Assembly (NCBI RefSeq): GCF_019203185.1
Contig: NZ_CP078093.1
Span: 1,833,058 to 1,897,057, forward strand
From: Crassaminicella indica
GTDB lineage: Bacteria > Bacillota > Clostridia > Peptostreptococcales > Thermotaleaceae
Direction: 5' to 3'
Length of the DNA: 64,000 nt
In this document: positions 1 through 64,000 of the stretch, piece by piece
How the letters are laid out: each line of letters begins with the position of its first letter
Position numbering within the stretch: position 1 is the first letter of the stretch
Program-made: the position numbers and the translations under genes
Notes under the pieces: model-generated
Database searches by the model: none
What the model was told of the DNA's origin: nothing
The model's input: the letters and a program-made list of their open reading frames with translations, nothing else

Positions 1-108
1 ACAGGGAATAGTAGCATCACCTAATTGATTTTTTAAATATGAAAAAGCAATTGTAGAAGCTACTGAGTCTGTGTCAGGATTCTTATGTCCAAATATAAAA
101 GTTAACAT
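1..108 (-). CDS. Manganese-dependent inorganic pyrophosphatase, DHH family (N-terminal fragment)
   Basis: Only the first 36 codons are in the window; the gene runs off the left edge. The start ATG lies at 106-108 on the minus strand and follows an AGGAGG site at 115-120. The peptide begins MLTFIFGHKNPDTDSV. The GHKNPDTDS motif is the metal-binding N-terminus of the DHH phosphoesterase type of family II (Mn-dependent) pyrophosphatases, which split pyrophosphate in the cytoplasm. Clostridial versions often carry CBS and DRTGG regulatory domains further in, which cannot be seen here. The family call is good; the exact subtype is inferred. Confidence 0.8.
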   Translation of the reverse strand, partial: MLTFIFGHKNPDTDSVASTIAFSYLKNQLGDATIPC

Positions 109-217
109 ATAAAACCTCCTTTTGAAAATAGTTAAGGGCATATAAAGTATTATACCAAAGGAATTAACCTGTGTATCTAGAAAATTTTTCTTTTATTAAT
201 TTTTTATAATTTAACGC

Positions 218-246
218 TTTACAAATTTATCGCAGTAAAGTATAAT
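218..246 (+). promoter_or_regulatory. Sigma-A type promoter of the first amino-acid ABC operon
   Basis: TTTACA at 218-223, a 17-base spacer and a perfect TATAAT at 241-246. It lies 42 bases upstream of the substrate-binding protein start. Confidence 0.75.
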
Positions 247-287
247 GATAACTATAAAAAATTTATAATAATTAGGGGGAGAAATGA

Positions 288-1136
288 ATGAAAAAGAAAA
301 TAATGTTCTTATTTATAACAGTGATGATGTTTAGTATATTGTTATCAGGATGTGGTAAGGAAGTAGCAAAAGTAGATAATCAATCTGAGCAACAAACAAA
401 GATAAGTGAAGAAAAAGATAAGTCTTTAGAAGCAATAAAGAAAAAAGGAGTATTAGTATTAGGACTTGATGATAGTTTTCCACCAATGGGCTTTAGAGAT
501 GAAAAAGGAGAAATTGTAGGATTTGATATTGATTTAGCAAAAGAAGTTGCAAAAAGAATGGGAGTAGAACTAAAGGTACAGCCAATTGATTGGGATGGAA
601 AAGTTCTTAGCTTAAATAATAAAGATATTGATGTGATTTGGAATGGGTTGACTGTTACAGAAGAAAGAAAAAAACAAATTGGCTTTTCTAAAGTTTATCT
701 TGAAAACAAACAGGTGATTGTTGTAAAGAGTGATTCAGATATAGAAACGAAGAAAGATTTAGCTAAAAAAATCGTAGCTGTTCAATTAGGAAGTAGTGGT
801 GAAGATGCACTAAATGCTGATACAGATACAATAAATGCTATAAAAGAGCTTGTAAAGTTTTCTAATTATACAGAAGCTTTGTTAGATTTAAAAGCAGGAC
901 GTGTAGATGCTGTTGTGATTGATGAAATTGTTGCTAGATACTATATGTCAAAAAGACAGGGTGAATATAAAGTTGCAAAAGAGGATTTTGGAAAAGAAGG
1001 GTATGCTATAGGATTTAGAAAAGGCGATACGGCTTTTATTGATGAAGTAGATAAAATATTAGATGAAATGAAAAAAGACGGTACAGCTGCAAAGATTTCT
1101 CAAAAGTGGTTTGGAAAAGATATTGTAGCAAAATAA
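288..1136 (+). CDS. Amino-acid ABC transporter substrate-binding lipoprotein (family 3)
   Basis: This 282-aa lipoprotein should bind a polar amino acid outside the cell and deliver it to the permease encoded next. It has a Lys-rich N-terminus, a hydrophobic stretch and a lipobox LLSGC with the lipidated Cys at about residue 22. A charged linker is followed by a two-lobe family 3 binding fold from about residue 48. The motifs GFDIDLAKEVAKRMG and WNGLTVTEERKK are typical of this family (SBP_bac_3). The ATG follows a GGGGGAG site. It is the first gene of a three-gene operon with the permease 16 bases downstream. The substrate cannot be told from sequence; glutamine, cystine or arginine are all possible. 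Confidence 0.9.
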   Translation: MKKKIMFLFITVMMFSILLSGCGKEVAKVDNQSEQQTKISEEKDKSLEAIKKKGVLVLGLDDSFPPMGFRDEKGEIVGFDIDLAKEVAKRMGVELKVQPIDWDGKVLSLNNKDIDVIWNGLTVTEERKKQIGFSKVYLENKQVIVVKSDSDIETKKDLAKKIVAVQLGSSGEDALNADTDTINAIKELVKFSNYTEALLDLKAGRVDAVVIDEIVARYYMSKRQGEYKVAKEDFGKEGYAIGFRKGDTAFIDEVDKILDEMKKDGTAAKISQKWFGKDIVAK

Positions 1137-1152
1137 AAAGGAGGTGTTCTAA

Positions 1153-1794
1153 GTGTCGTATGTTGCAAATGTAACAGGATTTATATTAAGGGGAAGTATC
1201 ATTACGCTGCAATTGTATGCAGTAACAATTATATTCTCTATTCCATTAGGGATGCTCTGTGCACTTGGAAAAATCTCCAAATTCAAATGGGTAAATAAAT
1301 TAATTGGAATATATACTTGGGTATTTCGGGGAACTCCACTGCTCCTTCAGCTTTTCTTTACTTATTATGGACTATCAGTATTTGGAATTAAATTGGGAAG
1401 GTTTCAAGCAGCAGCAATTACATTTATTTTAAATTATGCTGCATATTTTACAGAAATATTTAGAGCTGGAATTGAATCTATAGATAAAGGACAGTATGAA
1501 GCAGCAAAGGCATTAGGAATGAATTATCGTCAGACTATGTCAAGAATTATACTTCCTCAAGCTATAAAAAGGGTACTTCCTCCAACTAGTAATGAAGCTA
1601 TTACACTTATTAAAGATACAGCTCTTGTTGCAGCTATTGGTATGGGAGATATTCTTAGAGCTGCTAAAGAAGTATTGACAAGAGACTTTAAGGTTACATC
1701 CTTTATTATAGCAGGAATTATTTATTTACTATTGACATCTATTGTAGTAATGATATTTAAAAAATTAGAACAAAAATATGCTATATATGAGTAG
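1153..1794 (+). CDS. Amino-acid ABC transporter permease (HisM family)
   Basis: A 213-aa inner-membrane permease with about five transmembrane helices. The EAA loop that contacts the ATPase is visible around residues 114-143 ([23 protein letters not shown]). The motif [12 protein letters not shown] is typical of the His/Glu/Gln/Arg permease family. Translation starts at GTG 1153 after an AAGGAGGTG site. It lies between the binding protein and the ATPase. One permease gene suggests a homodimeric channel. Confidence 0.9.
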
Positions 1795-1802
1795 GTGTTT
1801 TA

Positions 1803-2561
1803 ATGATGGATATAATACGGATAGAAAATATTTATAAAAATTTTGGTGATTTAGAAGTTTTAAAGGATGTATCTTTAAAGGTAAAAAAAGGAGAGGTTAT
1901 CTCTATTATTGGGCCTTCTGGTTCAGGAAAGAGTACACTCCTTAGATGTATAAATTATTTAGAAAAGATTGATTTAGGAAGGATTGAGATAGAGGGAAAA
2001 CCTATTGTAGATTGTGAAAAAGGAAATAGAAAGTATATCTTAGAGGGGGATATAAGAAAAATATGCAAAAAGGTGGGGATGGTTTTTCAAAGCTTTAATT
2101 TATTTCCACATAAAACTGTACTAGAAAATATTATTGAAGCACCAATTATTGTTGATAAAATGAAAAGAGAAAAAGCAATAAAAATAGCAGAAGGACTTCT
2201 TAAAAAGATAGGATTATTAGATAAAAGAGATGTTTATCCAGGAAAACTTTCGGGTGGACAAAAACAAAGGGTAGCTATTGCTAGAGCTCTTGCTATGAAT
2301 CCTAAAATTATGCTTTTTGATGAACCTACATCGGCTCTTGATCCAGAATTGGTTGGGGAAGTTCTCAAGGTTATGAAAGAATTGGTAAAAGAAAGAATGA
2401 CAATGCTTATTGTTACACATGAGATGGCTTTTGCAAAGGAAGTATCTGATCGAGTAATTTTTATGGATGGTGGAAAAGTTATAGAAGAGGCTCAACCAGA
2501 AAAATTATTTACAAATCCTGACCACCCTAGAATAAAAACATTCTTAGATAAAATGCTTTAA
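1803..2561 (+). CDS. Amino-acid ABC transporter ATP-binding protein
   Basis: A 252-aa ATPase that drives the importer encoded with it. Walker [10 protein letters not shown] lies at residues 37-45, followed by the Q-loop VFQSFNLF, signature LSGGQKQR, Walker [13 protein letters not shown] and the H-loop histidine in VTHEM. It is slightly longer than the usual 240 aa because of an insert at about residues 68-85, between Walker A and the Q-loop. Two ATG codons stand in tandem at 1803 and 1806. The gene ends at a strong terminator, which closes the operon. Confidence 0.92.
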
Positions 2562-2585
2562 AAAGAACCCAAAAGGGTTCTTTTT
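2561..2585. terminator. Bidirectional terminator
   Basis: A perfect 7-8 bp stem (AAGAACCC / GGGTTCTT) with an AAAA loop, flanked by A and T runs. It ends the amino-acid ABC operon. The stop codon of the convergent CotF-like gene lies inside its T-tract. Confidence 0.85.
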
Positions 2586-3036
2586 ATTGTAGAGTATACA
2601 TACCAGTATTTTTCATGTAGTTAAATATACCTTCGCCATGTTCTTGTTCTTCCTTTTGAATGTGATTAAGTATTTGTCGGACATTGGTATTAGTACATTC
2701 AAAAATAGTAGTATTGTAAGTACTAGATACATATTTTTCTGTCATTAATGCATCTTGGCATAGCTTTGCATCGTTTTCATTATATGTACTTCCTTGTCCT
2801 TGATTAAATAGATTTTGCTGTTGTTGTCCTTGCTGAGGAAGAGCTGGGATTTGTCCACTTAGGATTTGATTAATAGTATTTAAGTGTTCTTGTTCTTTTG
2901 AAGCATATGTGCTGAATAATTGCTTCAATTGAGGATCTTGTGCACGGTTAGCAAATTCTTGATACTTTTGGATACAAGCTTCCTCGTGACTTTTTTGGTC
3001 TTGTAAAAGTAATCTTTCCTTTTGATTTAAAAACAT
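2584..3036 (-). CDS. CotF-like spore coat protein
   Basis: A 150-aa protein of the CotF coat family, expected in the spore coat. It has a ferritin-like four-helix pattern in two halves (residues 1-70 and 90-150), each with Glu/His-rich helices such as KEQEHLNTI and KEEQEHGEGIF. They are joined by a Gln-rich linker of about 20 residues. A longer reading from 3057 exists, but its first codons contain the AGGAGGT ribosome site (3046-3052), so the real start is the ATG at 3034-3036. It is transcribed alone, convergent with the amino-acid transporter. Forespore or mother-cell expression is inferred from the family. Confidence 0.85.
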   Translation of the reverse strand: MFLNQKERLLLQDQKSHEEACIQKYQEFANRAQDPQLKQLFSTYASKEQEHLNTINQILSGQIPALPQQGQQQQNLFNQGQGSTYNENDAKLCQDALMTEKYVSSTYNTTIFECTNTNVRQILNHIQKEEQEHGEGIFNYMKNTGMYTLQ

Positions 3037-3219
3037 AATTCTTACACCTCCTAGCATTATTATTTACGATATGGTATAAAATATTCTAGAGTGTTAATGA
3101 TATGAGGAGATGTTGTTGATAAAAAAATGCACAAATATATTTAAAAAATTCATAAAGTAGAAGGTTTTTTACAATATTTGTCTAAAATATTAATAAATAG
3201 AATAGTTTGAGGTGATAAT

Positions 3220-3453
3220 ATGAAAAAGATTCAAGCTATAAATGATATACTGGATGATGATTTTTATGAATTAATGGATGTTGTGAAGTTATTTTTAGGA
3301 TTTACTCAGGAATTATTAGAAAAAGGAATTATTACAAAAGAACAATTTGATGAAATGACAGCATACAAAAGAAAGTTTATTAATTATGTGGAAAATGAGA
3401 TGCATTTTGAAAATGAACTAACAGAAGAATGTATTTTACAAAAGAATGTGTAA
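3220..3453 (+). CDS. Small acidic protein of unknown function
   Basis: A 77-aa acidic, helix-rich protein that I do not recognise. It starts at ATG 3220 after TGAGGTGAT and ends just before a terminator, so it is probably a single-gene unit. It has no membrane segment, and its only cysteine lies near the C-terminus. Its size and its place beside a coat gene would fit a small sporulation or regulatory protein, but nothing in the sequence proves that. Confidence 0.6.
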   Translation: MKKIQAINDILDDDFYELMDVVKLFLGFTQELLEKGIITKEQFDEMTAYKRKFINYVENEMHFENELTEECILQKNV

Positions 3454-3460
3454 GTGTTTA

Positions 3461-3490
3461 AGAGTCTTTCTATGAAAGGCTTCTTTTTTT
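3461..3490 (+). terminator. Rho-independent terminator
   Basis: An imperfect AGTCTTTC / GAAAGGCT hairpin with a TAT loop followed by a run of T, just after the 77-aa gene. Confidence 0.65.
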
Positions 3491-3576
3491 TAGATATGAG
3501 AAAGATGATCGTATTCATTATCAATTGATAATAGATAACGTATATTGTCAAAGTTTTAAAATATTGAAAAAAGGTA

Positions 3577-3604
3577 TTGCAAAAGGATGTAAAGAGAATA
3601 TAAT
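3577..3604 (+). promoter_or_regulatory. Promoter of the cation efflux gene
   Basis: TTGCAA at 3577-3582, a 16-base spacer and TATAAT at 3599-3604. Transcription should start near 3611, 12 bases before the TTG start codon. Confidence 0.6.
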
Positions 3605-3622
3605 ATAATGTAAGGATATCAA

Positions 3623-4561
3623 TTGAAAATGAAAGAGAAGGGTGTGTATGCCATAGATATGGATAATAAAGAAAGATTGAAACTAGGCAATAAAATTATG
3701 TGTATTACGATTGTTTTAAATGTGTTACTTACAATATTTAAAATAGGTGTTGGTTTCATAGGTGGTAGTACTGCTATTATAGCAGATGGACTTCATTCGG
3801 CTTCAGATATTATTACTTCCATTGGTGTGATTGTTGGTATGTTTTTAGCATCTAAGCCAAGAGATGAAAAACATCAGTATGGGCATGAAAAAGCAGAATC
3901 AATAGCAGGCTTTTTTTTAGCAGCAATTTTAATTTTGACAGGAATCAATATAGGCTTTAGATCTATAAAAATGATTTATCTGAATCATTATCAGATTCCA
4001 CATATCTATACAGGAATTGTTGCATTTATTTCTATTATTATAAAGGAGTATCAATTTAGAATTACTATGAATGCTGCTGAAAAATTAAGCAGCAATGCCA
4101 TGATGAGTGATGCTTGGCATCATAGATCAGATGCTTTCTCATCTATTGCAGCGCTTATTGGTATAATAGGTGCAAGGTTAGGATATGGGTTTTTAGATCC
4201 ATTAGCAGGAATTATCGTTTCAATGATTGTTGTAAAGGTAGGTATAGGTCTATTGCTTTCCTCTGTAGATGAATTGATGGATGGGGCGATTGATCAAGAA
4301 AAAATGAAACAAATAAAAAAACAAATAGAAATGATTGAAGGAATAAAAAGTGTAACAGATTTTAGAGGTAGAAAACATGGATCTAAAGCTTTTATTGATA
4401 TAAAAATTTGTGTTGATCCACTTATTTCTGTATATATGGGACATAATATTGGAGAAAAAGCGGAAGAATTGATTTTGTCTCAGATTAAAAATGCAAAAGA
4501 AGTGATTGTTCATATAGACCCTTGTGATAACAAAAAATGTGATAAAATCTGCAAAAAGTAG
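3623..4561 (+). CDS. Cation diffusion facilitator (CDF) family metal transporter
   Basis: A 312-aa inner-membrane metal/proton antiporter that exports divalent cations such as Zn, Mn, Fe or Co. It has about six transmembrane helices. Two metal-site motifs are visible: HSASD in helix 2 (within ADGLHSASD) and HHRSD in helix 5 (within DAWHHRSDAF). A cytoplasmic C-terminal domain starts near residue 208. The tail is rich in Cys and Lys (DPCDNKKCDKICKK), an unusual possible extra metal site. TTG 3623 follows AAGGA at 3613-3617; the ATG at 3659 is an alternative start. HxxxD rather than DxxxD in helix 2 fits a Zn/Co-type selectivity, but the metal is not certain. Confidence 0.88.
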   Translation: MKMKEKGVYAIDMDNKERLKLGNKIMCITIVLNVLLTIFKIGVGFIGGSTAIIADGLHSASDIITSIGVIVGMFLASKPRDEKHQYGHEKAESIAGFFLAAILILTGINIGFRSIKMIYLNHYQIPHIYTGIVAFISIIIKEYQFRITMNAAEKLSSNAMMSDAWHHRSDAFSSIAALIGIIGARLGYGFLDPLAGIIVSMIVVKVGIGLLLSSVDELMDGAIDQEKMKQIKKQIEMIEGIKSVTDFRGRKHGSKAFIDIKICVDPLISVYMGHNIGEKAEELILSQIKNAKEVIVHIDPCDNKKCDKICKK

Positions 4562-4565
4562 AGCG

Positions 4566-4594
4566 TTGATTTTTTTATAGAACAAAGATATAAT
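4566..4594 (+). promoter_or_regulatory. Promoter of tcdA
   Basis: TTGATT at 4566-4571, exactly 17 bases, then TATAAT at 4589-4594. It lies 33 bases upstream of the tcdA start. Confidence 0.7.
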
Positions 4595-4626
4595 CATACA
4601 GTAGACATATCTTAGGAGGAAAAACT

Positions 4627-5343
4627 ATGGAATTACATGCTTTTTCTCGTACTGAATTGATTATAGGTACAGAAAATCTAGAAAAACTAAAAAATAGCAA
4701 GGTTGCTATATTTGGAATTGGTGGAGTAGGAACTTTTGTAGCAGAGGGACTTGCAAGATCAGGAGTAGGAAGCTTTGTTTTAGTAGATGATGATGATGTA
4801 TGCATTACTAATATCAATCGTCAAATCCATGCATTAAGAAGTACTGTTGGAAGATCTAAGGTAGAACTTATGAAAGAGCGTATACTTGATATTAATCCAA
4901 ATGCAAAGGTAGAAATATATAAAATGTTATATACAGCAAAAACAGCTGAAGAGTTATTAAAAGATGAATATGACTATGTGGTAGATGCTATCGATATGGT
5001 ATCGTCAAAATTAGATTTAGTAGAAAGGTGTTTTAATAGAGGAATTAAGATAATCAGCAGCATGGGTGCCGGAAATAAGTTAGATCCTACTCGATTTGAA
5101 ATCACGGATATTTATAAAACTTCTATTTGCCCTTTAGCAAAAGTTATGAGAAAAGAGTTAAGGAAAAGAGGGGTAAAGAAGTTAAAGGTAGTATATTCTA
5201 AGGAAGAGCCTATAAAACTTAAAATGGTAAAAGATGAAGCGTGTTTTGCTAAACGTCAGATTCCAGGAAGTATAGCCTTTGTACCTTCTGTGGCAGGACT
5301 GATTATTGCTTCTGCTGTAGTAAGAGATTTAATAGAGTTGTAA
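4627..5343 (+). CDS. tcdA: tRNA threonylcarbamoyladenosine dehydratase TcdA
   Basis: A 238-aa E1-like (ThiF/MoeB/HesA) enzyme that uses ATP to cyclise t6A37 of tRNA to ct6A. The Rossmann nucleotide motif GIGGVGTFVAEGLARSGVG sits near residues 31-49. It is followed by the DDDDV loop and the NINRQ motif with the ATP-binding Arg. It lacks the Cys-rich tail of MoeB-type sulfur-carrier activators, and the length matches TcdA/CsdL. It is preceded by its own promoter and AGGAGGA site and followed by a terminator, so it is monocistronic. Confidence 0.88.
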   Translation: MELHAFSRTELIIGTENLEKLKNSKVAIFGIGGVGTFVAEGLARSGVGSFVLVDDDDVCITNINRQIHALRSTVGRSKVELMKERILDINPNAKVEIYKMLYTAKTAEELLKDEYDYVVDAIDMVSSKLDLVERCFNRGIKIISSMGAGNKLDPTRFEITDIYKTSICPLAKVMRKELRKRGVKKLKVVYSKEEPIKLKMVKDEACFAKRQIPGSIAFVPSVAGLIIASAVVRDLIEL

Positions 5344-5375
5344 ACCTTGATTCATTATGAATTAAGGTTTTTTTG
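5342..5375 (+). terminator. Terminator after tcdA
   Basis: A long hairpin (AACCTT..ATTCAT / ATGAAT..AAGGTT) followed by T7. Confidence 0.75.
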
Positions 5376-5411
5376 TGCAAAAAAAAAACAAAAAAATTTT
5401 TAAATATACAC

Positions 5412-5440
5412 TTGAATAATTATTTGAATTGATGTATAAT
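5412..5440 (+). promoter_or_regulatory. Promoter of the second amino-acid ABC operon
   Basis: TTGAAT at 5412-5417, a 17-base spacer and TATAAT at 5435-5440. Transcription should begin near 5447, so the longer reading that starts upstream at 5429 cannot be translated from it. This supports the ATG at 5489. Confidence 0.75.
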
Positions 5441-5488
5441 AATTCACATGATAACAAAACATTTAAATTTCAAGGGGGTAAAAATGAA

Positions 5489-6313
5489 ATGTTTAAAAAA
5501 AATAGCAAAAAATTATTAGCAGTATTATTAATGGTATGTATGGTATTTGCATTTTCAGGATGTACAGAGAAAAAAAGCAGTGCAGATGAAGCTTTAGGAA
5601 AAGTGGAACAGATCAAAAAGGCAGGAAAGATTGTAGTTGGTACATGTGCAGATTATCCACCTTATGAATTTCATAAGGAAATTGATGGCGAAGATACAAT
5701 TGTAGGATTTGATATTGAGATTGCAAAAGCAGTTGCAGAGGAGCTTGGTGTTGAGCTTGAAATTAAAGATATGAAATTTGATGGATTATTGCCAGCACTT
5801 GTTGCAGATAAAATTGATTTTATTGCAGCAGGGATGTCAGCAACAAAAGAAAGAGCAGAAAGTGTTGATTTTACAAAACCATATTATAATGAAGAGCAAA
5901 AGATATTAGTGAAAAAAGAGTTGGCAGATAAAATAAAAACAAAAGAAGACTTAAAGGGATTGAAAATAGGAGCTCAAAAAGCAACTACACAAGAAGAAAT
6001 TGCTTCAAGTATTGAAGGAGCAGAGGTAAAAGGACTTAGCAAAATTACTGATTTAGTATTAGAATTAACAAACGATAAAATCGATGGCATTATTTTAGTA
6101 GGACCAGTAGCAGATGCTTATGCAAAACAAAATGATAATTTAGCTGTTCCAGAGCTTTATTTTAAAAATGATAATGATAAAGGTGTTTCTATAGCGGTTA
6201 ATAAAGGCAACGAAGATTTAGTTAAAGTCATTAATCAAACATTAGATAAATTAATAAAGGAAGAAAAAATCAAGCAGTTTGTTGTAAAAGCAACAGAGCT
6301 AGCTAATGAATAA
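5489..6313 (+). CDS. Amino-acid ABC transporter substrate-binding lipoprotein (family 3)
   Basis: A 274-aa binding lipoprotein paralogous to the one at 288-1136. The lipobox FSGC places the lipidated Cys at residue 25. The family 3 fold starts near residue 42, and GFDIEIAKAVAEELG is the typical motif. The ATG at 5489 follows AAGGGGG (5473-5479) at a spacing of 9. An out-of-frame ATG at 5484 stops after 11 codons. The gene heads a second SBP-permease-ATPase operon. A hairpin separates it from the permease, which would leave the binding protein in excess. Confidence 0.9.
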   Translation: MFKKNSKKLLAVLLMVCMVFAFSGCTEKKSSADEALGKVEQIKKAGKIVVGTCADYPPYEFHKEIDGEDTIVGFDIEIAKAVAEELGVELEIKDMKFDGLLPALVADKIDFIAAGMSATKERAESVDFTKPYYNEEQKILVKKELADKIKTKEDLKGLKIGAQKATTQEEIASSIEGAEVKGLSKITDLVLELTNDKIDGIILVGPVADAYAKQNDNLAVPELYFKNDNDKGVSIAVNKGNEDLVKVINQTLDKLIKEEKIKQFVVKATELANE

Positions 6314-6325
6314 TAATGAACGAAT

Positions 6326-6361
6326 AGCAAAAGGTGATTAGTTCATTAGTTACCTTTTGCT
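6326..6361 (+). terminator. Intra-operon hairpin between binding protein and permease
   Basis: A 10-bp stem (AGCAAAAGGT / ACCTTTTGCT) with a loop of about 16 bases and only a weak T-tract. It probably acts as a partial terminator or an RNA-stabilising 3' structure, as is common after binding-protein genes. Confidence 0.6.
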
Positions 6362-6410
6362 TAAATTTTGTTGATATATTGTGAAATGATAACAATAGGA
6401 GGTGCCATAA

Positions 6411-7073
6411 TTGGATATAGTATTTTTAACAAAATATTATAAGTTTTTTATTAGTGGAACAGGTGTTACTTTATTTCTTTCTTTTTTTGGCGTTATTTTT
6501 GGTGTTATTTTTGGTATTTTCTTAGCTTTGATGAAGATGTCTAAAAAAGCAGTGTTAAGATTTCCTTCTGTAGCTTATATTGAATTAGTAAGAGGAACGC
6601 CTCTTTTGGTGCAATTATTTATTGTTTATTATGGATTACCTTTATTAACAGGGGTAGAATTTCCAGATTTAATGCTTGCAATTATTGCTGTATCCCTCAA
6701 TAGTGCAGCTTATGTAGCAGAAATTATTCGTGCAGGGATTCAATCTATTGATAAAGGACAGATGGAAGCTGCAAGATCTTTAGGAATGACTAATGCAATG
6801 GCTATGAGATATATTATTATTCCTCAAGCCTTTAAAAATATTTTACCAGCACTTGGAAATGAATTTATTGTATTGGTGAAAGAATCAGCTATTGTTTCCG
6901 TTGTTGGTATTTATGATTTAATGTATCGAGCAGATACAGTAAGAGGAATATCCTTTAAGCCTTTTGCACCGTTAGTTATTGCGGCGATTATTTACTTTAT
7001 TATTACATTTACCCTTTCAAAATTAGTGGGGAACCTTGAGAGGAGGTTGAATGCTAGTGATTCACATAACTAA
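6411..7073 (+). CDS. Amino-acid ABC transporter permease (HisM family)
   Basis: A 220-aa permease with about five membrane helices. The family motif [16 protein letters not shown] is present, and the EAA loop [24 protein letters not shown] lies near residues 119-142. The start is TTG 6411 with a strong AGGAGGTG site. Its 3' end overlaps the ATPase gene by 23 bases, so the two are translationally coupled. Confidence 0.9.
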
Positions 7074-7779
7074 TTTAAATAAAAGCTTTGGTGATATTCA
7101 TGTTTTAAAAGGTATAAATGAACATATTAAAAAGGGAGAGGTTGTAGTTATTATTGGTCCAAGTGGGTCAGGTAAAAGTACTTTTTTAAGATGTTTAAAT
7201 CTTTTAGAGGAGCCTACTAGTGGAGACATTGTTTTTGAAGGCGTTTCTATTATGGGTAAAACAAATGATATAAATAAGCAAAGAGAAAAAATGGGAATGG
7301 TATTTCAGCAGTTTAATCTATTTCCACATATGACAGTCCTTGAAAATATTACTCTTGCGCCAATAAAAGTAAAAAAAATAGAAAAAGCAGAAGCAGAGAA
7401 AATTGCGTTTCGTCTATTAAAGAGAATTGGTCTTTTTGATAAAGCAAATAGTTATCCAAATCAACTATCAGGAGGGCAAAAACAAAGAATAGCTATTGCG
7501 AGAGCCTTAGCCATGTCACCAGATGTAATGCTTTTTGATGAACCAACTTCAGCTCTAGATCCAGAAATGGTTGGAGAAGTATTAGATGTAATGAAGGAAT
7601 TAGCAGCAGAGGGGATGACTATGGTAGTAGTTACCCATGAGATGGGATTTGCAAGAGAAGTTGCAACAAGAGTGCTTTTTATGGATGAAGGAAAAATTGT
7701 GGAAGAAGCTTCACCACAAGAAATATTTGAAAACCCTAAACATCCGAGAACAAAAGATTTCTTAGGAAAAGTATTATAA
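7051..7779 (+). CDS. Amino-acid ABC transporter ATP-binding protein
   Basis: A 242-aa ATPase of the GlnQ/HisP type. It has Walker [11 protein letters not shown]-loop VFQQFNLF, signature LSGGQKQR, Walker [13 protein letters not shown] and the H-loop VTHEM. ATG 7051 follows AGGAGG, and GTG 7057 could also serve as a start. It is the last gene of the operon and is closed by a terminator. Confidence 0.92.
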
Positions 7780-7790
7780 ACTAACAAAAT

Positions 7791-7823
7791 ATTCGTGAAA
7801 AATAATATCTATTTTTCACGAAT
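7791..7823. terminator. Terminator after the second amino-acid ABC operon
   Basis: A 13-bp AT-rich stem (ATTCGTGAAAAAT / ATTTTTCACGAAT). Confidence 0.75.
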
Positions 7824-8073
7824 ATTTTCGTATATTAGTATAAAATACTGGTTTTAAATTTTATTAGATGGATACTGTATATTCTTGATGACTTAAGAAA
7901 GAATTTGTAACACAATTGTTATTGATTATATGAGAATATTTATGGTATATATATAAGGGATGGGAGATTGATTACTGGTATGAAAAATGGTGCTGGATTG
8001 AATAACAAATAGTGAAAACGTCAATAATATAGAAGTTTTCATATAATAATATTTATGTTAAGGAGAATGAAGG

Positions 8074-8175
8074 ATGAATAGATTAAAAACTTTAATGGTA
8101 GGTTCTATTTATTTTGTTTTATTAGCAAGTGTTACAATTGGGATTGCAAATTTAAGCAGAATGATTAGTTATTAA
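8074..8175 (+). CDS. 33-aa single-pass membrane peptide upstream of sleB
   Basis: A short reading frame with ATG 8074 behind AAGGAG (8060-8065, spacing 8), followed at once by a strong terminator, so it has the form of a complete small gene. The peptide has a basic N-terminus (MNRLKT), one hydrophobic span of about 20 residues and a short tail (SRMISY). I do not recognise it. The roughly 290 bases before it, back to the previous gene, hold no other gene that I can see. Its position before sleB invites a link to sporulation, but that is inference. Confidence 0.5.
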   Translation: MNRLKTLMVGSIYFVLLASVTIGIANLSRMISY

Positions 8176-8180
8176 GGAAA

Positions 8181-8208
8181 ATGGCCTAAAAGGGCCATTA
8201 TTTTTTTT
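8181..8208 (+). terminator. Terminator after the 33-aa gene
   Basis: ATGGCC / GGCCAT hairpin followed by a run of T interrupted by one A. Confidence 0.8.
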
Positions 8209-8294
8209 ATGTTAATGTTGTTTATCTATAATGAAAGTATAAATATATTTAATTTTACAGAAAATAAAGAAGAATATATTAGGAGGGGAAAGTT

Positions 8295-9185
8295 TTGAAG
8301 AAAAATACAATGATTGTGTGTTTTACCTTAATTATGAGTTTTTTAATAGGTATATTTTTTATAGATATCATTTATGCAGATATTTTATCATGGGGGTCTC
8401 GTGGGGAAGAAGTAAGAATAGTTCAAACAAAATTGAAAAACTGGGGCTATTATTATGGTCAAATAGATGGGATTTTTGGAAAAAAAACTTATCAGGCTGT
8501 AGTGAAGTTTCAAAAAAAGAATGGACTCCTCGTAGATGGAAAAGTAGGAGCACAAACAAGACGTGCATTAGGAATTCCTCAAAAAGGAATTTCAGCAAAA
8601 TATAATGAAACTGTAAAAATTTCACAAAAAAAGTTGAAGCAGTGGGGATATTATAAAGGTGCAGTTGATGGTATATATGGACCGAAAACATATGATGCAG
8701 TTACAAAATTTCAAAGGAAGAATGGACTAAGAGTTGATGGTATTATAGGGCCAGATACAAGAAAGGCATTAGGGATTATTGAAAAACCATCTAAAACAGA
8801 ATATATGTCTACAAGTGGAGGTGTTTCGAGAAATGATGATATTCATCTTTTGGCGATGGCTATACATGGAGAGTCGAGAGGAGAGCCTTATGTAGGACAA
8901 GTCGCTGTGGGGGCAGTTATTTTAAATAGGGTAAAGAATCCTTCTTTTCCTAATTCTATTGCAGGAGTTATTTTTCAGCCGGGTGCTTTTACAGCAGTAA
9001 ATGATGGACAAATTTATTTAACTCCTAATGAAGAGAGCTATAAGGCAGCGAGAGATGCACTTAATGGATGGGATCCAACAGGTGGAGCAATTTATTATTG
9101 GAATCCTGCTACTGCTACAAGTAAATGGATATGGACGAGGGAAGTTACGTTAAAGATTGGAAAACATTGGTTTGCACATGAGTAA
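8295..9185 (+). CDS. sleB: Spore cortex-lytic enzyme SleB
   Basis: A 296-aa lytic transglycosylase that degrades spore cortex peptidoglycan during germination. It has an N-terminal signal segment (residues 1-28) and two tandem PG_binding_1 domains (about 31-93 and 102-160), each with the D-G-x-x-G...A/D-V-x-x-F-Q pattern. A SleB/CwlJ Hydrolase_2 domain follows from about 181, with the catalytic Glu in HGESRGE (about E193). Bacillus SleB usually has one binding domain, so two is a small variation. It starts at TTG 8295 after AGGAGGGG. ypeB follows 15 bases later, which confirms the identity. Confidence 0.93.
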   Translation: MKKNTMIVCFTLIMSFLIGIFFIDIIYADILSWGSRGEEVRIVQTKLKNWGYYYGQIDGIFGKKTYQAVVKFQKKNGLLVDGKVGAQTRRALGIPQKGISAKYNETVKISQKKLKQWGYYKGAVDGIYGPKTYDAVTKFQRKNGLRVDGIIGPDTRKALGIIEKPSKTEYMSTSGGVSRNDDIHLLAMAIHGESRGEPYVGQVAVGAVILNRVKNPSFPNSIAGVIFQPGAFTAVNDGQIYLTPNEESYKAARDALNGWDPTGGAIYYWNPATATSKWIWTREVTLKIGKHWFAHE

Positions 9186-9200
9186 GAATGGGGGAGAAAT

Positions 9201-10541
9201 ATGAAAAAAAGTTTTTTAATATTATTAGGGGTACTACTTATAGGAACAGGGATTTGGGGATATACGCAGTATGAGCAAAATAGGGAGAATAAGATTTTTT
9301 TAGAGAATCAATTTAATAGAATGTTTCATGATATGGTGGTAGATGTAGAAAATATACAAGTGAACCTTTCGAAAGTTATGGTTACGGGAACACCAAAACA
9401 AAATGTATTATTGTTTTCAGATATTACTCATCTTTGTTATGACGCTCAGGAAAAATTAAGTCAACTTCCAATTGCTCATAAAAATGTGAGCAGAACAGAA
9501 AAATTTTTAAGTCAAGTAGGAGATTTGAGTGCAGCTTTAGCTAGGAAAAATCTCGAAGGAAAGCCTTTAAGTCAAAAAGAAAAAGAAACTTTAGAAGAAC
9601 TTCATAATTACTCAAATTATTTATCTAAAGAATATATTACATTACAGGATAATATGGCAAAACAGGGAATGTATATAGGTGAATTAAGGAAAAAGGCAAA
9701 TGAAAAATTAAAAAAGGCCAATAAAAATATGCTGAGTACTAGTTTTATAAATATAGAAGAAAAGATGCAAAAGTATCCTGAATTAATTTATGATGGTCCT
9801 TTTTCAGAACATGTAAGGAAAAGAAAGGTAAACCTGACAGAAAGAAAGATAGAAAAAGGAGAAATAGAAAAAATAGTAGAAAATTTTTTAGATGATTCTA
9901 TAAAGTATGAAGTGAATTTTATTAGTGAGACGGATTATGGAACTATACCTGTATATGTATTAGAATTAAAATCAAAAAAAAGAGAAAAAGCTATTACAAT
10001 GGCAGTTACTAAAAGAGGTGGTCATGTTTTGTGGCTGCTTGATCCTAAGAAAATCAATGAAGCTAAAATATCGGAGCAAGAAGGAATAAGGATTGCTCAG
10101 GATTTTTTGAAAGAAAGAGGCTATGAAAACATGATACCTACTTATTCATTAAAGTATGATGGACAACTATTCATTAATTTTGCATATATGCAGGATAATG
10201 TTATCATTTATACAGATTTGATTAAGGTAAAAGTTGGATTAGATGAAGGGAAAATTGTAGGCTTTGATGTGGAAGGCTATTTGATGAATCACCGTGAAAG
10301 AAACATTTTGAAACCTAAAGTAACTATAAAAGAGGCAAGAGAGAAAGTGAGTATTTATGCGAAAAATTCAAAGCCAAGACTTGCTATCATTCCAACGGAG
10401 GGTGGAGAGGAGGTTTTGTGTTATGAATTCAAAGCAGAATATAAAGAGGATACATTTTTAATATATATTAATGCACAAACAGGAGAAGAACAAAAAATAT
10501 TACAGGTGATTATAAAAGATAATGGTGTATTAATGCTGTGA
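9201..10541 (+). CDS. ypeB: Germination protein YpeB
   Basis: A 446-aa protein needed to hold SleB in the spore inner membrane and cortex. It has an N-terminal membrane anchor (residues 4-22), a long helical middle region and C-terminal PepSY-like repeats (about 215-440). The length matches the family (about 450 aa). It is co-transcribed with sleB and ends at a terminator. Sigma-G control in the forespore is known for this pair in Bacillus; I could not pin a confident sigma-G promoter here. Confidence 0.92.
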   Translation: MKKSFLILLGVLLIGTGIWGYTQYEQNRENKIFLENQFNRMFHDMVVDVENIQVNLSKVMVTGTPKQNVLLFSDITHLCYDAQEKLSQLPIAHKNVSRTEKFLSQVGDLSAALARKNLEGKPLSQKEKETLEELHNYSNYLSKEYITLQDNMAKQGMYIGELRKKANEKLKKANKNMLSTSFINIEEKMQKYPELIYDGPFSEHVRKRKVNLTERKIEKGEIEKIVENFLDDSIKYEVNFISETDYGTIPVYVLELKSKKREKAITMAVTKRGGHVLWLLDPKKINEAKISEQEGIRIAQDFLKERGYENMIPTYSLKYDGQLFINFAYMQDNVIIYTDLIKVKVGLDEGKIVGFDVEGYLMNHRERNILKPKVTIKEAREKVSIYAKNSKPRLAIIPTEGGEEVLCYEFKAEYKEDTFLIYINAQTGEEQKILQVIIKDNGVLML

Positions 10542-10584
10542 AATTTATAGCTTTTAGATAAATTAAATAAGTTTTTACATAAAG

Positions 10585-10617
10585 AAGATCTTGTATTTTG
10601 CAAGGTCTTTTTTTTTG
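10585..10617 (+). terminator. Terminator after sleB-ypeB
   Basis: AAGATCTTG / CAAGGTCTT stem, one G-T pair, followed by T8-9. Confidence 0.8.
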
Positions 10618-10732
10618 AAGGATTTAGCTAATAAAATATCATATACCATAAGACAACCTGTAACAGATATAAATAAAATACATAGTATAGTAGTGCAAAA
10701 GGGGATGAAATGATTTATGAAGGAGGGAGAAT

Positions 10733-11017
10733 ATGCGTAGAAAATCAAATGGACTTGATAAAAAATTAGAGAAAGCTGCTAGAAATATTAATGTATCAGA
10801 GCAACAATTAGAGCAACTTTCAAACCTAGCTAATAAATATAAATATAAATCACAACGAGAAATAGAAGAAGAAATGATTAACATGATCAATACTTTTTCT
10901 AAAAAAGAGAAAAGGGATTTAATAAAAAGGCTACAAATGCTTAAGAGAATGACCGATTTATTAGATGATAGTCAAACAAAAAAGATAGACAAGTTTATTA
11001 AACTTTTGTCAAGATAA
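10733..11017 (+). CDS. Conserved-looking helical protein of unknown function
   Basis: A 94-aa, very basic and fully helical protein. It has a strong ribosome site (AAGGAGGG) before ATG 10733 and its own terminator, so it is likely real. The heptad-like pattern in residues 20-90 suggests coiled-coil or helical-bundle structure. There is no membrane segment or Cys. I do not recognise a named family. Confidence 0.65.
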   Translation: MRRKSNGLDKKLEKAARNINVSEQQLEQLSNLANKYKYKSQREIEEEMINMINTFSKKEKRDLIKRLQMLKRMTDLLDDSQTKKIDKFIKLLSR

Positions 11018-11021
11018 ATTT

Positions 11022-11052
11022 AAGGAGTAAGTATTAAAAGCTTACTCCTTTA
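11022..11052 (+). terminator. Terminator after the 94-aa gene
   Basis: A perfect 10-bp stem AAGGAGTAAG / CTTACTCCTT. Confidence 0.85.
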
Positions 11053-11054
11053 AT

Positions 11055-11291
11055 TATAGGTAAACAACTTCAAAACGAAATATAAAGAACAGTTCATTCC
11101 AGATAACTTTTGAAAAAACAAAACTTCATTCCATGAAAAAATACTAAACCTTCAAAACTCACTTCGTTCAAACAATGAAGGTTCTTAACGTATTTTTCAT
11201 GAAATTTCAGTAAGTTTTTTTACAAAAGTTATCGAAGTCATTCACTTATCTTTATATATTTCTTTTTTTATGTTGATGTTGTTTACCTATA
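11055..11291. repeat. MITE-like 237-bp inverted-repeat element
   Basis: The two ends are perfect 14-bp inverted repeats: TATAGGTAAACAAC at 11055 and its complement ending at 11291. Further matching blocks run inward on both arms: GATAACTTTTG / CAAAAGTTATC, CATGAAAAA / TTTTTCATG and AACCTTC / GAAGGTT. The whole unit can thus fold into one long interrupted hairpin. It has no open reading frame. The size and structure are those of a miniature inverted-repeat transposable element or a large structured repeat. TA at each end would fit an IS630/mariner-type target, but no longer target duplication is visible. Confidence 0.6.
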
Positions 11292-11423
11292 TTTTGCAAC
11301 TGTAATTTTAAACTTTAATTTATTTAGGTAAAGAAAGTAGAACATTAAATAAAATATATTGATTATTTTATACATTTCTAATGTTATAATATCATTGGGA
11401 TAAAGTACCAATCAGACTCGATA

Positions 11424-11696
11424 ATGGACACAATAGATATACAGAAGAACATTTATTCCAACATCTTCTTCATCTCAAAGAGCAACGAAACAGAGAAGGT
11501 TTACTGCGAAACACCGAATATAGTGTATAAGAGCAAATGGTACATACCAACTGTAGATAAAGGGAAAATAATAGATACAACATACTTAAATACGAATGAT
11601 GAAACTACAAAGTTTATTTTAGATAAATGTCCCACTAGAGCACCGGGGAAATTATCGTTTATGCGTGATGGTAAAGTAACACAACAGGTAAAGTGA
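11424..11696 (+). CDS. Possible 90-aa protein or gene fragment, unknown
   Basis: An open frame of 90 codons with no clear ribosome site. Its codon use is less biased than its neighbours (CCG, TGC, ACC appear). I recognise no motif. It sits between the MITE-like repeat and the tRNA gene, so it may be a remnant of a larger inserted gene. Confidence 0.3.
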   Translation: MDTIDIQKNIYSNIFFISKSNETEKVYCETPNIVYKSKWYIPTVDKGKIIDTTYLNTNDETTKFILDKCPTRAPGKLSFMRDGKVTQQVK

Positions 11697-11742
11697 AATT
11701 AACAGGAAGATGGTGAATTACTCTAGACTATTTTTGTAAATA

Positions 11743-11771
11743 TTGACAATTTTGCAGATTAAGACTATAAT
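11743..11771 (+). promoter_or_regulatory. Promoter of tRNA-Gly
   Basis: Consensus TTGACA (11743-11748), 17-base spacer and TATAAT (11766-11771), 17 bases before the tRNA. Confidence 0.85.
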
Positions 11772-11787
11772 AAAATTGATCATAAAT

Positions 11788-11861
11788 GCGGGCATAGCTT
11801 AATGGCAGAGTCCTGGCTTCCCAAGCCAGTTGTGCGGGTTCGATTCCCGTTGCCCGCTCCA
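11788..11861 (+). tRNA. tRNA-Gly (CCC anticodon)
   Basis: A 74-base cloverleaf. The acceptor stem GCGGGCA pairs with TGCCCGC. The anticodon stem CTGGC/GCCAG encloses the loop TTCCCAA, so positions 34-36 read CCC. The T-arm is GCGGGTTCGATTCCCGT, and CCA is encoded. It decodes GGG, a rare codon in this AT-rich genome. It is a single-gene unit with its own promoter and terminator. Confidence 0.93.
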
Positions 11862-11873
11862 AACAAATCAAAA

Positions 11874-11903
11874 TAAGCCCTACAGTAAATCTGTAGGGCT
11901 TAT
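11874..11903 (+). terminator. Terminator after tRNA-Gly
   Basis: A 10-bp GC-rich stem AGCCCTACAG / CTGTAGGGCT with a TAAAT loop and T-rich tail. Confidence 0.9.
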
Positions 11904-11936
11904 TTTGGTAATAATATAAGAAAAAGGAGTTAGAAG

Positions 11937-12581
11937 ATGCGATTAGAAAGACTTATTGTTGGAATGTTAGAAACAAATGGATATATTCTTTACGATGAAA
12001 ATATGTTGGAAGCTTTGATCATTGACCCAGGAGATGAAGCTAAGACTTTTGTAGAGTATATTAGTAGAAACCGATTAAAACCTATAGGTATTATTCTTAC
12101 ACATTATCATTATGATCATATAGGAGCTGTATTGGATTTGAGGAAAAAATATTCTATGCCTGTATATATTCATAAAAAAGATGAAGAAGGATTAAAAGAT
12201 CCTTGTATCAATCATTCAGTAAGTAGCTTTAGAAAATCTATTTCTATTATTCCAGATCAAACATTAAAGGATGGAGATACAATAAAAACTTCATGGGTAA
12301 CTTTAGAGATTATTCATACTCCTGGGCATACACCTGGAGGTATTTGTATAAAGGTAAAGAATAAAAATATAATATTTACAGGAGATACGATTTTTAATAT
12401 TGATTTAGGAAGAACGGATTTAGAAGGTGGAGATTATCATGCAATGAAAAATTCTATTAGAAACAAGGTTTCTAAATGGAGTGATGATATGATGATTTAT
12501 CCTGGTCATGGAGATCTTGCTTCTATGGCAGATGTAAAGAAAAAGAATATGGAATATTTAGATATAATAAAAAGAAGATGA
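11937..12581 (+). CDS. Metallo-beta-lactamase-fold hydrolase (glyoxalase II-like)
   Basis: A 214-aa cytoplasmic hydrolase with a dinuclear metal site. The metal motif HYHYDH is at residues 56-61, further ligands are in HTPGH and FTGDTIF, and the last His is in YPGHG. The arrangement matches the YcbL/GloB-like subgroup of about 210 aa, which lacks the C-terminal domain of true glyoxalase II. ATG 11937 follows AAAGGAG. It is transcribed alone after the tRNA terminator. The substrate is unknown; small thioesters are a common guess. Confidence 0.85.
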   Translation: MRLERLIVGMLETNGYILYDENMLEALIIDPGDEAKTFVEYISRNRLKPIGIILTHYHYDHIGAVLDLRKKYSMPVYIHKKDEEGLKDPCINHSVSSFRKSISIIPDQTLKDGDTIKTSWVTLEIIHTPGHTPGGICIKVKNKNIIFTGDTIFNIDLGRTDLEGGDYHAMKNSIRNKVSKWSDDMMIYPGHGDLASMADVKKKNMEYLDIIKRR

Positions 12582-12614
12582 TTAAATATAAAGCATTAAG
12601 ATATTAGGGGGCCT

Positions 12615-13703
12615 TTAGTTATTGAAGAAGGCCTTCTTTTTTAAAATAGCAATAATAAATAGAATAATAGGAAAAATACCTTGAAAAGGAAAAGTAAAAT
12701 AAAACCATGTATCTGTTTGAAATTTGGAATAATGCATGACACTATCATATTGAAAATAAGATAAATTAATTACAAGTAAAGAAACAGGGATTATAATAAA
12801 TCTATGATCTTTACAGTTAAAGGTCTGTGCAATTCCTTTACAAGTGCATAATAATAATATACTGATTTTAACAAAACCACCTAAGACAAATATAATTAAA
12901 ATAATAGCTTCTGTTCTTTGAAAGGTATTGCCTATATTGATTCTTGAAAAAGTGTGATAAGTAGGATAGTGTACACGTGATGCTTCATTGATTCCTAACA
13001 CTAAAATATTGGTTGAAGAAATAATGAATAATATGAACCCTCCTAAAAGCAATCCTATAATATAAATTTTATAAGAAGATTTTTTTTCATTAAAGCTAGA
13101 AAAAACTATTGAAAATGCAATAATTTGAGAAAATGGAAATGAAAAAGTATTCAATGCACCTTTGACAATTGGATGAATACCATTATTAAATATAGGTAAA
13201 ATGTTGTTTATATTCATTTTAGGAATTAATAAAATAATTGCAAGAAATATAATAAAAATTGCTACAATTAGCAAAAATGCGCTCCATCTGCCTAAAACTT
13301 CAATTTTTTCCTTTACCACCCATGCACATAGAATTAAAAGAAAGATCATTGGGATAATTTTTGGAGTTTCTATAAGACTAATTGTACTTATGAAATTACC
13401 GAAATTAACTAAAACATCAGATGTCCAATAAAACATAAAGCAAGTAAATAATAGTATAATTCCTTTTCCTAGTATTTTTCCGAAGCAAATTTCAATGATG
13501 TCAAATAAATTTTTATCATGAAAAATATTGTGAAGTTTGATATATATTAGGGAAAAAGGGATTGCCATAAATATTGCGAAAATGATGGCTAACCATAAAT
13601 CTTTTCCAGCTTCTAGTCCCATTATAAAAACTGATGAAGAACCTATTATAAACAAAACAATTAGAGAGATACCGTGTGTATTAGAAATAACTTCTTTGTT
13701 CAT
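12615..13703 (-). CDS. GerAB-type spore germination permease
   Basis: A 362-aa integral membrane protein of the endospore germination permease family (GerAB/GerKB, APC-like fold). About ten hydrophobic helices cover the whole length. The first helix region (THGISLIVLFIIGSSSVFIMG) is typical, as is the segment near PTYHTFSRINIGNTFQRTEAI. These proteins form the B subunit of nutrient receptors in the spore inner membrane. No GerAA or GerAC partner lies beside it, so it is an orphan B subunit or works with receptors encoded elsewhere. Confidence 0.85.
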   Translation of the reverse strand: MNKEVISNTHGISLIVLFIIGSSSVFIMGLEAGKDLWLAIIFAIFMAIPFSLIYIKLHNIFHDKNLFDIIEICFGKILGKGIILLFTCFMFYWTSDVLVNFGNFISTISLIETPKIIPMIFLLILCAWVVKEKIEVLGRWSAFLLIVAIFIIFLAIILLIPKMNINNILPIFNNGIHPIVKGALNTFSFPFSQIIAFSIVFSSFNEKKSSYKIYIIGLLLGGFILFIISSTNILVLGINEASRVHYPTYHTFSRINIGNTFQRTEAIILIIFVLGGFVKISILLLCTCKGIAQTFNCKDHRFIIIPVSLLVINLSYFQYDSVMHYSKFQTDTWFYFTFPFQGIFPIILFIIAILKKKAFFNN

Positions 13704-14150
13704 TATTAGCCTCCACTTTATAGTTTATGTTAAATAGAATGATGTATTATATAGTTTTCCCAAATACCTTTAGTTTATGGCAAAATGATTTTAATTTTTA
13801 ATAATCATTATTACCCATAATATTGTTTAAATGGGTTTAAGTGGTAAAAAAATAATTATAGGAAGATAAAGAGGTAGAATAATGTTTTCAAATATTTTGT
13901 ATATAAAGGAGATGTATATGCTAAAAATATTATTTATGACATAATAGCAAAATTTTGGTCAGATGTTAGTTTTTTAAATGAAAATAATAATAAAAAAATA
14001 TGTATGAAGAATACAGGATATATTTTGTTGATAGTACATTACAATATGAAAAAAAGCAATAGGGAATGTTAAGTATAAGTGCTTTGTGTGTGATATGAAA
14101 ATAGTGACATATAATCGAGCCCCTTTTTATTAGTATTTATACAAAAAATA
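13704..14150. other. Gene-poor stretch with a possible gene remnant
   Basis: There is no intact gene. On the plus strand a frame of about 60 codons (roughly 13877-14062) reads ..FVYKGDVYAKNIIYD.. and on to ..YILLIVHYNM.., but it has no start codon and no ribosome site in frame. It may be the tail of a lost gene. The rest is AT-rich, with no motif that I can name. Confidence 0.3.
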
Positions 14151-14175
14151 TAAGCCACTTTTATCCAGTGGCTTA
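14151..14175. terminator. Terminator of the 90-aa coiled-coil gene
   Basis: A perfect 9-bp stem TAAGCCACT / AGTGGCTTA lying downstream of the minus-strand gene. Confidence 0.7.
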
Positions 14176-14226
14176 TATAATAAGTTTTAGATGATCTTTT
14201 ATATCAAATATATATTTTAGTGAAGG

Positions 14227-14499
14227 TTATTTAATCAACTTCAATTTAGTAATATCAAAGGTATTTTCTTTAGTTATTGCTTCAAGTATACCAATTTCTT
14301 CTTTAATAGAATTAATACCTTCTGTATTTCTAAATACCTGATCATGTGTAATGTTAAGCTTTTGTTCAATACGATCTTGACCTTGTTCTAAATTTTTAAG
14401 ACGTTGGTTAATAGTCTTAATTTCAGTATCCATTGAACTTAATTTTTCATTAATATTCTTTACTTCATTTAATAGTTGTTGCAATAATTCATTTAACAT
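14227..14499 (-). CDS. Small coiled-coil protein of unknown function
   Basis: A 90-aa protein that is almost entirely heptad repeats, with regular Leu/Ile/Met and many Glu/Lys/Asn. It resembles the many short clostridial coiled-coil proteins of unknown role. The open frame starts at 14508, but those first codons sit directly on the GGAAGGA ribosome site, so the ATG at 14499 is the better start. It is monocistronic. Confidence 0.6.
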   Translation of the reverse strand: MLNELLQQLLNEVKNINEKLSSMDTEIKTINQRLKNLEQGQDRIEQKLNITHDQVFRNTEGINSIKEEIGILEAITKENTFDITKLKLIK

Positions 14500-14690
14500 T
14501 ATAATCATCCTTCCATATGCGGTTCCTAATTTACATTATATAATTTTTGCATGTTTTATTCAAATAGATAAAAGCCACTCGTTATATAACTAGAAAGGTT
14601 TTTAGTCATATAGAAATTAATAAAAGCTATTAAAAAACAGCTTTTGAAATTGCTTCAGATTGTCTATATTCTTGAGCTAAAATAGTTGTT

Positions 14691-14831
14691 ATAAGTTTAA
14701 ATGGCCTATGTCAAAAGAATTAAAAATTGAACTTAAAAAAGATCAATCCAGTAAGAGATAATTCTCCTACTGGATTAAATTTTATCAGGTATTAAATTTA
14801 TTTTCTATGCGTCTATTTTTTTGACGGATAC
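14691..14831 (+). mobile_element. IS66 relic with a large internal deletion (copy A)
   Basis: Positions 14691-14719 match the tnpB end of the IS66 copy at 35154-36129. The sequence then jumps to the last codons of its transposase gene and to the right inverted repeat ending GACGGATAC at 14831. The left inverted repeat is missing. The upstream 14509-14690 holds a short AAAAGCT / AGCTTTT hairpin and nothing else recognisable. Confidence 0.75.
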
Positions 14832-14920
14832 AATATGTGGGATGTAAATCTTCTATATGCATATCTATTCTATCTAATATAGGTCCTGAAATATTTTAAT
14901 TGACCATGTGGGATGTAAAT
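14832..14920 (+). CRISPR. Possible CRISPR relic: two degenerate type I-B-like repeats and one spacer
   Basis: The 15-mer ATGTGGGATGTAAAT occurs at 14835-14849 and again at 14906-14920. The fuller second copy (14892-14920) is similar in length, order and 3' end (..GGGATGTAAAT) to the 29-nt clostridial type I-B repeat known from Clostridioides difficile (about 21 of 29 positions by eye). The first copy is cut on its left by the IS66 right end. The interval between them is 42 bases, longer than the usual 35-38. There are no cas genes or further repeats in the window. Confidence 0.4.
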
Positions 14921-15072
14921 GTAAGCATTAGCAGGGGTTATGATTTGAAAGTTATTGGATATATATCTAATTAATTAATAAGTTTTTGCAAAGTGCTGTT
15001 TTTGTAACATAATATAAAAAATATACATAATATGGTATTGCGATAACTTATAATAGTAGGGGGAAAAGATGT

Positions 15073-15330
15073 ATGCATAAAGAAAGATTAGATATGCTTT
15101 TAAAAGTCATGGAATTGGAAGACTGTTGTGTAGACTTGAATCTATATCTTGATACACATCCTACAGATCAAAATGCACTCATGCAATACAACACATATGC
15201 TTGTCAGCTTATGGCATTAAAAAATCAGTATGAGTGTATATATGGGCCATTATCAAACTTTGGATCAGCACAAAGTCAGTATCCATTCAGGTGGATAGAA
15301 GATCCTTGGCCTTGGGAAATTGAATACTAA
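15073..15330 (+). CDS. cotJB: Spore coat protein CotJB
   Basis: An 85-aa protein of the CotJB family (inner coat, assembled with CotJA and CotJC). The family hallmarks are present: the helical N-terminus HKERLDMLLKVMELEDCCVDLNLYLDTHP, which I read as residues 2-30, and the C-terminal PFRWIEDPWPWE motif. ATG 15073 follows GGGGG, and an ATG four bases earlier hits a stop at once. cotJC follows 13 bases later. I see no cotJA upstream. Mother-cell sigma-E control is known for this operon in Bacillus. Confidence 0.92.
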   Translation: MHKERLDMLLKVMELEDCCVDLNLYLDTHPTDQNALMQYNTYACQLMALKNQYECIYGPLSNFGSAQSQYPFRWIEDPWPWEIEY

Positions 15331-15343
15331 AGGGGGATGCTTT

Positions 15344-15916
15344 ATGTGGATCTATGAAAAAAAATTACAATATCCTGTAAAAATAAGCTGTAAAGATCCA
15401 AGAATGGCTCAGTATGTTATGACACAGTTAGGAGGGCCTGATGGAGAATTATCTGCAGCTCTAACTTATTTAAATCAAAGATACAAAATGCCTACAAAAA
15501 AAGCAACAGCACTTCTTACGGATATCGGAACTGAAGAACTTGCTCATGTTGAAATGATTCAAACTATGATTGTAAAATTAACAGAAGATGTAAGTATAGA
15601 AGAAATAAAGAAAATGGATATGGGACAATATTATGCAATAAGAGATACAGCTGTATATCCTGCAGATAGCACTGGAAACCCTTGGACTGCTAGCTATGTT
15701 TCATCAACTGGAAATCCTGTAGCAGATTTATATAATGATATGGCTGCAGAAAAAAAAGCAAAAGCTGTTTATGAGAATTTGATAAAATTAACAGATGATC
15801 CGTTGTTAAAAGATTCTTTAAGATTTTTATTGGATAGAGAAATAGTGCATTTTAAACGTTTTGGAGAGGCATTACGAAGTGTAGAGGCTTATAATCAAAG
15901 CAAAAAATGCTATTAA
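15344..15916 (+). CDS. cotJC: Spore coat protein CotJC (manganese catalase family)
   Basis: A 190-aa four-helix-bundle protein of the Mn-catalase family in the spore coat. Metal-ligand Glu/His motifs are seen in DGELSAALTYL, GTEELAHVEMI and DREIVHFKRFGEA. A longer reading from TTG 15320 would include the AGGGGG ribosome site (15331-15336), so the ATG at 15344 is the start. It is co-transcribed with cotJB and followed by a terminator. Confidence 0.92.
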   Translation: MWIYEKKLQYPVKISCKDPRMAQYVMTQLGGPDGELSAALTYLNQRYKMPTKKATALLTDIGTEELAHVEMIQTMIVKLTEDVSIEEIKKMDMGQYYAIRDTAVYPADSTGNPWTASYVSSTGNPVADLYNDMAAEKKAKAVYENLIKLTDDPLLKDSLRFLLDREIVHFKRFGEALRSVEAYNQSKKCY

Positions 15917-15920
15917 CAAA

Positions 15921-15949
15921 AAACCAGGAACTTCCTGGTTTTATTTTTG
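15921..15949 (+). terminator. Terminator after cotJBC
   Basis: AACCAGGAA / TTCCTGGTT hairpin followed by a T-rich tract. Confidence 0.85.
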
Positions 15950-16127
15950 TATAAAAATTGTATTAAGAACTCTACGTATTTATTTGTGTGGAGTGTCAAA
16001 GAAAATAAAGTATCAGAAACTTCAAAAACATAGTATTTATAATAAATTTCGACAAAAAATTCTTGATATCTTTTCATAATTCATGTAGGATTACAATTGG
16101 TGAAAAAATTTTGAATGAGGTGAAAAA

Positions 16128-17669
16128 ATGAAAAGAAAAACTTTTGTATATTTTTTGATTTTATGCTTGAGTATGGCTGTTTTAGGGACAGGCTGTGGAG
16201 ATTCTAGTACAAATACTGTGAAAGAAACGAATAGTAATGAAACTGTTGAAGGTGGAAAAGTTGTTATGGCTATAGAACAAGATATGGATTCTTTAGATCC
16301 ACACTTTTCAGCAGCGGCAGGAACAAAAGAAATATTATTTAATATTTTTGAAGGATTAATGAAGCCTGATGAAAAAGGTAACGTTATTCCAGCAGTAGCT
16401 GAAGATTATAGCATATCAGAGGATGGACTGACCTATACATTCAAATTGAGAAAAGGAATAAAGTTTCACAATGGAGATTTTGTAACTGTAGAAGATGTAA
16501 AATATTCTTTAGATAGAGTAATGGGAACAGAGACAGGAAAGCCGTTAACATCTGATTTAAAAAATGTTAGAAGTGTAGAAATTGTAGATGATAAGACAAT
16601 CCTCATTCAATTAAAGGAAGTAGATGCTTCCTTATTAAGTAAATTAACAGTAGCAATTGTGCCAAAGTCAAATGAAAAAAATTTCACTAAGCATCCTATT
16701 GGTACAGGACCATTTAAGTTTGTTGAATATTTGCCAGAACAAAGGCTTGTAATAGAAAAGTTTAATGATTATTGGAAGAAAGGTATTCCACATTTAGATA
16801 GAGTAGAGTTTCGAATTTTGCCAGATAGGGAGGCTTCATTATTAAGCTTTAAAGCAGGAGAGATTGATATGTATCCTCGTCTTCCAAATGAGCGTGTAGA
16901 AGAATTAGGAGATGGATTTGAGACGGTATCAGGACCACAAAATCTTGTACAGCTAATGGTTATGAATAATAAAAGAGCACCTTTTAATGATATACGTGTT
17001 CGTAAAGCTATTAATTATGCTGTAGATGTGGATGAAATTATAGAGGCAGTTGCTTTTGGATATGGTTCAAAGATAGGTTCAAATATGAGCCCAGTAATGG
17101 AAAGATACTATGAAGATGGATTGGATGATTTGTATTCTATAAATATAAAGAAGGCAAAACAGCTTCTTAAGGAAGCAGGATATGAAGATGGATTGAAAGT
17201 AAAGATTGCTATCCCTTCTAATTATCAATTTCATGTAGATACAGGAAAAGTGATTGTTCAGCAATTGGAAAAGGTTGGTATAGAGGCAAAAATCGAACTT
17301 GTTGAATGGGGTGTATGGTTAGACCGCATTTATAAAGGAAGAGATTATGATATGACTATTATTGCTTTTACAGGAGAATTAGATCCAGGTAAAATGTTAA
17401 AAAAATATACTTCAAATGCAAGAAATAATTTTATGAATTATAAAAATGCAAGCTATGATAAATTGATTGAAAAGGCAGAGAAGGAAGTGGATCAGAAAAA
17501 AAGAGTTCAAATTTATAAGGAAGCACAAAAAATCCTAGCAGAGGACGCTGTATGTGTGTTTATTATGGATCCACAATTTACAATGGCTATGAAGAAAAAT
17601 ATTAAAGGCTACAAGCTATACCCTATTTATGTGCAGGATATGTCGTCTGTTTATTATACGAAATATTAG
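16128..17669 (+). CDS. Peptide ABC transporter substrate-binding lipoprotein (family 5)
   Basis: A 513-aa extracellular lipoprotein of the DppA/OppA family that binds di- or oligopeptides (some members bind nickel or haem). The lipobox LGTGC has the lipidated Cys at about residue 23. The SBP_bac_5 domain spans about 65-450, with the signature region AEDYSISEDGLTYTFKLRKGIKFHNG. It is the first gene of a five-gene operon with spacings of 8-14 bases. The start ATG follows TGAGGTG. Confidence 0.92.
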   Translation: MKRKTFVYFLILCLSMAVLGTGCGDSSTNTVKETNSNETVEGGKVVMAIEQDMDSLDPHFSAAAGTKEILFNIFEGLMKPDEKGNVIPAVAEDYSISEDGLTYTFKLRKGIKFHNGDFVTVEDVKYSLDRVMGTETGKPLTSDLKNVRSVEIVDDKTILIQLKEVDASLLSKLTVAIVPKSNEKNFTKHPIGTGPFKFVEYLPEQRLVIEKFNDYWKKGIPHLDRVEFRILPDREASLLSFKAGEIDMYPRLPNERVEELGDGFETVSGPQNLVQLMVMNNKRAPFNDIRVRKAINYAVDVDEIIEAVAFGYGSKIGSNMSPVMERYYEDGLDDLYSINIKKAKQLLKEAGYEDGLKVKIAIPSNYQFHVDTGKVIVQQLEKVGIEAKIELVEWGVWLDRIYKGRDYDMTIIAFTGELDPGKMLKKYTSNARNNFMNYKNASYDKLIEKAEKEVDQKKRVQIYKEAQKILAEDAVCVFIMDPQFTMAMKKNIKGYKLYPIYVQDMSSVYYTKY

Positions 17670-17683
17670 GTAGGAGAGTCATT

Positions 17684-18625
17684 ATGAATTATTTGCTAAG
17701 GCGAGGATTTACTTTAATTATTACCCTTTTACTGATTTCAATATTTACATTTATATTATTTCAGATTATACCAGGAGATCCAGCTATGACTATTCTTGGA
17801 ATGGATGCAGAACAAGGTCAAATAGAAGCTTTACGGTCGCAGATGAATTTTGATTTACCTATAACACAAAGATATTTAAAATGGATGGGAAATGTATTAA
17901 AAGGAGACTTGGGTCAGTCTATTCGTTTTTCTATGCCTGTAACAAAGCTAATCGGAAGTAGACTGTCTGTAACCTTATCCTTGGCAGTAATGGCTATAGG
18001 GATTGCTACCATTGTAGCGATCCCTCTTGGCATTTTATCAGCTAGAGTTAATGGAAAATGTATAGATGCTGTAATTTCAATTTTTACTCAATTTGGAATG
18101 GCTATTCCTTCCTTTTGGCTTGGGATATTATTGATGTATATATTTAGATTGAAATTACATTGGTTTACACAAGGAGGATATGTTCCGTGGAGTAAAAGTG
18201 TATGGGGTGCTTTTTGGTCACTCCTTTTACCAGCTATTGCGATTGCTATACCTACTATTGCTATACTTACAAGATATTTAAGAAATGCTTTGCTTGAGCA
18301 GCTAAAGCTTGACTATGTGAGGACAGCTTATAGTAAAGGACTTAAGGAAAGAGCAATTATTTACAAGCATGTTTTAAAAAATGCACTGATCCCTGTAGTA
18401 ACGATTATGGGAATGATTATCACCAGTGTATTAGGTGGAAGCTTATTAGTAGAACAAGTATTTGCTTTACCAGGATTAGGAAGATTGCTTATTGCATCTA
18501 TTCAGTATAGAGATTTTTTTCTTATTCAGGGAATGGTTATGTATATTGCATTTGTAGTAATTTTAGTGAATTTTTTTGTAGATGTATTTTATAAGGTGAT
18601 AGATCCTAGGATCCAAATGAAGTAG
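17684..18625 (+). CDS. Peptide ABC transporter permease (DppB type)
   Basis: A 313-aa permease with six transmembrane helices and the long periplasmic-side loop after helix 1 that marks the DppB subunit (LFQIIPGDPA...). The EAA loop is near residues 206-232 (VRTAYSKGLKERAIIYKHVLKNALIP). The conserved LGGSLLVEQVFALPGLGRL follows. It pairs with the DppC-type permease encoded 8 bases downstream. Confidence 0.92.
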   Translation: MNYLLRRGFTLIITLLLISIFTFILFQIIPGDPAMTILGMDAEQGQIEALRSQMNFDLPITQRYLKWMGNVLKGDLGQSIRFSMPVTKLIGSRLSVTLSLAVMAIGIATIVAIPLGILSARVNGKCIDAVISIFTQFGMAIPSFWLGILLMYIFRLKLHWFTQGGYVPWSKSVWGAFWSLLLPAIAIAIPTIAILTRYLRNALLEQLKLDYVRTAYSKGLKERAIIYKHVLKNALIPVVTIMGMIITSVLGGSLLVEQVFALPGLGRLLIASIQYRDFFLIQGMVMYIAFVVILVNFFVDVFYKVIDPRIQMK

Positions 18626-18633
18626 GTGAAAAC

Positions 18634-19443
18634 ATGATACGTAAAAATAATTTTAATTTATATATAGGAATGTTCCTCGTAACAGTTCTTTTGCTTTTGA
18701 TGGTTATCAGTATTTTTTATACTCCTTATGACGTGAATGAAATGGTTATTAAAGACCGATTTCAAGAACCAAGCTTTAAGCATCTTATGGGGACGGATAA
18801 TTTTGGAAGAGATATTTTAAGCCGTATTATGAAAGGGGCACAGATAGCATTTTTAGTAGGAACAGTTTCAGTGGCTGTATCTTTTATATTTGGAACTGTG
18901 ATTGGTGCTGTAGCAGGTTATATAGGCGGATGGTTAGATGAAATTATTATGAGATTTATTGATGCCTTAATGGCGTTTCCAAGTATATTACTAGCTTTGG
19001 TGTTTATTGCTGTATTTGGAGCATCTACACAAAATACAATTATTGCCATAGGTATTCGCGGAATTCCTACCTTTGCTCGTATTGCAAGAAGTGGTTTTAT
19101 ACAATATAAGGAATTTGAATTTGTAAAGGCTGCCAAATCCATAGGAGCAAATCATATGCGCATTATGTTTATACACATATTACCGAATGTACTGTCTTCT
19201 CTGATTATTGCTGCATCAATGGGATTTGCAAATGCAGTACTAGCTGAAGCAGGTCTTAGCTATCTTGGATTAGGTGTACAACCACCTGACCCAAGCTGGG
19301 GAAGAATGTTAAAGGAAGCTCAAAATTATATTATAAAAGCGCCATGGTATACATTAGCTCCGGGAATAATGATTACTATGTCTGTATTAGGTTTTAATTT
19401 ATTAGGAGATGGCATCAGAGATATTAGAGATCCACGTGGGTAG
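18634..19443 (+). CDS. Peptide ABC transporter permease (DppC type)
   Basis: A 269-aa permease, second membrane subunit. The N-terminal helix is followed by HLMGTDNFGRDILSRIM, the hallmark of DppC/OppC. The EAA loop is VKAAKSIGANHMRIMFIHILPN, and the C-terminal motif AEAGLSYLGLGVQPPDPSWGRML is present. It is in the operon, 8 bases after dppB and 11 before the first ATPase. Confidence 0.92.
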   Translation: MIRKNNFNLYIGMFLVTVLLLLMVISIFYTPYDVNEMVIKDRFQEPSFKHLMGTDNFGRDILSRIMKGAQIAFLVGTVSVAVSFIFGTVIGAVAGYIGGWLDEIIMRFIDALMAFPSILLALVFIAVFGASTQNTIIAIGIRGIPTFARIARSGFIQYKEFEFVKAAKSIGANHMRIMFIHILPNVLSSLIIAASMGFANAVLAEAGLSYLGLGVQPPDPSWGRMLKEAQNYIIKAPWYTLAPGIMITMSVLGFNLLGDGIRDIRDPRG

Positions 19444-19454
19444 GAGGAGTATAT

Positions 19455-20417
19455 ATGGATACATTGTTAAAGGTAAATAATTTGCATATAGGCTTTTCTA
19501 CAAAGGAAGGACTGCTTACAGCGGTTGAAGACAATTCTTTTTCTGTAAAAGAAGGAGAAATACTTGGGATAGTTGGAGAATCAGGATGTGGGAAGAGTAT
19601 TACTTCTTTAGCTATAATGGGATTACTGCCAAAACATGCAAGGATTACAAAAGGAGAAATCGTTTTTGCAGGAAAAAATATTACATCTTTAGACAAAGAA
19701 GAAAGAAGGAAGCTAAGAGGTAAAGAAATGACTATGATTTTTCAGGAGCCTATGACTTCTTTAAATCCAGTTCTTAAGATTGGAGATCAAATTATAGAGG
19801 GCTTGATGCTGCATACAAGATTATCAAGAAAAGAAGCAAAAGAAAGAGCTATTGAGATGATGAGGAAAGTTGGATTGCCGAGACCAAATCAAATATATGA
19901 TGCATATCCCCACGAGTTATCAGGGGGAATGAGACAAAGAATTATGATTGCTATGGCTTTAATTAGTAAGCCAAAGCTGTTGATTGCAGATGAGCCAACT
20001 ACGGCTTTAGATGTAACAATTCAAGCACAGATTTTACAATTGATGAAAAAAATGAATAAAGAAATGAAGACAGCTATGCTTTTGATTTCTCATGATATTG
20101 GTGTGATTGCTAAAATGTGTCATCGTGTAATTGTCATGTATGCAGGACATATTTTTGAAGAGGCAAGTGCAGAAAAAATTATAGAAAAAGGTATACATCC
20201 ATATACGAAGGGCTTGATGGAATGTATTCCTACACCTGAAAAGCGTGGGAAAGTTTTGTATGCAATTCCAGGAAGAGTTCCTTCTTTAAATGAGCGTAGC
20301 AAGGGATGTCCATTTGCCTTAAGGTGTCCGAAAGCTTTTCAACAATGTTATAATGAAAAGCCAGCTCTGGAAAAAATTAGTAAAGGGCAGCGTGTAAGAT
20401 GTTTTTTGGCACAGTAA
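19455..20417 (+). CDS. Peptide ABC transporter ATP-binding protein (DppD type)
   Basis: A 320-aa ATPase with Walker A GESGCGKS (residues 41-48), Q-loop FQEPMTSLNP, signature LSGGMRQR and Walker B LIADEPTTALD. The C-terminal oligopeptide-transporter extension carries the Cys pattern CPFALRCP...C...C that can bind an Fe-S cluster in this family. It works as a heterodimer with the next gene product. Confidence 0.93.
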   Translation: MDTLLKVNNLHIGFSTKEGLLTAVEDNSFSVKEGEILGIVGESGCGKSITSLAIMGLLPKHARITKGEIVFAGKNITSLDKEERRKLRGKEMTMIFQEPMTSLNPVLKIGDQIIEGLMLHTRLSRKEAKERAIEMMRKVGLPRPNQIYDAYPHELSGGMRQRIMIAMALISKPKLLIADEPTTALDVTIQAQILQLMKKMNKEMKTAMLLISHDIGVIAKMCHRVIVMYAGHIFEEASAEKIIEKGIHPYTKGLMECIPTPEKRGKVLYAIPGRVPSLNERSKGCPFALRCPKAFQQCYNEKPALEKISKGQRVRCFLAQ

Positions 20418-20429
20418 GGAGAGAGGAAA

Positions 20430-21383
20430 ATGTCACAAGAATGGCTTGTACAGGTGAAAAATCTTTGTAAATACTATCCTGTTTTTAAAAAGAAATTTTG
20501 GGAAAAGAAAACCTATGTAAAAGCAGTAGATAATGTTTCATTTTCTATACGAAGGGGCGAAACCTTTGGATTGGTAGGAGAAAGTGGATGTGGAAAGTCA
20601 ACAACAGCCTTTATGATAAATGGATTACTTCAGCCAACTCATGGTGAAATAAAGTTTGATGGCAAGGATATTACACTTGTTAAAGAAAAAGAAATTCGTG
20701 AAAAAATGCAAGTGGTTTTCCAAGACCCATATGCTTCTTTGAATCCTAAAAAAAAGATAGGGTGGATTGTAGAAGAACCTCTTTTGATTCACAAAAAATA
20801 TAGTAAAAAAGAACGGCAGAAAAAGGTATCTGAGATGATGGAATTGGTAGGTCTTGATGAAAGCTTTAAAAGTCGTTATCCTCATGAATTAAGTGGAGGA
20901 CAAAGGCAGCGAATAGGTATTGCAAGAGCATTGATGCTAAGTCCTCAGTTTATAATTGCAGATGAACCTGTTTCAGCTTTAGATGTTTCTGTGCAGGCGC
21001 AAATATTAAATCTTTTGAAAGAGTTACAGTCAAAGCTTAGATTAACTTATTTATTTATATCACATGATTTAAATGTAGTACATTATATGTGTGATCGTGT
21101 AGGGGTTATGTATTTAGGCAAAATTGTTGAAGAGGCTCCTGTTGAGAAGATTTATGAAAAAGCAATGCATCCTTATACAAAGCTATTATTATCTACGCTT
21201 TCTGGAGGTGTAGATTTTGATGAAAATCAGATATTTTTAAAAGAAGAAAGTTTATTAGAAAATAGTGGAGAAGGATGTGCGTTTTATCATAGATGCCCTT
21301 ATGCAATGGATGTATGTAAAAGATTGTTGCCAAAACTAGAACAAGTAGAAAGGGAACATTTTACTGCTTGCCATCTTTATTAG
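20430..21383 (+). CDS. Peptide ABC transporter ATP-binding protein (DppF type)
   Basis: A 317-aa ATPase with Walker A GESGCGKST (about 50-58), Q-loop FQDPYASLNPKK, signature LSGGQRQR and Walker B IIADEPVSALDVS. Its C-terminal Cys set is CAFYHRCPYAMDVC...C. It is the last gene of the peptide operon. Confidence 0.93.
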   Translation: MSQEWLVQVKNLCKYYPVFKKKFWEKKTYVKAVDNVSFSIRRGETFGLVGESGCGKSTTAFMINGLLQPTHGEIKFDGKDITLVKEKEIREKMQVVFQDPYASLNPKKKIGWIVEEPLLIHKKYSKKERQKKVSEMMELVGLDESFKSRYPHELSGGQRQRIGIARALMLSPQFIIADEPVSALDVSVQAQILNLLKELQSKLRLTYLFISHDLNVVHYMCDRVGVMYLGKIVEEAPVEKIYEKAMHPYTKLLLSTLSGGVDFDENQIFLKEESLLENSGEGCAFYHRCPYAMDVCKRLLPKLEQVEREHFTACHLY

Positions 21384-21400
21384 ACTTGTGGTAAGAATAC

Positions 21401-21422
21401 TCCCACTTTTAAAGTGGGGGAT
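21401..21422 (+). terminator. Hairpin after the peptide operon
   Basis: A TCCCACTTT / AAAGTGGGGGA hairpin 18 bases after the last stop, without a good T-tract. It probably ends or protects the operon transcript. Similar hairpins also mark ends of IS200/IS605 elements, so a relic is possible. Confidence 0.45.
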
Positions 21423-21507
21423 GAATTTAGCAAAATACATTTTACTATATAACATGCTTTTTAGTAAAACATGATATGATAGATATGTAGGAAGGGTGTA
21501 GTTCACT

Positions 21508-22149
21508 ATGTATAATATTAAGGCGGTTATTTTTGACTTAGATGGTACACTAGTAGATTCTATGTGGGTTTGGAGACAAATAGATATAGATTACCTAGGA
21601 AAAAGAGGAATTGCTTTACCTGATGATTTGCAGAAAAAAATAGAGGGTATGAGCTTTACAGAGACAGCTCATTATTTTAAAAAAAGATTTAAGCTAGAGG
21701 ATTCTATAGATGAAATTAAGGATGAATGGATGAAAATGACAAAGTCTTATTATGAAAATAATATAGAATTAAAGACAGGTGTATATGCTTTATTGATGAA
21801 ATTAAAAAATAAAGGTATAAAGATGGGTATAGGTACAAGTAATGCAAAGGAACTAGCTGAAGCAGTTCTTAGAAAAAACAATATTATTGACTTTTTTGAT
21901 ACAATTCGTACTAGCTGTGAAGTTGAAAAGGGAAAGCCACATCCCCATATTTTCCTAAAGGTCGCAGAGGATTTAGGCGTTATGCCTGATCAATGTCTAG
22001 TTTTTGAAGATACCTATGCAGGTGTACTTGCAGGAAAAAGAGCTGGTATGAAGGTATTTGCGGTTGCAGATGAAAGTTCATCCTTATATAAAGATGATAT
22101 TAGTTCGTTAGCAGATCAATATTTGGAAGGATTTGAAGAGATTGCATAA
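21508..22149 (+). CDS. HAD-superfamily phosphatase (beta-phosphoglucomutase-like)
   Basis: A 213-aa cytoplasmic hydrolase. HAD motif I DLDGTLVDS starts at the nucleophile Asp10, motif II is GIGTSN, and motif IV is VFEDTYAGVLAGKRAGMKV. A helical cap lies between residues 20 and 90. This is the subfamily of beta-phosphoglucomutases and sugar or nucleotide phosphatases, and the substrate cannot be read from sequence. It starts at ATG 21508 after GAAGGGTG and ends with a terminator. Confidence 0.85.
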   Translation: MYNIKAVIFDLDGTLVDSMWVWRQIDIDYLGKRGIALPDDLQKKIEGMSFTETAHYFKKRFKLEDSIDEIKDEWMKMTKSYYENNIELKTGVYALLMKLKNKGIKMGIGTSNAKELAEAVLRKNNIIDFFDTIRTSCEVEKGKPHPHIFLKVAEDLGVMPDQCLVFEDTYAGVLAGKRAGMKVFAVADESSSLYKDDISSLADQYLEGFEEIA

Positions 22150-22172
22150 GCCGAGTAGATACTCGGCTTTTT
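22149..22172 (+). terminator. Terminator after the HAD gene
   Basis: AGCCGAGTA / TACTCGGCT hairpin followed by T5. Confidence 0.85.
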
Positions 22173-22247
22173 ACAAATAAATAGCTTTAAAATGAAATAT
22201 AATATAAGCAGTATAAATAAGCATAAGCTTATAAATGAGGTGATACA

Positions 22248-23618
22248 TTGATAGAGTTACCAAATGATTTTAAAGAAAAAATGAAAATATTATTAAAAGA
22301 AGAATATAAAAAATTTATAGAGAGTTACAATGATCCAAAGACACAGGGATTAAGAGTAAATACACTTAAAATAGCTTGTAAGGATTTTGAAAAAATAAGC
22401 CCATTTAGTCTAAAAAAGGTTTCTTGGGCAGAGGAAGGGTTTTATCATGAAGTAGACAAGCCTGGAAAACATCCTTATCACGAAGCAGGTCTTTATTATA
22501 TCCAAGAACCTAGTGCTATGGCAGTAGGAGCATTACTTGATCCTCAGCCGGGAGAGAGAATATTAGATTTATGTGCAGCACCAGGTGGAAAATCTACTCA
22601 TATTGCTGCTAAATTAAAAGGAGAAGGATTATTAGTATCTAATGAAGTTTATCCAGCAAGAAGTAAAATCCTTTCTCAAAATATAGAAAGATTGGGGATT
22701 AAAAATTGTATTGTTACTAATGAAAGTCCAGCCCGACTGTCAAAAAAGTTTAAAAATTATTTCCACAGAATTTTAGTAGATGCTCCTTGTTCAGGGGAAG
22801 GTATGTTTCGAAAGGATCCAGATACTTGCAAAGAATGGAGTATAGATAATGTATCTATGTGTGCAGAAAGACAGCTAGATATTTTAGAACAAGCACAAAA
22901 AATGCTAATGCCAGAAGGTATTTTAGTATACTCTACATGTACCTTTTCGCCAGAGGAAAATGAAGGGGTAATAGAAAAATTCATTAAAAATTATCCTGAA
23001 TTTTATATAGAAGCAGTAAAAACTTATGATGGATTTGCTAAAGGAAGACCTGAGTGGATATTATCAGATGATGAAGATTTAAAGAAAGCTATTAGGCTAT
23101 GGCCTCATCAATTGAGAGGGGAAGGGCATTTTATTGCAGTTTTAAAGAAAAGAGATGGAGAAGTTGCTAAAATAAAAAATAAGAAAAAGCAGATAGATAA
23201 GAAGGCTTTGAAGGATTACTATGACTTTGGGAAAAAATATCTAAATAAAATACCAGAAGGCAAATTTATAGTTTTTGGAGAACAACTATATATTTTACCA
23301 GAGGATACTATTAATCTTGAAAATTTAAAAGTAATTCGACCAGGATTGCATTTAGGAACTTTGAAAAAAAATAGGTTTGAACCATCTCATGCATTTGCTC
23401 TTTCTTTAAAGCCTGAAGATGTAAAAAATAATATTTTTATGGATGCGATGAGTCAAGATATAATAGCTTATTTAAAAGGAGAGTCTATAAGCTTTGAAGG
23501 AAAAAACGGATGGAACCTTGTAAATGTAGATGGATATTCCATAGGATGGTGTAAAATTGTAAATAATATACTTAAAAACCATTATCCAAAAGGATTAAGA
23601 TGGGTTGGACAAATATAG
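22248..23618 (+). CDS. RsmF-like rRNA (cytosine-C5-)-methyltransferase
   Basis: A 456-aa RsmB/NOP2/Sun-family m5C RNA methyltransferase. The SAM site is DLCAAPGGKSTHIAA near residues 107-121. The two catalytic cysteines are in DAPCSGEG (about C181) and STCTFSPEENE (about C231). The C-terminal 150 residues match the RsmF/YebU-type extension with a PUA-like end. Start TTG 22248 follows TGAGGTGAT. rlmD follows 17 bases after the stop, forming an RNA-modification pair. Confidence 0.87.
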   Translation: MIELPNDFKEKMKILLKEEYKKFIESYNDPKTQGLRVNTLKIACKDFEKISPFSLKKVSWAEEGFYHEVDKPGKHPYHEAGLYYIQEPSAMAVGALLDPQPGERILDLCAAPGGKSTHIAAKLKGEGLLVSNEVYPARSKILSQNIERLGIKNCIVTNESPARLSKKFKNYFHRILVDAPCSGEGMFRKDPDTCKEWSIDNVSMCAERQLDILEQAQKMLMPEGILVYSTCTFSPEENEGVIEKFIKNYPEFYIEAVKTYDGFAKGRPEWILSDDEDLKKAIRLWPHQLRGEGHFIAVLKKRDGEVAKIKNKKKQIDKKALKDYYDFGKKYLNKIPEGKFIVFGEQLYILPEDTINLENLKVIRPGLHLGTLKKNRFEPSHAFALSLKPEDVKNNIFMDAMSQDIIAYLKGESISFEGKNGWNLVNVDGYSIGWCKIVNNILKNHYPKGLRWVGQI

Positions 23619-23635
23619 GAAATTAGGAGGAAATT

Positions 23636-25000
23636 ATGAAGAAAAAAGACATAATAGAATTAAAAATAGAAGATTTAGAATTTCCATTAAAGGGGATAGG
23701 ATTTTATGAAGATAAAAAAGTATTTGTAAAAAATACTATTCCGGGACAAGTTGTTCGTGTTTTCATAAAAAAAGTTAGAAAAGATTATGCAGAAGGAAAA
23801 TTATTAGAAGTAATAGAAAGAGCTTCTATAGAGGAAGCATCTTTTTGTAAGCACTTTGGTGCTTGTGGTGGATGTAGCTATCAGACAGTTCCTTATGAAA
23901 AGCAGCTTCATATGAAAGCAGAACTTGTGAAAGGATTATTAGATGAAGCGAATATAAAGGATTATGAATTTTTAGGCATCGAAGCCAGTCCAGAAGAATT
24001 TGCCTATAGAAACAAAATGGAATATTCTTTTGGCAATGAAAAAAAAGGTGGAGAATTGAATTTAGGAATGCATAAAAAAGGAAAATTTCATGATGTTGTA
24101 ACGGTAGATCAATGTAAAATTGTGGATGAAGATTTCAATACTATTCTTTCAAGTATGTTAAATTATTTCCGGGGAAAAGGTGTACCTTTATATAACAATA
24201 AAACTCATGAGGGATATTTAAGACATTTGATTGTAAGAAAAGCAAGGAAGACAGAAGAGATTCTCATTAATCTTGTAACTAGTACACAAATTGCATTTGA
24301 TATGACTGAATTGATAGAGCTTATGAAAAATCTAAAATTAGAGGGAAAACTTGTAGGATTTTTGCATACCTTTAATGATAATTTATCAGATGCAGTTGTA
24401 AGTGATGAAACAAAGCTTTTATGGGGACAAGATTATTTTACAGAAGAAATACTCGGATTAAAATTTAAAATATCAGCTTTCTCATTTTTTCAAACTAATT
24501 CACTAGGTGTAGAGAAGCTATATAGTATGGTACTAGATTTTATGGGAGATGCAGATAATAAAACTGTATTTGATTTATACTGTGGTACAGGAACTATTGG
24601 GCAAATTGTAGCGAAAAGAGCTAAGAAGGTTATAGGTATTGAACTGATAGAAGAAGCAGTAGAGGCTGCTAATAAAAATGCCAAAATGAATGGACTTAGC
24701 AACTGTAAGTTTATAGCAGGTGATGTTTTGAAAAAGATTGACGAATTAATAACCAAACCAGATATAATTATTCTTGATCCACCTCGTAGTGGGGTTCATC
24801 CAAAAGCTTTGAAGAAGGTATTAGATTATAGAGCACCTGAAATTATTTATGTATCCTGCAATCCAAAGAGTTTAGCTGAGAATCTTATAGAAGTACAAAA
24901 GGCAGGATATAAGGTGGAGAAGGTAAAATGTATGGACATGTTCCCACATACGGCGCATGTGGAGACGGTTGTGTTGATTAAAAGAAAACTGTCCAATTAA
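23636..25000 (+). CDS. rlmD: 23S rRNA (uracil-C5-)-methyltransferase RlmD (RumA family)
   Basis: A 454-aa enzyme that methylates U in 23S rRNA with SAM. It has an N-terminal TRAM domain (about 1-60) and cysteines for a 4Fe-4S cluster at 71, 77, 80 and 160. The SAM-binding region is [11 protein letters not shown], followed by DPPRSGVHP and the catalytic SCNP motif (nucleophile about C408). The general-base Glu is in HVETV (about E443). The 3' end is a known integration site for conjugative elements in Firmicutes. A second rlmD-like C-terminal segment occurs 8.5 kb downstream (33442-33492). Confidence 0.9.
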
Positions 25001-25193
25001 AACAAACCTTTTCAATTTAAAATAAACTTTTTGCATGTTTAAAATAAAGTCTTGTAATGAAAGAGTTTGTTCGATATATGGTCAAAAAAAATGGAAGTAA
25101 AAATGGAATTGTTAAGGGGAAAGAATCATGGTTTGAGTCTTTATTCTGGACCCTTATTTTTTTGCATAAAGGATTATGGGGGATGGTTCAATT
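25001..25193 (+). pseudogene. Truncated unknown gene cut by an IS66 relic
   Basis: A frame from ATG 25057 reads about 45 residues (MVKKNGSKNGIVKGKESWF.. ending ..GLWGMVQL). It then runs straight into the IS66 right inverted repeat at 25194. There is no ribosome site of note, and I do not recognise the protein. Confidence 0.35.
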
Positions 25194-25644
25194 GTATCCG
25201 TCAAAAAATAGATGCATAGAAAATAAATTTAATACCTGATAAAATTTAATCCAGTAGGAGAATTATCTCTTACTGGATTGATCTTTTTTTAGTTCAATTT
25301 TTAGTTCTTTTGGGATTTCACTAGCCAAAGGAAGAAGCTCACTATGCTCTTCTCTAAGCTTTTTTTCGATTTCATAAAACTTGGCACAATAATTAAACCC
25401 TATTAATGCTCTTGATTCTTTGAGGGCTTCTGTAATATGGTTGATGGATACTAATGTTATTTTCTTTACAAAAAGATCTAATAGTTCCTGTATGAAAAGA
25501 AAATCTATTCAAAATATCTTCCCAGTCAATAGCTGATGAATCTTCCTTCATAACAGGTAACTCCTCCTATACAATAGATTTTGTTATCTGTTATTCTAGC
25601 AAAGTAAGGTACAAACTACTAGGCAGAAAATCTTTGACGGTTAC
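25194..25644 (-). mobile_element. IS66 derivative with internal deletions (copy B)
   Basis: A 451-bp element in minus orientation with both IS66 ends: GTATCCGTCAAAAAATAG at 25194 and the GTAACCGTCAAAG end at 25644. Read on the minus strand, the first 56 or so codons of tnpA (MKEDSSAIDWEDILNRFS..) are fused to scraps of tnpB/tnpC. The transposase end ..[17 protein letters not shown] is kept. It cannot move by itself. I see no 8-bp target duplication. Confidence 0.8.
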
Positions 25645-25734
25645 AGATGGAACGCCTTGTGAGCTCGAAAGTTTCATGCAGGGTGTGGTCGATGGGAAAA
25701 GGTGGAGATAATTTCAAACCCTTACCTATTCGAA
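25645..25734 (+). mobile_element. 3' end of a group II intron (domain V/VI-like remnant)
   Basis: The run GGAACGCC...CTCGAAAGTTTCATGC...GGTG has the form of domain V: a stem capped by GAAA, with the paired AACGCC..GGTG arms typical of bacterial introns. GGTGGAGATAATTTC and CTTACCTATTCG follow, the usual last bases before the 3' splice site. No reverse-transcriptase gene remains, because IS66 copy B abuts it on the left. Confidence 0.5.
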
Positions 25735-25741
25735 TAGTTCA

Positions 25742-26208
25742 TCAGAAGACTTGGCAGTCTAAAAGATATTCATTACATATGTCTCTGATGTACTTCACTT
25801 GGTTTTCTGTTAAACTGTATAAACAATATTCCGTTCCAAAATGTCTTGTATTAAACAGTGCAGAATCATCATTGAATTCTCTAAATAAGGTTACATCAAA
25901 CCATTTGAGCCTTTTATTGTTTATTACACAATTATATTTTAATAATTTTACAATATTTTCACTTAGAACACACTTGATAATTTTTTGTTCATTTTTATAT
26001 CCATAATTTTTCACTGATAATATATCTTTTGTCTCTGAAATTTCTTTAATTATATCTTTATCATTTTCCCAACATCCAAATTCAATATATTTGCATAATG
26101 GGATGATATATGATATTAGTCTTTGCCAAAATTTTTTATACCTTATGTTGAATATGTCTTCTGAGCTATTTGTACGAATAACCAAACCTTTTTTGAATAT
26201 TTTTCCAT
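25742..26208 (-). pseudogene. Unknown protein gene, 5' frameshift
   Basis: The open frame covers about 147 residues from 26185 but lacks a proper start. Just upstream an ATG (26206-26208) with an AAAGGA site begins MEKYSKK. It would join the frame if the A6 run at 26189-26194 had one more A, so the gene appears broken by a 1-base deletion in that run, or the assembly lost one base. The joined product would be about 155 aa, with many aromatic residues and no membrane segment. I do not recognise it; it has the look of an accessory-island protein. Confidence 0.5.
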
Positions 26209-26423
26209 ATATAAAATTCCTTTCCTATGTTTATTTTAGAATAAAAAATCAATATAGCTCTCTTCTTTTAGAATACCATAATATAATTAGTATAGAAATA
26301 ATAATATACATATAATTTATAAAAATTCCTTTGATAACAGTGCTATAATCATTAAATTGATGTAATATTTTAAATAAAGATAGGTATTGAGTTATTGATA
26401 TTTCTTTATAATTAACACTAAAA

Positions 26424-26612
26424 TTGTCTACTGTTACTTATTATAGTAAATTGTCATATGATGAATTCTTAGACTATTATGAAAGCAATAAATATAGTAT
26501 CAACAGAAATATAGTGACTTATAACGGCGCGGATTTCATAATTTCAGAAGAGGAGTATGATGAAGATTATAAGTATTATTTTATAGATATTGATTTGTAT
26601 ATGAATGAATAA
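26424..26612 (+). CDS. Possible 62-aa acidic protein or fragment
   Basis: A frame from TTG 26424 with no good ribosome site gives a Tyr/Asp/Glu-rich peptide ending ..YYFIDIDLYMNE. A good terminator follows, so it may be the tail of a real gene whose 5' part was lost. Function unknown. Confidence 0.35.
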   Translation: MSTVTYYSKLSYDEFLDYYESNKYSINRNIVTYNGADFIISEEEYDEDYKYYFIDIDLYMNE

Positions 26613-26621
26613 TGTATTAAA

Positions 26622-26653
26622 GACCAAGTTTGAAATTTTAACTTGGTTTTTTA
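26622..26653 (+). terminator. Terminator
   Basis: ACCAAGTT / AACTTGGT stem with a 9-base loop, followed by T6. Confidence 0.75.
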
Positions 26654-26851
26654 TGTTGTACGAGGCATGTTACCGAGTCGATGGTTTGAAAGAATAGTTC
26701 AGTTGAGAATGAGAGTAGAATTTTATTCTTTTTATGTAGCTAAAAATATATGGTACTTTGAGTAAAATAATACCAAATTATGATATAATATTGGTGTACA
26801 TGTTAAATAAAGGTAAACTTGATTTTGTTTTCAGGTGGGATTGAAGCAGCA

Positions 26852-27185
26852 ATGTACCTTATTGATAAGAAGAACAACCGAATTTCAAAGATAAAAGAGA
26901 AAACCTTTTCAGAACTCTGGTTTAAGGAAAGGGAACATCTATAGGAATGGCTGGCAAATGAACCCTCAGCTTTTGGTGAAGATTTACTTATCATTTAGAA
27001 AGAATTTGATGGTTTTGTAGATACAAAGGAACGGTTTGATTTCCTTACTTTGGATAAGGACGGCAACTTGGTAATAGTTGTTCCTTGACATTGAACAGAT
27101 TATATCTATGAAGGATGCTCAGGACTATGTAATTAAAATGGTTGAAAAAGTTCTAAAAGATTATTTGAAGAAATATAAGAAGTAA
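26852..27185 (+). pseudogene. Decayed PDDEXK-type (DUF91/DUF4268-like) nuclease gene
   Basis: From ATG 26852 the frame reads MYLIDKKNNRISKIKEKTFS..LWFKEREHL, then a stop, EWLANEPSAFGEDLLII, a stop, KEFDGFVDTKERFDFLTLDKDGN and two more stops. This order matches the N-terminal nuclease-like region of proteins annotated as DUF91 or DUF4268. Another frame (about 27092-27185) encodes an intact-looking C-terminus ..SMKDAQDYVIKMVEKVLK.., so the middle has been deleted. The gene is clearly dead. It ends 54 bases before the GIY-YIG fusion gene. Confidence 0.6.
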
Positions 27186-27238
27186 GTGGATTTGGTGATG
27201 TCAGAAGAAAGAAGGAGATATCAAAGGAGGTAGAGAAG

Positions 27239-28630
27239 TTGAGGATTGCTTTAATTTCATGTACAAGCAGTAAAAAAACATATAAATGTCCAGCAAGAGA
27301 ATTGTATTCAGAAAGCCCAAGATTCCGGCTGGCATATGATTTTGCAAAGCTAGTTTCAGATAAAATATTTATTCTTTCGGCAAAGTATGGTTTGGTGCCA
27401 GAGGATAGGGTCATTGAGCCTTATAACGAAACATTGAAAGAGAAGAGTGCTCAGGAACGTCGAAATTGGGGAGATACAGTGTTAAACGAATTACGTAAAG
27501 TTTCTGATATAGAACACGATGAGTTTATTGTTTTAGCGGGTAAAGTTTATAATGAAAAATTGCTGCCCCATCTAAGTAAATTTTGGATACCTCTTAAAGG
27601 TAAGGCATTGGGTAAGTGGATTCCTGAGTTAGAAAGACTGATTCACCTTGAAAAAGAAACAGATAAAGTAGATGTCCTTCATATGCTTTTTAATGGCTTG
27701 CCACGACTTGATTGGATGATGATAGATGAGATTCCATATCAAAACGGCATTTATATCATGTTTGAAAAGGGCGAAAGCTATCGAGGTATGGATAGGATAG
27801 TTCATATAGGTACTCACCGAAGTCAAGGCCGGTTAAGGAAAAGGTTAAAAGACCATTTTGAGAAAGAAGATGCTGATGGTAGCATCTTCCGAAAAAATAT
27901 CGGACGTGCTTTTTTGAATATGAATTCTGATCCGTATTTACGAGTATGGGAAATTGATATGCACCATTCTAAGAATGTAAGAAATTACGGGCATTTAGTC
28001 AATGCACGGTTGGAAACTGAACTTGAGGCAAAAATTAGCCAGTATTTAAGAAATAATATCACTTTTGTTTGTTTTCCAGTTGATGAAGAAGCAGAACGGT
28101 TGAGATTGAAAAAAGGTATTATTGCAACACTTAACAAACATCAAATGTTTGGTCCGAGTAATAATTGGTTGGGCCTGAATAGCCCTGTGCTGGATATTGC
28201 GAACAGTGGTCTTTGGAATAGACAGGGGTTGAAAGGGCAACTATTATCAGATGAGGAATTAGAGCGAGTTAAGTGGCTTGCCAGATTTGGAAACGATGGT
28301 TATAGAAATAATAAGGGTCATAGGACACAAGTAAAAAGAGCCGTAAAGCATATCAGAACGGTTGGAGAAATTCCTGATTCAGGTCGGAAAACGGCTGATG
28401 ATGTAAGACAGTATATAGAAAAATTGTTGCAGGAAGCAAAGATGAGAGGCGAAGATTATATTGATTTGGTTTCAGGAAATATTCATAAGCAGTTGGGGAT
28501 GAAAAACAGGATGCCGCAGGTGTGCATAATTATGTATGAGAAAATGATGCCTGGTGATGAAGTTTTGCATACAATCCCGAGTGGTAAGAGTTCAACTATA
28601 AAAATCAGGTATGATCTAAAAAATAGATAA
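27239..28630 (+). CDS. DUF6884/YaaA-like domain fused to a GIY-YIG nuclease-like domain
   Basis: A 463-aa three-part protein. Residues 1-145 (starting MRIALISCTSSKKTYKCPA, with LSAKYGLVPEDRVIEPYNETL) look like the DUF6884 or YaaA-like domain found near nucleic-acid modification and phage-defence genes. Residues about 165-300 look like a GIY-YIG nuclease fold: NGIYIMFEKGE, RIVHIGTHRSQGRLRKRL, and the later NARLETELE. The last 90 residues resemble a small domain seen at the C-terminus of accessory proteins. Start TTG 27239 follows AAGGAGG. Its GC content and codon use (CGG, GGC, GCC) exceed those of its neighbours, so it was probably acquired. A role in defence or in processing modified DNA is inference. 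Confidence 0.6.
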   Translation: MRIALISCTSSKKTYKCPARELYSESPRFRLAYDFAKLVSDKIFILSAKYGLVPEDRVIEPYNETLKEKSAQERRNWGDTVLNELRKVSDIEHDEFIVLAGKVYNEKLLPHLSKFWIPLKGKALGKWIPELERLIHLEKETDKVDVLHMLFNGLPRLDWMMIDEIPYQNGIYIMFEKGESYRGMDRIVHIGTHRSQGRLRKRLKDHFEKEDADGSIFRKNIGRAFLNMNSDPYLRVWEIDMHHSKNVRNYGHLVNARLETELEAKISQYLRNNITFVCFPVDEEAERLRLKKGIIATLNKHQMFGPSNNWLGLNSPVLDIANSGLWNRQGLKGQLLSDEELERVKWLARFGNDGYRNNKGHRTQVKRAVKHIRTVGEIPDSGRKTADDVRQYIEKLLQEAKMRGEDYIDLVSGNIHKQLGMKNRMPQVCIIMYEKMMPGDEVLHTIPSGKSSTIKIRYDLKNR

Positions 28631-28737
28631 ATATATGGATTAATTTGGGTTGGGAGTTTGATATAGGGTGAATGATATAAATATAAATGTCTGTTAATGT
28701 CAAGATAAGACTGGTGTTAGTATAATATTGTAGACAC

Positions 28738-28970
28738 GAAAAGCCGAACACTTTAAAATAGAGATAAGAAAAGGAAGTGTTAATAATGGCTAGAGGTCAA
28801 AAGAGATATATAGATGAATTCAAGTATTTAAAGAAAAAACCAAGTAATAGAGAGCTAGAGAATAAAAGATAGAGAAAGAAATACTAAATATTTATAAAAA
28901 AAGTAGAAACCGCTATGGAGCACCTAAAATAAATGATGGAACTCCACAAGAACTTATAAAAATAAAGTGA
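28738..28970 (+). mobile_element. IS3-family relic
   Basis: It begins with TGGTGTTAGTATA.., similar to the outer end of the intact IS3 at 32703-32715. The start of an orfA (MARGQKRYIDEFK at about 28786) is fused to an internal piece of orfB in shifted frames (..NIYKKSRNRYGAPKI..). Stops and deletions leave no product. Confidence 0.6.
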
Positions 28971-29001
28971 ATGGCACTATACTGGATACATCGGCAAAAG
29001 G

Positions 29002-29117
29002 AAACTGTTTCCATATAAAGAAAAACGAATTACTGATACTCAATTGTGATGGTTGATAACAAGTTGTAAAATAGCAAACCGGTTAATGTAGAATTTTACT
29101 TTAACCGGTTTTTTGTT
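29002..29117 (+). repeat. Duplicate of the acetyltransferase 3' end and its terminator
   Basis: 116 bases nearly identical to 36595-36710. They encode the last residues of the GNAT gene (KLFPYKEKRITDTQL) and the AAACCGG hairpin terminator (29076-29114). This copy has no gene body, so it marks an old recombination between the two IS-rich segments. Confidence 0.85.
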
Positions 29118-29179
29118 CTTTTTTGAATGGTTATTCTCATAAAATATTAAGCTACGCTTATTTTATATTTAAAAAAGAC

Positions 29180-29436
29180 AAACCACTGAAAAAATTCACT
29201 AGTTTGTCAGCAACCTGAATCCTTAAACTTAAGGACTGCGATATCTTCGCCTTATTAGGTGATGCTGCTTATGACAGCGTGAAACTGTTTAAATTATGCG
29301 AAGAGCTATCATTTCACCTAGTTACTGATATAAATCTCAGAAAATCTAAGTCAGTTGATAATATTAAGAATGAGTATAGAAAAAGAAACTTCTATTTTAT
29401 CGATTCTCCTATAGGAGAAAAGATATATAAACAAAG
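29180..29436 (+). mobile_element. DDE transposase fragment (IS4-like) truncated by an IS66 end
   Basis: The frame reads LKDCDIFALLGDAAYDS.. and then HLVTDINLRKSKSV and IKNEYRKRNFYF. The GDAAYDS motif is the second catalytic Asp region of IS4/IS1182-type transposases. The reading frame stops exactly where the IS66 left end begins at 29437. Confidence 0.6.
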
Positions 29437-29501
29437 GTAACCGTCAAAGATTTTCTACCTAGTAGTTTGTATCTTACTTTGCTAGAATAACAGATAACAA
29501 A
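29437..29501 (+). mobile_element. IS66 left-end stub (copy C)
   Basis: It starts GTAACCGTCAAAG and matches the left 65 bases of the IS66 at 35154. Nothing else of the element remains. Confidence 0.75.
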
Positions 29502-29624
29502 AAAATTGTTAGAATGTAGAGGAAATTTATAAATTGGATTATAATGGATACATAAGCAGAAATATTATACAGTTATAAAGATTTAAGAGTCTAAACAATT
29601 TACTTAAAATAGTTGCAGGTGATT

Positions 29625-30470
29625 ATGATGAATTACATTGTTTTTGATTTAGAATGGAATAGTTTTAAAAATATAAAGGGACAGGTTTACTATTATAAGA
29701 AATTTAACGAGAAAACAAAATTTTTTGATGAAATAATAGAAATTGGTGCAATAAAATTAAATGATAGATTAGAATATATTGATAGTTTTAGAGTATATAT
29801 AAAACCAACCATTTATAAAAAAATAAATCCAAGAATTATAGAACTTACAGGAATTGCTGATGAGGATTTAAAATATGGATTTGATTTTAAGAAATGGTTA
29901 GGGAAAGATTATATATTATGTTCTTGGTGTGATACTGATATCAAAGTACTAAAAAGAAATATAAAATATTATAATCCAAAATATAAAATAGAATCGCTGT
30001 TACTTCCATATATAGATATTCAAAAATATTGTTGTGAAGTCTTAGGATATGATAGACGGGTAAGTTTGCATGAAGTAATAAATGCAGAAAACATAGTTGC
30101 ATCAACAGATAAACTTCATCAAGCATTAGATGATACTAAATTAACAGTGGATATTTTTAGAAAAATATTTGATAAAGAAAAAATAAGAAATTACATAATT
30201 AATGATGTAGATTGTATTTATGATTCAATGAATTTAAATATTACAGTCGACATGTTAGATAGAACTAGATTAAGAGCTAGATGTGCAAGTTGTGGTAAAT
30301 ATAGTAAAAGATTAAAATTGAGTTTTGATAATAAAAAAAGAAGAGTAAGTATTTTAAGCTATTGCAGTAGTTGTGGAATATATACGAAGCAAAGAATAAA
30401 GATAAAGAAAAATTTATTAGGGGATTTAGTATATGTTTCGAGGAAGAAAATAGTTGAATTATCAAGATAG
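29625..30470 (+). CDS. DEDD-family 3'-5' exonuclease with C-terminal zinc ribbon
   Basis: A 281-aa cytoplasmic exonuclease-like protein of the ERI1/KapD type. The DEDD motifs are visible: Exo I FDLEWN, DEIIEIGAIKL with a downstream ELTGI motif, Exo II CSWCDTDIKVLK and Exo III HQALDDTKLT. A Cys-x2-Cys...Cys-x2-Cys pair (CASCGKY and YCSSCGIY) forms a likely zinc ribbon at about 235-262, which may bind RNA or DNA. The first ATG after the AGGTGAT site is at 29625, with another at 29628. It sits among mobile remnants without partners. Confidence 0.7.
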   Translation: MMNYIVFDLEWNSFKNIKGQVYYYKKFNEKTKFFDEIIEIGAIKLNDRLEYIDSFRVYIKPTIYKKINPRIIELTGIADEDLKYGFDFKKWLGKDYILCSWCDTDIKVLKRNIKYYNPKYKIESLLLPYIDIQKYCCEVLGYDRRVSLHEVINAENIVASTDKLHQALDDTKLTVDIFRKIFDKEKIRNYIINDVDCIYDSMNLNITVDMLDRTRLRARCASCGKYSKRLKLSFDNKKRRVSILSYCSSCGIYTKQRIKIKKNLLGDLVYVSRKKIVELSR

Positions 30471-30633
30471 TAAATAAGGAGGAATGTAAGGGTATTACAA
30501 GAATAATCAATACTTAAAAAATTAGAAGGATTTAATCAGTTAATAGAGGATTTATTGAAAAAGAAGAACGAAGTAAGTAGGGTGTAATTTACGACAGGAG
30601 CCTATTGTTATTTAATAAGGAGATAAAAACTAA
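30471..30633 (+). other. Gap with a small gene remnant
   Basis: An AGGAGG site stands before an ATG that hits a stop at once. A frame downstream reads ..LKKLEGFNQLIEDLLKKK.. to a stop near 30585 with no start. It is probably the tail of a lost gene. Confidence 0.35.
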
Positions 30634-31356
30634 ATGGAAGAATTGATTAGATTATATAAAGAGATGATAGAGTTTGTAAATAAAAAGAATATTAGAACTA
30701 AAGATAAAAAATTGACATCTTTATTTCATGTGAAAGGAAATTTATATAAAGGAGATTTGATGATAATTGGTAGAGCTGTGAATGGTTGGGATGAAGGTGA
30801 ATGGGTGCATGGTGAATTAAATAGTATAGATGAAATTGAAAGATATGTTGAAAAAATAATGAATATAAGTATTACAACAGAGAGGTGTCCACTTAAGTGG
30901 GTAAAGGAATGTTGGGGTAATACAACAGGATATAATACTAAAAAATCAGCTTTTTGGAGAACTGTACAGAAGCTTTTAATAGAAAAAGAATTAAAGGACT
31001 ATTGGTGGAGTAGAATAATTTGGACAAATCTTTATAAAATAGCACCTTATGAAGGCAATAATCCAAAACTAACTTTAATGAAACTTCAATTAGACAAATG
31101 TTGTGAAATATTGAAAAAAGAAATAGAAATATATAGACCTCAAAACATTGTTTGCTTTACTGGGGTAGATTGGTTCGAAGTATTTAGTAATCGAATTGAC
31201 AATATAAATCTTTTAGAGGTAGATGATAAAACAGTTGATGCAGTAGGCAAGTATATGTTTAATGATAATACCTTTTCAAATATTATTATTGCAAAACATC
31301 CACAAGGGAAAGATGAAAATATGATGGTACACGAAATACAAAAATATTGTATATAG
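30634..31356 (+). CDS. Unknown protein, faintly uracil-DNA-glycosylase-like
   Basis: A 240-aa soluble protein with ATG 30634 behind AAGGAG. The blocks DLMIIGRAVNGWDEGEWVHG near residues 41-60, IVCFTGVDWF and a late AKHPQGK are arranged like the fold of the uracil-DNA glycosylase superfamily: an N-terminal motif, a middle strand and a C-terminal His loop. The match is weak. It is rich in Trp. No partner gene is near; an IS3 follows 105 bases downstream. Function unknown. Confidence 0.55.
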   Translation: MEELIRLYKEMIEFVNKKNIRTKDKKLTSLFHVKGNLYKGDLMIIGRAVNGWDEGEWVHGELNSIDEIERYVEKIMNISITTERCPLKWVKECWGNTTGYNTKKSAFWRTVQKLLIEKELKDYWWSRIIWTNLYKIAPYEGNNPKLTLMKLQLDKCCEILKKEIEIYRPQNIVCFTGVDWFEVFSNRIDNINLLEVDDKTVDAVGKYMFNDNTFSNIIIAKHPQGKDENMMVHEIQKYCI

Positions 31357-31501
31357 CTAAGATAAAGTTCTGTGTTAATGACATAGAAATTTATTATATT
31401 GGGAAAAATGAGCTGATAATTTGCAAATAACAAAAATTTGATATTAGAATGTTCAAAGGAATGGATCTATGTCAATATTTTGGACAACAAAAAGTTAGTT
31501 T

Positions 31502-32317
31502 TTAACATACAATTTTAGCCTCATCTTCTACTTGTTGAGGGGTTTTATATTTTAATGATCCATGAATACGACTTCTATTGTACCAACTTTCAATGTATTC
31601 AAATATAGCTAATTTAGCGGTATAAAAATCTATATATTTTACATGATGAATTTCTTCTTTTTTTAATACAGAATGGAATGATTCAATAGGAGCATTGTCA
31701 TAAGGACACCCTTTACGACTAAAGGAATGCTGTATCCCCTTAGATTTAAGGTACCTCCCAAATTCCATGCTTGTATATTGCGAGCCTAAATCGGAATGCA
31801 ATACAAGTGTATCTGTAGGGTTTTGTGAAATATAAGCATTCTTTACAGCCTGTAAGGCTACATTTACAGTCATAGCAGTATCAAATGAATACCCTATTAT
31901 TTTACGAGAATGAAGATCCATAACAGATGCAAGATAGCACCATCCATCTTTTATCGTATGTATATAAGTGATATCCGTTACCCATTTTTGATTAAGTGCA
32001 TTGGTTTGAAAGTCACGATTAAGTAGATTAGGATATTCTATGACTTTCTGTTTTGTTGAATAAGGTCTATACTTTTTGACTGTAATAGCATAAATACCAA
32101 GCTTTCGCATTATTCTCTGTACTCTTTTTATGCTAACTGTGGATCCTTTTTTTAAAAGCATATGATATATTTTAGGAGCACCATATCTTCTTTTAGATTG
32201 AGTATAGATGTTATAAATTGTTTCTTTTAGTTCTTTATTTTCAAATTCTCGATTAGAAGGTGTATGACAAAGTGCATTATAATAAGAGCTACGAGAAACT
32301 TCTAGTATTTTGCACAT
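31502..32317 (-). CDS. IS3 transposase OrfB (DDE domain)
   Basis: 271 aa from its first ATG; in the element it should be made as an OrfAB fusion by a -1 frameshift. The integrase core has the DDE triad in WVTDITYI, VLHSDLGSQYTS and PIESFHSVLK. An HTH_21 region (..KRRYGAPKIYHML..) lies at the N-terminus. It moves the element. Confidence 0.9.
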   Translation of the reverse strand: MCKILEVSRSSYYNALCHTPSNREFENKELKETIYNIYTQSKRRYGAPKIYHMLLKKGSTVSIKRVQRIMRKLGIYAITVKKYRPYSTKQKVIEYPNLLNRDFQTNALNQKWVTDITYIHTIKDGWCYLASVMDLHSRKIIGYSFDTAMTVNVALQAVKNAYISQNPTDTLVLHSDLGSQYTSMEFGRYLKSKGIQHSFSRKGCPYDNAPIESFHSVLKKEEIHHVKYIDFYTAKLAIFEYIESWYNRSRIHGSLKYKTPQQVEDEAKIVC

Positions 32318-32376
32318 AGCTTGTATAGAATGTTTATCAGACTGCTCTGTAATAACTTTAAATAATTGATCGTCAT

Positions 32377-32652
32377 TTATGCTTTGACGAATATGGTGAT
32401 AGCCTTTTTTAAGATAGTATTCTCCTCCTGAAGGCGTGCAATTTGTTTTTTTAATTCTGCTACATCATTTAATGTAGTAGTTTTTCCATCTGATATAGAT
32501 ATAGGAGAAAATCTTTTAATCCATTTATATATAGTGACATCTGAAACACCATATTCGCTGCTTAATTCTTTTACAGAACGACCAGAATAATAAAGATCTA
32601 CAATTGTCTTTTTAAAATCTTGATTGAATTTTTTATTGTTCATTATGGACAC
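32377..32652 (-). CDS. IS3 OrfA (helix-turn-helix)
   Basis: A 91-aa DNA-binding protein with a helix-turn-helix (VKELSSEYGVSDVTIYKWIKRF) and a C-terminal leucine-zipper region. Near its end is the slippery A6G heptamer (minus strand, at 32404-32410). A -1 shift there enters orfB without a stop, giving the OrfAB transposase. Confidence 0.88.
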   Translation of the reverse strand: MSIMNNKKFNQDFKKTIVDLYYSGRSVKELSSEYGVSDVTIYKWIKRFSPISISDGKTTTLNDVAELKKQIARLQEENTILKKAITIFVKA

Positions 32653-32715
32653 ATTCTCTCAGTTATTATTTTATATATTTAACCAATTTGTGTCCATAAA
32701 ACTATACTAACACCA

Positions 32716-32811
32716 TTTGTTGATAAAATAGTTGTAGCTGATAGTGGGAAAATAAAGATATACTATAAATTTAATGGGTCAGAGAAAGTAATGAAAGAGT
32801 TAATAGGTTAA
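32716..32811 (+). pseudogene. C-terminal remnant of a site-specific recombinase
   Basis: The frame reads FVDKIVVADSGKIKIYYKF.. to ..MKELIG and a stop. The pattern VDKI-x-V..KIKIYYKF resembles the last strands of large serine recombinases. The 5' part is missing beyond the IS3. The identification rests on 30 residues and is tentative. Confidence 0.4.
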
Positions 32812-32816
32812 TATAG

Positions 32817-32843
32817 GGGTCTTGCAAATGCAAGGCTCTTTTA
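32817..32843 (+). terminator. Terminator after the recombinase remnant
   Basis: GTCTTGCA / TGCAAGGC hairpin followed by a T-rich tract. Confidence 0.7.
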
Positions 32844-32922
32844 TTATAATTTAGACAAGATGATGGAAGAAGATAAAGATACACTTGTAGAATGATATGA
32901 AGTAAAACAGAAGAGGTGTAGA

Positions 32923-33309
32923 ATGAAAAAAAATAAAGTATTAATTTTTACAAAAATGCTTTGTACACTATTTGCAATTGGAACTATAATTTTATTGTAT
33001 ATAATGTATAAAGATATTGATATTGATTTCAAATTCATAATAGGATATGTATTTTTAACTTTTTTCTTACTTTTATACATTCCTATTATTACCATTTTAA
33101 ATGCAAGAAAATTAAAATGGGCTGAGATGAGGAAAAGATTTTTTAAGTTTATTGCTTTATTTATTTTAGTTGGTACTTTGCATTATATTATTGATTACAT
33201 TTTTAGACCATCAAAGATAGGTTTTTTTAGAGCGTTTTCTAGTGCTGTAGGTTCAGCCTTTGGCTTATCATTTATAGATGTTACACTTTTAAAAAAGAAA
33301 GAGGATTAA
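32923..33309 (+). CDS. Small membrane protein of unknown function
   Basis: A 128-aa protein with three or four hydrophobic helices (about 8-28, 37-60, 74-96 and a weak one near 105-120) and a charged tail LLKKKED. ATG 32923 follows AGAGGTG. I do not recognise a family. It lies between the recombinase remnant and the rlmD-like tail. Confidence 0.6.
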   Translation: MKKNKVLIFTKMLCTLFAIGTIILLYIMYKDIDIDFKFIIGYVFLTFFLLLYIPIITILNARKLKWAEMRKRFFKFIALFILVGTLHYIIDYIFRPSKIGFFRAFSSAVGSAFGLSFIDVTLLKKKED

Positions 33310-33666
33310 GAAATTTTATGACACTTTATTCTTAAAATATGACATAATAGAATCTTGGTATTAACATTATTTTTTACAGAGCCTTGATTTATATTATGGC
33401 GAATTAATATATAAGCTATTACATAAATCATCTACACCTAGCACACACTACATGTGGAGATGGTGGTACGATTACAACGTCAGAACCCTTGATTTTACTG
33501 GAGTTTAAGCAGTTTTATGACTTCTACAGTTTTAGCAAAAATAGCGAGAATTACCCCCAAAAAGACCTAAAAAGGGGTGTCAAAATCAAAATCGTAATAT
33601 GACCTGGTATGCGGGAACACGTCAACCAGCAGTAGTTTTTTTACTGTCTATTATTTTCAAATATTA
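33310..33666. other. Gene-free stretch with an rlmD-like tail
   Basis: Apart from the 51-base rlmD-like segment (33442-33492) I see only AT-rich sequence and an ACCCCCAAAAAG..AAGGGGTGT motif near 33550-33580. No gene can be supported. Confidence 0.4.
33442..33492 (+). repeat. rlmD-like C-terminal segment, possible attachment-site remnant
   Basis: The frame HTLHVEMVVRLQRQNP-stop matches the C-terminus typical of RlmD/RumA (HTxHVExVV..). At DNA level CATGTGGAGA-x-GGT at 33451-33463 is shared with rlmD at 24956-24968. The stop codon just upstream shows that no gene body is present. This is what an integrated element leaves when it enters the 3' end of rlmD, although a fragment of another rlmD homologue is possible. 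Confidence 0.5.
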
Positions 33667-34527
33667 TCAATTTTCACTGTCAAGTGAATCAAAAAAAATA
33701 AACTCTCTTAATATTTTTTGAGACGGTTTATAGTTTTTAATTAAATCAGTATATTCTTCAACATACCATTTGTTTAGATATTTTATATATTTACAAGTAT
33801 TATTAATATCATCTTCCAAGTTATCTGCAGCAATTATATTTTGTAAATTTGAATTAATCCCATATATATGGATGCCTGGATTAATTAAAAGTGGCAATTG
33901 GCCAACAATAAAACTTGTATTGCATAAATAAAATAATCCAAAATATATTTCTGATGGCTCCATATCTTTGTATCTTGTTAAATAAACATTTGCATCTTCT
34001 TTAAAACGTTCAATGCTAAGCAGAATTTTTTCAATCCATTTAACTTCCCGGTTAAACCTTTCATACACAATTGCGTTTTCATTGAGCTTAATATGTGGAA
34101 GTGTTCTCTTTATCATTTCAAAATTTAAATGCTGATCAATATCCAAGTCACCGATAATATCAATTAAACCGTTATTTACACAGGTATAAATTATATCACC
34201 CCAAATGCTTGATAGATCTTGAAGTAATAATTCAATTTCTCTATGTCTAGCACATCTTAAAGGAAATGACTCGATATCTTTCTCTTTAGCCCGATGGTAA
34301 TCTGGAAAGAAATTTACTAATAAATAGAATACATAACTTACAACATACCCCAGACTTAAACTTAACCATATTGTAGAATTGGATGATTTAAGAAATAAAG
34401 GTTCTGCAAAAGTAGGAATGCATTCCCAGAGTAAATAATCACTTTCTTTTATTATTACTACAAGTACAGGAAAAAGTAAAATTGTGAGTAATTGAAAGTA
34501 CTTGTGCCTAATGATGAATTCTTTCAT
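33667..34527 (-). CDS. Two-helix membrane-anchored protein of unknown function
   Basis: A 286-aa protein with two N-terminal transmembrane helices (about 12-30 and 50-72) and a large cytoplasmic domain with conserved-looking Trp and Asp residues. I do not recognise it. Its ATG overlaps the stop of the upstream XRE regulator gene (34524-34527, ATGA), so the two form an operon. The pairing of a repressor with a membrane protein would fit a small stress or phage-response unit, but that is a guess. Confidence 0.55.
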   Translation of the reverse strand: MKEFIIRHKYFQLLTILLFPVLVVIIKESDYLLWECIPTFAEPLFLKSSNSTIWLSLSLGYVVSYVFYLLVNFFPDYHRAKEKDIESFPLRCARHREIELLLQDLSSIWGDIIYTCVNNGLIDIIGDLDIDQHLNFEMIKRTLPHIKLNENAIVYERFNREVKWIEKILLSIERFKEDANVYLTRYKDMEPSEIYFGLFYLCNTSFIVGQLPLLINPGIHIYGINSNLQNIIAADNLEDDINNTCKYIKYLNKWYVEEYTDLIKNYKPSQKILREFIFFDSLDSEN

Positions 34528-34738
34528 ATCCTTTCCCCATTCTTATCAACGAAATACCCTTCAAATTCGCAATCCAAAGCTTTTGCAATCGCTTCTAATT
34601 CCTTCATTGAAAAGTTATCCCGCTTTATTTATTAGCCATATTCTGATTTGTAGTGCCAAGCCTTTTGCTGAGCTCTACAATCGTCACATTTTTTCTCTTA
34701 AGTAAGATTCGGAGCTTTTCTCCCATTGTCAGTTTCAT
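34524..34738 (-). pseudogene. XRE-family repressor gene with a frameshift
   Basis: From ATG 34738 the frame reads MKLTMGEKLRILLKRKNVTI and then VELSKRLGTTNQNMANK, a standard Cro/C1 helix-turn-helix, then hits a stop. In another frame the rest follows: NFSMKELEAIAKALDCEFEG and YFVDKNGERI. The full repressor would be about 70 aa. A 1-2 base deletion near 34620-34628 explains the break. Confidence 0.7.
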
Positions 34739-34925
34739 TAAATATCACCTGCCTAAGTTAAATAATACACCATATAGTGAATATCTGCAATAAAATCATA
34801 TCCCTCAATTGTAAAATGAAATTCCATAGCATTTTAATGAATAAAGTCCTCAAATAGTAATGAAATCTGCTTAAAAGATCCTATGGATTTTCATGATACA
34901 AAAATAACTGAATGGTTTATATAAC

Positions 34926-34963
34926 AAACAGGAAAAGTGAGTAAGTTCATGATTCCTGTTTTA
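34926..34963. terminator. Hairpin near the IS30 remnant
   Basis: AACAGGAA / TTCCTGTT stem with an 18-base loop and T4. The rest of 34739-35031 shows no gene. Confidence 0.5.
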
Positions 34964-35031
34964 TTATGTATTTATTTCAATATTCTTGATTGTTACGGTT
35001 AAATAGCTGGCGGCATGAAAGGAGATTTATC

Positions 35032-35153
35032 ATGTCTAAGTATTTAACCTTTGAAGACCGTCTTGAAATAGAAGTTTCACTAAAAGATAATCATTCTTTT
35101 GGTGAAATTGCTAGAAAATTAAATAAAGATCGCACTACAATTTCTAAAGAAAT
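35032..35153 (+). mobile_element. IS30-family transposase N-terminus, cut by IS66
   Basis: ATG 35032 behind AAGGAG begins MSKYLTFEDRLEIE and continues to FGEIARKLNKDRTTISKE, the helix-turn-helix of IS30 transposases. The frame is interrupted by the IS66 left end at 35154. Confidence 0.75.
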
Positions 35154-35246
35154 GTAATCGTCAAAGATTTTCTGCCTAGTAGTTTGCACCTTACTTTGCT
35201 AGAATAACAGATAACAAAATCTATTGTATAGTAGGAGTTACCTGTT

Positions 35247-35573
35247 ATGAAGGAAGAATCACCAGCTATTGACTGGGAAGATATTTTGAATAGATTTTCT
35301 TTACATAAAGGAACTATTAGGTCTTTTTGCAAAGAAAATAACATTAGCATCCATCAACTATATTACAGAAGAAAAAATATCAAAAAGAAAGATCATCAAG
35401 TATTTCATGCTATCAACATTAAAGAAAAAACTTCTAAAAACGTATCTACTACATCTACATCGTATCCAGCAAATAGTATTAAAATTGAGATAGGAAAAGC
35501 CAAAATATATATTCAAAATAATGACAAGGCTTCTCTATCATCCATTTTGGAAGCGATTATGAAGAAATGTTAA
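35247..35573 (+). CDS. tnpA: IS66 accessory protein TnpA
   Basis: A 108-aa protein of the IS66 Orf1 type. It has an N-terminal helix-turn-helix-like part (DWEDILNRFSLHKGTIRSFC with CKENNISIHQLYYRRK) and a basic C-terminal half. It overlaps the tnpB start by 7 bases. It is intact, but its partners are broken. Confidence 0.75.
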   Translation: MKEESPAIDWEDILNRFSLHKGTIRSFCKENNISIHQLYYRRKNIKKKDHQVFHAINIKEKTSKNVSTTSTSYPANSIKIEIGKAKIYIQNNDKASLSSILEAIMKKC

Positions 35574-35726
35574 ATATAGATAAAATAGATACAGTATACT
35601 TAGCCTGTGGGGCTACTGATCTTAGGAAAAGTATTGATGGATTTTAGTTATACTACTATCGCTTAGAAAGAAATAAGTTTAAATGGCCTATGTCAAAAGA
35701 AGAAGCCCTAAAAGAATCAAGATTTT
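35567..35726 (+). pseudogene. IS66 tnpB remnant
   Basis: It starts MLNIDKIDTVYLACGATDLR and continues to KSIDGF before a stop at 35645-35647. The C-terminal scrap [19 protein letters not shown] follows in another frame. About 60 residues are missing between them. Confidence 0.7.
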
Positions 35727-36060
35727 ACCAAATTTCCTTATCTTTTTAGAAAATGGAACACTTGAAATAGATAATAATGGCGCTGAAAGATCCATAAAGC
35801 CATTTATAATAGGTCGTAAAAACTGGCTCTTTTCAGCATCATCAAAAGGAGCAGATTCAAGTGCACTGCTTTATAGTATTATAGAAACAGCAAAGCTTAA
35901 TCATCTAGCAGTAGAAAAATATCTACTATACTTGATGGATGAATTATCAAAGCTTCAAAACAAAGATAAATCATCTTTATCACAGCTTCTTCCTTGGGCC
36001 AGTGAACTCCCAAAAGAACTAAAAATTGAACTAAAAAAAGATCAATCCAGTAAGAGATAA
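35683..36060 (+). pseudogene. IS66 transposase (TnpC) C-terminal fragment
   Basis: About 110 residues from the transposase end, including [19 protein letters not shown] and [15 protein letters not shown], the last DDE-domain Glu region of the IS66 family. The catalytic Asp residues are gone, so it is inactive. Confidence 0.8.
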
Positions 36061-36135
36061 TTCTCCTACTGGATTAAATTTTATCAGGTATTAAATTTAT
36101 TTTCTATGCATCTATTTTTTGACGGATACTTTAAA

Positions 36136-36642
36136 ATGAATATATCAATTAGATTAGAAAATCAAAATGATTTTAGAAATGTAGAAAACATGACAAGAGA
36201 GGCGTTTTGGAATTTATATCGACCTGGTTGTGTGGAACATTTTATTATTCATAAAATCAGAAAGATAAGTGCTTTTATCCAAGAATTGGATTTTGTTGCA
36301 TGTGATGAAGATATAATTGTTGGCAATATAATTTACTCAAAAGCAAAGGTCGTTAATAAAAATAAGGAAGAATTTGAAGTTCTATGTATGGGGAGGCCTC
36401 TTGGAGTATTGCCTACTTATCAAGGTAAAGGAATTGGAACTTTACTTATGAAACACTCTATTAAAGTTGCCAAGACATTAGGGTTTAATGCAATTGTATT
36501 AGAATTATATAAATGTTCTTTAAAAGGAATTTCAGGCAAGTACTACGAGGATTCTGTTTTTGAAATAGATAATGAGGAATTAAATATTTTCGATAAACTG
36601 TTTCCATATAAAGAAAAACGAATTACTGATACTCAATTGTGA
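36136..36642 (+). CDS. GNAT acetyltransferase, probably damaged
   Basis: About 168 aa. The acetyl-CoA motif LGVLPTYQGKGIGTLLMKHS (Q-x-x-G-x-G/A) is intact. The end matches a group of GNAT enzymes that finish GISGKYYEDSVFEID..LFPYKEK. In those homologues about 30 residues with a G-x-P/A-x-Y-Y-x-R-F-G-F segment lie between LGFNAIV and LELY, and here the two are joined directly. IS66 copy D ends 7 bases before ATG 36136, so the native ribosome site is lost, and an in-frame ATG at 36106 lies inside the IS end. It is likely non-functional or altered. Confidence 0.6.
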   Translation: MNISIRLENQNDFRNVENMTREAFWNLYRPGCVEHFIIHKIRKISAFIQELDFVACDEDIIVGNIIYSKAKVVNKNKEEFEVLCMGRPLGVLPTYQGKGIGTLLMKHSIKVAKTLGFNAIVLELYKCSLKGISGKYYEDSVFEIDNEELNIFDKLFPYKEKRITDTQL

Positions 36643-36668
36643 TGGTTGATAACAAGTTGTAAAATAGC

Positions 36669-36707
36669 AAACCGGTTAATGTGGAAGTTTACTTTAACCG
36701 GTTTTTT
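36669..36707 (+). terminator. Terminator after the acetyltransferase
   Basis: AAACCGGTTAA / TTAACCGG stem followed by T6. The same structure is duplicated at 29076. Confidence 0.85.
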
Positions 36708-36826
36708 GTTTAAAAAAATAATAAAACTTTATAAAAACTTTATAATTGCAAATTAAAGTATTATTTGCAAAGGAAATTAACGATTATTTATTCAAACCAT
36801 CAATATTCAATGGAGGGATAATCAAT

Positions 36827-37525
36827 ATGGGAAATTTAATACTTGAGGCTAAAAACTTAAAAAAATATTATGGAAAGCAGCTTGCTGTAAATAATGTTTC
36901 ATTGCAAATTCCAAAGGGATCTATATACGGACTTTTAGGCCCTAATGGTGCAGGCAAGTCAACAACTCTAAAAATGCTTACAGGTTTAATAAATCCAAGT
37001 GGAGGTGAAATTATTGCTTTTGGTGAACCCTGGCAACGCAGGCATCTTTCTCGAATTGGTTCCCTTATAGAGTCTCCATCACTTTATGGAAATCTGACAG
37101 CATTTGAAAATCTTTTAATTCATACAAGGCTTATGGGAATATCAGAAGAAAAGATTTATGATGTCCTTGAACTTGTGGATTTAAAGGATACAGGTAAAAA
37201 ACTTACATCGCATTTTTCAATGGGAATGAAGCAAAGACTTGGAATCGCGATAGCACTTATAGGAGAGCCAGAACTGTTGATTCTTGATGAGCCAACAAAT
37301 GGGCTTGATCCGGTGGGGATACAGGAGCTAAGGGAACTTATTTGCTCATTTCCCAAGAGGGGAATAACGGTTATTCTTTCAAGCCATATATTGTCGGAGG
37401 TTTCTCAAATCGTTGACAATATTGGTATTATAAGTGAAGGTATGCTTAAGTATCAGGGAAGGATAAGCCGTGGGGAAGATATTGAAGAGCTATTCATGAG
37501 CGTAGTAAAGGAGGGGAAAAGATGA
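36827..37525 (+). CDS. Lantibiotic-immunity-type ABC transporter ATP-binding protein (LanF/BcrA-like)
   Basis: A 232-aa ATPase that should power export or expulsion of antimicrobial peptides from the membrane. Walker A GPNGAGKST, signature FSMGMKQR and Walker B LLILDEPTNGLDP are present. The Q-loop Gln is replaced by Glu (IGSLIESPSLYGNLT), the E-loop that marks the lantibiotic immunity (LanFEG) and bacitracin-type subgroup. ATG 36827 follows TGGAGGG; a longer frame upstream lacks a site. It overlaps the first permease by 4 bases. Confidence 0.88.
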   Translation: MGNLILEAKNLKKYYGKQLAVNNVSLQIPKGSIYGLLGPNGAGKSTTLKMLTGLINPSGGEIIAFGEPWQRRHLSRIGSLIESPSLYGNLTAFENLLIHTRLMGISEEKIYDVLELVDLKDTGKKLTSHFSMGMKQRLGIAIALIGEPELLILDEPTNGLDPVGIQELRELICSFPKRGITVILSSHILSEVSQIVDNIGIISEGMLKYQGRISRGEDIEELFMSVVKEGKR

Positions 37526-38280
37526 TAAATATAATGCAGTCGGAATTTCTAAAATATAAAAGAACATTTACAAGGAAATTGATTATTTTTGCACCACTAT
37601 TTCTTGTGATATATGCACTGTTTCAAAAGCTTTTTATGCCTGCTGATTATTTAAGGCCTTGGCAGCTGCTTATAGACCTTGTATACAACTGGTCGCCTGT
37701 ATTATTTATACCAATCGGAATGGCATTATTTGCAGCATTAGTGAAGTTACAGGAAGAGAAGGCAGGAAATTACCGGGGGTTGTGTACACGTAATATTTCG
37801 CCTTTTCTTATATGGGTTGGTAAAGTAATAGTAATGGCAGTACACACGCTGCTTGCTACAATAGTTTTTATTATTTCAATAATAATCTCTGGATTTATCA
37901 CAGCTGGTGGGGCTGTTCCGTGGTTTAAAATTTTTGCAGGTGGGGTTGTTTTATGGGTAACATCCCTAGCATTAATACCAATACAACTATGGGCGGCTAC
38001 ATGGAAGGGCACATTTATAAGTATGGCTTTGGGCTTTACAGGAATGATTGCAGGAGTTATAGCTGCAGCAAAACCATATTGGGTATATGTGCCATGGAGT
38101 TGGCCTACGAGGCTTATGTGTCCAATAATAGGGATACATCCTAATGGAGTCTTATTGGAAGCATTGGATCCACTAAGAGATCCTTCGGTAATACCAATCG
38201 GGATAATACTATCGATTATGGCATTAATAATATCTACAATATTAACTGCAGTTTGGTTTACCAAAAGGGAGGTAAAATGA
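37522..38280 (+). CDS. Lantibiotic-immunity-type ABC permease (LanE/MutE-like)
   Basis: A 252-aa permease with six transmembrane helices, starting MINIMQSEFLKYKRTFTRKL as in LanE/LanG proteins. W/P-rich turns (VPWSWPTRLMCP) are typical. It is translationally coupled to the ATPase by ATGA. It forms a heteromeric exporter with the next gene product. Confidence 0.85.
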   Translation: MINIMQSEFLKYKRTFTRKLIIFAPLFLVIYALFQKLFMPADYLRPWQLLIDLVYNWSPVLFIPIGMALFAALVKLQEEKAGNYRGLCTRNISPFLIWVGKVIVMAVHTLLATIVFIISIIISGFITAGGAVPWFKIFAGGVVLWVTSLALIPIQLWAATWKGTFISMALGFTGMIAGVIAAAKPYWVYVPWSWPTRLMCPIIGIHPNGVLLEALDPLRDPSVIPIGIILSIMALIISTILTAVWFTKREVK

Positions 38281-39065
38281 TGAGGATATTATGGTCAGAA
38301 TGGATAAAAACCAAGCGTACACCAATAAGATGGCTTGTATTTTTAATGCCGGTAATTTTTTCTGGGTTTATTATTTGGTATTATTCCAATCTAACAATAA
38401 AGGCAGATGTTCAGATATCAATATTTCAAACCTTTTTTGAAATCTGGTCGGTACTGATTATTCCATTAGGTGCTGGCTTAATATCTGGCCTTATGATACA
38501 TCAGGAAGAGCTTGCTGGAAGTTTCAATGGCCTTCTTGGTGCAAAATTGCAAAGGCGTGATTTATACCTTGGAAAACTTGCAATTATTATTTTGTGTGTA
38601 TCAGTAAGTACTTTGATTGCTGTGGTGACACTTGGGGTTGGATTAGTTTTTATATTAAATATATCAATAACATGGTGGATTTTTATTGTATCAGCTATAA
38701 TGCTGATAATAGGAATGCTTCCATTATTGGCATTTCATCTATGGATAAGCTTTGCCTGGGGAATGGGTGCATCAATAGGCATTGGAGGAGGCGGTATGCT
38801 TATAGCAGCACTCATGGTAACAAGTCTTGGCGATAAAGTGTGGAAGTTTGTGCCGTGGGCATGGCCTGTAAGATTATCGATTCTTCCAGGAGCTTACCTG
38901 CTATATAAGCTTGGCATGAAATATCCCCCAGAGCTTGTTTCTTCGGGATATATAATAAATCAAATTTTAGAAGGGCTTATACCGACTTTGACACTTTTTA
39001 TAGTAATGCTGATCTGTGGTATAATATGGTTTAAAAAGTGGGAAGGAAGAAAAGTGTATGAGTAA
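38277..39065 (+). CDS. Lantibiotic-immunity-type ABC permease (LanG/MutG-like)
   Basis: A 262-aa permease with six transmembrane helices and the same W/P motif (FVPWAWPVRLSILPG). ATG 38277 (or the tandem ATG 38280) follows GGGAGG at 38268-38273. A reading from 38253 would overlap that site and is less likely. It overlaps the response regulator gene by 8 bases, so transporter and regulator are one transcript. Confidence 0.85.
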   Translation: MMRILWSEWIKTKRTPIRWLVFLMPVIFSGFIIWYYSNLTIKADVQISIFQTFFEIWSVLIIPLGAGLISGLMIHQEELAGSFNGLLGAKLQRRDLYLGKLAIIILCVSVSTLIAVVTLGVGLVFILNISITWWIFIVSAIMLIIGMLPLLAFHLWISFAWGMGASIGIGGGGMLIAALMVTSLGDKVWKFVPWAWPVRLSILPGAYLLYKLGMKYPPELVSSGYIINQILEGLIPTLTLFIVMLICGIIWFKKWEGRKVYE

Positions 39066-39753
39066 AATCTTAATTATAGATGATGAAGAAGATATTGTTG
39101 AACTTCTAAAGGATTCTCTGGAAAGCAAAGGACACATCGTCTTAACTGCCCGTGATGGAATTAAAGGGGTAGAAATGGCAAAGAAGCAGCCGGAACTTAT
39201 AATACTCGATATTATGATGCCGGGAATAGATGGATATGAAGTTTGCAGAAAAATAAGGGATATAGTTTTATGTCCCATAATATTTTTAAGTGCAAAACAA
39301 TCTGAAACTGACAGAATTAAAGGTCTTGCTCTTGGTGGGGACGATTATGTAGTAAAGCCCTTTAGCCTAAAGGAACTTCTTGCAAGAGTTGAAGCACATT
39401 TGAGAAGAGAGAAAAGAGCAGTTTTTCTCAATGAAACAGGGAAAAGGGTGTTTTTAAATTTCGGAAAGCTTACAATAGATTTAAGGTCTCGCCAGGTACG
39501 GATAAATGATATTCTTGTAGCTCTTACGAAGCGTGAATTCGATATTATTGAGCTGTTGTTATTACACCCTGGGCAGGTATTTTCAAAAGAACAGATATAC
39601 GAAAAGGTATGGGGTTATGACGCAGAGGGGGATTCCTTTACAGTAACGGAACATATAAAAAATATTAGAGCAAAGTTTAGTGAAATAGACCCAGATACTC
39701 AATATATCTCTACGGTATGGGGAATAGGCTATCGCTTTGAGAAACTTAAATAG
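39058..39753 (+). CDS. OmpR-family response regulator of the peptide-resistance module
   Basis: A 231-aa regulator. The receiver domain has DDEED at 8-12, phosphoacceptor Asp51 in LIILDIMMPG and the conserved Lys in VVKPF. A winged-helix DNA-binding domain follows from about 130 (ALTKREFDIIELL...YISTVWGIGYRF). It should switch on the LanFEG operon when the partner kinase senses peptide. The order ABC-ABC-ABC-RR-HK resembles the CprABC-type resistance loci of clostridia. Confidence 0.9.
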   Translation: MSKILIIDDEEDIVELLKDSLESKGHIVLTARDGIKGVEMAKKQPELIILDIMMPGIDGYEVCRKIRDIVLCPIIFLSAKQSETDRIKGLALGGDDYVVKPFSLKELLARVEAHLRREKRAVFLNETGKRVFLNFGKLTIDLRSRQVRINDILVALTKREFDIIELLLLHPGQVFSKEQIYEKVWGYDAEGDSFTVTEHIKNIRAKFSEIDPDTQYISTVWGIGYRFEKLK

Positions 39754-39782
39754 GATAATTTGAAATTCATAAGGAGATTCAA

Positions 39783-41249
39783 ATGCTGGAAAAAAAACCT
39801 TTAAAGACACAATTTATAATAAGTTTTACATTGATTATTATAATAAGTCTGCTTGCAACAATGCTTACTTACTATGCTGGATATAGTATATATAGAAGGA
39901 TTGAATACAAGAGACTATATCCTGCAAACTATTATGAAAATAAAATTCCTGAAATTGAGGAGTATATACGTAAGGCAGATTCTTTTATATTAAGTGAGGA
40001 GGGAAGACGGTCCCTTGATAAAATAATTCCTTTTGAAGGTATAGTATATCAAGTTATAGATGAAAGCGGGAATAAAATATATGGAACGGATAATTATGAT
40101 ATTATCAAGAGCAAAGAGGAATTATACAAAAGAATCAACACCACAATTGGAACAAGAGAGGGATATGCTAAAACTATTCCAATATTTGATTCTAAGGGAA
40201 AAATGCTTGGGGCTGTCTCGCTATATTATACAATAAAGCCCTATTATTTTAATAAGTCGGATAAAATATGGATAATCCCATTATTTATCGTAATTATTTT
40301 TTCTCCTTTTATTTATATAATAATTTTCACACTGTTTTTTTCAAGAAAATTTGCGTGTAATATAGGAAAACCTGTTGATGTGCTTATAAGGGCGTCAGAA
40401 AAGGTTAAGGAGAAGGATCTTGATTTTGAAATAGAATATAATGCTGATAACGAACTTGGAAAACTTTGTACTGCTTTTGATGAAATGAAAAATGAGCTTA
40501 GACAATCCCTAATTTTACAATGGAGGATAGAGCATGAAAAACATGATATGGTTGAGGCTCTTGCGCATGACCTTAAAACGCCTTTTTCTGTAATACAAGG
40601 ATATGCTGAATCCTTGTTGGATAGTGGTTGTAACGACAAGCAAAAAATAGAAAAGTATTTACGGGTAATAGAAGCAAATGCATATAAAGGCTCGAGATTG
40701 ATAAAGGAGATGCTCTACGTTTCTGAATTGGAAAGCACTGACGAAGGGCTTCGTATTGTTTCGATGGATATAGAAGCTTTTTTAATTGGGAAAAAAGAAA
40801 GCTATGAAATAATTACAAAGGATAAAGGGATATATTTTAATGTTAATATTAACTATGAAAATCATAATAAAAAAGTAATTCCTGTTGACGAAAATAAACT
40901 TGAGCGTATTCTGGATAATATTGTATTAAATGCTATTCGCTTTACACCTGAAAACGGAATAATAACAATAGATGTCTACATCAATAGTGAAAGTATTCGT
41001 TTTAAAGTATGTGATACTGGCAATGGATTTAGCAGTGAAGATTTGGAAAATGGTTTCAATAAATTCTATAGAGGTGATAAATCACGATCTTCCAAGAATG
41101 GTCATGCAGGACTCGGCCTTTACATTGCAAAGAAGTTGGTTAATATGCATGGAGGAAGCATTAAGGTATTTAACTTAAAGGATGTCGGAGCCTGTGTAGA
41201 GTTTGATTTATATTTCTCACCAAATAATAGTGATACTATAGATTACTGA
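39783..41249 (+). CDS. Sensor histidine kinase of the peptide-resistance module
   Basis: A 488-aa membrane kinase. Two transmembrane helices (about 10-32 and 163-188) enclose an extracellular sensor of about 130 residues. A HAMP segment follows, then the H-box ALAHDLKTP with phosphoacceptor about His262, the N-box RILDNIVLNAIRFTPENG and the G boxes DTGNGFSSED and GHAGLGLYIAKK. It phosphorylates the regulator encoded 29 bases upstream. The large outer loop differs from the tiny one of BceS-type kinases. Confidence 0.9.
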   Translation: MLEKKPLKTQFIISFTLIIIISLLATMLTYYAGYSIYRRIEYKRLYPANYYENKIPEIEEYIRKADSFILSEEGRRSLDKIIPFEGIVYQVIDESGNKIYGTDNYDIIKSKEELYKRINTTIGTREGYAKTIPIFDSKGKMLGAVSLYYTIKPYYFNKSDKIWIIPLFIVIIFSPFIYIIIFTLFFSRKFACNIGKPVDVLIRASEKVKEKDLDFEIEYNADNELGKLCTAFDEMKNELRQSLILQWRIEHEKHDMVEALAHDLKTPFSVIQGYAESLLDSGCNDKQKIEKYLRVIEANAYKGSRLIKEMLYVSELESTDEGLRIVSMDIEAFLIGKKESYEIITKDKGIYFNVNINYENHNKKVIPVDENKLERILDNIVLNAIRFTPENGIITIDVYINSESIRFKVCDTGNGFSSEDLENGFNKFYRGDKSRSSKNGHAGLGLYIAKKLVNMHGGSIKVFNLKDVGACVEFDLYFSPNNSDTIDY

Positions 41250-41465
41250 TAGAAGTATCAAAAGTGGAAGTGAATGATATGGTGAGACTCAATTTATAAT
41301 TATTTTTCTTCCCATTTTTTAAATATAATAGAAATAAAACTACTCCTGAATTGATAGAAAAGGTGCTAAAGATTTATGATCAGGATTATTTACAAAATGG
41401 TAAAGTAAAAGCTACTTATCATAATTTATTTTTTTATATAAGAGCGAAATATGTATGCTAAAAAT
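41250..41465 (+). pseudogene. Remnant of an unknown gene
   Basis: A frame without a start reads ..NRNKTTPELIEKVLKIYDQ.. and ..GKVKATYHNLFFYIRAKY.. to a stop near 41460. It looks like the tail of a real protein, but I cannot name it. Confidence 0.35.
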
Positions 41466-41510
41466 AAAAGAATCCTTCTTAGATAAGTCAAGAAAGATTC
41501 TTTTATTTTT
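41466..41510. terminator. Bidirectional terminator
   Basis: AAAAGAATCcTTCTT / AAGAAaGATTCTTTT stem with a 9-base loop. It serves the minus-strand glycosyltransferase gene. Confidence 0.8.
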
Positions 41511-42642
41511 ATACAATATTTATCGTATATTTTTCTTGTGTGCCTAAATCGAGTAGAAATTCGGCAATATCTTTTGAGGCATTTGGTTTTTTTAGTCTAG
41601 CCATATTTTGTTTGAAAATATTATATTTTTCTAGATCTTCTTTTAACAAATTGATACAAGAAATAAGCGAGTTAGGACTATTGGCTATCATACCTATGCC
41701 ATTATTTAATATAAATTCTGTATTTCGTTCCTCTTGACCGGGAAGCTTAGAGGTAACGATGATAGGAAGTTCTTTATTAAGGGATTCAGTAACAGTTATT
41801 CCACCAGGCTTTGTAATAATAAGGTCGCTTACGCTCATAAGCTCATCTATATTATTAACATAGCCAAATACTTTTAAATTAGGTCGATCAATTTTTTTAA
41901 GATATTTGTATAAATCCTCATTTTTACCTGTAACAACTAATAATTGAAGGTCCATGTTATAAGTAAATAGATAATTTAATGTATCTGTAATGTTACCAAG
42001 ACCTAAACCTCCTCCCATAATTAGGGCAGTGAATGTGTTTTTTATTTTTAGCTCTGAACACAATTTATTTCTATCTGGATGAAGATTAAATTTTTCATCT
42101 ACTGGGATGCCGAAAAATTTAGCTTTTTCCTCTGGAATTTGCCAATACTGAAACTGATAGGCAAAGGTTTCAGATGGGAAAATATAATAATCTACTTCTT
42201 TATTTATCCAGCTTGGATGTATTGTGTAGTCAGTAAGGATGGTGACCAAGGGGATGTTGATTTTACCTTTTCTTTTCATAACAGATAAAGCTTCTGCAGG
42301 GAATGGATGTGTACATACAATTACATGGGGCTCAAAATCTGCTAATAGCTTTGAAAGCTTTCTTGACAATAATATTTGATTTAAAAATTCGCTTACATCA
42401 GAAATAGAACTATCGGTATATTCAGAACGATTGTAAATAAATCTATATAGAGCAGGCATATATTTAATTGATTTCATATATGTCTCAATAATAATTTTAT
42501 GAAGATGATGATGCATATAGTTGAAAGTATCAATAATTCTTATATTATGATGATGCCAATGATTTTTAATATGTGCTGCAACCGTTTTGGCAACTTGATT
42601 GTGACCTTCTCCAGCAGACACAGTAAAAAATAATATATTCAT
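41509..42642 (-). CDS. Diacylglycerol glycosyltransferase (MGDG synthase/UgtP-like)
   Basis: A 377-aa GT28/MGDG-synthase-family enzyme that probably transfers glucose or galactose to diacylglycerol at the inner face of the membrane, making glycolipid or lipoteichoic-acid anchor. The N-terminal lipid-acceptor domain begins NILFFTVSAGEGHNQ, with IVCTHPFPAE further on. The UDP-sugar domain has GGGLGLGN and KPGGITVTE. The GTG at 42651 lies on the AGGAGG site itself, so the ATG at 42642 is the start. Confidence 0.82.
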   Translation of the reverse strand: MNILFFTVSAGEGHNQVAKTVAAHIKNHWHHHNIRIIDTFNYMHHHLHKIIIETYMKSIKYMPALYRFIYNRSEYTDSSISDVSEFLNQILLSRKLSKLLADFEPHVIVCTHPFPAEALSVMKRKGKINIPLVTILTDYTIHPSWINKEVDYYIFPSETFAYQFQYWQIPEEKAKFFGIPVDEKFNLHPDRNKLCSELKIKNTFTALIMGGGLGLGNITDTLNYLFTYNMDLQLLVVTGKNEDLYKYLKKIDRPNLKVFGYVNNIDELMSVSDLIITKPGGITVTESLNKELPIIVTSKLPGQEERNTEFILNNGIGMIANSPNSLISCINLLKEDLEKYNIFKQNMARLKKPNASKDIAEFLLDLGTQEKYTINIV

Positions 42643-42864
42643 ATAGCTCACCTCCTAAGTGAATATTATACCATTTTTAAGTAAAGTTTTAACCATTATC
42701 TAAAGAAAATATACTTTTTTTAAAAGCATACAAAAAATTCCATATGATTATTTTAATGAATGCTTTTATAATGAGCATATAGTATTTTGCATAAGCGTAT
42801 GTTAAAATAGGTTTTATATTAATAAAACTATTTTAGGAATGCAAATATTTATGGTGGTGATCAT

Positions 42865-43497
42865 TTGAAAAAATATATTTTAGAAAAAATATCGAATACT
42901 TTATTAAGTAAAATTTTTCATATAGCTTCTTTTGAAGCTGTGGACTGGATATGGGTCAATAAAGAAATATTTAAAGACTTATTATATAACCTAGATTTAG
43001 ATAAAGAATTTGATGAAAAAATACTAGATAGCTTTTTAGAAGCTGTTGATGATAAAGAGATTATTAATGCACTGATAAACCCTTTTCAAAAAGAAGGATA
43101 TACACCGATCAATCAATGGTTATTTGCAAATTTTGAAAAAGGATATAAAATCACAGAGGACATAGAGACGATTATATTTGTAAAAGAGAAATACTACAGA
43201 AAGCTTTTGATTAGAGCGATGCATCAATACAGTTGGATTTTAAAGGCAATGGCAATCGATACGTATAAAATGAGGATAGATGATAAAAGCTTAAAAGAGA
43301 TTTATGAAGAGTTATATGATGAAAATACCCGTATTGTTGAAGAAATATTATCAAAGGGGCAGTATGAGTTTTTGATAGGAGTTTGGAAATTTATACAAGA
43401 TACAAAAGAGTTATATTTTTATAAGGCAGGTAAATTTTTTAATAGCTGGTCACAAGGGGAAGTAGATGCTAAATTTGAAGAATTGATTTTAAAATAG
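42865..43497 (+). CDS. Unknown 210-aa soluble protein
   Basis: A helical, Trp/Tyr-rich and acidic protein starting at TTG 42865 behind a weak GGTGGTG site. There is no signal or membrane span. I do not recognise a family. It is monocistronic in appearance, with about 115 bases before the next gene. Confidence 0.6.
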   Translation: MKKYILEKISNTLLSKIFHIASFEAVDWIWVNKEIFKDLLYNLDLDKEFDEKILDSFLEAVDDKEIINALINPFQKEGYTPINQWLFANFEKGYKITEDIETIIFVKEKYYRKLLIRAMHQYSWILKAMAIDTYKMRIDDKSLKEIYEELYDENTRIVEEILSKGQYEFLIGVWKFIQDTKELYFYKAGKFFNSWSQGEVDAKFEELILK

Positions 43498-43612
43498 ATT
43501 TTAGGGACTTTTTTCCTAACAATATCTAATTTTTGATCGAAATAGCCATTTTTTCATGCTTTAGTGCTATAATAAAAAGTAGATATGTACTATATTCTGG
43601 AAGGGGATTTTC

Positions 43613-44173
43613 ATGAAAGGAAGCACAAAGGACATCAAAAAAATTGCAGATCAAATTGAGAGAGCAGAGGCAGTAGGAAATAAACTACAGTTAGAAAAAT
43701 TGATAGATGAAATGATCCGAACTTGTAAAAATATAAAGCTTGAATTAGAAGAGAAAAAGAAAATAGCTTATGAGATAAAATTAGAAAAGATTAATACAAT
43801 TCCTTTTGTTTATAAGCCTGTATTAAGAAAAAATTATTATGAAGGTACTTATTTAGAAGAATTTGCTGAAAGAAGAACTGCTGAATTGAAAGATGCAAAA
43901 GCATTAGATATACATAATAGATTTTGGCAAAACCATGAGGTACTAAGAGGGAATATATTTGGCTCTGTTCCTGCAGAATTAATCGGTAAGGATGCAGTCA
44001 ATAGATTAACTTATTTTGGATGGGATGAAGTTGATGTGAATGTACTAGAAGTACAAGAGCGTAAATGTGATATGAAAGCATTAGTAGAGTATTGTGAACT
44101 GCATTTTAGTCATTTTCTTATTGTAAACGAAAAATCAACAGGGACTGAACTTATTCTACATTATGATATCTAA
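43613..44173 (+). CDS. Unknown 186-aa protein
   Basis: The first 70 residues are a charged coiled coil. The rest is mixed, with motifs such as RFWQNHEVLRGNIFGSVPAE. ATG 43613 follows GGAAGGGG. It ends 12 bases before the sensor-kinase gene, so it may be the first gene of that operon. Function unknown. Confidence 0.6.
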   Translation: MKGSTKDIKKIADQIERAEAVGNKLQLEKLIDEMIRTCKNIKLELEEKKKIAYEIKLEKINTIPFVYKPVLRKNYYEGTYLEEFAERRTAELKDAKALDIHNRFWQNHEVLRGNIFGSVPAELIGKDAVNRLTYFGWDEVDVNVLEVQERKCDMKALVEYCELHFSHFLIVNEKSTGTELILHYDI

Positions 44174-44185
44174 GAAGGTGTTATA

Positions 44186-45457
44186 TTGATCAAGAGCAAA
44201 AAAAGAATAGAGAAGATATTTGCAATTTCTATTGTAACTGTATTTATGGGGCAGATTTATTTAAGTCCTTTTTCGACAACATTTCGGTTTTCTTTAGGGG
44301 TTATTGTTCTTTCGCTTTTGCTAATCTACTTTAAAAACATTTCTATTATTACTACTACAAATGTTGTAGGGATATGTGTTTTTGTATTTCGATCTTTTGT
44401 ATATATGGTATCTTACCCAGAAGTTGGTTTTGAAGAAGTAATCTCCATTTATTATCCTGTAGGAATATTTTATATATTGTTTGGGATATTATTCAAAATA
44501 TTAGATATAAGAAACAAATTGAATAAATCTATTTTGTTTATAGCATCTTTATGGTTTTGTGATAGCATTTCAAATATGGTAGAGGTTTTTTTGAGAAAGG
44601 AAATGGGTGCATATTCTTTTGAAAGAGTGACGTTAGCTATTATTTTAATAGGAATGATTCGGGCGATTTTTACTATTTATATTTACCATGGGGTTCTTTA
44701 TTACAAGGACAGATATGATAGAGAACAAAGAGAAAAGAAATATAGAGAGCTAATTATGCTTATTGCAAATTTAAAAGCAGAGTTGTTTTTTTTAAGAAAA
44801 TCCACTATTGATATTGAAAATGCTATGAATAAAAGTTATGAACTATATGAAAAACTTCGGGAATCTACTTTAAGAGATCATGCTTTGCTGATAGCGAAGG
44901 ATATACATGAAATAAAAAAGGATTATATTCGTGTGGTTACAGGAATAGAAAAAACATTAAAGGAAGAAAATGATAGCCTATATATGAGTATAGAAGAGAT
45001 TCTTACTATTATTAAGGGGAGTACACAAAAGCTTATTGATATGCAAGATAAAAAGATTATTCTTAGGCTTAAATACAAACATGATTTTAAAACAAATCAA
45101 TTTTATCCATTGATTTCCATATTGAATAATTTAATAATCAATGCAATAGAAGCAATAGAGGACATTGGCGTGATTACTGTCATAGAGAAAATAGATGGAG
45201 ATAATTGTGTTTTTCAGGTTATAGATAATGGTAGTGGTATAGAAATAGAGGATATGGATTTAATTTTTGAACCAGGGTTTTCTACGAAATTTAATATGAA
45301 AACTGGAGAAATGTCAACAGGAATAGGGTTGACGCATGTGAAGCATATTATTGAAAATCATTTTAATGGAAAAATTCATGTGGAATCAGAAAAAAACAAA
45401 AAAACTATTTTTACTGTAATTATTCCAATGAAAACAATGATACAAGGGAAGATGTAA
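44186..45457 (+). CDS. GlnK/DctS-like sensor kinase with multi-pass membrane domain
   Basis: A 423-aa sensor. Residues 10-175 form about six membrane helices. A coiled-coil region carries a candidate phosphoacceptor about His241 in KDIHEIKKDY, without the usual HE(I/L)RTP motif. A GHKL ATPase domain follows, with N-box ILNNLIINAIEAIED, G1 VIDNGSGIEIED and G2 STGIGLTHVKHI. The layout fits the Bacillus GlnK (YcbA) type. The start is TTG 44186 after AAGGTG. One base separates it from the regulator gene. Confidence 0.85.
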   Translation: MIKSKKRIEKIFAISIVTVFMGQIYLSPFSTTFRFSLGVIVLSLLLIYFKNISIITTTNVVGICVFVFRSFVYMVSYPEVGFEEVISIYYPVGIFYILFGILFKILDIRNKLNKSILFIASLWFCDSISNMVEVFLRKEMGAYSFERVTLAIILIGMIRAIFTIYIYHGVLYYKDRYDREQREKKYRELIMLIANLKAELFFLRKSTIDIENAMNKSYELYEKLRESTLRDHALLIAKDIHEIKKDYIRVVTGIEKTLKEENDSLYMSIEEILTIIKGSTQKLIDMQDKKIILRLKYKHDFKTNQFYPLISILNNLIINAIEAIEDIGVITVIEKIDGDNCVFQVIDNGSGIEIEDMDLIFEPGFSTKFNMKTGEMSTGIGLTHVKHIIENHFNGKIHVESEKNKKTIFTVIIPMKTMIQGKM

Positions 45458-45458
45458 A

Positions 45459-46361
45459 GTGAATCATAGATTTTATATTATAGATGATGATAAAGGAGTT
45501 AGAAGAGTTTTAAAAAATATTATTATCCAGTATGATTTAGGAATTGTAATAGGAGAAGCAGACAATGGGAAAGATGCAATAAAGGATATTCAGGCATTAG
45601 ATCCTCATATTGTATTGGTAGATTTATTACTTCCAGGGTTAGATGGAATTAGTATTGTGACAGAAATAAAAAAAATGAAGTGTGCTGTAAACTTTATTAT
45701 GATTTCACAAGTAACATCAAAAGAGATGATATCAAAAGCATATACTATGGGGATAGAATTTTTTATAAATAAGCCTATTAATGTTGTGGAAGTCATATCT
45801 ATTATCAACAAAGTAAAAGAAAAATTAAACATGCACGAAGTGATAAGCTCTTTTGAACAGGCTTTTCATAATATGAGCATGTTAAAAGATTATAAAAGTA
45901 ATATAAAGATACCGACTGTTTCAGAAAGGGATCGTATTAAGAAGGTGCTTTCCCAGTTAGGGATTCTTGGAGAAGCTGGAAGTAATGATCTTGTTGAGCT
46001 ACTTTTATTAATTTTGAAACAGGAAGATACAGAAAAAAATGGATTATTAAACCGAAAATTATCAGAATTATATAAAATGTTAAATAAAAGATACCAGAAT
46101 GATCACAAAACTTCATGTAATATAGGTGCTATAGAGCAGAGGATTAGAAGAGCAATAAATAAAGCATTGAAAAATATCGCAAATATGGGAATTGAAGACT
46201 ATGGAAATGAATTTTTTATAAGATATTCAAATACATTATTTGATTTTAAGGAAGTAAGAAAACAAATGGATTTTGCTAGAGGGAAATCAAATTATGGTGG
46301 GAAAATTAGTATTAAAAAATTTATTGAAGGAATTATTGTTGAATTGAAAAATGTATTTTAA
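45459..46361 (+). CDS. GlnL (YcbB)-type response regulator
   Basis: A 300-aa regulator. It has an N-terminal receiver with IIDDD and phosphoacceptor Asp55 in VLVDLLLPG, and the conserved Lys in INKPI. The C-terminal half (about 145-300) matches the YcbB domain, with IRRAINKALKNIANMGIEDYGNEFF. In Bacillus this pair controls glutamine uptake and glutaminase genes. Here the next gene is a dicarboxylate/amino-acid symporter, its likely target. The start is GTG 45459. Confidence 0.87.
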   Translation: MNHRFYIIDDDKGVRRVLKNIIIQYDLGIVIGEADNGKDAIKDIQALDPHIVLVDLLLPGLDGISIVTEIKKMKCAVNFIMISQVTSKEMISKAYTMGIEFFINKPINVVEVISIINKVKEKLNMHEVISSFEQAFHNMSMLKDYKSNIKIPTVSERDRIKKVLSQLGILGEAGSNDLVELLLLILKQEDTEKNGLLNRKLSELYKMLNKRYQNDHKTSCNIGAIEQRIRRAINKALKNIANMGIEDYGNEFFIRYSNTLFDFKEVRKQMDFARGKSNYGGKISIKKFIEGIIVELKNVF

Positions 46362-46367
46362 AAAGAG

Positions 46368-46395
46368 TCAAAGCTTTTAAAGCTTTGATTTTTAT
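46368..46395 (+). terminator. Terminator after the GlnK-GlnL pair
   Basis: TCAAAGCTTT / AAAGCTTTGA palindrome followed by TTTTT. Confidence 0.75.
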
Positions 46396-46484
46396 TACTG
46401 TCAATAATTAGATAATTCAATAATATGCAAGATGGTGTGAGTATTATTTCGTAGGAAGCTGTTGGATTCTGTAGGGAGGTATAT

Positions 46485-46505
46485 ATGATTACAATAGATA
46501 AATAA
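46485..46505 (+). other. Possible 6-codon leader peptide
   Basis: A strong GGGAGG site with good spacing stands before ATG ATT ACA ATA GAT AAA TAA, 21 bases upstream of the symporter start. It may be a leader peptide or a coincidence. Confidence 0.3.
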
Positions 46506-46525
46506 AAAGAAAAAGGAGGATATGT

Positions 46526-47803
46526 ATGAGTAATAAAAAAATGGGTTTAACAACCAAAATATTTATCGGATTAATTTTAGGTCTTATTACAGGTCTTATT
46601 CTTAACAAAATGGGACCATCTTATTTACGTGATAATATTTTAGTAGGAGGTGTATTTACACTTGTAGGAAAAGTATTCTTAAATGCTATTAAGATGATGG
46701 TTGTACCATTGGTATTTATTTCTTTAGTCAATGGTGCTGCATCTATTTCTGATATTAAAAAACTTGGTAGAGTTGGAAGCAAAACCATTGGATTTTATCT
46801 TGTAACAACAGCAATTGCTATTTCTATTGCAATAGCTCTTTCAACATTTGTTCAACCAGGGGTTGGACTAGATATGTCAGCTCTAGTGAAAACAGAACCA
46901 ACAATTAAGGAAAGTAAGCCTTTGGTAGATGTAGTCATAGATATGGTACCGACAAATCCTATTTCAGCAATGGCGAATGGAAAAATGCTACAAATTATAG
47001 TGTTTGCAATTTTAATGGGTACAGGAATTGCAGCATTAGGAACAAAACTTCAATCTGTGAAAGATGCATTTGATAAAATGAATGACTTGATGATGAAAAT
47101 GGTTGAGTTTGTTATGCTTTTAGCACCTGCTGGTGTATTTTGTTTGATTGCTAAGACTTTCTCAGGATTAGGATTTTCAGCTATGAAGCCTCTAGCAAAA
47201 TATATGTTCTGTGTATTATTTGCATTAGTACTACATGCAGGCTTTACTTATACAGGATTATTAGTAGGATTTACAAGATTGAATCCAATTAAATTCTTTA
47301 AAAAATTCTGGCCTGCTATGGGTGTTGCATTTTCAACTGCAAGTTCAAGCGCTACTTTGCCTGTAACATTAGAAACTGTTGAAGAAAAGCTTGGGGTAGA
47401 TAAGAGTATAGCATCCTTTACAATTCCTCTAGGTGCAACGATCAATATGGATGGAACTGCTATTATGCAAGGAGCTGCAACTATATTTATTTCACAGCTT
47501 TATGGAATTGATTTGACAATGGGGAATATATTGACAGTTATATTAACAGCAACACTTGCTTCAGTAGGAACAGCAGGGGTTCCAGGAGTTGGATTGATTA
47601 TGCTTTCTATGGTGCTTCAAGCAGTAGGATTACCAATAGAAGGAATTGCTATGATTATAGGTATAGATAGAATTTTAGATATGTGTAGAACAGCTATTAA
47701 TATTACTGGAGATGCTATGTGTACAGTAATTATTGCAAAATCTGAAGGAGAATTTAATGAGGCTATATATAATTCAGAAGTAAAAGAAAAGGTAATTGAA
47801 TAA
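46526..47803 (+). CDS. Dicarboxylate/amino-acid:cation symporter (DAACS family)
   Basis: A 425-aa symporter for glutamate, aspartate or C4-dicarboxylates with Na+ or H+. The eight-helix, two-hairpin fold shows the serine-rich loop FSTASSSATLPVTLETVEE and the helix-7 motif INMDGTAIM near residue 311. The C-terminal substrate region is DRILDMCRTAINITGDAM. The Arg in DMCRT favours acidic amino acids with two carboxylates. The start follows AAGGAGGA. It is probably regulated by the adjacent GlnL-type regulator. Confidence 0.9.
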   Translation: MSNKKMGLTTKIFIGLILGLITGLILNKMGPSYLRDNILVGGVFTLVGKVFLNAIKMMVVPLVFISLVNGAASISDIKKLGRVGSKTIGFYLVTTAIAISIAIALSTFVQPGVGLDMSALVKTEPTIKESKPLVDVVIDMVPTNPISAMANGKMLQIIVFAILMGTGIAALGTKLQSVKDAFDKMNDLMMKMVEFVMLLAPAGVFCLIAKTFSGLGFSAMKPLAKYMFCVLFALVLHAGFTYTGLLVGFTRLNPIKFFKKFWPAMGVAFSTASSSATLPVTLETVEEKLGVDKSIASFTIPLGATINMDGTAIMQGAATIFISQLYGIDLTMGNILTVILTATLASVGTAGVPGVGLIMLSMVLQAVGLPIEGIAMIIGIDRILDMCRTAINITGDAMCTVIIAKSEGEFNEAIYNSEVKEKVIE

Positions 47804-47805
47804 TA

Positions 47806-47836
47806 AAAAGGGGATGAGAAGTCATCTCCTTTTTAT
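47806..47836. terminator. Bidirectional terminator between symporter and nadK
   Basis: AAAAAGGGGATGA / TCATCTCCTTTTT stem with a GAAG loop. Confidence 0.88.
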
Positions 47837-48648
47837 TATAAGAATTTTTCTTTTACCTTATTCCAAAAATCATAATCCTTTAATCTTAATATTTTAGGTC
47901 TTAAGTCGGACATTTTTAAATGAATTTCTTCGATTTCATAGTGTTTGTATTCCATACCGTCTGTGATGATAAGGATAGAGTTTTCAAAAGTGTACTCAGG
48001 AAATATTTTTATAGTAGAATTTTCAGGTACAATAATACTAGAGGTAAAAGAACGATAAGCAGTAGTAGTAATAGGTGCTATAGGAGTTATTTGCAATAGA
48101 TTAAGTCTTGGATCTACAATACTTCCACCTAGAGAATAATTATAAGCAGTACTTCCTGTAGGGGTTGCGACTAAAACACCATCTCCACTAAATTTCTCTA
48201 AAAAACTATCATCTAATGAAATATTAAGATGAATAGTTCTGGATTTGTCTCCTTTTATAGCTATTTCATTTATTCCAATTATTTCAATACAGTGAGTTTT
48301 TGTACATACAAGAGCTTCAACAGGATGAAGCTCTTGTATAATATAATCGCCTTTTTCATAACGAAAAATAAATTCATCTAATTGATATGGTGATAACTCC
48401 TGAAAGAAACCTAAGTGTCCTGTATTGATACCGATAATCGGCATATCAGGAAAATTGTTTTCATGTAATGTGCGAAGAAAGGAACCGTCTCCTCCAATGC
48501 ATATAATTAAATCTGCGTTTTGGTCAAATTCTTCTGGTACGAAGAATCCATTTTTTTCAAGCTTGTGTTTTAAAACTCTACTAGTTTCTTTAGAAATAGG
48601 ACGATTGTTAGATACGACATTTACTATACGTGTTTTAATATTGCTCAT
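47836..48648 (-). CDS. nadK: NAD kinase
   Basis: A 270-aa ATP-NAD kinase that makes NADP. GGDGSFLRT at about 52-60 is the catalytic GGDG motif. GINTGHLGFF and the NE/D motif (GINEIAI) follow, then VATPTGSTAYNYSLGG. The ATG at 48646-48648 has no clear ribosome site upstream; a lone tnpB element lies immediately beyond it and may have replaced the original leader. Confidence 0.93.
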   Translation of the reverse strand: MSNIKTRIVNVVSNNRPISKETSRVLKHKLEKNGFFVPEEFDQNADLIICIGGDGSFLRTLHENNFPDMPIIGINTGHLGFFQELSPYQLDEFIFRYEKGDYIIQELHPVEALVCTKTHCIEIIGINEIAIKGDKSRTIHLNISLDDSFLEKFSGDGVLVATPTGSTAYNYSLGGSIVDPRLNLLQITPIAPITTTAYRSFTSSIIVPENSTIKIFPEYTFENSILIITDGMEYKHYEIEEIHLKMSDLRPKILRLKDYDFWNKVKEKFL

Positions 48649-48712
48649 GATATCAGCTTTATAAGATCTATAAAAATCTTAATAAATATATATAAATTAT
48701 AGATTTTATTCA

Positions 48713-48850
48713 TACACTCAATATTTTTACAATATTAGTGTACATAATAGCATTTCTCTACAATGCTATACCGCAAGCCAACGGTACTTTTGTTCACTTC
48801 CTTTCTTAAAATCAAGCAACTAATTTTCCAAAATGAAAATGTAGAGTAGT
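48713..48850 (-). ncRNA. Candidate omega-RNA / right end of the tnpB element
   Basis: Three hairpins stand in a row just past the tnpB stop. They are TACCG / CGGTA (48769-48786), GCATT / AATGC (48750-48766) and a longer ACACT..AATATT / AATATT..AGTGT (48713-48742). Position and folding fit the right end of IS605-type elements, from which TnpB guide RNAs are processed. The guide part would run below 48713. This is inferred from family knowledge. Confidence 0.4.
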
Positions 48851-50005
48851 TACTTGATTTATATTCTTATAATTCAATGTTTTATTTTTATTGTGTTTAT
48901 TAAAAATGTTGATGCTTGAATTAATATCCCTATCTAATGTCATACCACACGTACACTTATAAACTCTTTTTGATAATTCCATGCTCTTTCGATTACCACA
49001 ATTTGAACAAGTTTTAGAGGTATAAGCTTCATTTATATAAACCACTTTAACATCATGCAATTTTGCCTTGTATGTTAAAAATGTCTTGAATTTACCTAAC
49101 CCCCAATTTTCTTTTATACTTCTGTTTAATTTTGTTAAATTTGATTTTTTAATCATTTGCTCTTGTGATAAATCTCCAAGAATTAATTCTTTATTATTTA
49201 AGACTAAATATTTTGTTATAGTATGAATAAAATGCTCTTGTTGTTTCTTTCTTTTCTCATATAATCTTTTTAAAGCCTTAGTTAACTTTTTATATCTTCC
49301 ACTACCCTTTTTCTTTGTATCTCTCATTGACCTTACTTCATCTATTTTTTTATTCCAATACTTATCATATCTTGGGTTTATAATTTCAATAACTTCTCCA
49401 TTTTGATTTATACCTGTTGCAAATTTAGAAATCCCTAAATCTATTGCCAAAATATTACTTTTGTTGTTTTCTTTTTTGTTAACTTCATAAGACACAGAAA
49501 TTAAATATTTGTTTCTAACTTTAATAATCCAAACCTCTCCATAATTTGTTGGTATTTCATTAACATCTACTTTTATTTCATAAAAACCTAATTTAATTCT
49601 ATCTTCTTTTATTTTCACATATTGCTTAGGTGTTTTAAGTGGATAAAAATAATCTTTATCCTTATATCGAGGAAGTCTAGTTTTTTCTCCTCTACTTCTT
49701 TTTTTAACACAATTATCATAATCTACTGCTAGATCCATACAAACTGCATGAAGATATTTTGCATATACTTTTGCATAATCTGTATTTTGCTCACGTAGTA
49801 GCTTAATTTGACTTCTCTGTTCTGTCATTTTCATGTTTTTATTGTAACAAGTATAATATTCTTTTCTTTGAGCTAAATAAGTATTATAAAGGAGTTTACA
49901 TAAAAAACTATCTCTTTCTATATCTGCTATTTGCTCTTTTGTAGGGTGTATTTGAATTTTTTTGCATAATACAATACTATTTTCATTTTTCTTCTTGAAT
50001 CCCAT
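48812..50005 (-). CDS. tnpB: TnpB, RNA-guided nuclease of an IS605-type element
   Basis: About 397 aa. The N-terminal domain is followed by a split RuvC nuclease: RuvC-I LAIDLGISKFAT with about Asp191, and RuvC-III DRDINSSINIF with its Asp near 360. A four-Cys zinc finger (CSNC...CTC) lies just before RuvC-III. At the RuvC-II position the usual E-D-L reads G-D-L (ELILGDLSQEQM), so the canonical Glu is missing. No tnpA lies nearby, so the element is not autonomous. ATG 50005 and TTG 50011 both lie behind an AAGGAG site. Confidence 0.88.
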   Translation of the reverse strand: MGFKKKNENSIVLCKKIQIHPTKEQIADIERDSFLCKLLYNTYLAQRKEYYTCYNKNMKMTEQRSQIKLLREQNTDYAKVYAKYLHAVCMDLAVDYDNCVKKRSRGEKTRLPRYKDKDYFYPLKTPKQYVKIKEDRIKLGFYEIKVDVNEIPTNYGEVWIIKVRNKYLISVSYEVNKKENNKSNILAIDLGISKFATGINQNGEVIEIINPRYDKYWNKKIDEVRSMRDTKKKGSGRYKKLTKALKRLYEKRKKQQEHFIHTITKYLVLNNKELILGDLSQEQMIKKSNLTKLNRSIKENWGLGKFKTFLTYKAKLHDVKVVYINEAYTSKTCSNCGNRKSMELSKRVYKCTCGMTLDRDINSSINIFNKHNKNKTLNYKNINQVTTLHFHFGKLVA

Positions 50006-50011
50006 CTTCAA

Positions 50012-50402
50012 AAATCTCCTTTACCACTTTTTTTATTTTCTTTTGCTTATAACCTCTACTACCATAAAGCCTAGCAGAAAAAACATGAACTATTGTCATT
50101 TTGAATACATTAATATCACCTCTGATATTATAACACCATAGATGTGCAAATCGTTCAATAGATTTTTATATATTTTTATCAACTGTTAAAGTCACCTTCT
50201 TTATTATTTAGTACATTTTAACATATCCATTATTTTTATAAAAGAATAAAGATCATATAAAGATTATTGGTAAAATAAAAGAAAAGTAGTCTAAAAGTTT
50301 TAGACAAGGAAATATTAGTATTAGAAAAAGATTTGAAATTGACGGAAATATAATAAGACAATATAATAAAAAATAGACATTTTAAGATAGTAGGTGAATT
50401 GA
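50012..50402. other. Intergenic stretch, probably the left end of the tnpB element
   Basis: No gene. It has a short hairpin (AATATCACCTCTGATATT near 50111-50128) and a GTCTAAAAGTTTTAGAC palindrome near 50289-50305. The precise left boundary of the element cannot be fixed by eye. Confidence 0.4.
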
Positions 50403-51317
50403 TTGAAAAGAGAAGAGAGTGAAATTCGTTCAGATGTACTAACATTTTATGTAGATGAAGAACATTCAGGATTATCCTTAAAAGAGGTATTGTATGATCA
50501 GATGAGATTATCAAGTAGATTAGTAAGAAAGGCAAAAAGAAAGAAAAATATAAGGGTCAATGGCAATCGTATTTCATTTCATGCTATTTTACGAAGAGGA
50601 GATATTGTTGAAGTTATTATGGAAGAAGAACCAAATCAATTTGAGCCTGAAGATATACCAGTAGAAGTAGTATATGAAGATGTTGACTTACTTATTGTTA
50701 ATAAACAGCCTGGAATTGTTGTACATCCTACAAGACGACATCCTACAGGTACTATGGCAAATGCTCTTATCAATTATATGATAAAGAAGGGTGAAAGCTT
50801 TAAAATAAGATTTGTAAACAGATTAGATAGAGATACTTCAGGACTTATTATAATTGCAAAAAATCCATATGCTCAACAAGAGCTGTCAAAGCAAATGCAG
50901 GAAAATAAGGTGGAAAAAATATATCTATCTGTAGTAAAGGGGGTTATCAAAGAGCATAAAGGAACTATTGATGAGCCTATTGGAAGACCCGACCCAGATA
51001 ATATTCAAAGGAAGGTTTATGCTCAAGGGCAGCCATCTATTACGCATTATGAAGTGATTGATCGTTTAGATGATGCAACGGTGATTAGGGTAAAATTAGA
51101 AACAGGAAGAACTCATCAGATTCGTGTACATATGTCACATATTGGATATCCTTTGATTGGTGATGAGCTATATGGTTATGTAGATGAAAAACTTATAAAA
51201 AGACAAGCACTACACGCAGAAAAATTAATTTTTTATCAGCCGAGAACAAATGAACTGATAGAAGTAACAGCCCCTATACCAAAAGATATAAAACAGCTTA
51301 TTGAGAAGTTAAGATAA
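50403..51317 (+). CDS. RluD-family RNA pseudouridine synthase
   Basis: A 304-aa enzyme that isomerises uridine in rRNA. It has an N-terminal S4 RNA-binding domain (about 20-80). The catalytic domain has NRLDRDTSGL with active-site Asp142 and the later GRTHQIRVHM motif. The length fits the RluC/RluD group. Start TTG 50403 follows TAGGTGA. It is transcribed alone and ends in a terminator. Confidence 0.9.
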   Translation: MKREESEIRSDVLTFYVDEEHSGLSLKEVLYDQMRLSSRLVRKAKRKKNIRVNGNRISFHAILRRGDIVEVIMEEEPNQFEPEDIPVEVVYEDVDLLIVNKQPGIVVHPTRRHPTGTMANALINYMIKKGESFKIRFVNRLDRDTSGLIIIAKNPYAQQELSKQMQENKVEKIYLSVVKGVIKEHKGTIDEPIGRPDPDNIQRKVYAQGQPSITHYEVIDRLDDATVIRVKLETGRTHQIRVHMSHIGYPLIGDELYGYVDEKLIKRQALHAEKLIFYQPRTNELIEVTAPIPKDIKQLIEKLR

Positions 51318-51346
51318 AAGAATTGGGAGAAGTTTCCCAATTCTTT
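51316..51346 (+). terminator. Terminator after the pseudouridine synthase gene
   Basis: AAGAATTGGGA / TTCCCAATTCTT stem. Confidence 0.85.
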
Positions 51347-51435
51347 GTGCTTGAATAGATGAAAAAATATGAACTTTGACTTGTGTTAATATAATCAACA
51401 GCTAACAATTATAATACAAGAGGTGTATTGTTACC

Positions 51436-52470
51436 ATGAATTTTAAAAAATATATATTGGATAAAAAATATTTAATTTTATTTTATATTATTTTAATGAC
51501 TTTTATATCATTGGTAATATATTTAGATATAACCGTAAAGGTAAGTATTAATAATATATTGTATATAAATTTTGTTTCTATTGTTTTGCTTTTATTTTAT
51601 TTGATAGGAGAATATTTAGTATATAAGAGGTATTATGAAGATATAAATTATATTTTAAAAAATAGAAAAGAAGATATAATAAATTGTTTACCTAATCCTA
51701 ATAATTATGTACATAGCTTGTATAATGAACTTTTAATTAATATTTATAATCAGCAAAATGAAAAAATAGATAAATTACATGAAGAAAAAAAGGAAAATTT
51801 GGAATTCATGACTTCGTGGGTACATGAAATAAAAACTCCTATTTCAGTAAGTAGGCTTATTATAGAGAATAGCATGTCAAAATCTAAAGAAGAAATATTA
51901 GATAGTTTAGAAGAAGAAATAGATAAAATAGAAAATTATGTGGAACAAGCACTGTATTATTCAAGATTAGATGATTTTTCAAAGGATTATTTGATAAATG
52001 AAATAAATATAGAAAAAGTTGTAAAAGAAGTTATAAAAAAACATGCTAAGACATTTATAAATAAAAGGATTAAAATTAATATTGAAGATATAAATATGAG
52101 CGTAAATACTGATAAGAAATGGTTAATATTTATTATAAATCAAATTATAGATAATTCATTGAAGTATACAAGTGAAGATGGATATATAAAAATTAACATT
52201 GAAAAAGATGGAAAAGAAAAGAGGCTTGTGATTGAAGATAATGGAATAGGAATAAAAAAAGAAGATATATCAAGAATATTTGATAGAGGATTTACTGGAT
52301 ATAATGGGAGAAAGAGTTATAAGTCTACGGGAATGGGACTTTATTTATCAAAGAGATTAGCGATAAAATTGGGACATGATATAACTGTAGAGTCAAAATT
52401 TAAAGAATATACAAAAGTTATAATTCATTTTCCTAAGCTTATAGATTATTTTACTGTTACAAAATCGTAA
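51436..52470 (+). CDS. BceS-like intramembrane-sensing histidine kinase
   Basis: A 344-aa kinase with two N-terminal helices (about 12-31 and 39-62) joined by a very short outer loop, the layout of BceS-type kinases that sense through a partner ABC transporter. The H-box TSWVHEIKTPIS has phosphoacceptor about His130. The N-box is IINQIIDNSLKYTSEDG, and the G boxes are EDNGIGIKKED and STGMGLYLSKR. No regulator gene precedes it; the likely partners are the BceAB-like transporter and the regulator at 56940. A BceR-box-like sequence overlaps its stop codon. Confidence 0.88.
   Translation: MNFKKYILDKKYLILFYIILMTFISLVIYLDITVKVSINNILYINFVSIVLLLFYLIGEYLVYKRYYEDINYILKNRKEDIINCLPNPNNYVHSLYNELLINIYNQQNEKIDKLHEEKKENLEFMTSWVHEIKTPISVSRLIIENSMSKSKEEILDSLEEEIDKIENYVEQALYYSRLDDFSKDYLINEINIEKVVKEVIKKHAKTFINKRIKINIEDINMSVNTDKKWLIFIINQIIDNSLKYTSEDGYIKINIEKDGKEKRLVIEDNGIGIKKEDISRIFDRGFTGYNGRKSYKSTGMGLYLSKRLAIKLGHDITVESKFKEYTKVIIHFPKLIDYFTVTKS
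52457..52470 (+). promoter_or_regulatory. BceR-box-like site upstream of the redox cassette
   Basis: TTACAAAATCGTAA fits TnACA-N4-TGTAA with one mismatch. It overlaps the last codons of the kinase gene and lies 95 bases before the TlpA-like gene. A close copy lies before the transporter at 54111. Confidence 0.55.
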
Positions 52471-52564
52471 GATTAATATTTTGTTTTGTAAGATAAATGA
52501 ATTGTTAAAATCAAATAAATCGTATAAAATGTAAAAGTAGTTTATTTTGTAAAGGAGTGAAAAT

Positions 52565-53092
52565 ATGAGGAAATTTATTAGTTTTATACTTATATTTATT
52601 ATAGGTATAAGTATTGTAGGCTGTGGAGAAAAAAAAGAAGAAGTATCTTTAAATGATTTAAAAGCTATGCCAGAATTTGAACTAAAAGATGTAAATGATA
52701 AAGATGTTAATAATGAAATATTTAAAGATAATAAGCTTACAATGGTAAATATTTGGGCAACTGGCTGAGGTGCGTGTATAGAAGAGATGCCTGAGGTTCA
52801 GGCATTATATACTGAGATGAAAGAGCAAGGAGTAAATGTAATAGGGATTGTTGCTGATGGTATTGATAATGAAATAGTTGTATTAGACGTTTTAAGAAAA
52901 AGTGATGTGACATTTAAAAATATTATACCAAATGATAAATTTGTAGATGATTTTTTAAATAAAATAAATGCAGTGCCGACAACTATATTTGTAAATAGCA
53001 ATGGTGAAATAATTGGTGAACCAGTAATTGGATCAAGGGATAAAGAAGGATATAAAGAAATAATAGAAGAAGCTTTAAAAAACGTAAAATAG
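52565..53092 (+). CDS. TlpA-like thioredoxin-fold lipoprotein, predicted selenoprotein (Sec68)
   Basis: A 175-aa lipoprotein when the in-frame TGA at 52766-52768 is read as selenocysteine. The lipobox is IVGC with about Cys20. The thioredoxin region reads VNIWATG-U-GAC-IEEMPEVQ; the family normally has WATWCGPC here, so Sec68 replaces the first catalytic Cys and Cys71 is the partner (U-x-x-C). The cis-Pro loop AVPTTIFV and the end motif follow, so the fold is complete past the TGA. A hairpin suited to a bacterial SECIS lies right after the TGA. Neighbours (a CXXC peptide and a NapH-like Fe-S protein) fit extracytoplasmic thiol redox. A nonsense mutation is the alternative, but the TGA position and hairpin argue against it. 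Confidence 0.82.
52769..52812 (+). promoter_or_regulatory. Candidate bacterial SECIS element
   Basis: An 8-bp perfect stem ATGCCTGA / TCAGGCAT (52787-52794 and 52798-52805) capped by GGT. An outer GTATA / TATAC stem (52776-52780 and 52808-52812) sits below an unequal internal loop. The apical GG is 26 bases after the TGA. Spacing and apical GG fit known bacterial SECIS hairpins, which SelB must find just after the UGA. All of it lies within coding sequence. Confidence 0.7.
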
Positions 53093-53101
53093 GTGAATGA
53101 T

Positions 53102-53236
53102 ATGAAAAACAGAATAAGAGAGATGATATTTATTGTAGGAGCTATTTTTATTGGAGTAGGTATATATAGAGGGGAAGTAGGAAGGGTATTTATAAAAGCG
53201 ATAAATATATGCTTGGAGTGTATAGGGATTGGTTAA
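53102..53236 (+). CDS. CD1871A-family CXXC motif-containing small membrane protein
   Basis: 44 aa. A basic start is followed by one membrane helix (about 8-22), the motif YRGEVG, and the end AINICLECIGIG with the CXXC (CLEC). It matches the short clostridial family named after C. difficile CD1871A, which accompanies TlpA-like and 4Fe-4S membrane proteins. ATG 53102 lies 9 bases after the selenoprotein stop. It is probably an electron relay or assembly partner; its exact role is unknown. Confidence 0.8.
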   Translation: MKNRIREMIFIVGAIFIGVGIYRGEVGRVFIKAINICLECIGIG

Positions 53237-53237
53237 G

Positions 53238-54071
53238 ATGAAAAGAAGATTAGTTCAGATAATGACTAGTATAGGGATAAATGGTTATTTTAAAGGTTTT
53301 TTAAAAGGAAGTATTTACAAAGGAGATTTGAAAAAAATATGTGTACCGGGACTTAATTGCTATTCTTGTCCAGGAGCGTTAGGATCATGTCCTATAGGGT
53401 CATTACAAGCGATTATATCTGATATAAAATATAAATTTTCATTTTATGTAGTTGGTTTTCTTATGTTAATAGGAGGCTTATTGGGGAGATTTGTATGCGG
53501 ATGGTTGTGCCCTTTTGGTTTTATTGAGGAATTACTTTATAAGATACCTTCTCCAAAATTTAAGGTTAGTAAAAATCTTCAAAAATTGAAATATTTAAAG
53601 TATGTAATATTGATTGTATTTGTAATTTTATTACCTATGCTTTGGGTTGATGATATAGGTATAGGATCTCCAACATTTTGTAAATATATATGTCCTGTTG
53701 GAACTATTGAAGGGGGAATACCTCTCGTTATTTTAAATGAATCATTAAGATCAGCAGTTGGTTTTTTATTTGCGTGGAAGTTAACATTATTAATTGTAAT
53801 TGTCATATTGTCTATAGTGGTGTTTAGACCATTTTGTAGATTTATATGTCCGTTAGGTGCGATATATTCATTATTTAATCCTATTAGTATATATAGATTG
53901 AATATAGATTTGAATAAGTGTACACAGTGCGGAGCTTGTAGTAAAAAATGCAAGTTAGATATTGAAGTTTATAAAAATCCAAATAGCTTAGAATGTATAA
54001 GATGTGGGGAATGTATCGATAGTTGTCCTCATAATGCAATAAAAAGTCAATTTAGTTTAAAGAATAGATAA
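53238..54071 (+). CDS. NapH/YccM-like 4Fe-4S membrane protein
   Basis: A 277-aa membrane protein with about five helices, two CxxxCP-type motifs at the membrane (CGWLCPFGF, CKYICPVG and CRFICPLGA) and two C-terminal ferredoxin clusters (CTQCGACSKKC and CIRCGECIDSCP). An N-terminal NCYSCPGALGSCPIG adds four more Cys. Such proteins carry electrons across or along the membrane. With the lipoprotein thiol partner, it could reduce periplasm-side disulfides using cytoplasmic electrons. ATG 53238 is preferred; TTG 53229 is an alternative. It overlaps or abuts the CXXC gene. Confidence 0.85.
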   Translation: MKRRLVQIMTSIGINGYFKGFLKGSIYKGDLKKICVPGLNCYSCPGALGSCPIGSLQAIISDIKYKFSFYVVGFLMLIGGLLGRFVCGWLCPFGFIEELLYKIPSPKFKVSKNLQKLKYLKYVILIVFVILLPMLWVDDIGIGSPTFCKYICPVGTIEGGIPLVILNESLRSAVGFLFAWKLTLLIVIVILSIVVFRPFCRFICPLGAIYSLFNPISIYRLNIDLNKCTQCGACSKKCKLDIEVYKNPNSLECIRCGECIDSCPHNAIKSQFSLKNR

Positions 54072-54100
54072 GGGGTCTCGTTTGAGCTCCTTTTTTTTAT
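54071..54100 (+). terminator. Weak terminator after the redox cassette
   Basis: An imperfect AGGGG../..CTCCT hairpin followed by T8. It may allow some read-through into the transporter operon. Confidence 0.45.
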
Positions 54101-54110
54101 ATATAAAAGG

Positions 54111-54124
54111 TGACAAAATTGTAA
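54111..54124 (+). promoter_or_regulatory. BceR-box-like site upstream of the BceAB-type transporter
   Basis: TGACAAAATTGTAA is a full match to TnACA-N4-TGTAA, the operator of BceR-like regulators. It lies 106 bases before the ATPase start. Confidence 0.65.
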
Positions 54125-54229
54125 GCTGTATATGATATTTTGTTAGTTAAATAAATGGTTTTAAGCAATTGATTTATGTAAAATAGCATTAAAGAATAAT
54201 AAAAAATAAACTCATAGGAGGTAATATCA

Positions 54230-54994
54230 ATGAGAGTTGTTTTAGATGCTAAAGATTTAAAGAAGGTATACGGCTCAAAAGGAAATGTTTATACTGCACT
54301 TCGTGGAATAAGCTTACAAATAAGAGAAGGAGAATTTGTCGGTATAATGGGACCATCTGGAGCAGGAAAGAGTACTCTTTTAAATATAATATCAACTATA
54401 GATAGTCCAACATCAGGTACTATAACTATAAATGGAGAGAATATATTAAAATTTAATGAAGAAAAATTATCTTTATTTAGAAGAGATAATTTAGGTTTTA
54501 TATTTCAAGATTTTAATTTGCTTGATACTCTAACTGTTAAAGAAAATATATTACTTCCATTAGCTCTTGCTAAGGTAAATCCAAAAACAATTGAGAGAAA
54601 GGTAACTGAAATAGCAAATAACTTAGGAATAGCTGATATATTAAACAAATATCCATATGAGATTTCAGGTGGACAAAAGCAAAGAACAGCATCTGCTAGA
54701 GCGATTATTAATGAGCCTAAGCTTATACTTGCTGATGAACCTACTGGAGCTCTTGATTCTAAATCATCAGCAGAGCTGTTACAAGCTTTAAGTGATCTAA
54801 ATGAAAAAAATAAAGCTACTATAATGATGGTAACACATGATGCTTTTGCAGCAAGCTATTGCAAGAGGATATTATTTATAAAAGATGGGACATTATTTAC
54901 AGAGCTTGTAAAAGGAGAAAGCAGGAAGGAATTTTTCAATAAAATACTTGATGTTTTAGCAGTTTTGGGAGGGAATAGCAATGACCTTATTTAA
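54230..54994 (+). CDS. BceA-like ABC transporter ATP-binding protein
   Basis: A 254-aa ATPase of the MacB/BceA type. Walker A GPSGAGKST, Q-loop FQDFNLLDTLTV, signature ISGGQKQRT and Walker B LILADEPTGALDSKSS are present. It powers a target-protection type transporter against peptide antibiotics such as bacitracin. ATG follows ATAGGAGGT. The 3' end overlaps the permease gene by 14 bases. Confidence 0.92.
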   Translation: MRVVLDAKDLKKVYGSKGNVYTALRGISLQIREGEFVGIMGPSGAGKSTLLNIISTIDSPTSGTITINGENILKFNEEKLSLFRRDNLGFIFQDFNLLDTLTVKENILLPLALAKVNPKTIERKVTEIANNLGIADILNKYPYEISGGQKQRTASARAIINEPKLILADEPTGALDSKSSAELLQALSDLNEKNKATIMMVTHDAFAASYCKRILFIKDGTLFTELVKGESRKEFFNKILDVLAVLGGNSNDLI

Positions 54995-56870
54995 TATTTG
55001 TATTAAAAATATAAAGAGAAATTTTCGAAATTATTTTATATATTTTATGTCAATAGTATTTAATGTAATTATATATTTTACATTTGTTTCTATTAGATTT
55101 AATGAACAAATTTTAAAATTTCTTGAAGGAGAATATAAAATTTTAGTATTGTTTAAATTTTCATCTATATTGATAGCTATATTTTCATTGATTTTTATAT
55201 GGTATTCAACTTCTTTTTTTATGAAGAAAAGGAAAAAAGAAATAGGTATTTATTCGTTGTTGGGAGTTAAGAAAAAGCAAATCGGAAAAATGTTATTTTA
55301 TGAAAATGTAATAATGGGAATAATGGCTTTAGGTATAGGTCTATTGCTAGGAAGTATATTTTGTAAGCTATTTATAATGATATTGTTTAAATTTATGAAT
55401 TTTTTAGTAGAAGTAAAATTTACAGTGAGCTTTGATGCAGTTTTAAATACTATTGTTACTTTTGGAGTGTTATTTTTGATTACATCTGTATATGGATATA
55501 CAATAATTTATAAATTTAGTCTTATTGAACTTTTTAAAGCAGAAAATATTGCAGAAAAAGAGCCTAAATCATCAGTAATTATGGCTTTGATTTCAATATT
55601 AATTATAGGAGTAGGTTATGTAGTAGGACTTAATGTTACAACAAAAACTTTTTTAGTGAGTACAGGTACTGTTCTTGTAACATCTGTTGTTGGAACATTT
55701 ATGTTTTTTAATTATTTTTTAATTTTTGCTATGAAGGTATTAAAGAAAAATAAAAGGAGATATTATAAAGGAATTAATATAATAGGGATAAATCAGATTG
55801 TATATAGAATAAAAAGTAATTCAAGAACACTTTCTATAATAGCTATACTCAGCGCAGTTACATTGACATCTATAGGAATAACATATACTTTATATTATAC
55901 TGTATCAAAGGAAAATTCTATTTCACATCCTTTTTCATATTCATACATTACTAATAGTGAGATTATAGATGAAAAAGTTGAAAATATTATAGCTAAATAT
56001 CCAAAAAATAAATTGATAGATTCAGTAGAAGAAGAATTTATTAAAGTTTATGCAAAGGTTAATGACAATAAATCAGGAAAAGCTTATTTAATATCAGAAA
56101 GTAAATTCAATAAAATCGCTAAAATAAGAGGTTTAAAAGATAGAATACATTTAGGCAATGATAATGAAGTTGTATTATTAAAATATTATAGATCTAAAGA
56201 AAAAATTGCTACAGGAAAATTGGTAGAGTTGTTATCAGAAAATAAAAAGCAAGAATTTAAAGTTGTAGATCATAAGCAGTATTATGCTATGAATAGATAT
56301 AAAATCGAATCGACTTTTGTTGTTAAAGATAATATTTATAACAAATTTTATGATAAAAGCAATATTGATAGAATAAAGGGATATAAGGTCAAAAATGAAT
56401 TAGACAGTAAAGAATTGACAAAGGAGATTATAAAAGCTGTGCCAGCTGATGTTGAGTTGAGTTATTGTTTAGAAAGCATAAGTGCTTTGATACTTATGGG
56501 AATGCTTTTATTTATCGGAGTTTTCTTAGGATTAGTATTTTTGATTGCTAGTGGTAGTGTTATTTATTTTAAACAGTTAACAGAGGCTAATGAGGAAAAG
56601 GGAAGATACTTAATATTAAAGAATATAGGAGTTAGTAAGAAGGAAATAAAAGTATCTATTGCAAAGCAAATGGGTGTAATATTTGGGCTTCCATTGACTG
56701 TAGGAATAGCACATAGTTTAGTTGCTATTGTTATGAATTATAAATTATTTAATCTTAATATGATAAGCCCTGCAATTTTAACTATAGGTGGCTATATACT
56801 AATTTATTTGGGATATTATTTATTGACAATAAATTCATATAATAAAATTGTAAATTCAAAAACTGTCTAA
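54981..56870 (+). CDS. BceB-like ABC transporter permease
   Basis: A 629-aa permease with the ten-helix plan of BceB: four helices, then more to about residue 300, a large outer domain (about 305-500) that binds antibiotic complexes and signals to the kinase, and three C-terminal helices of FtsX type. It begins LFNICIKNIKRNFRNYFIYF, typical for the family. The outer domain is the least conserved part and may set specificity. The stop codon lies in a terminator. Confidence 0.88.
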   Translation: MTLFNICIKNIKRNFRNYFIYFMSIVFNVIIYFTFVSIRFNEQILKFLEGEYKILVLFKFSSILIAIFSLIFIWYSTSFFMKKRKKEIGIYSLLGVKKKQIGKMLFYENVIMGIMALGIGLLLGSIFCKLFIMILFKFMNFLVEVKFTVSFDAVLNTIVTFGVLFLITSVYGYTIIYKFSLIELFKAENIAEKEPKSSVIMALISILIIGVGYVVGLNVTTKTFLVSTGTVLVTSVVGTFMFFNYFLIFAMKVLKKNKRRYYKGINIIGINQIVYRIKSNSRTLSIIAILSAVTLTSIGITYTLYYTVSKENSISHPFSYSYITNSEIIDEKVENIIAKYPKNKLIDSVEEEFIKVYAKVNDNKSGKAYLISESKFNKIAKIRGLKDRIHLGNDNEVVLLKYYRSKEKIATGKLVELLSENKKQEFKVVDHKQYYAMNRYKIESTFVVKDNIYNKFYDKSNIDRIKGYKVKNELDSKELTKEIIKAVPADVELSYCLESISALILMGMLLFIGVFLGLVFLIASGSVIYFKQLTEANEEKGRYLILKNIGVSKKEIKVSIAKQMGVIFGLPLTVGIAHSLVAIVMNYKLFNLNMISPAILTIGGYILIYLGYYLLTINSYNKIVNSKTV

Positions 56871-56886
56871 TAATAGGCAGTTTTTT
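56861..56886 (+). terminator. Terminator between transporter and regulator
   Basis: AACTGTC / GGCAGTT hairpin with an 8-base loop and T6. The regulator is therefore mostly transcribed separately. Confidence 0.75.
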
Positions 56887-56939
56887 ATCGATTTAAGGTA
56901 TAATATAATTAGATTATTATATATTGATGGAGGATTAAT

Positions 56940-57614
56940 ATGTTTAAAATTATGATAGTTGAAGATGATTTGAAAATAGCACAGATTGTAAAGGAAAATT
57001 TGATAAAATGGTCTTTTGATGTCGAAGTTGTAGAAGATTTTTCTGATGTTTTGAATATTTTTAGCAAGTATAAACCTCATTTAATATTGATGGATATTAA
57101 TCTTCCTTTATATGATGGGTTTTACTGGTGTTCTCAAATAAGAAAATTATCAAAGGTACCTATAATTTTTATATCTTCTAGAAATACAAATATGGATATT
57201 ATTATGGCTATTAATATGGGTGGAGATGATTTTATCAATAAACCTTTTTCGATAGATGTTTTAGTTGCAAAAATTAATGCTGTACTTAGAAGGACGTATT
57301 CTTATATGGATGCAGAAAGTGATATTGTAGAGTATAAGGATGTTTTTTTAAATATAAAGGATAATTGTATTTTGTATAAAGGAAGACAAATTGAACTTAC
57401 TAGAAATGAATTTAAAATTATATATATATTAATGAAAAATGCAGGTAGTGTTGTAAGTAGAGAAAAGATCATGAAAAGTTTATGGGAAGATGAAAGCTTC
57501 GTAGATGATAATACATTAACTGTAAATATTAATAGGCTTAGAAAAAAGCTTGAAGAAATAGGGATTGAGGATTTTATTAAAACTAAAAAAGGTAAAGGTT
57601 ATATTATAATATAG
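56940..57614 (+). CDS. BceR-like OmpR-family response regulator
   Basis: A 224-aa regulator. The receiver has VEDD at 7-10, phosphoacceptor about Asp52 in LILMDINLPLYDG and Lys in INKPF. The winged-helix output domain spans about 128-224 (ELTRNEFKIIYILM..KTKKGKGYIII). The NMGGDDFI and short linker are typical of BceR. It is the only regulator gene in this block and so the likely partner of the kinase at 51436. Confidence 0.9.
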   Translation: MFKIMIVEDDLKIAQIVKENLIKWSFDVEVVEDFSDVLNIFSKYKPHLILMDINLPLYDGFYWCSQIRKLSKVPIIFISSRNTNMDIIMAINMGGDDFINKPFSIDVLVAKINAVLRRTYSYMDAESDIVEYKDVFLNIKDNCILYKGRQIELTRNEFKIIYILMKNAGSVVSREKIMKSLWEDESFVDDNTLTVNINRLRKKLEEIGIEDFIKTKKGKGYIII

Positions 57615-57678
57615 GTAAGTAAAAATACTTTATTTTATAAATAGCAGAAATATAAAATAACTTATAAAAATCAAAAAT

Positions 57679-57698
57679 AGAGCCCAAAAGGGCTCTAT
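57679..57698 (-). terminator. Terminator of the 42-aa peptide gene
   Basis: TAGAGCCC / GGGCTCTA hairpin. Confidence 0.8.
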
Positions 57699-57727
57699 AA
57701 GCTGAGTGATAAGAGTTGTATCTTTTA

Positions 57728-57856
57728 TTAACAGTTGTATCCTCTACCGAAGTATGGACAGCAGAACAATACTACTAGCAACAAGAAGAAAAACAATAAA
57801 CTGCTATCACAGCCACCAAAGATTCCACCAATTCCACCACATTGAGCATCTGCCAT
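57728..57856 (-). CDS. Small Gly/Cys-rich membrane peptide, paralogue 1
   Basis: 42 aa with an AAGGAGG site. The N-terminus MADAQCGGIGGIFGGCDSS is followed by a hydrophobic run FFFLLLVVLF and a Cys-rich tail (CCPYFGRGYNC). The pattern recalls the tiny SSSLLFF-type coat or sporulation peptides (YjcZ-like), but I cannot assign a family. Two paralogues follow at 58340 and 58604. The 60-base core is identical at DNA level to paralogue 2. Confidence 0.7.
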   Translation of the reverse strand: MADAQCGGIGGIFGGCDSSLLFFFLLLVVLFCCPYFGRGYNC

Positions 57857-58059
57857 AATATTATGCCTCCTTTATGATAATCATTTCAAATTCTTTTCTT
57901 TTGTTCTAATACAAAGTATGTAAGTTACAAGCTATATGTTCCAAAATTTTGAAGGACTATTCATTCAAATATGGAATAACAAATAATAGCATTGATGTTG
58001 TGGGATAAATGAACACTTAAAAAAGGTTATCATATTCTAATAGATAGGAGGAGTTTGTT

Positions 58060-58230
58060 ATGGTTATAAGTATAGATCAAAGTAAATGCAGTAGGTGTAG
58101 AATGTGTATTGAAATATGTCCAGTTGGTGCTATTGAAGAAAAGGATTTGATAATGGTAGATATGTTTAGATGCATAAAATGCCGTTCTTGCGTGGTGGCT
58201 TGTCCATCAAAAGCTATCGTTATAAAATAA
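58060..58230 (+). CDS. Small 2[4Fe-4S] ferredoxin
   Basis: 56 aa with two cluster motifs, CSRCRMCIEICP and CIKCRSCVVACP. A TAGGAGG site lies before ATG 58060. It is a soluble electron carrier of clostridial type. It sits between two genes for Cys-rich peptides transcribed the opposite way. Confidence 0.9.
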   Translation: MVISIDQSKCSRCRMCIEICPVGAIEEKDLIMVDMFRCIKCRSCVVACPSKAIVIK

Positions 58231-58246
58231 AAAGTATTAAATATGT

Positions 58247-58268
58247 AGATCAGGATTTCTCCTGATCT
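58247..58268 (+). terminator. Terminator after the ferredoxin gene
   Basis: AGATCAGGA / TCCTGATCT stem. Confidence 0.85.
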
Positions 58269-58314
58269 TAAAGAAGGTGTAATAACAGATGGCTGACAGA
58301 AAAATTATGTAAGG

Positions 58315-58337
58315 AGAATTGGGAAAATCCCAATTCT
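58315..58337 (-). terminator. Terminator of peptide gene 2
   Basis: AGAATTGGGA / TCCCAATTCT hairpin. The same hairpin recurs at 58576. Confidence 0.75.
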
Positions 58338-58339
58338 TT

Positions 58340-58462
58340 CTAATATCTTCCAAAACCACAAAAATTACAGAATAATATTACTAATAACAAGAAGAAAAAC
58401 AATAAACTGCTATCACAGCCACCAAAGATTCCACCAATTCCACCACATTGACTATTAGACAT
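58340..58462 (-). CDS. Small Gly/Cys-rich membrane peptide, paralogue 2
   Basis: 40 aa with an AAGGAGGTG site. It starts MSNSQCGGIGGIFGGCDSS, then LLFFFLLLVILF and the Cys-rich tail CNFCGFGRY. It shares a stretch of about 58 identical bases with paralogue 1, so the copies are recent or kept alike by gene conversion. Confidence 0.7.
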   Translation of the reverse strand: MSNSQCGGIGGIFGGCDSSLLFFFLLLVILFCNFCGFGRY

Positions 58463-58575
58463 CTATTTACACCTCCTTAATAAATATGTATTTATTGAAT
58501 CTGTTTTGTTTTTGTCCTAATATAAAGTATGCAGGTAGAAACATATATGTTACGAAATTAGGTATTTATATGTAT

Positions 58576-58604
58576 AGAATTGGGAAAATCCCAATTCTTT
58601 TTTT
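58576..58604 (-). terminator. Terminator of peptide gene 3
   Basis: AGAATTGGGA / TCCCAATTCT stem next to an A/T run. Confidence 0.75.
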
Positions 58605-58711
58605 TAATAACGGCCACAAGAGCAAGGACCACAGAATAATACTACTAAAAGCAAGAAGAATAATAATAATTCATCTCGACTATTAAATAAACCAAATCTT
58701 CCGTCAGCCAT
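58604..58711 (-). CDS. Small Cys-rich membrane peptide, paralogue 3
   Basis: 35 aa with a GGAGGGA site. MADGRFGLFNSRDE is followed by the hydrophobic run LLLFFLLLVVLF and the tail CGPCSCGRY. The Gly-rich head of the other two is lost, but the membrane run and Cys tail remain. Confidence 0.65.
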   Translation of the reverse strand: MADGRFGLFNSRDELLLFFLLLVVLFCGPCSCGRY

Positions 58712-58993
58712 TATTTAATCCCTCCTTTATTAGATATGTAATATTGTATTTTCTTGTCCTTTTTCTAATATAGATTATGTAAGATACAAGATATATGTTA
58801 CAGATAATATGATATTTATTAAAAATAATTAGATAATGATATTATGTAAAATTGAGAAATTTTCTGGTTTTTGGCTTTAATATTTTTATATCCTTATAAA
58901 ACTGAAAATTATGAAAAATAAATATTTATTCATTTTGTGTATTCATACAAAAAACAAATGTATTTTATTTATAAACAAATTTGCTAAAAAGTA
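58712..58993. other. AT-rich intergenic stretch
   Basis: The divergent gap between peptide gene 3 and the symporter. I see no gene; it ends in the symporter promoter. Confidence 0.5.
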
Positions 58994-59022
58994 TTGAAAA
59001 ATAATAAAAATTACTTTATACT
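58994..59022 (+). promoter_or_regulatory. Promoter of the second symporter gene
   Basis: TTGAAA (58994-58999), a 17-base spacer and TATACT (59017-59022). The start would be near 59029. Confidence 0.7.
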
Positions 59023-59081
59023 ACATAGTATCTTTATTAATTGTTTTGAATAAGATAAAAGAGACTAAGGAGGAAGGAATT

Positions 59082-60278
59082 ATGCAAAAGAAAATGGGAT
59101 TACTCCCAAAGCTGCTTTTAGGAATCATTTTTGGTATTATTATTGGATTGATTTCAAAATCTATAGAAATGTATATACCAGTAAGGTTATTAAGTACATT
59201 TAGTGGTATATTCGGAAATTTTCTAAAATTCATTATTCCATGTATTATTATTGGATTTGTAGCACCAGGTATTGCTGATTTAGGGAAGTCTGCTGGTAAA
59301 ATGTTAGGTATTACAGCGTTGTTTGCTTATAGCTCAACCATCATTGCTGGAACATTTGCTTATGTTGCTGGTTCTAGTATATTATCTAAAGTGATAAAAG
59401 TTGGAGAAACAGCAGGTAAATCAAATATTGATTTATCTCCATATTTTACAATAGAAATGCCACCGATAATGGGTGTTATGACTGCTTTAGTATTAGCTTT
59501 TGTACTAGGTGTAGGAATGGCAAGTATCAAAGGAAAGGATTTAAAAGGTGCTTTATCTGATTTTCAAAGTATTGTAGAATTAGTGATTAAAAATGTAATT
59601 ATTCCTTTTATTCCAATACATGTTGCAGGGATTATGGCAAAATTAACAACTACAGGAGAAATATTTGTAACAATCAAAGCATTCTCAACAGTATTTGCAA
59701 TTATTATTCCATTACAAATCATATATGTGCTTTTGCAATATATAGTTGCTTGGATGTTTACAAAGAAAAGTCCTGCTGTATGTATTAAAAATATGCTTCC
59801 TGCATATTTTACAGCAATTGGTACACAGTCTTCAGCAGCAACAATTCCAATTACAATGCAAAGTGCAAGAAAAAATGGAATAGCGGAAGATGTTGTTGAC
59901 TTTGTTGTTCCACTATGTGCTACTATCCATTTAGCAGGGGATACAATTACATTGGTATTGTTATCTATGGGTGTGATGATGATTGCTGGAACTGTTCCAA
60001 CATTTTCAATGATGCTTCCATTTATTCTTATGCTTGGAGTTACAATGGTAGCAGCACCGGGAATACCAGGTGGAGGAGTAATGGCAGCATTAGGGCTGCT
60101 TGAAGGAATGCTTGGATTTACAGGAGCACAGCAAACTCTTATGATTGCATTGCACTTTGCACAGGATAGCTTTGGTACAGCTGCAAATGTTACAGGTGAT
60201 GGTGCTATTGCACTGATTGTAGATAAGCTTATTAGAAAAAAAAATAATACTACTTTACAAAAGGCAGAAAATGCTTAG
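59082..60278 (+). CDS. Dicarboxylate/amino-acid:cation symporter (DAACS family)
   Basis: A 398-aa symporter of the same superfamily as 46526 but a distant branch. The serine-rich loop GTQSSAATIPITMQSARKNG and the motif ATIHLAGDTITL (instead of NMDGTA) are present, with a C-terminal HFAQDSFGTAANVTGDGA. Lack of the Arg motif suggests a different substrate, such as a neutral amino acid or another acid. ATG 59082 follows AAGGAGGAAGG. A longer frame from 59046 includes that site and is unlikely. Confidence 0.87.
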   Translation: MQKKMGLLPKLLLGIIFGIIIGLISKSIEMYIPVRLLSTFSGIFGNFLKFIIPCIIIGFVAPGIADLGKSAGKMLGITALFAYSSTIIAGTFAYVAGSSILSKVIKVGETAGKSNIDLSPYFTIEMPPIMGVMTALVLAFVLGVGMASIKGKDLKGALSDFQSIVELVIKNVIIPFIPIHVAGIMAKLTTTGEIFVTIKAFSTVFAIIIPLQIIYVLLQYIVAWMFTKKSPAVCIKNMLPAYFTAIGTQSSAATIPITMQSARKNGIAEDVVDFVVPLCATIHLAGDTITLVLLSMGVMMIAGTVPTFSMMLPFILMLGVTMVAAPGIPGGGVMAALGLLEGMLGFTGAQQTLMIALHFAQDSFGTAANVTGDGAIALIVDKLIRKKNNTTLQKAENA

Positions 60279-60287
60279 AAAAATAAT

Positions 60288-60316
60288 AAAACAGGGTTAG
60301 AAATTTAGCCCTGTTT
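60288..60316 (+). terminator. Terminator after the symporter
   Basis: AAACAGGG / CCCTGTTT stem with a 12-base loop. Confidence 0.8.
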
Positions 60317-60330
60317 TGTTATTTTCAGAA

Positions 60331-60543
60331 TCAATGGATGCGTTTGTATGGATACGTATTTCGAACATGATAATGCAAGTAATATCCAATATCAGATGAA
60401 TGGATTAAATTATTATAAATAGATTGGGGAACACCTCGGTGTTGATAGGTTTCACCAGAAATAAATGTTATTTCTAATATTTGATTAGTAGGATCATAGC
60501 CTATAGATTCAATAACGTTTGAATGTACCTTTACTTTTGTCAT
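60331..60543 (-). CDS. KTSC domain-containing protein
   Basis: A 70-aa protein made almost wholly of a KTSC domain, with blocks VIESIGYDPTNQILEITF and YQHRGVPQSIYNNLIHSSDIG. The family is small and RNA- or lysyl-tRNA-synthetase-associated in larger proteins, and its role alone is not known. ATG 60543 follows AAGGAGAG. The frame from 60603 includes that site and is rejected. Confidence 0.8.
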   Translation of the reverse strand: MTKVKVHSNVIESIGYDPTNQILEITFISGETYQHRGVPQSIYNNLIHSSDIGYYLHYHVRNTYPYKRIH

Positions 60544-60832
60544 TCCATTCTCTCCTTTGTCTAAATTTTTATTGAAAAGACACATTGAAATAAAATGGTA
60601 CAAGTAAATTATACTAAATGCTTATTTAAAAAAATGTAGAAAGTTGTTATTGTTAAGAAAAAAATTATGAAGTACAGCTTTAATGTTGATGTTATTTCTC
60701 TATATTATAGTTTTAAAATAGAAATTGGTAACATACATATTATTACAAGCAATATTTTGTCTATAAGATCAGGAAATGAAAAGTTTTTTATAATGCATTG
60801 TGTTTTCTAGAAAAGGGGGGCTTCAAGAGTTT

Positions 60833-62755
60833 ATGATGGATTTTTCTGTAATTATTAAGAAGGATAGAGAAGAAAGGAAAAAGCAGCATTTTGAAGGAAC
60901 ATTTCTAGACTATCTTGAAATTTTGAAAGAAAATCCTTCTGTATGTATGTTAGCACATCAAAGAATGTATGAAAGAATTATGGAAAAGGGAGTAGAAGTA
61001 ATCAATACAGAAGAAAATCCAAGATTGAGAAGGATATATGGCAATGAATTGATCAAAAAATATAATTTTTTTAAGGATAATTTTTTTGGTATAGATAAGA
61101 GTATTATGAAAATAGTAAGGTATTTTCATACAGCAGCTATGAAAGGTGAAGAATCTAGACAGGTGCTTTATCTAGTAGGTCCTGTAGGAGCAGGCAAATC
61201 ATCACTCATGGAAGCGTTAAAAAGAGCATTAGAGCAAGGTCCACCTGTATATGCAATAAAGGGATGTCCAATGAGGGAAGAACCTCTTCATCTTGTACCA
61301 AAGCATTTAAGAGATCAATTTGAAGAATTGTTAGGTGTAAAAATTGAAGGAGATTTATGTCCTATTTGTAGATATAGGTTAAAGCATGAATACAATGGTG
61401 AATTTGAAAGAATTCCTATTGAAACGGTAGATTTTAGTATTCGCTCAAGAAAAGGAATAGGTGTAGTTCCTCCTGTTGACCCAAATAATCAGGATACTTC
61501 TGTTTTGACAGGTTCTGTAGATATATCAAAACTAGATCTATATCCTGAAGACGATCCGAGGGTATTGTCTTTAAATGGAGCATTTAATGTTGGAAATAGA
61601 GGGATTGTAGAGTTTATAGAGGTATTTAAAAATGAGGTAGAGTATCTTCATACGATGATTACTGCAACCCAAGAAAAAAGCATTCCGTCTCCTGGAAAGG
61701 GGGCTATGATTTATTTTGATGGCATTATTTTAGCACATTCTAATGAAGCAGAATGGAATAAGTTTAAAGCAGATCATACAAATGAAGCAATTCTAGATAG
61801 AATTGTTAAGATAGAGATTCCTTACTGCCTTGAATTAAATGAAGAAGTGAAAATCTATGAAAAGATTCTTAAAAACAGCAATTTTAAAGCACATATTGCA
61901 CCGCATACAATAGAAGTGGCTTCTATGTTTGCTATACTGACAAGGCTTGCTCCTTCAAATAAAGTTGATCCTTTAACAAAATTAAAAATTTATAATGGAG
62001 AAGAAATTGTAGAAAAGGGTAGTACAAAAAAAGTAGATATATTAGAGCTTCGTGAAGAATCAAATAGAGAAGGAATGACAGGAATATCAACTAGATTTAT
62101 TATGAAGGCAATAGATACTGCATTAGTAGAATCAGAGCATGATTGTATACATCCTATTTTAGTTCTTGAGGTTTTGGTAAAATCAGTAAAGGAATTATCT
62201 ATTAGTGACGAGGAAAAGAAAAAATATTTGAATTTTATTCAAAATATTATAAAAAAAGAGTACCATAATATTCTTGAAAAAGAAGTAACAAAAGCATTTA
62301 TTCATGGATATAACGAGCAAGCAGAGGATTTATTTAATAATTATTTAGACCATGCCGAAAGCTATGTCAATAAGACAAAAATTAAAGACAGAAGCACAGG
62401 TGAAGAGTTAGAGCCTGATGAAAAATTCTTAAGATCCATTGAGGAACAAATTGGTATTTCTAGTGGAGCAGCAAAAGGCTTTAGACAAGATGTAACTTCT
62501 TATATGTTTTATTTGATGAGAAGTAAAAGTAAGATTGATTATAAGTGCTATGAACCTTTAAAGGAAGCTATTGAGAAGAAGCTTACAGCTTCCGTAAAGG
62601 AATTGAGTAGAGTTATTACCCGTACAAAGGTAAGAGATAAGGAACAGAATAAAAAATATGATGCTATGGTAGAAGAAATGAAGAGAAATGGATATTGTGA
62701 TCACTGCTGCAATGTTATTTTGAAATATGCTGCCAATAATTTATGGAAGGATTAA
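60833..62755 (+). CDS. prkA: PrkA-type AAA+ sporulation serine kinase/protease
   Basis: A 640-aa protein of the PrkA family (AAA_PrkA). Walker A GPVGAGKSS is near residues 118-126 from this start. The C-terminal PrkA domain has lysine-rich helices and ends near CDHCCNVILKYAANNLW. It acts with YhbH in sporulation and stress. The upstream GTG 60800 includes a run of Gs; the tandem ATG ATG at 60833 is preferred. The next gene, yhbH, confirms the operon. Confidence 0.92.
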   Translation: MMDFSVIIKKDREERKKQHFEGTFLDYLEILKENPSVCMLAHQRMYERIMEKGVEVINTEENPRLRRIYGNELIKKYNFFKDNFFGIDKSIMKIVRYFHTAAMKGEESRQVLYLVGPVGAGKSSLMEALKRALEQGPPVYAIKGCPMREEPLHLVPKHLRDQFEELLGVKIEGDLCPICRYRLKHEYNGEFERIPIETVDFSIRSRKGIGVVPPVDPNNQDTSVLTGSVDISKLDLYPEDDPRVLSLNGAFNVGNRGIVEFIEVFKNEVEYLHTMITATQEKSIPSPGKGAMIYFDGIILAHSNEAEWNKFKADHTNEAILDRIVKIEIPYCLELNEEVKIYEKILKNSNFKAHIAPHTIEVASMFAILTRLAPSNKVDPLTKLKIYNGEEIVEKGSTKKVDILELREESNREGMTGISTRFIMKAIDTALVESEHDCIHPILVLEVLVKSVKELSISDEEKKKYLNFIQNIIKKEYHNILEKEVTKAFIHGYNEQAEDLFNNYLDHAESYVNKTKIKDRSTGEELEPDEKFLRSIEEQIGISSGAAKGFRQDVTSYMFYLMRSKSKIDYKCYEPLKEAIEKKLTASVKELSRVITRTKVRDKEQNKKYDAMVEEMKRNGYCDHCCNVILKYAANNLWKD

Positions 62756-62764
62756 AGCTTAATA

Positions 62765-62798
62765 TATAGACATACATGCTTAAAAATGTATGTCTATA
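62765..62798 (+). terminator. Hairpin between prkA and yhbH
   Basis: TATAGACATACAT / ATGTATGTCTATA stem with an 8-base loop and a weak T-tail. It may reduce but not end transcription into yhbH. Confidence 0.6.
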
Positions 62799-62833
62799 TC
62801 ATTAATTTTTATACTAATACGGAGGTGAGACGG

Positions 62834-64000
62834 GTGGCCATATTTCGAGAATTTGACAGCAGGGGCAGGGATAGGTCCGCAGAAGACAGAAGAAGACACA
62901 GGCAGCTAGTAGAGGATTCTATTAAGAAAAATATTGGAAATATTATTGCTGAAGAAAGTATTATTGGTCAGAGTAAGAATAGAAAGATTAAAGTCCCTAT
63001 AAAGGGAATCAAGGAATATCAGTTTATATATGGAAAAAATCAAAAGGGAATAGGTTCAGGAACAGGAAATGAAAAAAGAGGAGATAAAATAGGAAAGGAT
63101 GCTATGACTGATGGTCAAGAAAAAGCTGGGAATAATGAGGGAGAAGATATTTATGAAACAGAGATAACTATTGAAGAGCTGATACAATATTTATTTGAGG
63201 ATTTAAATTTACCTTATATGCATAGAAAGAAGTTTAGTGAGATTGAATCAGAAAAGAATTTTAAAAGACTTGGATATCAAAGAAAAGGTATTCCACCGAG
63301 ACTTGCGAAGAAAAGATCTGTTATTGAGAAAATAAAGAGAAAAAAGGCATATGAAAGAGGAAAAAAAGAAAATGAGAATTATGATAAAGAGAAAAGGTTT
63401 CCTTTTAAGGAAGACGATTTAAGATATTATCGGGTGCGTGAGGATGTAAGAAGAGAAAGTAATGCAGTAGTGATTTGCATTATGGATACTTCAGGTTCTA
63501 TGACACTTACAAAAAAATATTTGGCAAGAAGCTTTTATTTTCTTTTGTATCAATTTGTAAGGCTAAAGTATGTTCATGTAGAGATTGTGTTTATTGCACA
63601 TACGACTACTGCTAAGGAAGTTAGCGAGGATGATTTTTTTCATAAGGGAGAATCAGGTGGAACTTATATTAGCAGTGGTTATGAGAAGGCTTTAGAGATT
63701 ATTGAAAAAAGGTATAATCCTGAAGTTTGGAATATTTATGCATTTCATTGTAGTGATGGAGATAACTGGTCAGAGGATAATAAAAAAGCAGTTGAAGCTG
63801 CTAAGAAATTATGTGAAACTTGTAACCTCTTCGGATATGGAGAGATTGCACCAGGATATTATACGAGGATGAGTACTATTAAAGCGGAATATAATTTAAA
63901 GGTGAAATATCCAAACTTTTCGATTGTGACCATGTCAAGAAAGGAGGATATTGTTCCTGCTCTTAAAAGATTATTAGATAAAGAAAAGGGATTGCAGGAA
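62834..64000 (+). CDS. yhbH: YhbH/UPF0229 sporulation protein (3' end beyond window)
   Basis: 389 codons are visible, nearly the whole protein. GTG 62834 follows GGAGGTGA. The N-terminus has [21 protein letters not shown], then a VWA-like domain from about 210 with the metal site MDTSGSM. The end shows [13 protein letters not shown] and the last helix ..[15 protein letters not shown]. It partners PrkA, and SpoVR usually follows. It is cut by the window end. Confidence 0.92.

What the first reader, a model, noticed from the sequence alone, without database searches (positions are those of the whole stretch)
26852..28630. DUF6884/YaaA-like plus GIY-YIG fusion next to a dead nuclease: possible defence system
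One intact 463-aa protein combines a domain often seen near DNA modification and defence genes with a probable GIY-YIG nuclease and a small C-terminal domain. The gene before it is a decayed PDDEXK-like nuclease. Higher GC and its place in an IS-rich island suggest horizontal transfer. The combination could be an endonuclease that acts on modified phage DNA.
Basis: inference. Interest (0 to 1): 0.55.

Follow-up and report, generated by a model that had tools for sequence, protein, structure and literature searches.

The report
Decaying fused defence-candidate nuclease gene
A bacterium carries an imported gene for a three-part DNA-cutting protein of a suspected but untested anti-virus family, in a copy whose cutting site has been mutated and whose neighbouring nuclease gene is wrecked, so it is probably a fading remnant rather than a working defence.

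Summary
[quoted passage not shown] The gene before it is a remnant of a DUF4268/NucS-like nuclease (PADLOC candidate PDC-S11), broken by two internal deletions and stops. The protein matches both halves of PADLOC's candidate system PDC-M57, in one chain. Relatives are patchy in the phylum; several lie in restriction-modification or BREX islands, three with intact PDC-S11 directly upstream. A raw neighbour count did not exceed my control. I found no published test of the family.

New: this copy has Lys291 where 17 of 17 aligned relatives have the catalytic Glu, and His189 at the "YIG" position where 18 of 18 have Arg. These are the only changes at 46 family-invariant columns. This copy probably cannot cut, although its frame is intact.

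Intact relatives most likely act as single-chain, type IV-like nucleases: DUF6884 and/or the winged helix recognises modified or damaged bases and GIY-YIG cuts. The substrate is unproven; 7-deazaguanine DNA is one candidate.

The parts
27239..28630 (+). 463-aa DUF6884 / GIY-YIG / winged-helix-like fusion protein (PDC-M57A + PDC-M57B in one chain)
27223..27230 (+). AAAGGAGG ribosome-binding site, 8 bases before the TTG start
   Evidence: sequence
27245..27628 (+). DUF6884 domain (residues 3-130); CxxxK (C8, K12) and LSAxxG (46-51) motifs intact
   Evidence: motifs as given in PMC11701544
27665..28273 (+). GIY-YIG domain (residues 143-345; PADLOC PDC-M57B)
27803..27805 (+). His189 codon at the YIG position; Arg in 18 of 18 aligned relatives
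28109..28111 (+). Lys291 codon at the catalytic Glu position; Glu in 17 of 17 aligned relatives that reach it
28388..28621 (+). C-terminal winged-helix-like domain (residues about 384-461)
26813..27079 (+). remnant of PDC-S11 (DUF4268/NucS-like nuclease), equivalent to residues 1-89, with internal stops
27078..27152 (+). remnant of PDC-S11, equivalent to residues 200-224; the stretch with the IIENK motif of relatives is missing before it
27142..27186 (+). remnant of the 3' end of PDC-S11
25570..25645 (+). insertion-sequence end, one of 8 places in the genome (IS66-like by my own reading)
29437..29502 (-). inverted copy of the same insertion-sequence end, 97% complementary

Best explanation
The gene is a horizontally acquired, single-chain member of the candidate defence family PDC-M57. 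Intact members most likely act as a type IV-like, modification- or damage-dependent endonuclease: the N-terminal DUF6884 domain (YaaA fold, positively charged cleft, predicted base flipping) and the C-terminal winged helix inspect DNA, and the GIY-YIG domain cuts when an odd base is found. In this copy the GIY-YIG active site has lost its metal-binding Glu (Lys at 291) and the conserved basic residue at the YIG position (His at 189), and the upstream PDC-S11 nuclease gene is destroyed. This copy probably cannot cut and is either a young pseudogene with an intact frame or a DNA-binding remnant. Shown: domains, family, substitutions, decay of the neighbour, patchy distribution. Inferred: loss of activity, nuclease function of relatives, and what base they recognise.
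For: DUF6884 6e-37; M57B 5e-69, M57A 1.5e-41, DpdC 2.6e-5. Bridge to GIY-YIG: L009 has GIY_YIG_2 at 5.6e-24 and aligns its YIG and Glu to the M57B Arg189 and Glu291 columns. AlphaFold2 on 3 sequences, residues 133-463 (mean pLDDT 63): strand-strand-helix, then strand-helix, with residue 291 in the last helix, and a helix-strand-helix-helix-strand-strand C-terminus; of the 50 VIA rows shown, the only ones on the middle domain are T4 EndoII and three UvrC GIY-YIG entries, Z 5.2. Glu291 is kept in 17 of 17 aligned relatives that reach it and in 7 of 8 more distant members; Arg189 in 18 of 18 aligned. Neighbours of some relatives: type III R-M, BREX helicase/PglZ/BrxA, BrxD/Shango-like, type II MTase plus restriction helicase, ZacC. 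PDC-S11 is intact directly upstream in 3 relatives, shortened in one, and a 3' remnant in another. The gene is absent at DNA level from the 3 other genus genomes and 8 other family genomes searched.
Against: Over the whole gene, changes on the window lineage are not shifted to non-synonymous compared with the sister lineage (38:43 against 20:20, Fisher p 0.85), so there is no general sign of relaxed constraint. One distant relative (L027) also appears to lack the Glu, so a Glu-less member might persist. A raw PADLOC count of nearest neighbours does not exceed my control (at least 7 of 26 against 7 of 20). I found no experimental test of the family. Foldseek gave no match at E below 0.001, a VIA Z of 5 is modest, and the model is of middling confidence. 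Pfam GIY-YIG models match only 2 of 15 family members even at E up to 1.
Confidence: 0.5

Rival explanations
1. It is a DNA-repair protein, not a defence protein: DUF6884 recognises lesions such as abasic sites or ribonucleotides, and GIY-YIG incises as in UvrC.
For: B. subtilis YfjM, a DUF6884 protein, was reported among interactors of abasic and RNA-base lesions (PMC11701544, passages). UvrC is among the fold matches. The raw neighbour count shows no excess of PADLOC matches over the control.
Against: Patchy distribution (6 of 391 class genomes, 19 of 398 phylum genomes, own genome included, distant members included; none of 3 genus and 8 family relatives at DNA level) and R-M or BREX genes beside several relatives fit defence better than housekeeping repair.
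Confidence: 0.2
2. The window protein is an active nuclease with an unusual active site in which other residues replace the missing Glu.
For: GIY-YIG active sites vary: R.Hpy188I has Lys at the YIG Tyr and Gln at the Asn position (PMC2630997, passages). The frame is intact and overall constraint looks normal. A distant member, L027, also appears to lack the Glu.
Against: R.Hpy188I keeps the Glu (E149). A Lys in place of Glu reverses the charge at the metal site; 17 of 17 aligned relatives keep Glu. The next residue is also Lys here, Glu in 13 of 16 relatives.
Confidence: 0.12
3. The protein is kept as a nuclease-dead DNA-binding protein after its active site was selected against, for example because uncontrolled cutting became harmful.
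For: The two changed family-invariant columns both fall among 5 inferred active-site positions (chance about 0.01 for 2 of 46); frame intact; DUF6884 motifs intact; gene-wide ratio of changes unchanged.
Against: The active-site list was drawn up after seeing the changes; 59 of 81 window-lineage changes are G/C to A/T, so both may be ordinary drift in an AT-rich host; the neighbour gene and flanks are decayed.
Confidence: 0.15
4. DUF6884 is an enzyme that alters a base in DNA (like DpdC), and the fused nuclease cuts DNA lacking or carrying that mark.
For: DpdC profile hit. DUF6884 genes sit beside DpdA/TGT genes in phages phiFN37 and HRTV-29. DpdC is annotated with DUF6884 in PMC11888242 (passages).
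Against: I recognised no DpdA or preQ0 gene beside the M57 loci by eye (ORF starts, the first of them cut; no profile search for dpd genes was run). The DpdC match covers only residues 11-72. Another paper files DpdC under PF03883, not DUF6884 (PMC12839542, passages).
Confidence: 0.08

Closest known systems
PADLOC candidate system PDC-M57 (M57A + M57B)
   Same: Both profiles match strongly, residues 2-133 and 143-345
   Different: Here the two are one chain with an extra winged-helix-like C-terminus. In locus L050 an M57B gene is followed by a separate gene with a sub-threshold DUF6884 match (1.2e-4). No paper in the library names PDC-M57
Type IV modification-dependent GIY-YIG enzymes: CMoRE (PD-T4-3) and wH-GIY-YIG (Ahi29725I, Apa233I)
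   Same: GIY-YIG nuclease fused to a DNA-reading domain (passages of PMC12923530; passages of PMC11037411)
   Different: The words YaaA and DUF do not occur in either paper; homology of the winged helices not tested
DpdC / YfjM / YaaA (DUF6884, DUF328)
   Same: N-terminal domain, CxxxK and LSAxxG motifs
   Different: No fused GIY-YIG nuclease is mentioned in the passages seen
PADLOC candidate PDC-S11 (DUF4268, NucS_C-like)
   Same: The two longer pieces of the upstream remnant are 80-84% identical to intact PDC-S11 proteins
   Different: Destroyed in the window

Membership tests
PADLOC PDC-M57 | Match to M57A profile | tested here: met
   PDLC04712 E 1.5e-41, residues 2-133
PADLOC PDC-M57 | Match to M57B profile | tested here: met
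   PDLC04713 E 5.2e-69, residues 143-345
PADLOC PDC-M57 | Anti-phage activity | not testable with these tools
   Candidate system only; no paper found under this name
GIY-YIG nuclease superfamily | GIY-YIG fold | tested here: met
   Bridge through L009, predicted topology, matches to UvrC and T4 EndoII Z 5.2. Supportive, not conclusive: model pLDDT 63, no Foldseek row below 0.001
GIY-YIG nuclease superfamily | First motif Gly-Ile-Tyr | tested here: met
   G170 I171 Y172
GIY-YIG nuclease superfamily | Tyr (or Lys as in R.Hpy188I) of the YIG motif | tested here: not met
   His189; Arg in 17 of 17 relatives and in L057
GIY-YIG nuclease superfamily | Catalytic Arg | tested here: inconclusive
   R202 (17 of 17 relatives) and R198 (15 of 17) are kept; which one is catalytic is inferred from spacing
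GIY-YIG nuclease superfamily | Metal-binding Glu | tested here: not met
   Lys291 in the window; Glu in 17 of 17 aligned relatives that reach it. So a degenerate member by descent, not an intact enzyme
DUF6884 (PF21818) | Profile over cut-off, CxxxK and LSAxxG motifs | tested here: met
   127 bits against 30; C8, K12, LSAKYG at 46-51
Type IV modification-dependent restriction enzyme | Cleavage that requires a modified base | not testable with these tools
   Needs biochemistry
DpdC | Lies in a dpdA-dpdB-dpdC cluster | tested here: inconclusive
   No TGT/DpdA or DpdB gene recognised by eye among the window ORFs listed at about 9200-41250; no profile search for dpd genes was run

The most novel reading that the evidence does not exclude
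The PDC-M57 fusion is a restriction enzyme whose reader is a DpdC/YfjM-type base-flipping domain, so that it finds phage DNA by 7-deazaguanine-type or lost bases and cuts it with GIY-YIG; the window copy was specifically disarmed at the active site and is kept as a nuclease-dead DNA binder.
Probability: 0.12. Interest if true: 0.7.

Novelty: new variant of a known kind. Interest (0 to 1): 0.35.

Why it matters
If intact relatives read 7-deazaguanine or abasic DNA through DUF6884, this would be a new reader for a type IV restriction enzyme, give DUF6884 a direct defence role, and offer a tool to detect such bases. The window copy itself shows how such a nuclease can be disarmed by point changes while its frame stays open: the PADLOC profiles still score it strongly, a caution for profile-based counts of defence genes.

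Tried and rejected
Single-sequence AlphaFold2 failed (mean pLDDT 32.7) and was not used. Sequence search against solved structures found no relative, with the protein (only NrdI, E 0.14 and 0.19) or with the alignment (none). Foldseek on the better model had no row at E below 0.001; the VIA list (50 rows shown of 552 chains with Z 2 or more) is dominated by the C-terminal domain and includes unrelated folds such as Alba and acetyltransferases, so absent families are not excluded. Rfam found nothing at 20000-40000. The one scan of genome contigs gave two close loci, L001 and the broken L002. Protein searches of plasmids and phages found only partial matches: 60 plasmids and 14 phages with the whole protein, none covering 80%; 8 plasmids and no phage with the part from residue 140 on. 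Four protein or alignment scans of viral contigs gave one relative, L057. A pattern scan gave 7 stretches: 5 with a DUF6884 profile hit below 1e-9, L083 at 8e-4, L085 with none, and none with the GIY-YIG profile.

Neighbour control: nearest ORF of 200 aa or more on each side of 13 relatives (26 genes). PADLOC E at most 1e-5: 4 of 16 scanned match (L040 upstream, L049 both, L051 downstream); 3 more are counted as PDC-S11 by identity to L040 and were not scanned; 7 were left unscanned and counted as misses. Control: 20 of 28 chosen genes (I dropped 8) from random places in seven of the same genomes, 7 matches, 6 of them to common housekeeping folds by my reading and one to a nicking-endonuclease model. 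So the raw rate shows no enrichment; the defence link rests on the kind of neighbours and on PADLOC's own listing. The neighbours scanned were mostly picked because they looked like defence genes.

I considered a link with the uracil-glycosylase-like gene at 30634-31356, because a weakly similar protein lies beside relative L051 (23% over 95 residues, E 5e-5) and because DNA glycosylases can defend against phages (PMC11078745, passages; PMC4357717, abstract). Two weak cases, with a gene and insertion-sequence debris in between here, are too little.

Full report
What is there. The ORF 27239-28630 (+) encodes 463 aa from a TTG start with a good ribosome-binding site. Residues 3-130 are DUF6884 (E 6e-37), with a weak YaaA match. 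Residues 143-345 match PADLOC's PDC-M57B at 5e-69 and residues 2-133 match PDC-M57A at 1.5e-41; the DpdC profile also hits residues 11-72 at 2.6e-5. Pfam's GIY-YIG models are below their cut-offs here, and across 15 family members only 2 match GIY_YIG_2 at E up to 1. The assignment therefore needed other support: the relative L009 is a clear GIY_YIG_2 protein (5.6e-24) and matches my family profile, built without the window copy. Its YIG and Glu fall on the family's Arg189 and Glu291 columns.

Structure. AlphaFold2 on residues 133-463 with three sequences reached mean pLDDT 63 (best of five models; the others 40-54), with 68-83 in the blocks of the GIY-YIG core. The middle domain shows the strand-strand-helix and strand-helix order of GIY-YIG. 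Among the 50 VIA rows shown, the only ones on that domain are T4 EndoII and three entries of UvrC's GIY-YIG domain, Z 5.2, 84 of 90 UvrC residues aligned. A Z of 5 is modest, and Foldseek itself gave no row below 0.001. The C-terminus reads helix, strand, helix, helix, two strands, as in winged helices, with Z-alpha, CtsR and F-112 among its matches along with other folds.

The active site. In the alignment and the counts, with L057, Glu291 is present in 17 of 17 relatives that reach it (L055 does not) and Arg189 in 18 of 18. The window has Lys and His; codons AAA against GAA/GAG, CAT against CGC/CGT/AGA. Of 46 family-invariant columns these are the only two that the window changes; of the ten other close relatives three change one or two such columns at other places (L041 one, L043 two, L045 one) and seven none. 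Tyr172, Arg202 and His206 are kept; L054 has Tyr at 206, and in R.Hpy188I a Tyr stands four residues after the Arg (Y88 after R84, PMC2630997 passages; that UvrC has the same spacing is recalled). R.Hpy188I has a basic residue at the YIG Tyr but keeps its Glu. Among eight more distant members (L009, L025, L026, L027, L028, L032, L034, L035), seven show the Glu and L027 appears to have Ala. DUF6884's C8, K12 and LSAxxG are intact.

Is the gene decaying? Among columns invariant in 10 close relatives the window changes 19 of 266 (7.1%), against 0.8-4.6% for the others, but its branch is also longer. Polarised against three outgroups the window lineage has 38 non-synonymous and 43 synonymous changes, its sister L041 20 and 20, with 47 ambiguous left out (p 0.85), so no general relaxation is visible; 59 of the 81 changes go from G/C to A/T. 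The gene is 37.0% GC, 8 of 10 close relatives 40.8-41.8%, the window 30.0%: an import drifting to the host's composition. That both changed invariant columns are active-site positions has a chance of about 0.01, but the list of five was made after the fact.

The dead neighbour. An intact relative of the upstream gene (L040) is PDC-S11 (4.5e-165), with DUF4268 and weak NucS_C and PDDEXK_4 matches. The window keeps pieces equivalent to residues 1-89, 200-224 and the 3' end; the stretch with the IIENK motif of relatives (read) is missing. In L040, L044 and L053 the gene is intact, 31-32 bases before the fusion gene; in L047 it is shortened by an internal deletion to an open 304-aa frame, and in L001 only a 3' remnant is left. 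The pair thus looks ancestral in this branch, and in 3 of 6 loci with PDC-S11 traces (window, L047, L001) the gene is shortened or lost beside an M57 gene with an intact frame. The window's genome holds another PDC-S11-like frame elsewhere (39% identity).

Family and surroundings. M57B matches were found in 6 of 391 genomes of the class and 19 of 398 of the phylum, the own genome and distant or partial members included; of 14 control genomes one, Haloferax volcanii, matched. At DNA level the gene is absent from the 3 other genus genomes and the 8 other family genomes searched; one of 8 order genomes has a 68-base match. By protein one genus genome has only the C-terminal domain. Some relatives lie beside a type III R-M system (L040), BREX BrxH/PglZ/BrxA (L044; L053 has genes of the same sequence starts, not scanned), BrxD- and Shango-like genes (L039), type II MTase, a restriction helicase and PDC-S26 (L049), ZacC and a NERD helicase (L051), and an HNH type IV-like gene (L002, a broken M57 copy). 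In L047 I saw only PDC-S11, and in L042, L045, L046, L048, L050 and L054 no such neighbours by reading or in the partial scans. A raw neighbour count with control shows no excess (see Tried and rejected).

Mechanism. For DUF6884, the Pfam paper reports a YaaA-like fold, a charged cleft, a model with a flipped base, and YfjM as an interactor of abasic and RNA-base lesions (PMC11701544, passages). DUF6884 is the domain given for DpdC in PMC11888242 (passages), whereas PMC12839542 gives PF03883 (passages). DUF6884 genes adjoin DpdA/TGT genes in two phages, phiFN37 and HRTV-29, but not recognisably in four other phages looked at, whose genes are mostly annotated as hypothetical. GIY-YIG enzymes with a separate reader are known type IV enzymes: CMoRE (PMC12923530, passages) and wH-GIY-YIG fusions that sense 6mA (PMC11037411, passages). 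By analogy the intact fusion reads an unusual base and cuts; which base is open. This copy most likely cannot cut.

What is known. PDC candidates were found by guilt-by-embedding according to PMC12988326 (passages). No paper in the library names PDC-M57; two papers mention DUF6884, and none of the 20 papers listed for DUF6884 or GIY-YIG, ranked with those holding both first, held both. Two papers mention PDC-S11 (listing only). The library lacks most subscription journals.

Noticed in passing
window 30634-31356: Uracil-DNA-glycosylase superfamily protein (PF03167 E 2.4e-5), weakly similar to a protein beside the M57 relative L051.
   Followed up: partly
window 29613-30470: DEDDh (DnaQ/KapD-like) exonuclease domain followed by a Cys-rich, possibly zinc-binding C-terminus.
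   Followed up: no
window 25570-25645, 29437-29502, 35153-35228: Ends of one insertion sequence (8 places in the genome); ORFs at 35247-35573 and 35683-36060 look IS66-like to me, by reading only.
   Followed up: partly
window 31502-32652: Two ORFs that look like an IS3-type transposase pair, by reading only.
   Followed up: no
L036:5986-6231 and L056:6001-6252: The C-terminal winged-helix-like domain also occurs as an 81-83 aa stand-alone protein, with no Pfam family; in L036 two serine recombinase genes lie upstream.
   Followed up: partly
window, L001 and L047, upstream of the M57 gene: PDC-S11 is shortened or lost in three different ways beside M57 genes whose frame is intact.
   Followed up: yes
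L057:6001-7413: A full-length relative with an intact Glu lies on a 27.7-kb contig of the viral collection, so the gene may travel on a phage-like element.
   Followed up: no
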